This document shows, in pieces, positions 1 to 26,921 of a DNA stretch of 26,921 nt. The translations under genes were made by a program, and so were the position numbers. The DNA comes from Spirogloea muscicola. Its lineage: Eukaryota > Streptophyta > Zygnematophyceae > Spirogloeales > Spirogloeaceae. Below the pieces are notes generated by a model. It saw only the letters and a program-made list of their open reading frames with translations, did not search any database and was not told the DNA's origin. Location: assembly GCA_009602725.1 (NCBI GenBank), contig WELB01000081.1, positions 179,768-206,688 on the forward strand. Direction: 5' to 3'. Position 1 is the first letter of the stretch. Every line of letters starts with the position of its first letter.

Positions 1-222
<222 letters not shown>

Positions 223-449
223 CGGGGACCTCCCACCGTCTGGGCACATGGTAGGACTGGTAGCCGCTACCGCCGGCGGCTGGCGGGCATGAGCTCCTTG
301 ATGTCAGTCCCAGCTGTCCCTTCCCTTCCGTTTCTCTTACAGCCGCTCTTTTGATATCAGCAGCTGCGTTCATGTCTACCTTCCCTAGCGCCATCCAGCC
401 CGCCTACTGTCTCTTCTGGACATACCGTGGCCTTGGAAGCAAAGAAACA

Positions 450-790
450 GCTCTTGCAATGTATGACAATGGCTCTGAGAGGCCAGCCCAAAGGAATGAA
501 CAAGGTCTAAAAGGACGGAAGGCACAGCGTACACGCAAGAGTTCTCCTTGACTTCTGCGAGTGGACGCTCAATGACCTCTAGTCAGCAAGTCTAGTCAGC
601 AACTGCAGATCAGAATAACTAGAGGGTGGAGAAGCGTAGCCCTGTCGGAACTTGGAGGCAGCAGCCAAGGCGCGGCCTGCCCGCAAGTGGAAGGCTCTCA
701 AGGCAAGGAATGCTGCAGGGAGATGGCAAGGCGCAGCCTATACACCCGAGCAAGCGACCCAATCTTGGAAAAACGTCCGCTAAGCCTACT
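450..790 (-). repeat. LINE-like 3' end, antisense, degraded
   Basis: The unit contains the recurring block GGCCAGCCCA-AAGGAA-GAACAAGGTCT (about 480-510) seen throughout this window. Further on (about 640-700) it has sequence matching the segment at 23908-23990. It reads as the reverse complement of the 3' UTR followed by the end of the coding region of a decayed non-LTR retrotransposon family. It has no intact frame. Confidence 0.55.
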
Positions 791-944
791 CAGAAGAGGG
801 CTGGCGGTTGTATCCATGTGCGACGCACTGATCTCGTCGCCACCACGCCTAATTTGGACCCCTGATTTTTTTTTGATTTGCGGCTCCTCACTGAATGTTA
901 CTAAATGATTCTTCCTACCGGCTAAGCTCTGAGACAGCGCTTCT

Positions 945-1175
945 GGCCCCTTCGAACTATGTCAATTCTTTTCGGGCTGGCTGTTCACACCACTTGCCCC
1001 CTTTTCCAGCTGCAAGATACTCCGACATGCGCCTGCTGACTTGGGGCTACTAAGCTCCCAATCACCGTAGCCACTTGCATAGCTGTGTGCTTTAGCGCCT
1101 TATTGGCCCTTAAGACTTAGTACATTATCCCTGGACTGGCTTCTCACAGCCCTCGCCCCCTTTGGAAGAGCCTTT
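945..1175 (+). repeat. Two LINE-like 3' ends in tandem, sense
   Basis: The first piece (945-1000) is 3' UTR only. The second (1001-1175) keeps the end of the coding region: a frame reading SDMRLLTWGY followed by TAA at about 1050, then the conserved UTR with GCATAGCTGTGTGC and the block CACAGCCCTCGCCCCCTTTG. The same C-terminal signature, SDLRLLTRGY then stop, recurs elsewhere in the window on both strands, which identifies the reading strand of the family. Confidence 0.6.
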
Positions 1176-1238
1176 TCACACATTCTCCTTGCAAAAACAG
1201 CGTATGGCTGGCTTTGGCCTCATTCTCAAAGCATTCGC

Positions 1239-1300
1239 GCCTTTCTCAGGCAAAGCTAGTGCAGAGATGGGGCTACATAGAGCGAAGCCCTATGCTAAGA
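1239..1300 (+). repeat. Short dispersed repeat, also at 13518-13571
   Basis: The segment CAGGCAAAGCTAGTGCAGAG with its following GGGGCTA and AAGCCCTA-GCTAAG parts is repeated, with substitutions, near 13518-13571. It lies beside LINE-like 3' UTR remnants at both places and is probably part of the same or a related element. Confidence 0.4.
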
Positions 1301-1379
1301 GGGCCGAAGGTGACAGTGCAACAGCCGGCATTGAAGACGAAGTGGACACATCATCAGGCCCGACCCCTGTGACGGGCAT

Positions 1380-1640
1380 GTCACTTATTGTGGATAGTCA
1401 TCAGACTCTGCTGCAGCTTACTCCAACTTGCGCTGCTGACTCGGGGTTGCTAAGCTCCCATTCGCTGTAGTCTCTTGCATAGCTGTGTGGCGCCTTCCAG
1501 CCCTTTGGACTTTCTTCATACTTTATGGGCTGGCCTTTCTCAGCCAGTGCCGTCAAATGGAAGAGCTACTTTTATTGGAGGAGCTCACTTCTTTGGAAGA
1601 GCCGCATTCTTTTGGAAGGAAGGAAGACTCTTCCGCAGAG
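1380..1640 (+). repeat. LINE-like 3' end, sense, degraded
   Basis: The end of the coding region is still visible by similarity to the other copies (about 1415-1450) but carries a premature stop. The 3' UTR follows with CTTGCATAGCTGTGTGG and GGGCTGGCCTTTCTCAGCC. The last part repeats the GGAAGAGC motif several times. Confidence 0.5.
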
Positions 1641-1647
1641 GGCGATG

Positions 1648-1842
1648 GCTGTGAGGCATCACAGTGCGGGCTGCAAGGAGCCCTGCCAGGATGCGCTCCA
1701 TCAGATGCCATGCCGTGGTGACGTCAATGGCTGCCAGTGGGTCATCAAGGAACAAGATTGGCGCAGCACTGTAGCATGCCCACGCATGGCTCACCCTCGC
1801 CTTCCGGCCGCCGCTCAGATTCACGGCCCGTTCTCCCTGGAA
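1648..1842 (-). pseudogene. ABCC-type (MRP) ABC transporter NBD fragment
   Basis: Reading the minus strand gives an ABC signature motif (GERAVNLSGGRKARVS), then a Walker B segment (ILFLDDPLAAID), then a HLMERILAGLL stretch and a degenerate H-loop region (PHSH). This order and the LDDPLAAID form are typical of the first nucleotide-binding domain of ABCC/MRP transporters. No Walker A motif or membrane domain lies nearby, and LINE-like remnants flank it on both sides. Family members normally exceed 1200 residues; only about 65 are here. It is best read as an exon fragment moved or stranded in the repeat block. Confidence 0.65.
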
Positions 1843-1929
1843 TGAACATTGCGCACAGCCAGACCTCAGCTTCAAGTTTCGCCAACCCAGACTTCTAAAT
1901 TCAGACTTCAGACTTCAAAAATTCGATAT

Positions 1930-1990
1930 TCATTTCTGGGCTGGCCAAGCACAGCCATCGCCCTCTACTGGAATCTTCCCCGCTTCCAAA
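1930..1990 (+). repeat. LINE-like 3' UTR fragment, sense
   Basis: It contains GGGCTGGCCAAGCACAGCC followed by ATCGCCCTCTACTGGAA, the terminal block of the family UTR. It immediately precedes a block of antisense copies. Confidence 0.45.
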
Positions 1991-1999
1991 AGAAAAAGG

Positions 2000-2310
2000 C
2001 TCTTCCAACGGAGTGAGCTCTTCCAACAGACAACAGCTCTTCAACATTTACGGCAATGGCTGTGACAGGCCAGGTCAAAACGAATGAACAAGGTTCAAAT
2101 AGCCGAAATGGCGTCAAAAGCACACAGCTATGCAAGAGACTACAGCGAAATGCGCTTAGTAACCCCGAGTCAGCAGCCGCAAGTCGGAGTAACCTGCAGT
2201 TGCAAAAGAGGCAACCCGACGAGACCCAGAAGCAGCAGCCGTAACACGGCCTGCCCGCACGTGCACTGCGTGAGCCAGGGACCGTTGGAAGGAGATGGAT
2301 AGAAGGGGGC
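2000..2310 (-). repeat. LINE-like 3' end, antisense
   Basis: Read on the minus strand, this piece has an open C-terminal segment including SLAHAVHVRAGRV and ending SDLRLLTRGY then stop (about 2156-2290). The UTR follows down to about 2010. It is one of the better-preserved ends of the family. No reverse transcriptase domain remains, so it is strongly 5'-truncated. Confidence 0.6.
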
Positions 2311-2800
2311 GGGGGCTGTGAACGAAAGTGGCTCTTCCAGAAAAAGAAAAGGAAATCTCTCCCAGATGGGCCGAGGGCAGTGAAAAGCCAGCCCGAAAAA
2401 ATTGACAACTTCCGAAGGGGCCAAAGAACATAAGCAAGCAAGGAGCACATTGGAGATCACTTTAGTAACCTCTGCTTTGTAAGCGCAAGTCAGGAAACCT
2501 AGCCGCCGGAAAGGAAGTGGCATTTACAAAGAAGAAGAAGAAGTGGCTCTCCCAATGGGGGCAAGGGCTGTGAGAAGCCAGCCCGAAAAGAATTGACAAG
2601 GTTCGAAGGGGCCAAACTACGAGCTAAGCAGCGACTGCGGGGCCTGAAGAGGCTATGGCAGAACGGGGGAGGATGGACCGCTTAGTAGTTACGAGTGAGG
2701 AGCCTCACATCCGACAGACTAGCTGCCGGTAAACTATCCCCCTGACGAAAGCCGGAGGCCGCAGCGAGAGCACGGCCAGCACGCAGATGCAAGGCGTGGG
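2310..2800 (-). repeat. Two LINE-like 3' UTR units in tandem, antisense
   Basis: Two successive units (about 2310-2520 and 2535-2790) each begin with the GTGGCTCT-CC block and continue through GCCAGCCCGAAAA, TTGACAA and CGAAGGGGCCAAA. The second is closely similar to the unit at 3410-3625, including AACGGGGGAGGATGGACC and GACAGACTAGCTGC. Confidence 0.6.
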
Positions 2801-2834
2801 CCATGGACCGCTATTTACAAAGGGGGCGAGGGCT

Positions 2835-3190
2835 GTGACAGCAGAAGCTCGCCCAATGTAAGAAGGTGGCTGGGAAAGCCCAGCCCAAAACGAATGGACA
2901 AGGTCCAAAGAGCCGAAGGCACCTGAAGCACACAGCTATGCAGACTACCGCAGATGGAAGCTTAGTAATCACGAGTGAGCAGCAGCAAGTCGGAGTGACT
3001 CGCAGCTGGGAAAGAAGCACCTCGCCGAGACCCAGAAGCAGCAGCCATAGCGCGGCCGCCCGCAAGTGGACTGCGTGAGCCAGGGAGCTTTGGAAAGGGC
3101 CAGAGAGCCGCATGCGCAATTCCTGGGCAAGCGACCCGGCACCGTTGAGGCCGGGCAGCTCCCCGTGCGGACCCTGCCGACGATCAGCTG
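2835..3190 (-). repeat. LINE-like 3' end, antisense, with C-terminal coding remnant
   Basis: Minus-strand reading gives GAGSLAQELRMRLSG followed by SSLAHAVHLRA, homologous to AAGSLAQVYRMRLSVSLQRS read on the plus strand near 22650. The piece is very similar to 22966-23230. The UTR runs down to about 2840. Confidence 0.6.
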
Positions 3191-3224
3191 GTCAGCTGTG
3201 AAGAGCTAGCCCAAACAGTGACAT

Positions 3225-3625
3225 TGTCCCAAAAGAAAATGGAAATGTGGTTCTTTCAAAAAGAGGGAGGGTGTAAACAGCCAGCCCGAACAAGACTGAC
3301 AAGGTCCGAAGGGGCCGAGAGGCTCCTTAACTTGTACGGTTTGTACGGTCCCCTTACGGTCCCCTTGACTTGTACTTGTACGGGCACATCAATGGCGCTG
3401 CGAAACACCATGTTACATGAAGAAGTAGCACTCAGAATGGGGGCAAGGGCTGTGAAAAGCCAGCCCGAAAAGCATTGACAAAGGTTCGAAGGGGCCAAAT
3501 GATGGAGGGGCCTAAAAAGCGCTAAGCAGCTATTAAGGGGCCTGAAGATGCTATGTCAGAACGGGGGAGGATGGACCACTCAGTAACTACGAGTGAGGAG
3601 CCTCAAATCCGACAGACTAGCTGCG
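3225..3625 (-). repeat. LINE-like 3' UTR units, antisense, with a short tandem repeat
   Basis: Units lie at about 3225-3335 and 3410-3625. Between them, about 3335-3385, is a small internal array of TTGTACGGT/CCCCTTACGGT motifs. The second unit ends within about 20 bases of the start of RHD3 homology at 3642, so this element borders the RHD3 fragment. Confidence 0.55.
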
Positions 3626-3641
3626 AAACACCGTGGTACAG

Positions 3642-4600
3642 ACCTGGGACAGCGACGTCAAGCCCGAGCAGTATGCAGCTGTGCCGCTCAGCAACTTTTC
3701 AACGTGAGCAGTCCTTGCGCGCGCCACTTCCGGCTAAGCCCTTGCACTTTCTTTGCGTCATTCATTCATTTATCTGAGCTCGCCAATGACAGCCATCGCC
3801 CACCATTAAAATAGTCTTTCTTCACTTTCATTTGCCTGCTGCCACCCCAAGCAGAGCAGCTGAGGTTGACCTGCACTCCCGCCCTTGCCCGCAGGTAGAT
3901 GTGACGGCGCTGGCCAACTTCGAGGATGAGGAGGAGCTCTTCAAGGAGCAGGTGGTGGACCTGCGGGCGCGTTTCATGTTAATGCGATCGCACCGGGAGG
4001 GCTGGCAGGAGACCAGCACAAAGTCTTAACGTGGTCGGCTTTTGCAACAATTGTGCAGAAAATGTGGTGCAATATCCGACAATCATGCGGCGTCGACCTC
4101 CCCGTCCACAAGGTGCACCTGCACTTGGACATGAATCAGAGGCTGAGGAGAGTCTCCTTAAGGTGGTGAGGGGGTACAAGTTGGAGAGGAGCGAGGCTGA
4201 GCAGATGGTGGCAAAGCTGACAGCTGCTGGAGAGAGTGCATCAGGCAATGTGCACGTGAGGGAGCCAACGATGCCCTGATCGGAATGGTGCACAGGTGGG
4301 CAGTCTGGACGTTTACCCAGGGCCAATAATCAATGCACTGGAGCTCGTCTGCCTTTGACTGACGTGCTGTGCCATTTGACGTCTGTGTCAGATTCTATAT
4401 GGTGTTTAGGTTGGATGCCAATGGTGTGCAGCGGATCTGGCATGGCAAAAGATTCGTTTTCTCTGCGGTGGGCAGCAGTGGGCTGCCTGGACCTTGTTTA
4501 CTGGAGGTGCTGTGCCGATATAGGGCCTCATGTCACAAAGGCCTTGGCTACAGGATACTTGCGCAGCTTCGTAGTGCGGAATATATACGAACTAAGGCAT
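3642..4600 (+). pseudogene. RHD3/SEY1 copy A, rearranged fragment
   Basis: This matches exons of copy D (exon numbers as in the 15095-20057 entry). Exon 8 is at 3642-3703, with a 1-base loss. Exon 9 is at 3895-4112; it keeps VDVTALANF and ELFKEQVVDLRARF, then loses frame and reaches a stop at about 4027. The sequence next jumps to a diverged exon 14 (about 4133-4295, LLKVVRGYKLE-EAEQM) and exon 15 (4392-4467, FYMVFRLDA). Homology to intron 15 continues to about 4580. Intron sequence is retained, so this came from DNA duplication. Exons 10-13 are missing in this orientation; part of exons 11-12 lies inverted just downstream. Intron 8 also carries a short insertion. It cannot encode a GTPase. 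Confidence 0.85.
3745..3835. mobile_element. Small insertion in intron 8 of RHD3 copy A
   Basis: Compared with the same intron in copy B, about 80 extra bases separate CGGCTAAGCCCTT from TGCCTGCTGCCACC. The insert is flanked by near-identical CACTTTCTTTGC (3745-3756) and CACTTTCATTTGC (3823-3835), which look like a target-site duplication. Inside is GAGCTCGCCAATGACAGCC followed by ATCGCCCACC, resembling the terminal UTR block of the LINE-like family in sense orientation. Confidence 0.45.
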
Positions 4601-4668
4601 GTTAAGCACTTCGGATGGAAGATGTCCCACCTCGGCCTCCTTGGCAGGAAAAGCGAGCCTCTGCGAAG

Positions 4669-4882
4669 TAGGAGGAGCTCGCGCTTGCTGCTGCGGACGC
4701 CCTCGTCAAAGTACGCTGCCTCCGCATTGTACCTGCAGAGCAACCACAATCGGCTCAACTCTAGCATCGGTGGCCGCAGCCGCCTCTTGCAACGTAGCAT
4801 TACAGCCGGCAGCACGCATGCATATCCCTCAATGCAGTGCTCCAGATTTTCAGATGCCTGACGCCTGAAGCCATCCACAGCC
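4669..4882 (-). pseudogene. Inverted RHD3 exon 11-12 fragment
   Basis: On the minus strand, 4882-4826 matches RHD3 exon 11 (AVDGF-RQAS then LEHCIEG). An intron remnant follows, and 4733-4669 matches the first part of exon 12, [20 protein letters not shown], with the CTGCAG acceptor still present. The exon 11 donor has changed from GT to AT. The piece is opposite in orientation to every other RHD3 segment here. These are the exons missing from copy A, so an internal inversion or templated rearrangement is likely. Confidence 0.8.
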
Positions 4883-5018
4883 CCGGCCTGCCGAGGGCGG
4901 CGGCGGCGGCGGTGGCGGGGGCGGGCCACGGCTGTGGATGGCTTCGGGCATCAGGCATCTGACATTCTGGTGCACTGCATCGAGGGGTATGCATGCGTGC
5001 TGCCGTCTGTGGTGCTAC
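4794..5018. repeat. Imperfect palindrome of RHD3 exon 11, ~89-base arms
   Basis: The left arm (4794-4882) and right arm (4930-5018) are inverted copies of the same RHD3 exon 11/intron 11 segment. A 47-base GC-rich spacer rich in GGC separates them. The right arm reads plus-strand exon 11 (AVDGFGHQAS, HCIEG) with a donor at 4987. Arms diverge by scattered substitutions. The structure could extrude a hairpin and is a classic source of instability. Confidence 0.85.
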
Positions 5019-5046
5019 TATGCAAGATGCAGCTCTGCAGAGCAAT

Positions 5047-5047
<1 letters not shown>

Positions 5048-5080
<33 letters not shown>

Positions 5081-5085
5081 CGCGG
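5048..5085. repeat. (GGC)n simple repeat
   Basis: About eleven GGC units end in GGCCGCGGCG. Similar runs occur in the PHD exon (about 5541-5573), at 7583-7619 and at 15054-15090. Confidence 0.9.
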
Positions 5086-5109
5086 CGCCTTTGGCTGAGC
5101 GCACCGCCA

Positions 5110-5156
5110 GCCAAACCCTAATCTTAATCTCTCAACCCTAAGTACGAAACCCTAAG
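5110..5156. repeat. Degenerate telomere-type repeats (CCCTAAA strand)
   Basis: Three matches to AAACCCTAA or a close form fall within 47 bases: CCAAACCCTAATC, CTCAACCCTAAG and GAAACCCTAAG. The plant and green-algal telomere unit is TTTAGGG. They lie between the end of the RHD3 palindrome and the truncated PHD gene, marking a probable rearrangement joint. Confidence 0.6.
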
Positions 5157-5175
5157 ATACACCGGCGTGGCGCAG

Positions 5176-6882
5176 GTTCATGCGCGTGCGGCACACCGTG
5201 GGCGGCCAGCCGGTGCGCGGCTCCCTCGCCCAGCCCGCCGTCTTCCGCATCCCCGTCGCCGACCAGGTCCCGGCTTTGCCATCCCCATCCGGCCCTCCCC
5301 TCGGCGAGCTCAGCCTCTCCGTCGCTGCCGCACATGATGTACAATGAATCAGCAACAACTACAATGATATTGTGATATTTAGGAATTTTCACAATAAGCA
5401 TAACAACAATGACAATAACCACAATAACAACATAACAATAGAACCATGAGAAGATTCTAGGTTGCGCGGCTCACGCCCGAGCGGCTGCGGCTGCTCCGGT
5501 GGTCGCCAGGTGTACGAGCTGAGCGAGGAGGAGCAGCTGTCTGCGGCGGCGGCGGCGGCGGCGGCGGCGGCGTACGGCGACGCCGTGTGCGCCGAGTGCC
5601 GCGAGGCCGGCGACGACGGCCTGCTGCTCCTGTGCGACAGCTGCGATGGCGCGGCGCACACATACTGCGTCGGCCTCGGCCGCCGCGTACCCGTTGGCAG
5701 CTGGCACTGCCGGGTAGCCCACACTGAACTCACTTATGGCTCCCTTATCTTAATGACACCATAATTCCAAGACCTTAACCAGATGATAGTAACACTGGCG
5801 AGCGGCTGTGGCTGCCGGCGTTGGCCTGCGCTGCACAGGCATGCCGGGCTAGTGAGGAGCCAGCACAGTCGTGCGTGGGCGTGCATGATGACGGCGACGA
5901 CGGCGAGTCCAAGATCGGCGCCAGCGACAACAGCGACGCCGACTACTCGCCAGCCGCGGCGGAGGGCAGCGGCAACAGCGAGGAGGAGGTGGAGGAGGAG
6001 AGCGAGGCTGGCGACGGGGATCTGATGCCGCTCAGCACGATCGCCGCCTCACTGCAGAGCGCCGCCGGCAAGCGGCGGCGCGCCCGCAGCCGGGCCAGAG
6101 TGGCAGCAGCACTGCCTCCGGCGCGCCGCTGCCGCCTCCGGTCAGCGCGGGGAACACAAACTGCCGGCTCACGGGGACTGGCTCGGGAATCGGTGGCGGC
6201 GGTGGCGGGGTCAGCTCTCCGACGGTCGTGGCCAGCGGCGGCAACGTCGGTCGCCGATGACCTCGGCTGGCGCTCCAGGGGCGCAGCAGCGGTGGCCCGC
6301 ACGGTCGGCCAGCAGCGTCGGCTGCAGCAGCGCGTCCAGAGCCTGCGGGACAACTGGCAGCTCATACGCAACGGCATCCTGGACTTCCGCGCAGCGGAGA
6401 CGGCGGCAGCGGCATCTGCAGCAGCACCACGTTGGCGCGGGGGCTGCAGCTCAAGGGCTTCGCCAGCAGCAGCCGGGAGCACAAGCCGGCCGGCAGCAAG
6501 GACGGTGGCGGCGGCAGCGACAGCATCCAGTCGGGCCGGTCGGACGGCGGCGTGCGGGGAGGACGACGACGTTGCGCGGGCCTGGGCAACGCTCGACCGG
6601 GCCCGTGCAACACTGAGCGCTGTGAGCAGCAGCAGAGACGGCGTTGGTGGCCGCCGGCGTAGCAAGACCTTGGTGACACCGCAGTCCCGCCCGCCCACTT
6701 CGTCAAAAAGCAAATGGCTGCCCTGTGCCACGTTGTCGTCCTCGGCTGGCGCCGTTGGCGGTGGCCGCGAGCCTTTGCCCTGCCGCAGCTCCGGGGCAAG
6801 CTCCACGGCCAGCAGGCAGCACAAAGGCCTCGCCACTGCCCGCATCAGAGCTCGGCAACCACTCCAGCGGCCTGCGCCATAA
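5176..6882 (+). CDS. PHD-finger protein, 5'-truncated (plant PHD/RING-like)
   Basis: Three exons are visible. 5176-5266 reads RFMRVRHTVGG, ending AVFRIPVADQ. 5510-5713 begins VYELSEEEQL, then a poly-Ala run, then the PHD finger. 5839-6882 completes the finger and continues to TAA 6880-6882. The finger is C4HC3: exon-2 residues C27, C30, C42, C45, H50, C53 and C67, plus the Cys two codons into the last exon (WHCRAC). PHD fingers usually read histone H3 tails. In remembered plant homologues the segment VPERDQVYQPSE joins an upstream RING to this finger, matching IPVADQ|VYELSEEE here. The RING is absent; telomere-like sequence lies directly upstream. Acidic (SEEEVEEESE) and basic (KRRRARSRAR) stretches follow, then QQRVQSLRDNWQLIRNGIL and DDVARAWATLDRARATL, both family-like. 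Undetected introns in the long last exon are possible. The gene is either 5'-broken or its first exons are elsewhere. Confidence 0.7.
5345..5450. repeat. A/C-rich low-complexity tract in a PHD intron
   Basis: The intron holds AACAACAATGACAATAACC-type sequence, unlike the GC-rich exons around it. No coding or RNA signal is seen. Confidence 0.6.
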
Positions 6883-7583
6883 ACCTGACCTGCGCTGACC
6901 CGGGCTGGCCGCCACCACCACTGATCTCTATGGGCGCAGCGGCTGCAGCGTCCCCATGGCTAAGATGCCACAATGTGAGCTCGCCACTGCTGACGCCTTC
7001 TACTGCTGACGCCTTCTAAGTGATAAGCATGCTCTTAGGAAAGACCTATGCCCTCAGATTGTTCGATTTGTATCTGTATGATGCGCGTAAGCAAGTTTCG
7101 CATAGTGCCGGCCGTAATACCATTGCACCGGTTCTACTGTGCAGGNAGCCGCTCCCCCGGCCCGCTGCCGTCCTCGAGCCCTCGCAACGACTGCTCGCGA
7201 GCCAGCGCCGGACCTCCGCCGGCTCTCCGGAGCTGCTCACCGCCGCCGCCGCCGCGCCTGAGCGCCGCCGCATGGCCGTCAGCAGCCGCCGCATGCACGC
7301 CGCCGTCATCAGCGGGGGCTACCGAAGGAGCTGACGGAGCTCGGCGACGGCATACCGGCGGCTCCGCCAGGCCAGGTTTTCTGGCTACACCGATGCGGCT
7401 CAGCATCTGCATGCCATTGAGATGCGTGAGCCCGAGGATGGTGCCGCAAGTCGCGGGCCACATCCGGCGGCGCCGGCGGGCGAGGAGGGAGGGCGGAGGC
7501 GGTCACGCCCCCCGGTTCGAGGTTTTGAAGGCTCAGAGGTCCTGGGAGTTGGAGCGGGAGCGAGGAGGTAGCACCTGCGCCCG

Positions 7584-7614
<31 letters not shown>

Positions 7615-7648
7615 CGGCTGACGCTGCGGCTGAGCTGCGGCGGCGCAG
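6883..7648. other. No assigned gene; contains one N and GCC repeats
   Basis: GC-rich sequence runs between the PHD stop and the first RHD3 exon of copy B. An N at 7146 probably marks an assembly gap. Several long frames exist on both strands, but they are rich in Arg, Ala and Pro and match nothing recognised. (GCC)n lies at 7583-7619. No equivalent of RHD3 exon 1 was found here. Confidence 0.6.
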
Positions 7649-10590
7649 GCAAGAGCACGCTGCTCAACCACCTGTTTGGCACGTCCTTCCGCGAGATGGA
7701 CGCCTCCGTCGCAGGCCGGCGCCGCCGCCCTTCCTCTGCTTGCTGGCTTCCACACCTGGCTGCCTTTCCAAGCCACTCTTCAAGTATCAGCAGCCGCATT
7801 CTTTCTCTTTGAGCCCGCCGCCGGAGCTGCTGCCGGCCGACGCCACCGCCGGCTGACGGCGCGCCAGTTCGCGGGCCCCTGCGCGCCGCAGGAGCCCGAC
7901 GACGCTGGGCGTGTGGCTGGGCCTGGCGGCGGCCGTCTCGCCACCCACGCTCGTCATTGACATCGAAGGCACTGACAGCAGCGATCGTGGCGAGGTGCGC
8001 CGCTCCTTGCGGACAGCTGTCCAGCCTGCTGCTTTGCCGGCAACTGCCAGCAAATTCGCTGCCGTGCGGGTGCGGAGCGAGGCTCCAGCACTACACACAA
8101 CATCATTAGCTGCAGGGTGGCTGGCAGGCCGGACCTGACGCTCGGTTCGCTTCTGCGAGTACCATGGCCGGCTCCTTGCTGGACGACATGGTGTTCAAGA
8201 AGCAGAGCGCGCTCTTTGCGCTTGCCGTTTCTGACATCGTCATTATCAACATGTGAGTGCCGCCGGCTCTTGTCATTCAGATGTTCCATGCGAGACATTT
8301 CAGTGCTGGCTAGGCATCAGGTCTTCCAACGCCGCGCTCGCTTGCGCTTTGTCGCAGCCCACTTTTTGCCCAGTGTCGCCCCATGAGCTGACACTGGCAT
8401 CCCATGCTGCTCCCGCTGCTGCGGCAAGGTGTTGCTTCAAAGTTGGATGCAAGCAGGCCTCCACCAAGCACCGTCTCAAGACCGTCTTCAAGGTGTGCGG
8501 TGCAGCAACCATTGCAGCACCCAGCTGCAGTTTGCACGACAGATGCCAGCGGCGCTGACGCTGACGCGGGCGCCAACGAGCAGGTGATGCTGTGACAATT
8601 TACACCACGCAAGATCACACTGCTCTTCGTCATCCGCGACATGACGAACTGCGCCACTGGCACCGCAGCCTCTGACGCCTACTTGCGCCCGTCCTGCGGG
8701 TGCCATTGCTACCTGTCCTGCATGCTTGGCCCGTGTCTAATAACGCGTGCCAGCCCTGCCGCCTGTGCAGACGCCGTTGGAGATGCTGGAGCCAATCGTA
8801 CGTGGCGACATCGAGGAGGTCAGCTCGAGAAGCCACCTAGACACCTGTCATCGTCTGCACCGCTTGCTTTGGCAAGCGCTGCCCACGACAGCGCTGCTCG
8901 CAGCTCGTGGCTTTCCTCTGGCGCTGCCTGACTGCCGGCTGCGTTCCACCACGCCGCAGATCTGGGACAGCGTCGTCAAACGCGAGCAGTATGCAGCTGT
9001 GCCACTCAGCAACTTCTTCAAAGTGAGCAGCCCCCGCACGCGCCACTTCCGCCTGACCCTTTGCCTGCTGCCACCCTGCTTAGAGCAGCCGAGGTTGACC
9101 TGCACTCCCGCCCTTGCCCGCAGGTGGAGGTGACGGCACTACCCAACTTTGTGAAGAAGAAGGAGCTCTTCAAGGAGCAGGTGGTGGAGTTGCGGGCGGT
9201 TCAGTAACGCGGTAGCGCCAGGAGGGCTGGCCGGAGACCAGCAAAGAGTTGTGCTGGGGTCGGTGTTCGCCATAAGTGTACAAACCGTGTGGTGTGAGAT
9301 TTGCAACAACCGCGACCTCGACCTCCCCGCCCACAAGGTGCACTTGCTGCTGGACGGCTAAGGTGGCACTCGTGCTCTCCCCTCAAGGCTACTCTCTCTT
9401 CGTCGACAGAAGTATCGTCCAGCATGTTGATGTCCACTTACGAGCTTCCTGTAAGTAGGCTTGCACTGGACATCTAGGACGACAGGCCAGCCTCTTGAAC
9501 GGCCTGAGCTGCTGCCACGCAGGTGATGGTGGCAACAGTGTAGTGTGAGGACATTGCATGCAAGCAGCTGCAGGAGCTCCACACTCAGCAGGCCTGTGAC
9601 TGTAGGTGGCTGACTTGCGCATTGATGACCTGATACCACTGGCCACATTGGCAGCTGGGTTTCACACTGGGGACTGGCTGGGCCTGCTGTGGGGTAGAGG
9701 TGACACCACCTCGACTTAACGTGTCTGGGCGGCTGCGGCGTGGTAGGAGTGGCGCGATCTGGGCGAGGCCGCACAGGCAAGGGCCGCGGATGGCTTCGGG
9801 CGCCAGGCGTCAGCGATGTTAAAGCACTGCCTCGAGGGTACGCTTTTGCGTGCTGCCATCTGCCATGCTCCCCCCCCTTCAGCTCTGACGCTGTTGAGCC
9901 GGTTCTTGCTGCTCTGCAGGTACGATGCAGAGGCAGCCTACTACGATGAGGGAGTCCGAAGCAGCAAGCGCGAGGGTCCTCATTATGTCCAGGTGGGCTG
10001 CCTGGACTCGCACTGAAGTCGGTTGTGCAACACCTACGTGCCAGCACTTGGCCTGTGGAGTGAAGTTGCAGGACAAGAGTGTGCTGCTTTCGCCTGGGGA
10101 TTGTTGGAGACTCTGCTAGCAGCTCCACAAGGAGACTAAGTCCACATTTCCCGAGCGAAGGAGTTGCAGGTGAGCATGCGGTAATAGCTGACTGTGCTTC
10201 TCAACGTTCCAGCCCCAATGGAAGGCGCAATATTTCAACGGTCCTAAGGTAGCAAATCCTCTTGTTGCAGAAGGAGCACATTGCACGAATGGTGTACTGA
10301 CTGCCCTGCTGTCTCCATCAGTGTATTGTATTCTCCGAGCAGGGGGCTAGGGTCGGATATTACATACTGAAAGGTTGAGATTGGATAAACAGCGCAGGGG
10401 TGGGGTAAAAGGCTCATGAGCTGGCAAGGTTTGCAGCGTGATGTCACGCCATTGTGATGCCATTGACAGGAGTGACGCTGGCAACAGCAACTCCCACTTC
10501 CTGCGCCCCACGTGATCGTCGTGAAGACCATGGGATTCATCGTGGTGGCCTACGTTCTTTGCACCGCTCTCGTCAGCTGGCAAGCTGACC
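7649..10590 (+). pseudogene. RHD3/SEY1 copy B, decayed duplicate
   Basis: Exons matching copy D: exon 2 (7649-7714, [18 protein letters not shown], 1-base loss before the donor), 3 (7892-7994, DIEGTD), 4 (8182-8252, acceptor CAG changed to CTG), 5 (8429-8492, WCHDIGREQ altered), 6 (8584-8649, TGA at 8593 and donor lost), 7 (8771-8818), 8 (8960-9022), 9 (9124-9337, TAA at 9205), 10 (9523-9591, TAG at 9541), 11 (9747-9837, 1-base loss), 12 (9920-9974, then broken), 17 (to 10169, TAG at 10117) and a weak exon 18 (about 10488-10580, LPAPHVIVV). Exons 13-16 are missing, though a short intron-15-like piece remains near 9986. Introns are kept, so it is a DNA duplicate. Two lost splice sites and several stops exclude a working GTPase. 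Confidence 0.9.
10211..10350 (+). rRNA. Mitochondrial-type LSU rRNA fragment (likely NUMT)
   Basis: The segment reads in order AGCCCCAATGGAAGGCG, AACGGTCCTAAGGTAGC (10237-10253), CTTGTTGCAG, then GCACGAATGGTGTACTGACT followed by GCTGTCTCC and CAGTG. This is the order of domain IV/V of bacterial-type 23S rRNA (around E. coli 1900-2030). The second and fourth motifs are among the most conserved in LSU rRNA. The nuclear 25S form differs (CTCTTAAGGTAGCCAAATG), so the source is organellar, more likely mitochondrial because of its divergence. Only about 140 bases are present, so it is a fragment, not a gene. It sits between exons 17 and 18 of RHD3 copy B. Confidence 0.8.
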
Positions 10591-10654
10591 ACCGGTGACG
10601 CTAGCAATTTGCACCACTCCTTAGAGGCTCCATGTCATGCTACTAAATGGATCC

Positions 10655-10775
10655 CTCCATGCCGCTCCAGTGAGCCAGATCCTTGCCTTGCACCGCCGTG
10701 CTGGTCGTGCGCTTTGCAGCAGCCTCACGCTTGCGTCAGCGGAACTCCTCCTCTACTCCTCGGCTCACACCAATG
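10655..10775 (+). repeat. LINE-like C-terminal coding fragment, sense
   Basis: The frame reads QILALHRRAGRAL then LLYSSAHTN, homologous to QALALHRRAGRALAAASG read on the minus strand near 21600 and to 12095-12215. It is a short stub without UTR. Confidence 0.5.
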
Positions 10776-11580
10776 GCTGCATACTCGACATTCCCTGTAG
10801 TCCTGTGGATCATCGTGTGGCCGGCAACTGGTCGTCATTCGCGACTCGTAGAAAATGTAGGCAAGAATATTGCCCAATATTTAGGACTACCTGTGCCTGG
10901 CAAGCGATGCCCATCCCAGAGTATGGGCCTTACTTTGTAACACGCTCGAACTCGTCAATGGCTGTGATCTGCAGAGGAGCTTTGCTGCCAATTCCAACGT
11001 GGGGCTCTAAGCGGTGCTTCATAGATGCAAAGGCATATCTTGCAGGTGTTAGAATGTGTCCTTTACTTCCATTGCGTATCGGAGAGCACCTTCAGGCCAG
11101 CTCCAAGTGCGTCCGCAGCAAGCGCAGTGTTGAATAATGCAGCTGTCATGTACTGCTACCTTGACAAACGGGCTCAGTTGGGGGCAAGGTCCCCAATCTT
11201 GTAGCCCGTACTTAATGCAGGATATACACGAGTAGTATTTGCCGCAGCTCCTCGGACTCCTACATCTGGAGATCGAGCAACAACTGCAGAAGGACATCGT
11301 AACACCATCCAGTCAACAAGCACGCCGGTATGGCGTGCCATCTGCTATGTACTGTGTATGCGGAATGCCAAGCCCAAGTACCAGGCAATAATGTGTCGAA
11401 AGCAAACAGTGGGGCCAAGGCACTGAATTGGGCCAAAAGTTAACAAGCCAACCAAGCCAATGAGGCCAACGATCCACAGAGCCAGGAGTGAAGCGGAGTG
11501 GAATGCGTCTTTCCCCGGCTCACAATGAGAACCGCCCCTATGATATTATCGAGTCTTCCGTCAGTGCCCTGCCTCTGGCT
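10776..11580. other. No assigned gene
   Basis: Frames up to about 165 codons occur on both strands, but none shows a recognised domain or a convincing exon with splice sites. No repeat from elsewhere in the window was seen. It may be old transposon or intergenic sequence. Confidence 0.5.
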
Positions 11581-11584
11581 TGAT

Positions 11585-11670
11585 GAGGCAACAGCTTTTC
11601 CAGAGTAAGGTGATGGCTGTGAGAGGCCAGCCTAAAAGGAACGGACAAGGTCTGGAAGGACCGGAAGGTG
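11585..11670 (-). repeat. LINE-like 3' UTR unit, antisense
   Basis: It contains GCTGTGAGAGGCCAGCCTAA, GGAACGGACAAGGTCT and GGAAGGTGCAAAAG, the standard UTR block. Confidence 0.55.
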
Positions 11671-11749
11671 CAAAAGTACATAATTACTCACGTTGACTTC
11701 TGCAAATGGACGAATGTAGAGCACCTGAGCAAGCGAGCAAGAAGCAAGG

Positions 11750-12045
11750 AAAAGCTTTGCCTGCTCCCACGTCGCGAAGAGCAGCCCAGGGTGACCTGCG
11801 CTCCGCTCTTGCCTGCAGGAGGAGGTTGACGGCGCTGGCCAACGTCGAAGAGGAGCTCTTCAAGGAACAGGTGGCGGAGATACGAGGTACTGTTCGTACA
11901 TCTGACCATGCCAGGGGGGCTGGCAGGCGACCAGCACGAAGTCGTACCAGGGTCTGCTTTTGTGAGGAGTGCAAGAAATCTGGTGCTAAACCTGCAACAG
12001 GGGCGATCTTGCCCTCTCGGCCCACAAGGTGCACTTGCGTCCAGG
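11750..12045 (+). pseudogene. RHD3/SEY1 copy C, exon 9 only
   Basis: Homology begins in intron 8 (CTTTGCCTGCT-CCAC, then AGAGCAGCCCAGGGTGACCT) and covers exon 9 at 11819-12028. Best preserved is [18 protein letters not shown]; further on, CCAGGGGGGCTGGCAGGCGA and the terminal CCCACAAG with its GTGCAC donor side survive. The exon is 210 bases instead of 216 and the frame is broken. It passes into unrelated sequence and then a LINE-like end at about 12090. Confidence 0.8.
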
Positions 12046-12089
12046 TTGCGCCACTCCTGCCATCCCTGTAGCCGCCCAGACACATTATC

Positions 12090-12220
12090 AAGGTGCATGC
12101 GTCTATCCAAGTCCCTCCAGCAGTCTCAAGCGCTTGCTTTGCACCGCTGAGCCCGTTGCAGCAGCGTCTGGCTTGCGCAGCGGGTTGCTCTTCCTCCCCT
12201 CAGCTCATCTTAACATTGCT
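12090..12220 (+). repeat. LINE-like C-terminal coding end, sense
   Basis: The reading MRLSKSLQQSQALALHR is followed by an early stop. The DNA then continues GCAGCAGCGTCTGGCTTGCG and CTTCCTCCCCTCAGCTCATC, almost the reverse complement of 21590-21700. Confidence 0.6.
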
Positions 12221-12229
12221 GACACGGGT

Positions 12230-12345
12230 GAGAAAGTGGTTCTCCCAAAGGGGGTGAGGGCTGTGGAAAGGCAGCTCATGGACGAAGTTTGGACAAGGTC
12301 AAAGGGCCGAAGGCGCTATAGCAACACAGCTATGCAAGTGGCGAA
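12230..12345 (-). repeat. LINE-like 3' UTR unit, antisense
   Basis: It has GTGGTTCTCCCAAAGGGGGT, GAGGGCTGTGGAAAGGCAG, GGACAAGGTCAAAGGGCCGA and CACAGCTATGCAAG in the usual order. Confidence 0.55.
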
Positions 12346-12524
12346 GGTATTAAGAGCGTCCTGTTTGCCACGCGTGTGGCTCGGCTAGCAGATTGTATGA
12401 ATACCCTCTGTATGCACCTGGCTGGCTGTTACAGTTGCTCAATATCAGCAGCTTCTCTTTATCTACCTTAGGCCGCCTGGATCTTGGTCATATGTTGTGG
12501 CTGGCAATTCAAGAAGTAAGCTCT

Positions 12525-12705
12525 TGTAAAGCTTTGAGGACTGTGAAAAGCCAGCTCAAGTAGATTGGACAAGATTCAAAGGGCTGAATGGCACTAAGTC
12601 AAAAGCTGCACAGCTATGCAAGTAATCGCTTAAGTGTGTTTCAGCGACTTTCGGCCCCTTCGGACCTTGTCATTCCTTTTCAAGCTAGCTTTTCACAGGG
12701 GAGTG
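12525..12705. repeat. Inverted pair of LINE-like 3' UTR units
   Basis: An antisense arm (about 12529-12585, TGTGAAAAGCCAGCTCAAG ... GGACAAGATTCAAAGGGCTG) faces a sense arm (about 12640-12700, CGGCCCCTTCGGACCTTGTC ... AGCTTTTCACAG). The spacer is about 55 bases and the arms are about 50 bases with mismatches. Confidence 0.6.
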
Positions 12706-12889
12706 GGCTTTTCACAGCCCACTCCCCTTCGGATGCGCTTGCTTCTCTATGTAAGTTACTACAAGTGATTGACTACAGATGAATACTCGTGTGATTGCAA
12801 GTCACTGAATTTTGCCTAAATAGTATACTGTCTGGTGTGACTTCCATCCATTTCAAACGCACCGTGCACCTTCTACCCTGCCCACTGCA

Positions 12890-12926
12890 ACGTCGTATGA
12901 CTGCGACTGCGACTGCGACATTGTGT
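12890..12926. repeat. Short (GACTGC)n microsatellite
   Basis: Three to four GACTGC hexamers lie just upstream of the family-2 LINE-like end. Confidence 0.7.
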
Positions 12927-12939
12927 GTCAGCTTGTTTG

Positions 12940-13140
12940 CAGCGAGCGCAGGCTCATGCTTTGCACCAGAAAGCTGGTCAAGCCTTAGCTGGTGGCACAA
13001 GGGCTTGTCAAATGCTGTCCAGTATTCGGGCATCAGTCAGCGACATCTGTGTGCTGAATCGCGGTTACTGAGCGGGTTAGCTTAGCAGCAAGTGATGTAC
13101 AACTGGCAGAGTGCTTGCCCTTTGTACTTGTACTCAGACC
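12940..13140 (+). repeat. LINE-like 3' end, second subfamily, sense
   Basis: An open frame reads AQAHALHQKAGQALAGG, then SDICVLNRGY and TGA at about 13071. The UTR includes TGCTTGCCCTTTGTACTTG. The C-terminus matches the first subfamily in plan (ALHRRAGRALAAASG ... SDLRLLTRGY) but differs in sequence, so it is a sister group. An inverted partner lies at 13650-13861. Confidence 0.6.
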
Positions 13141-13189
13141 CTGTCATTAAGTATATACACCATCTTCCCACTGTGTAGAAGATGAAATG

Positions 13190-13312
13190 GATGTGGCTGC
13201 TGATGTTAGAAGTGCGGCTGTAAAAGCCAGCCAGGTGCATACAGAAGGTGGTCATGTCTATATTAGCGGAGCCACAGGCTAGGCAGTCAGGCCGCTCTTA
13301 GTACCCCATGTC
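13190..13312. repeat. Dispersed repeat, first copy (second at 21462-21566)
   Basis: Both copies read GCGGCTGT-AAAGCCAGCCA, then TGCATACAG, GGAGCCACAGGCTAG, CAGTCAGG/CAGCCAGG and CGCTCTTAGTA-CCCC in the same order. The first copy has about 15 extra bases after GCATACAG. They join a UTR block to sequence not seen in the other units. Confidence 0.65.
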
Positions 13313-13440
13313 AGCAGTATGACAAAAGCTCGCCCAATTTAAGGTGGCTGGAAAGAAGAAAGTGCTCGCCCATAGAGAAGAAAAGGCTGGAAAAGGCCAG
13401 CCCAAAAAGAATGGACAATATGGAGTCAAATGAGCTTCTC
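13313..13440 (-). repeat. LINE-like 3' UTR unit, antisense
   Basis: It contains AAGCTCGCCCAATTTAAGGT, GGCTGGAAAAGGCCAGCCC and AAAAAGAATGGACAATATGG, like the unit starting at 2845. Confidence 0.5.
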
Positions 13441-13454
13441 ATTTAAGCAAGACA

Positions 13455-13472
13455 ACACCCTAAACCCTAGCC
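13455..13472. repeat. Interstitial telomere-type repeat, CCCTAAA strand
   Basis: ACACCCTAAACCCTAGCC contains one full unit and parts of its neighbours. It is opposite in orientation to the longer tract at 13862-13902. Confidence 0.6.
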
Positions 13473-13649
13473 GTAATTTGGAAGAGCTCCAAAATCGCAA
13501 CAGAATATTGATTGTTCAGGCAAAACCTAGTGCAAGATTGGGGCTAAAAGAAATGAAGCCCTAAGCTAAAGAAGAAGTAAAAAATAAGGTAAGCCCATCC
13601 AAAGCCAGAAAGAGCGGCTCATTCAAAAGTGGAAGTTCGTGTTTTGGAT

Positions 13650-13861
13650 ATGAACGAGAGCCAAAATGGTCAAGTACAAAGGCAAGCACATCTGAAGACC
13701 TACATAACCTACAGCAGATTGACCCGCTCAGTAACCACGGGTCAAAACATGAAGGTCGCTGATCGATGCTTGAATACTAGATGGCAGATACGAAGCCCTT
13801 CTGCCACCGACTAGAGCTCGCCCAGCTTTCTGGTGCAAAGCATTAGCCTGAGCACGCTGTG
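13650..13861 (-). repeat. LINE-like 3' end, second subfamily, antisense
   Basis: The minus strand reads AQANALHQKAGRALVGGR, then SISDLHVLTRGY and stop. UTR with TGCTTGCCTTTGTACTTG follows toward 13650. It is an inverted copy of 12940-13140. Its truncated 5' end joins telomere-type repeats with no visible intervening host sequence. Confidence 0.65.
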
Positions 13862-13902
13862 GTCTAGGGTTTAGGTTTAGGGTTTGACGGTTTAGGGATA
13901 GG
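13862..13902. repeat. Interstitial telomere-type repeat, TTTAGGG strand
   Basis: TCTAGGGTTTAGGTTTAGGG is followed by TTTGACGGTTTAGGGATAGG, about five units with small changes. The TTTAGGG unit is the usual plant and many-algae telomere sequence. Confidence 0.8.
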
Positions 13903-13999
13903 CCAAAACAGGCCAAAACTCGTCGTCGGAAGAACGACAGATATGCGGCTGGCAAGCCCATCTCAGCCGGGAACACATCTGCATGTTGTGTGTAGCCTA

Positions 14000-14965
14000 G
14001 ATTGGCAATATTTTGAAGGAGAGTGTGGAAACGAGGACCTAAGCAGCCAAAATGTCGACTGCCGCTGGCAGGAGCTGATCGCAGTGGGGGTAATCGGAAG
14101 AGTGCTGCAGCTTTCTTTGTTCGGCACCACCCACTGCGTGGCCAGCGATGTCCGTCGATGCTGGACTTTCATAGGCCTCCGTAACAAGAACACGACCAAG
14201 GCCCGTGGTCCTCCACCAGGTTGCACGCCCACAATGTAAAGTGTGCGGCAATGATGACGTCCCTGGGCATCCGTGGTGATAGGCATAACGTTGTTCACTT
14301 CCACGACCGCACGGTACCTGGCGTCGCGCATCAAACCCGCCAGGGCATCACGAAGGAGGTTGTGGATGCCCACCACTTCTGGTCCAGTGGGGCATCGCAG
14401 CATGTGAGTGGCGAGCTCAGCACCCTCTGCACGGAAGCCGCACTCACACTGGCGCACTCCAATCAGGCAGTTAGGTGGTAGGCCGAGGAAGAGTTGAAGC
14501 GACGTCCGAAAGGCCTCGGAGCTGAAGCTGAAGGCGTTGGCGACGGCGTGAGAGGTGATCCAGTCTGTGGCACCAGGTGTGGCGAGAGAAGTAAGTCTTG
14601 CCAGGCTCCTTGGATTGTTCTGAATATCCGGCAGCCTCCTCAACCTTCTGCGGCGCTCATCTCCCACTGCCGTAACCAGTCTGGATTGTGCCCCTCTGTC
14701 AGAAGCTTGGGCGAGGTCTGAGAATGGCGTGAGTAGGGGTTGTATAAAGGAAAGAGAGCCGACTGCCGAGTCGCGGATGCTCCTCAGATCCACTTGGAAG
14801 ATGAAGGAGCCTTCCTCCACATTGCGTACAGGGTCGCGGAGGCAAGGGAAGCGCATGGGAAGCAGAGAGGCGATGTGGTGCCAGCAGCCCAGGAAGGCTG
14901 CTTGCGCCGTCTGCTCCAACGACCGGCAGCCAAGGCCGCCCATGCGAGTGGGTCCAAAGGGGGCG
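14000..14965 (-). pseudogene. Non-LTR retrotransposon C-terminal region, decayed
   Basis: The minus strand is open from about 14965 and reads GPTRMGGLGCRSLEQ, typical of the region after the reverse transcriptase thumb. FSSEAFRTSLQLFLGLP follows. Next is a CCHC knuckle, CECGFRAEGAELATHMLRC (about 14394-14452), and then HNLLRDALAGLMRDARY. Further on, IVGVQPGGG, then in a shifted frame VTEAYESPAST and EQRKLQHYSDYP, fit the plan of the restriction-like endonuclease of R2-type elements (knuckle, RH-like helix, PD-like, D-like, K..Y). A frameshift near 14210 breaks it. No RT catalytic core remains upstream, where RHD3 exon 1 begins 130 bases away on the other strand. The endonuclease reading is an inference. 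Confidence 0.65.
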
Positions 14966-15053
14966 AGGGCGGTGGACAAGGCCAGAGGAGAAGGCAGACA
15001 CAGCGGTCGTCCGTATCGTCGGACCTCCCCTGCGGCTTCTACCATCGCCGGCA

Positions 15054-15090
15054 TCGGCGGCGGCGGCGGCGGCGGCGTCGGCGGCGACGG
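15054..15090. repeat. (GGC)n run in the RHD3 5' leader
   Basis: About eight GGC units, interrupted by GTC, end a few bases before the ATG at 15095. They lie in the expected 5' UTR. Confidence 0.8.
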
Positions 15091-15094
15091 CGGG

Positions 15095-18000
15095 ATGGCG
15101 GCGGAGGAGGCGGCGGGGCCGGTGCAGCTGATAGACCGCGACGGGAGCCTGGACGGCGCGGCGCTGGACGCCTTCGTGCGCGGCGCGCGGCTGCCCGAGG
15201 CCNGGCACGTCCTTCCGCGAGATGGACGCCTTCGCCGGCAGGCCAGCGCCGCGGCCCCCCCCCTGGCTGCTCCGACGCTGGCCGGGTTCGGCATGGAGCC
15301 GGCTGGCCCGCAGCTGACGGCGCGGCGGCCGGCGTGGTCCCGCGGGCGAGCAGGAGCCAGACGACGCAGGGCGTGTGGCTGGGCCTGGCGGCGGGCATCC
15401 AGCCGCCCACGCTCGTGTGCGACATCGAAGGCACTGACGGCCGCGAGCGCGGCGAGGTGAGCGGCAGCTCGGCCTGCTTCTAGCCAGCGTTCTGCTGGGA
15501 GGGTGTTGGCCGTGCCTCGGCGGAGCTGAGGCTGCTGCAGATGGCGAGCCGGTCCTGATGTGCGCCGTTTGCTGCGGCTGTCAATGGGGCCGGCTGCTTG
15601 CAGGACGACACGGCGTTCGAGAAGCAGAGCGCGCTCTTTGCGCTCGCCGTCTCTGACATCGTCATCGTCAATATGTGAGTGCTGCCTGCCGCCGTGGTTC
15701 AGTTTCTTCACACTGGACGCGTCACTGCTATTTGGGCATCCGCTATGTTGAGCTTGCGCTCGCTGGGCCTCAGCCAGCACCCGCTTACTAATGTCGTCAA
15801 ATTGAGCTGACACGGGCAAACTCCACTGTCGCGACTGCTCCTGCTGCTGTGGCCAGGTGGTGCCACGACATTGGGCGCGAGCAGGCCGCCAACAAGCCCC
15901 TCCTCAAGACCGTCTTCCAGGTGCGCGGTGCAGCAACTGGGTGCCGCGCTCAGCTGCCGCTTTCACCACAGACCCCAGCGGCGTGACGCTTTTTCTGGCG
16001 CTGGCGAGCAGGTGATGCTGCGCCTCTTCACGCCGCGCAAGACCACGCTGCTCTTCGTCATCCGCGACAAGACAAAAGTGCGCCACTTGCAATGCAGTTG
16101 CCAACGCTTTTCTAAGCCTGTCCTGCGGTGTACTGCTGCCCGCTGTGCATGGTAGGCCTGTGGCTAAGCCGCCTACCAGCCCTGCCGCCGGTGGTGCAGA
16201 CGCCGATGGAAACGCTGGAGCCAATTCTGCGCGAGGATATCCAGAAGGTCAGCCCCTGGGCGCCACCTGGGCAAATGTCATTGGCTGCGCCAGTGGCCAT
16301 TGGCTGACTGTGCCATTGGCTGTCTATGCGCTGCTCGCAACTCGTGGGTCCCCCCGTGGCAAAGCCTAAATGCCAGCTGCAAATGTATGGGCTGCAGATC
16401 TGGGACAACATTGCGAAGCCTTCACAATATGCAGCGGTGCCGCTCAGCGACTTCTTCAATGTGAGCATTTCCACACGAGTGCCGCTCAGGAAACCCTTTG
16501 CCTGCTGCCACCTTGCGCACAGCTGACCTTCGCTTTTGCCCTTGAATGCAGGTGGAGGTGACGGCGCTGGCCAACTTCGAGGAAAAGGAGGAGCTCTTCA
16601 AGGAGCAGGTTATGGAGCTGCGGGCCCGATTCTTCAATTCGATTGTGCCAGGGGGGCTGGCGGGCGACCGGCGCGGCGTAGTGCCGGCATCGGCGTTCTC
16701 GCTGAGCGCTCAGGAGATGTGGCGCATCATTCGGGAAAACCGTGACCTTGACCTGCCCGCCCACAAGGTGCACCCGCTGGCTGGACAGCTAAGGTGGCAC
16801 CTGTGCTTCTTGGAGCGACAATGTAGGACGACAGACCCAACTCTTGACCGATGTGAGCTGTTGCTATGCAGGTGATGGTGGCAACAGTGCGGTGTGAGGA
16901 GATTGCACGCGAGCAGCTGCTGGGGCTCCGGAACCAGCAGGTCTGTGACTGCCAATGGTTCGCTCTTTCATTGAAGAGTGTTTGCCTCGATTGCCGCTAA
17001 CTTTTTGTCGAGATTCTGCTGGATCTGCTATGCGTGAAATTGCACTACCTCGAGTCTGCAAACACATGCTTTTGGCGGCTGCGGCGCTGGCAGGAGTGGC
17101 GCGACCTGGACGAGGCCGCAAAGGCGAGGGCCGTGGATGGCTTCGGGCGCCAAGCGTCGGCGATGTTGGAGCACTGCATCGAGGGGTACGCTTTTGCGTG
17201 CTGCCATCTGCGATGCTCCTGTGCAAGTTACGGCTGCGGGTCTGACGCTGTTGAGCCGGTTCTTGCTGCTCTGCAGGTACGATGCAGAGGCAGCCTATTT
17301 TGATGAGGGAGTCCGAAGCAGCAAGCGCGAGCTTCTCCTGTCCGAAGTCGGCAAGCTCATGCAGCCGGCATACACGGCCACGGTGGCGCACCACCGTACG
17401 GCTGCGCTTGTTGCTTTCAAGGAAGCATTGGACCGGCAGCTCGCCACGAAGAATGACGTGCCGTTTGCCGAGGCTGCAAATGCCACGATGAGGGCGGCGG
17501 TTGAAGGCTTTGACGCCAAGCTGGACGATACGCATGTCAGCCTATTGGGCTGGGATACAGCAAAGCCGCGTGAGAAGCTCTTGCGTGACCTGGAGGCACA
17601 TGTTGCAACCCTCCGGTTGCAAAGGCTTGCTGCCGTCACCAAGGAGGCTGAGGTGAGAGTGGTTGTAGCGTGCCGCAACAGCTGGCAGCCGAAGGCCGGC
17701 ACCAGGAGGGAAAGCTCCAATTACTTAGGCGCGTCTGACAGACCAGTAGGCAACTGGCACAGGTCATCCTGGAGCGCGCGATCTTGGACCCCGCTGGAAC
17801 GCTGCTCGATGCTGGGTCGTCCGATACATGGCCTGCCCTGCGCGAGCTCCTGTCACGAGAGACGCAGAGTGAGCATAACGATAGCAGGCAGTCTTCATTG
17901 GCGACAGCTTCAACTTGGGTGGCTACTGCTCGAGTGTACCGTGTGGCAGCTCTCTTGCAACCTTGCACCGTGCATTGAAGTGCGTGCATCTTATCAGCTG

Positions 18001-20057
18001 TACAGCTCAGTTCAGCATACACAGTGTTTACATGCAACTCTGAAGCTCAAAGCCTGACTGAAGACAACCTTGGCGAGCCAGTTGCCGAGAGGAGTCTGGT
18101 GAAGTCAGTGGAGGGGTACAAGGTGGAGGAGGGCGAGGCTGCGCAGATGGCGGCGGCACTGGTGGCTGCTGGACGGACGTGCATCGAGCGGCGTGCACGT
18201 GAGGAGGCCAAACAGGCCCTCATTCGTATGAAGGACCGGTGGGCATTCCGGACACCATAAGGACCTGAAGCAGTGTCTAGAAAGTTGGAGATTGTCTGCT
18301 TTGACTGACACATTGTGCTCATTGAGGCATGCCTATCAGATTTAACATGGTCTTCAGCCGGGATGCGGAGTCCATGCCGCGGGTTTGGAAAGGCGACGAG
18401 GACATCCGAGCCATCACGCGGGATGCGCGCGCAGCGGTGGGCTACCTGGACACTGTTCCCAACACTGTGCCAAACTGAGGCCGTAGTATGTGAAGGCCTT
18501 GGCTTTTGAGGTGGTCAGCTTACCAGACATCGAGCAGATTTGTGTAAGTTAGATTACTCTAAAATCTGGAATGATGTAACTGACAAGCGACAATTGCCCC
18601 CTGTAGGCTCTGCGGTTGCTAGCTGTTGTTGCCGCAGTGCGCCTCAACAAAGAGCAACCAGATACCATAGAGCCTGCGCTTCTGTCATTGCTCTCTGATA
18701 CCCCCGACAGCACCTCCACTGACGCCACTGCAGCTCCATCTTCGTCGTACCTCACATCGTCCACGTGGGAGACGGTGCGTCTGCAATGCAGAGGCTGCTG
18801 TTGTTCTGTCCTTGCCTCTCCACTTGAAGCTGAGAGGGTCTGACAAAGCGATACATCATGTCCCTTTCACTTAGGAGTTAGCATACAATTCTGCCAGCTG
18901 AGTTTGCAGCAGCTGCATGCTGGCAAGGTGCAGATGCCAGAGGAGGATGTGCTCTTGTCGCCTGGCCAGTGCCGGATCCTGTGGCGGCAGCTCAAAGCCG
19001 AGACGGAGTACACTATCAGCCAGGCCATGGCAGCGCAGGTGCGAAGGGACACTGGCTAGTGAGGCGCTTGACGACTGACAGTCATCCTTGGCGTTCTTGG
19101 TCTAGGATTCGTGCCAGATATAGGAGGACCATCTTTGTTAGGTCTCTAGGCTAGGTTTTAGCACATACGAGCCGGCAACTCTTGCAGATTGCAGACGGCA
19201 GCATTTGTTGTTGCTATGGCAGGAGGCAAGCCGACGAAAAGCCATGTGGCTTCCACCACCGTGGGCAATGGTCGCAATGTTTGTCCTTGGCTTCAACGAA
19301 TTCTGCGCTGCACTTGCCTTCCTTTGGTATGTCACCTTGACTCATCACTGTTATTCTTCAGATATATACCTATCTCCACTTGAGATGACTTTATGGTACC
19401 GTGTTGCTCTTTGCAGGGACTTTGCTTTCAATCCTATCATGTGGTTTGTTGCTGCTGCTGTCATCCTCCTCGGTCGTGCACTACTGAAGCAGATCGACCT
19501 CAGGGCAGAATTCCGACATGGCCTGGTGAGCTGCGCTTGCAGTGAGAAAATCTCAAAGTGCCAATCACAAGCAGCCAGCTCATGGGCAACTCAAATGGCT
19601 CTGGCATTGGAGTGATATATCAATCGCGATAGTGTAAGCTTAGCAAGACTGCGGGAAGCAAAATTTGTGAGGCTCGATCATCTCATTAGGCACCAGTTTC
19701 TGATGTAGCTGCAAAAGCAGCTAGAGGGGTGAGACCCTCACTTCAGTTCGAACTGCAAGCCAAGATTGCTGATGGGAAGTCTGAGCGTGCCGTGGAGTAC
19801 GGCAGGTAACTGGCCTGCTGTCAGTAAGTGCAAAGGTGGTGCCAGCCATGCTCAATGTGCTCAAGCGCCTGGCTGAAGTCAGCGAGGAGCGGTTGCACTT
19901 GAACGGGCCCACTCATGAAGCACCGGTAGCAGCGAGCGAGACGACATCGTCATTGGGTGCCGTGCTCGACAACCCATTGGTGGCTGGCCAAGGGCCGCTG
20001 GATGCAGCTTTGCGGCGCCGTCCTTCGCCCGTGCAGGCCTCCATGGTCACAACTTGA
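15095..20057 (+). CDS. RHD3: RHD3/SEY1 family ER-shaping GTPase, copy D
   Basis: Dynamin-like GTPase that fuses ER tubules. Exons: 15095-15202 ([18 protein letters not shown]), N, 15204-15241, 15354-15456 ([22 protein letters not shown]), 15604-15674, 15857-15920 ([16 protein letters not shown]), 16012-16077 (G4 motif VIRDKTK), 16200-16247, 16398-16460, 16552-16767 ([14 protein letters not shown]), 16872-16940, 17094-17185, 17277-17652, 17742-17868, 18025-18238, 18340-18436, 18607-18774, 18910-19038, 19223-19326, 19417-19525, 19806-20057 (TGA). Phases agree at every junction outside the N. Introns are GT-AG except intron 2 (GC-AG). About 837 residues are readable; with the gap it would be about 860, against about 800 in Arabidopsis. 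The two last-but-one exons give a membrane hairpin ([13 protein letters not shown] and [12 protein letters not shown]). The P-loop is missing at N 15203. The 17742 and 18025 acceptors are the least certain. This is the only intact copy here. Confidence 0.9.
15203..15203. other. N: assembly gap hiding the RHD3 P-loop
   Basis: Exon 1 ends RGARLPEA and the next readable residues are [12 protein letters not shown]. Family members have about 25 residues between these, including GPQSSGKSTLLNHLF. Copy B has the KSTLLNHLF part. One N therefore stands for at least about 75 coding bases plus an intron. Confidence 0.75.
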
Positions 20058-21460
20058 AGGGGCTTCTGATGGCTGTGCTCAAGACGCTTCTGCAGAGTCA
20101 GATACAGCATTCAAGGTCATTGGCTCGATCTGCTATGTAGCTGCTCACAACGGCAGGGCGACTCTTCATCAACTTCAACTTGGCACCTTGTGGACTCAGA
20201 GATTACCCCGCTGTGGCCTATTCTACATTGTAGACACAGCATCAGGCTTGTAGCGCCGAGCTCCTTCTCAATGTTGTCGGCAGCAGAGATCTGACGACTG
20301 GGGTTCCTGCTCCAAGACTCTAACAGGAGTTTATGCTTATGTGGCCATGCACAATTGTTGCACTCTATCAGACTCACTCAATTGTAACTTTGTGCAGCTA
20401 AAGATGATTGATAGAGCGTCAGAGCAGTGCATGGCCAATCTGAGGACCTTCGTGCTTGAGTTTTAGAAATGCTTACAACATCTGCAAGAGCTGTGCTTCT
20501 GCAAGTTCAAGTAGTTGGCTGAAGAGAGGTCTTCTAGTCTTCTATAAGGCATCAAGCCATAAAGCCCTCTTGCCATGTCAGCAGCAATACTTGCAGGCAA
20601 TATTGAGGAGCTGATGTCTGTAGAGTCAACATCACAGTCTGCCTCTTGTGGGCTTACACCTCTTCCTTGGCTTACCTTGAGTTGTGAGGGTATATCTGAC
20701 TCGTCGTTCTCAGTGCGGTGCTTGCAGATGCCTGGGTCAGCTTGGGCCGTCTGAAGTAGCTGCACAAATACAAATTCTTAAATGACCCATGCTCGTTGCT
20801 TAGACTGGCTTGCACTCTGTTAGTTAGCCAGCATGCCTTCAAACGGGTCCTTGTACTGCCATCCCCTCTCCTTGTTGCCAAGTGGGAGGGCGCTTAACGT
20901 CTCGCAGCACGTCATGAGGGCGCAGGTAGCTGCACTTGAAATGGGCCCTTGAAAGTACAAGAGACGTGCTCCTTGCTGAGAAGAGATGCTTTCTCCTAAG
21001 ACTAAAGCCGTCCTCATCTTAGTGTTTGGGAATGTCACTCAGCAGTACTTATGGCAAATGCTGGAAGCTGGTAGGTGTCAAGGCCTATATTCTGTCATCC
21101 ATAACATCCATACCGTGCATCGCATCCAGGAGTGGCTCCTCCAGAGCAAGGCAGTGGCTGTGAAAGGCAGCTCAGACAAGTATTTGGACAGATTCAACAG
21201 AGAGAGGCAGTCGTAATATGAGACCTCAAATCACTCAGCCAAACAATTGTACTATGAGTGGCAATGCAGTGACTCCCAGTCGACAGCCGCCAGCCAAGAA
21301 AACCGACAGATGGGAATGGAGGTGACCGGCCGTATAGCGGCATGTAGGCACGGCCAGCAGGCAGATGCAAGGCAATGGATTCCAAACACGGCGTGGAATG
21401 TCAACTGCCAATGGGACAAATTTTGAAGAGCTCTTATAAAGGAAGGCAATGTCTGGCTCA
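20058..21460. other. Unassigned; a few exon-like pieces
   Basis: This follows the RHD3 stop and probably includes its 3' UTR. On the plus strand, an acceptor-like TTTGTGCAG precedes LKMIDRASEQCMANLRTFVLEF and a stop (20400-20466). On the minus strand, 20930-20820 reads LSALPLGNKERGWQYKDP, FEGMLAN and a stop, and 20765-20463 is open for 100 codons. None matches a family I recognise. They may be exons of an unrecognised gene or chance frames. Confidence 0.4.
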
Positions 21461-21461
21461 A

Positions 21462-21566
21462 GCGGCTGCTGATATTAAAAGAGCGGCTGTGAAAGCCAGC
21501 CAGATGCATACAGGTGTTCATGACGGAGCCACAGGCTAGACAGCCAGGGCGCTCTTAGTAACCCCG
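21462..21566. repeat. Dispersed repeat, second copy (first at 13190-13312)
   Basis: It is in the same orientation as the first copy, with matching GAGCCACAGGCTAGACAGCC and GCGCTCTTAGTAACCCC. It runs directly into the LINE-like end that follows. Confidence 0.65.
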
Positions 21567-21725
21567 TGTCAGCAGTAGGAAGTCAGATGAGCTGAGGGGA
21601 GGAAGAGCAACCCCGCTGCGCAAGCCAGAGGCTGCTGCAAGGGCACGACCAGCGCGGCGATGCAAAGCAAGCGCTTGGGAACGCTGTAGCGACATAGACA
21701 AACGCATACGGTAGCAGGACACAAG
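21560..21725 (-). repeat. LINE-like C-terminal coding end, antisense
   Basis: The minus strand is open and reads RMRLSMSLQRSQALALHRR, then AGRALAAASG, LPPLSSSDFLLLTRGY and a stop. It is the cleanest copy of the family C-terminus here and a good seed for a search. Confidence 0.65.
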
Positions 21726-22140
21726 ACCCAAAGGCACCGAGCCACCGGGAAGGGCTGCACCCTGTTCCCGGCGCCGCTGGTCAGCTTGAGATGCCAGCAG
21801 TCTGTGAGGGAGAGAGACTCTTCCAGTAGAGGGCGAGGGCTATGAGAGGCCAGCCCCTCGTAGAGGGAATCTGCGGCCCACTGGGCCGAGGCAGCTGGGT
21901 CTTAGAGACACTGTGCCCCCTTCTGGAAAAGCTTACTCCACTGTGCCTTCGGCTCTCCGCCTCTCTCTCTTCGGACGGAGACAAGAAGCAGCTCTTCCGA
22001 AGGCAAGGAGGACTTGGGAAAGCCAGCCCACAATGGCAAAGTGAAGGCTGCTTCAGTAGGTCGAGCTAGCAAGCCCCAAACGCCTCATGGACGTCGACGG
22101 CAAGCGTAATAAACTTGTCGCCAGAATACAAAGCAAGCGC
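21726..22140. other. No gene; weak UTR-like pieces
   Basis: Only short pieces of the repeat family are visible, such as GAGGGCGAGGGCTATGAGAG then GCCAGCCC (about 21830-21860) and GGGAAAGCCAGCCCACAATG (about 22017). No coding exon is recognised. Confidence 0.45.
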
Positions 22141-22215
22141 GGCCAGATTAACTGGTGGCTGGGAGAGGCCAGCCCAAAGGAACGGACAAGGTCTGAAGGA
22201 GCCGCAGAACACAAG
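22140..22215 (-). repeat. LINE-like 3' UTR unit, antisense
   Basis: It contains GGGAGAGGCCAGCCCAAAGG, AACGGACAAGGTCTGAAGGA and GCCGCAGAACACAAGG. Confidence 0.55.
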
Positions 22216-22399
22216 GAATCATACAAGTGGCCACTAAGTGACCCCTTCTTAGGAGCCGCATGTTGGATATCTAGGAGCCGCTTCTGGCGTGAGAGCGCCA
22301 TACCCGGGCAGCACTAGGGGCTACCACGTAGACAATTGGTCATTCCCTAGCCAGGCCGGGCCAGGCCACTCGCTAGAGTCTTTCTCCACTCAACAGCTC

Positions 22400-22475
22400 C
22401 TCCAACATAAGGCAGGGGCTGCAAATAGTCAGCCCAGAAAGAATGGACAAGGTCCAGAAGGCCGGAAGGCAACCA
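22400..22475 (-). repeat. LINE-like 3' UTR unit, antisense, joined to a sense copy
   Basis: It reads AGTCAGCCCAGAAAGAATGG then ACAAGGTCCAGAAGGCCGGA. Sense-strand coding of another copy starts within about 15 bases, so two elements meet in opposite orientation. Confidence 0.55.
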
Positions 22476-22970
22476 CCGCCGCGAGGGCCAAGGAATTGAA
22501 GTACGCCGACCACCTGCGGGAGGACGAGTTCTCCCCGCTCGCCATCAACACCCACGAAGCGTTGGGCGCTCGGTCGCTCGAGCTGCTCCACCAGCTCTCG
22601 CGTCACGCTATCTCCCGCCGGTACCACGGGGAGCCGGTGAATATCCGTGCAGCAGGCTCGCTCGCGCAGGTGTACCGCATGCGCCTGTCCGTTTCACTGC
22701 AGAGGTCCATGGTCGCGCGCTGCATCTGCGTGCCGGTCGTGCCTTAGCTGCAGCCTCTGGCCCTGGCCAGGGGACCCGCTACCAGGAGACCACTTTCTCC
22801 GACCTGCGGCTACTTAGCAGGGGTCAAATGATTTTTCGTAGCTACTTGATACCCTGTGTGCTTTAGCGCTTTCCCTGGCCCCTTTGAATATTTTTCATAT
22901 CTTTTCTCTGGGCTGGCCTCTCACAGCTACCGCCCTCTCCTGGAAGCGTCCCTCTCTCAAACCACACAGT
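22476..22970 (+). pseudogene. LINE-like C-terminal coding region and 3' UTR, sense
   Basis: This is the longest coding remnant of the family. It reads KELKYADHLREDEFSPLAIN, THEALGARSLELLHQLSRHA and AAGSLAQVYRMRLSVSLQRS. After a frameshift near 22715 it reads ALHLRAGRALAAASG and FSDLRLLSRG. This plan (K..Y....F.PLA..THG.LG followed by LSV.LQR) is seen in C-termini of algal and oomycete non-LTR retrotransposon proteins, from memory. The 3' UTR with GGGCTGGCCTCTCACAGC and CCGCCCTCTCCTGGAAGCG ends at about 22965. Confidence 0.6.
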
Positions 22971-23230
22971 TATACAAGAGGCTACAGCGGATGGGAGGCT
23001 TAATCATCCCAGTTAGCAGCAGCAAGTCGTAGTAACTTGCAGCTGGAAAAGAGGCACCCCAACGAGACCCAGAAGCAGCAGCCATAGAGCGGCCTGCCCG
23101 CAAGTGCACTGCGTGAGCCAGGGAGCGTTGGAAGGAGACAGACAGCCGCATGCAGAGCACCTGGGCAAGCGACCCGGCGGCGTCGAAGCCGGGCAGCTCC
23201 GCTTGCTGACCCTGCTTCTCCACTGGCTTG
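22966..23230 (-). repeat. LINE-like 3' end, antisense
   Basis: The minus strand reads AAGSLAQVLCMRLSVSFQRS, LAHAVHLRAGRSMAAASGSR and YYDLLLLTG. It is very close to the copy at 2835-3190 over the coding part. It meets the 3' end of the preceding sense copy, so the two are convergent. Confidence 0.65.
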
Positions 23231-23424
23231 CAGGGTGTTGCTTCGGCGGCCCACATTAGTCTGGCAGATATGGATGTGCTCACTCGAGGGTACTAGAATC
23301 CTCAGTTACTAGTGTTCATTCGCTTTTGTTACTATAGCGCCTCGTAGAACTATCATCATGTGTGCTTTTGGCACCAATCAGCCCTTGTCATCTGGGCTCT
23401 CTTTTTACAGACCGCCTGCCTTGG

Positions 23425-23810
23425 AAGAAAGTGTGGCTCTGCCAGAAGAAAGTGTTCGACCACGGAAGATAGGGGCTGGGAAAGGCCAGCCCAAAATGAA
23501 TCGACAAGGTCCAAAGAGCCAAGAAGGTGCCCAAAAATCACAATAAGCTAGACACGAGACGACCGCAGATGGAAGCTTAGTAACCACGAGTGAGGCAAAG
23601 AAAGTGGATCTCCTCCCAGATGGGAGTGGCTCTCCCAAAGGGGATGAGTGCTGTGAACAGCCAGCCCGACAACAATTCACAAGGCCCGAAGGGGCCGAAA
23701 AGCGCATTCCCAGAAAATTTTGGTTACTTCAACTGGGAGCCGCAAGTCAGAAAGACAGAAGGGGGCGGAGGGCTGTGAACAGCCAACCCGGAGAAAAGTG
23801 ACAAAAAGCT
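23425..23810 (-). repeat. Three LINE-like 3' UTR units in tandem, antisense
   Basis: Units start near 23430 (GTGGCTCTGCCAGAAGAAAG), 23625 (GTGGCTCTCCCAAAGGGGAT) and 23757. Each has a GCCAGCCC or GCCAACCC core followed by a GACAA or CACAA step. Confidence 0.55.
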
Positions 23811-23849
23811 CACTTCCTCTTCTAGTATCCTGCTTTTCGCCCATCCGGC

Positions 23850-24140
23850 CCTCTCAGACCTTGTCCATTCCCTTGGGGGCTCTCAGCAACCTCAAGTCAG
23901 TAAGTGCAAGTCAGAGTAACTAGCAAGCGGATAGACGTCGCCCTGACGGAACGGGAGGCAGCAGCCAAGGCGCGGGCCCCCCTTGCTGCCGTCTTAGCCA
24001 TTAGTATCTTGCTTTTTGCGCCATCCGGCCCCTGAAGACCTTGTCCATTCCTTTGGGCTGGCCTCTCACAGCCACCAGTCAATTTGGAAGCGCTGTTCTT
24101 CTTTGAGCTGGCCTCTCACAGCCAATGCCGGAGTCCGGAA
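23850..24140. repeat. Mixed-orientation LINE-like UTR fragments
   Basis: Sense UTR pieces lie at about 23850-23880, 24020-24090 and 24095-24140; the last two contain GGCTGGCCTCTCACAGCC and GAGCTGGCCTCTCACAGCC. An antisense piece at 23908-23990 matches 600-700 near the window start. Confidence 0.5.
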
Positions 24141-24287
24141 GAGTTAAAGCGACTGTTTGCGCCGGCCACTAGCTGGTACTTGGGCGGCATTGGTGATTAA
24201 GGCCTCCAAAAGCAAATCGTTTGAAAATCCAGGCAAAACTGGTAGCAACCATTGGGATTGAGTAGCGGCAGTTGAGCTAAGGTTCAA

Positions 24288-26921
24288 TTATGAAGGAGTA
24301 GCAACGGCAGTACCACTGGTGGCAAGCACTGGCTGTGGCTGGTGCTGGCGGCGAGCCGTCGCTTCGCGCGACAGTCGAGCACCGCGCAGCAGCCGCTTCA
24401 TGCCCTCGTAGCACACCAGGAAGACCGCCGATGCAGGTACCTTGTACAGCAGCCGCGGCGCAAGCCCCCGCCCGAATGCAGCTGCGCCCTGCCGTTGCCG
24501 AATGGGCGCCGCGGTAATCAGGACGGCTGGAAAGTCAGACGGCTGCAGACGAGGCTCCAGAGTTGCAATATAACAAGCTTAGGAGGCCATTGGCTGCCGC
24601 GCTCACCTCCTCAGCCCAAATGCGAGCAAAGGTCTGGCGCATGCCAAGCCGCATGGTGACTGATGCAGTGGTGGCGGCAGTTGCGGCAAACGCTGCGGCA
24701 GTGGCTGGCCCTGGTTGTGTCATCACACGCGTCTTCACGACGTCAATCGGCGATGTGAGCACCGCTGCAAGAGCGCCGGAGACCTGCACGATGCACGGGG
24801 CAAAAATAGAGTTGTCGGTGATGCGCCTGGCAGTAAAGGTTCACACTAAAAGCAGGATAAGCAAGTGAGAGTCAGTCAGATTCTGCTTCAGCAAAATGGG
24901 CTACTGACAATACATGTATGACTTAGTAACAACTTTGTAAGTGGAGGATTCAGGGTTCAGACGGCCGACGCACAGCCCCCATCCAGAGATTGCCGAGGAG
25001 GTGAGCTCGGCGACTCAAGCCGCCACTTGCGTTGTCATCGCCACCAGCGTCGCTGCCCGTTCGCCGCAGCCGGCGCAGCCGTCTTTTCTTGAGGGCCTCA
25101 AAGGCCGTGAATTGGATGGCAGCATATGGGATGTCCCGGGCCACCTGATACAAATGAGACCAATTAGATCTTGCAATCAGCAAGACCATGCAGAAGGAGA
25201 GACCACAGTGCACGTTCCCATTCTTGAAGTACAAGACAGAAGTGGAGAAAGCCCAGCAGGAAGAGCGAAGGTGGCGAAGTAAGAGAAATGGAAGGATGTG
25301 ACTGCGCAATGCAGTGGAGGAAAACAGAGCCACAGGAGTGGAGTGCGAGCAGCTGGACAGGAGAACAGCCGGCATCATGGAGAACAATAGGGTGTTTGTG
25401 CCTCAATATGCACGTAAGTATGAAGCAGTGCGCGGAAGGAGGAAGGAGGGTATCACAGACGCGCATGCGCCCTGATCTAACCATGGTGGAGTAGCCGGTG
25501 TAGAAGCCCGGCAGGCCCTCTTGAGTCCACATGGTTGCCGCCGCGTGCAGCATGTCCCTGTGGGGCACGAGCACCTCATTGCAAAGAAATAAGAGAGAGA
25601 AAGAGAGCGGACGTAGTTCCAACTTGTGTTACCATATCAAATAGGGTTGAGCTCTAAATTACCGTCAATATCAGAATGTGGTGCGGGGGGATGGTAACAC
25701 AATTGACTTGGCAACTGGAGAGGAGGGAAGGGTCCTCAGCAGATTGACATGGAAAGAGAGAACAAGGGTGGTAGGTAAGGAGCAGAGGAATGAAGGAAGA
25801 CAGAATGGAGGAGTGAGTTAGAGGGAGAAATGAGAAGTTGCCCGATGAGGGGGGGTTTGGTTGCGCCGGGAGGGGGGGGGGGACTCTGAGTGGGGATGCT
25901 TTGCGTCCTGAGGGCTATGCGGTAAGGGCTCTGTACCAATGTCCAGGTTTCATAGTCTTGAGTGTGCAGGAGTATTGGGGACCCTGATGCTTAAGACTGC
26001 AGCTTACTAGCATGGGAAGCCAAAACATCAAGTTTCTTGTCCTCATTTGTTGCTCACTGTGTGTGAAGGTGTAACATTATAACCACTTCTAGGTACAAGG
26101 TCATGGTCAGGGCTTAGGGTCAGCTGCTCAGTGAAGCTGGCGCTTACCTGTACATTCCGGTCTGCACCCGCTGCTTTACGACCTCGGGCGGAACGCGGAC
26201 GACCGAGGAAACGACGTTGCCAAGTGCGGCGCCGAGCATCGGCGCGAGCGGGCCAAGGGCAGCGGCGCCGGGATGCTGCTCCGCGAGGCCCTCGGCGCCG
26301 CGCTTGACAGCCTCGTACGCCGTGAAGAAGACGGCCGATGACGGAGCAGACACGACAACCGAAGCAGCGAGGCCGCGGTAGAGGGCGCTGCCGCCAGGAG
26401 CCGCCCTTGCCAGGCCCACAAGCGCATCGCCGAGGTGCGCGTAGCCGCCACCCGCCGGTGCAGCCGCCTGCAGGAGCAGTACACCAAACCCACGAGCTAA
26501 AACTGGCATTCCGGCTTCAGCAACAGGCCGCGGAGCTGGCAGGCCATCAACGAAATCTGCAACAGGATGATCTGCTAGTAACCAAGTCTGAAGCCTGATA
26601 CTGAAGAGCCATGGATTTGAGGATAATTCTATGCTGAAGTAAAAAACTAGTATGCAATTACCACAGATTTGTGACGATTATGCTTAAGTAAGTTCATGTT
26701 ACTTTTAAGCGAATACAACAAATTATCAAAAATCTGTTTTTGGTTACCAACCGAGGCGGCGGCGGCAGTGGCAGGAGGCGACCTGCAGTACAGTCTTGGT
26801 CGTGTCGAACGGCTGCAGGATAAGCTTGGAGAGGAGCGACGCGGCTGCCCCGGACACAAAGTTCTCAGCCCACACTGGCCCGCCGCCGCCGCCGCCAGCG
26901 GCCGCAGCCGCCGCGGCGGCG
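24288..26921 (-). CDS. Mitochondrial carrier (SLC25) protein, SAM-carrier-like, 5' incomplete
   Basis: Six exons in transcript order: 26921-26783 (continues beyond the window), 26467-26148, 25557-25482, 25144-24974, 24783-24607, 24488-24288 (TAA 24290-24288). Introns are GT-AG and phases agree, giving about 360 residues. All three carrier repeats are present: odd-helix motifs QPFDTTKTVLQ, RVPPEVVKQRVQ and SPIDVVKTRV, and even-helix motifs YEAVKR, FEALKK and YEGMKR. RVPPEVVKQRVQTG with ARDIPYAAIQF most resembles S-adenosylmethionine carriers, which exchange SAM across the inner mitochondrial or plastid membrane. The first repeat has PFDTTK rather than the PIDTIK I recall for SAMC, so the substrate is not certain. 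Odd features are a basic then acidic insert after FEALKK (RRLRRLRR, then DAGGDD) and an Ala/Thr-rich stretch after the third odd-helix motif. The Ala/Gly-rich N-terminus has no readable start here. Confidence 0.88.
25848..25885. repeat. G-rich tract in a carrier intron
   Basis: Plus-strand runs of 7, 3 and about 12 G lie close together. In the transcript (minus strand) this is C-rich. The G strand could form a quadruplex; there is no evidence of function. Confidence 0.6.

What the first reader, a model, noticed from the sequence alone, without database searches (positions are those of the whole stretch)
3642..20057. Four RHD3/SEY1 copies in one 16-kb stretch, in graded states of decay
Copies A (3642-5018), B (7649-10590), C (exon 9 only) and D (15095-20057) are all on the plus strand apart from one inverted piece. 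All keep intron sequence. A and C are scraps, B is nearly collinear but full of stops, and D is open. ER-fusion GTPases are usually single or low copy. Repeated local duplication with loss suggests a recombination-prone locus, or selection that tolerates only one good copy.
Basis: partly seen in the sequence, partly recalled or inferred. Interest (0 to 1): 0.72.

Follow-up and report, generated by a model that had tools for sequence, protein, structure and literature searches.

The report
Old broken copies beside RHD3 gene
In the genome of a photosynthetic eukaryote, probably a green alga, a conserved gene for joining ER membranes sits next to the wreckage of one old, shortened sister copy, and the same arrangement occurs at three places, so this looks like ordinary gene duplication and decay with a few curious leftovers.

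Summary
The four RHD3/SEY1 copies are real. D (15095-20057) reads as 787 codons without a stop, but a one-base N at 15203 replaces its P-loop. A, B and C are intron-bearing wrecks. The interpretation changes in three ways. (1) D is not the only good copy: three loci (C81 = window, C27, C236) each hold an open D, dN/dS 0.12-0.15 by NG86, against 0.82-1.06 for their introns read as codons. (2) The scraps that could be put in trees are not copies of D. They fall with one old sister lineage (B), 100/100 in two trees and weakly, 68/70, in a shorter one. No B copy seen is followed by the membrane-anchor exons e18-e20. (3) Some wreckage predates the split of the loci. B exons have diverged as much as B introns. 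One B copy on C236 reads through 581 aligned codons without stop or frameshift. I read this as birth-and-death evolution in a broadly duplicated genome. A soluble B GTPase and hairpin RNA from the palindromes are not excluded but have little support.

The parts
15095..20057 (+). Copy D: RHD3/SEY1 gene, 20 exons (e1 15095-15202; e2 15204-15241 partial; e3 15354-15456; e4 15604-15674; e5 15857-15920; e6 16012-16077; e7 16200-16247; e8 16398-16460; e9 16552-16767; e10 16872-16940; e11 17094-17185; e12 17277-17652; e13 17763-17868; e14 18046-18238; e15 18340-18436; e16 18607-18774; e17 18910-19038; e18 19223-19326; e19 19417-19525; e20 19806-20057)
   Evidence: e2-e20 joined give 787 codons without a stop; AG acceptors from e3 on, GT donors except a GC donor after e2 that is kept in all three D genes; Pfam RHD3_GTPase 311.2 bits and Sey1_3HB 272.8 bits; dN/dS 0.12-0.15 (NG86) or 0.14-0.18 (YN00) between D genes. 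Exon ends were set by eye and by conservation; no RNA was seen
15203..15203 (.). Single N: assembly gap where the end of e1, intron 1 and the P-loop part of e2 should be
   Evidence: C236 and C27 have GCGAGKSTLLNHLF at this place, next to N gaps of their own
7642..10155 (+). Copy B: decayed B-lineage copy (P-loop/e2 to e11, start of e12, then e17)
   Evidence: tblastn; 2 in-frame stops; small gaps in e2, e6 and e9; groups with B copies of C27 and C236
3639..4577 (+). Copy A, forward part: e8, e9, then e14 and e15
   Evidence: exon identity to D 0.63-0.76 with small indels; 4132-4577 matches scraps of C27 and C236 at 78-79%
4670..4889 (-). Copy A, inverted e12-e11 piece
   Evidence: 77.9% to D on the opposite strand; one clade with five inverted pieces of C27 (1) and C236 (4), support 96/96
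4778..5034 (.). Palindromic foldback of the inverted e11 piece and a forward e11 piece
   Evidence: Self-alignment with its reverse complement over 257 nt at 80.9%; RNA fold -216.7 kcal/mol, z -18.7; G-T against A-C mismatches 6 to 4, p 0.75
11756..12038 (+). Copy C: e9-only scrap
   Evidence: sister to the e9-only scrap of C236, support 100/99; lies in a block of 3272 columns 86.3% identical to C236
13234..14956 (.). Stretch of C81 between the two blocks collinear with C236; 13664-14341 is a repeat found once each in the C27 and C236 stretches at 82%
   Evidence: Collinearity with C236r is interrupted here

Best explanation
This is a birth-and-death gene cluster. An RHD3/SEY1 gene (D, the ER membrane-fusion GTPase) gave rise to a tandem sister (B) that lacks the membrane-anchor exons e18-e20, probably from the start. 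B then multiplied locally by tandem and head-to-head (palindromic) duplication, and most copies decayed under weak or no constraint. The locus now exists three times in a broadly duplicated genome, and each time D is kept and the B copies rot. Shown: a D clade and a B clade; constraint on D; near-neutral divergence of B; a scrap and an inversion shared between loci; several other sequences in more than one copy. Inferred: loss of e18-e20 at the founding duplication, polyploidy or hybridisation as the source of the three loci, and that D makes a working fusion protein.
For: RHD3-like matches at E <= 0.001 lie on three contigs only: 23 of 23 rows, 43 of 43, 37 of 37; these searches score the best candidates only. 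D81, D27 and D236 are open over the same 787 codons with 0 exon indels against 25-32 intron indels per pair; dN/dS 0.12-0.15 by NG86, 0.14-0.18 by YN00; introns read as codons 0.82-1.06. D and B clades 100/100 in the e9 and codon trees. Shared scraps: e9 scraps of C81 and C236 100/99, six inverted e11-e12 pieces 96/96. B exon identity 0.83-0.86, intron identity 0.82-0.85. In the stretches fetched no e18-e20 match follows a B copy. Other duplicated sequence: a flank of D three times at 86%, a Ribosomal_S8e gene twice at 86%, a Ribosomal_L19e exon four times.
Against: One B copy (C236:137788-142085, minus) has no stop or frameshift in 581 aligned codons of e2-e16; the simulated chance of no stop on its branch is about 0.01, so B was not simply dead. 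The branch model gives decayed B tips 0.44 and inner B branches 0.39, both below 1 (2dlnL 24.8 and 19.6). In the short e11-e12 tree the fork between D and the rest has only 68/70, and B27b and the smallest pieces were put in no tree. 'Three copies' is not uniform: S8e twice, the mitochondrial-carrier neighbour once. The order of the D genes is unclear: the codon tree pairs D27 with D236, while the lowest dS is D81-D236. Collinearity of C81 with the others stops at window 21375; the missing flank lies about 75 kb away, inverted, a rearrangement or a scaffolding error. Dating scraps by sharing assumes that the loci have not since exchanged sequence.
Confidence: 0.8

Rival explanations
1. Repeated, recent local duplication of D with loss: A, B and C are successive copies of D at different ages.
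For: They lie in tandem with D, keep introns and differ in completeness. The D-against-rest fork is weak in the short e11-e12 tree (68/70).
Against: A, B81 and C fall in one clade with scraps of C27 and C236, apart from the D genes, 100/100 in the e9 tree. Scrap C and the inverted piece of A have closest relatives at other loci.
Confidence: 0.08
2. The B lineage, at least the copy on C236, is still a gene: a membrane-less RHD3-type GTPase that binds D and dampens ER fusion.
For: e2-e16 read through 581 aligned codons without stop or frameshift and e2-e15 without any indel, while B introns differ by 15.6-17.7 indels per kb in pairs. An ATG exon 1 joins to the P-loop as GPQSSGKST, and DIEG and IRD motifs are kept (the roles of these motifs are recalled). 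Added cytosolic domain of an atlastin binds endogenous atlastin, prevents its dimerisation and fragments the ER (PMC6628656, passages seen).
Against: Terminal branch dN/dS 0.67, not separable from 1 (2dlnL 1.9). The exon-5 peptide, identical in all three D genes, is changed ([21 protein letters not shown] to WCTGIVCKQVANRPLLRTIFE). The AG acceptor of e14 is AT, as in the other three B copies aligned there. e13-e16 of B copies give 0.52-0.98. e16 has in-frame indels and e17 is out of step in the alignment, though an open e17 can be read. No expression data.
Confidence: 0.12
3. The palindromic scraps make double-stranded RNA that feeds an RNA-silencing pathway and tunes D (inverted-duplication route to small-RNA genes).
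For: Nine palindromes whose self-alignment runs through the centre were found in the window and the C27 and C236 stretches, seven of them with RHD3 sequence. The window foldback folds far better than shuffles (z -18.7). Piwi-domain matches lie on four contigs (19 rows).
Against: In none of the nine palindromes are G-T mismatches significantly in excess of A-C on the gene's strand; one leans the other way (34 to 62, p 0.006). Arms are only 73-86% alike.
Confidence: 0.05
4. Gene fragments captured and spread by a transposon (Pack-MULE or Helitron-like).
For: Short repeats lie near several copies.
Against: No dispersal seen: all 103 match rows (which overlap one another) lie on the three contigs; the longer copies keep exon order and introns. 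Terminal repeats and target-site duplications were not searched for.
Confidence: 0.03

Closest known systems
RHD3/SEY1 family (Pfam RHD3_GTPase PF05879 and Sey1_3HB PF20428); solved relative SEY1, PDB 5ca8 (its source, Candida, is recalled)
   Same: D matches both domains over most of their length; a 272-residue middle part matches 5ca8 (E 3.5e-12); hydrophobic stretches in e18-e19 and a tail in e20, read by eye
   Different: Three full genes at three loci plus a decayed sister lineage; the P-loop of the window's D is lost in an assembly gap
Tandem birth-and-death gene clusters with pseudogenes (general knowledge)
   Same: One conserved member, many truncated, frameshifted and inverted relatives at one place
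   Different: The scraps come from one side lineage rather than from the conserved gene, and several form palindromes
Inverted-duplication model of MIRNA gene origin (PMC3237417; search listing and start of abstract seen)
   Same: Inverted duplicates of a protein gene near the parent
   Different: No transcription data and no sign of preserved pairing here
Lineage-specific duplications of atlastin/Sey1p (PMC9804665, passages seen)
   Same: Multiple duplications of atlastin/Sey1p are reported there, for instance two proteins in Paramecium, which has had genome duplications
   Different: The passages seen do not describe a truncated side lineage or a pseudogene cluster

Membership tests
RHD3/SEY1 GTPases (copy D) | RHD3-type GTPase domain | tested here: met
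   PF05879 311.2 bits over profile 17-245 of 245, cut-off 42.4
RHD3/SEY1 GTPases (copy D) | P-loop GxxxxGKS/T | tested here: inconclusive
   Lost in the N gap at 15203; the GKST stretch is present in D27 and D236
RHD3/SEY1 GTPases (copy D) | Long three-helix bundle of Sey1 type | tested here: met
   PF20428 272.8 bits, profile 2-417 of 419
RHD3/SEY1 GTPases (copy D) | Two close transmembrane segments and a C-terminal tail | tested here: inconclusive
   e18 and e19 encode hydrophobic stretches and e20 a tail, read by eye; no membrane predictor was run
RHD3/SEY1 GTPases (copy D) | Mediates homotypic ER fusion | not testable with these tools
   needs cells or liposomes
RHD3/SEY1 GTPases (B copy on C236) | GTPase domain and part of the helix bundle | tested here: met
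   562-residue reading: PF05879 246.9 bits; PF20428 170.1 bits over profile 2-287 of 419
RHD3/SEY1 GTPases (B copy on C236) | Transmembrane segments and tail | tested here: not met
   No e18-e20 match after its e17 by tblastn at E 0.05
Pseudogene (copies A, B81, C) | Disabling lesions relative to the working gene | tested here: met
   Missing exons, inversion, small indels; stops in B
Hairpin small-RNA locus | Wobble-preserving changes in the stem | tested here: not met
   No significant excess of G-T over A-C mismatches in any of nine palindromes
Hairpin small-RNA locus | Precisely cut 20-24-nt RNAs | not testable with these tools
   no RNA data

The most novel reading that the evidence does not exclude
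The B lineage is a natural, membrane-less RHD3 paralogue, still coding in one copy on C236, that dimerises with the anchored D GTPases and brakes ER fusion, while at the other two loci it has recently been lost.
Probability: 0.08. Interest if true: 0.6.

Novelty: new member of a known kind. Interest (0 to 1): 0.3.

Why it matters
As an ordinary case it corrects a tempting reading: decayed neighbours of a conserved gene need not be its own offspring, and apparent stages of decay in one window can partly predate the duplication of the whole locus. If the open B copy proves to be expressed, it would be a built-in inhibitor of ER fusion made by losing the membrane anchor, which could be tested directly.

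Tried and rejected
Retroposition: rejected, introns are kept. Transposon capture: unlikely for lack of dispersal; terminal repeats were not looked for. Hairpin-RNA selection: tested by mismatch types, no support. Collapsed or duplicated reads: unlikely at 14-30% divergence, not tested with reads. A third copy of the Ribosomal_S8e gene was sought: besides the two long matches only a 214-base match (92%) and five of under 50 bases came up. The Pfam search for that family also gave two partial matches, on C61 and C284, which I did not follow. Rfam and tRNA searches of the window gave 0 hits. The organism could not be named: 68 matches to the chlorophyll a/b-binding family say photosynthetic eukaryote; green alga is an inference, and paper searches for a matching genome gave nothing that I could tie to it. 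RHD3, SEY1, duplication and pseudogene together: 0 papers; two searches listed papers on the family, none of which I opened for this question except PMC9804665. Passages of PMC3866526 were seen and not used. I therefore know of no report of such a cluster in that library, from those searches only. The e10-e12 value for B81 (0.485/0.741) is spoilt by a misaligned e12 and was not used; the branch model used B81 e2-e11 only. The branch model is my own code on one tree with stop codons masked, so its values are rough. The stop-codon simulation starts from present sequences, not an ancestor. Two Pfam queries, the ORF at 13966-15819 minus and the one at 22289-22744, gave no family, nor did 5821-6879.
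Full report
What is there. The window is G000:C81:179768-206688 of a 153-Mb genome in 471 contigs; it lies between runs of N on its contig. The genome is that of a photosynthetic eukaryote (68 matches to the chlorophyll a/b-binding family); green alga is an inference. Exon peptides of D find A (e8, e9, e14, e15, then inverted e12 and e11 and a forward e11), B (P-loop/e2 to e12, and e17), C (e9 only) and D (e1-e20). They are DNA copies with introns.

Copy D. From the N at 15203 to the stop at 20057, 19 exons (e2-e20) give 787 codons without a stop, with AG acceptors from e3 on and GT donors except a GC donor after e2. Pfam places RHD3_GTPase (311.2 bits) and Sey1_3HB (272.8 bits) on it, and 272 residues of its middle match the solved SEY1 5ca8 (E 3.5e-12). 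The single N at 15203 stands where C27 and C236 carry the P-loop stretch GCGAGKSTLLNHLF; both have N gaps close by. So 'open' is true, but the P-loop of this copy is unseen.

Three loci, not one. The matches found at E <= 0.001 fall on three contigs: 23 of 23 rows, 43 of 43 and 37 of 37. C27 and C236 each carry an open D with the same exon boundaries and no exon indel, against 25-32 intron indels per pair. Pairwise dN/dS is 0.12-0.15 by NG86 and 0.14-0.18 by YN00; dS (NG86) is 0.157-0.192; exons are 94-95% and introns 85-86% alike. The same introns read as codons give 0.82-1.06. So three D genes are under purifying selection. A 1.5-kb piece from C27, about 2 kb beyond the end of D, occurs three times: C27, C236 (86%) and C81 (86%, but about 75 kb from D and inverted). 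A Ribosomal_S8e gene occurs twice at 86%, a Ribosomal_L19e exon four times, and window 6160-6949 a second time at 87%, while the mitochondrial-carrier neighbour is single, next best match 47%. The genome is therefore broadly duplicated; polyploidy or hybrid origin is my inference. The branching order of the D genes is not settled.

The scraps belong to one old side lineage. A tree of e9 from 15 copies separates the three D genes from the 12 others with 100/100; e12 from 8 copies gives 100/99 and the codon tree of nine copies 100/100. The shorter e11-e12 tree of 16 pieces has only 68/70 for that fork. B27b and the smallest pieces were put in no tree. The e9-only scraps of C81 and C236 are sisters (100/99) inside an 86% collinear block. 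Six inverted e11-e12 pieces, one on C81, one on C27 and four on C236, form one clade (96/96). If the loci have not since exchanged sequence, scrap C is older than the split of C81 and C236, and the inversion older than the split of all three. In the stretches fetched no B copy is followed by e18-e20; besides the three D genes, a diverged remnant about 19 kb left of the window and pieces at C81:155951-157291 carry these exons. The e14 acceptor is AG in all three D genes and AT in the four B copies aligned there; of two further scraps read by eye one has AT and one has a deletion at the place.

How B evolves. Pairwise dN/dS among six B copies is 0.38-0.91 (15 pairs), and B81 against D 0.31-0.40. 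A home-made branch model gives D 0.13, the branch between the clades 0.34, inner B branches 0.39 and decayed B tips 0.44 (both below 1, 2dlnL 19.6 and 24.8), the B copy on C236 0.67 (not different from 1) and B236-5 1.2. By exon the picture is uneven: for B236 against B27c and B81, e9 gives 0.33-0.37 and e2-e8 0.53-0.56, while four pairs give 0.52-0.98 in e13-e16. Introns of B copies read as codons give 0.68-1.03, so part of the deficit can be a bias; exons (83-86% alike) and introns (82-85%) are about equally diverged. B exons have 3.3-5.4 indels per kb in pairs, introns 15.6-17.7. I conclude that B was under weak or early constraint and then let go. The copy on C236 is the exception: 590 codon positions of e2-e16, 581 of them aligned, without stop or frameshift; about 4.6 stops would be expected on its own branch under neutrality (P of none 0.010). 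It keeps a P-loop and other GTPase motifs, but has a changed exon 5 and no AG at the e14 acceptor. Whether it is a gene is open.

Palindromes. In the window and the C27 and C236 stretches nine palindromes of 257-1857 bp were found whose self-alignment runs through the centre; seven hold RHD3 exons. The one in the window (4778-5034) folds as RNA with z -18.7. Piwi-domain matches lie on four contigs. But G-T mismatches are not significantly in excess of A-C in any of the nine on the gene's strand, and one leans the other way (p 0.006). No control region of the genome was scanned for palindromes, so I cannot say that they are unusual here. I read them as scars of head-to-head duplication, of which A may be a deletion derivative.

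Verdict. Duplications of atlastin/Sey1p are on record (PMC9804665, passages seen), and the cytosolic part of an atlastin can block the full protein (PMC6628656, passages seen), which makes the soluble-B idea testable. I rate the whole as a new member of a known kind, interest 0.3.

Noticed in passing
5462-6949: A PHD-finger ORF (PF00628, 33.9 bits, 5462-5761) and a 353-aa open frame after it sit between copies A and B; 6160-6949, behind the PHD finger, has an 87% copy on C50.
   Followed up: partly
24535-26509: Mitochondrial-carrier exons on the minus strand (PF00153); the 26144-26509 part is single-copy in this genome with next best match 47%.
   Followed up: partly
1588-1875: Weak ABC-transporter match (18.8 bits, cut-off 25) on the minus strand; perhaps another gene fragment.
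   Followed up: no
449-3699, 11586-13432, 22136-24144: Families of short repeats around GGCTGTGAGAGGCCAGCCC recur on both strands through the window; similar stretches occur in the C27 and C236 stretches.
   Followed up: no
C81:155951-157291 (outside the window): Pieces of e16-e20; the e20 piece is 98% identical to D81 and on the opposite strand to the rest, so it is recent or an assembly fault. Could not be fetched.
   Followed up: partly
15242-15353: Intron 2 of D begins with GC instead of GT; the same in all three D genes and in the open B copy of C236.
   Followed up: partly
L013-L018 (C236:122001-181542): Five palindromes of about 1-1.9 kb in 60 kb; the one at 1295-3151 of the reverse strand holds no RHD3 exon match.
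   Followed up: partly
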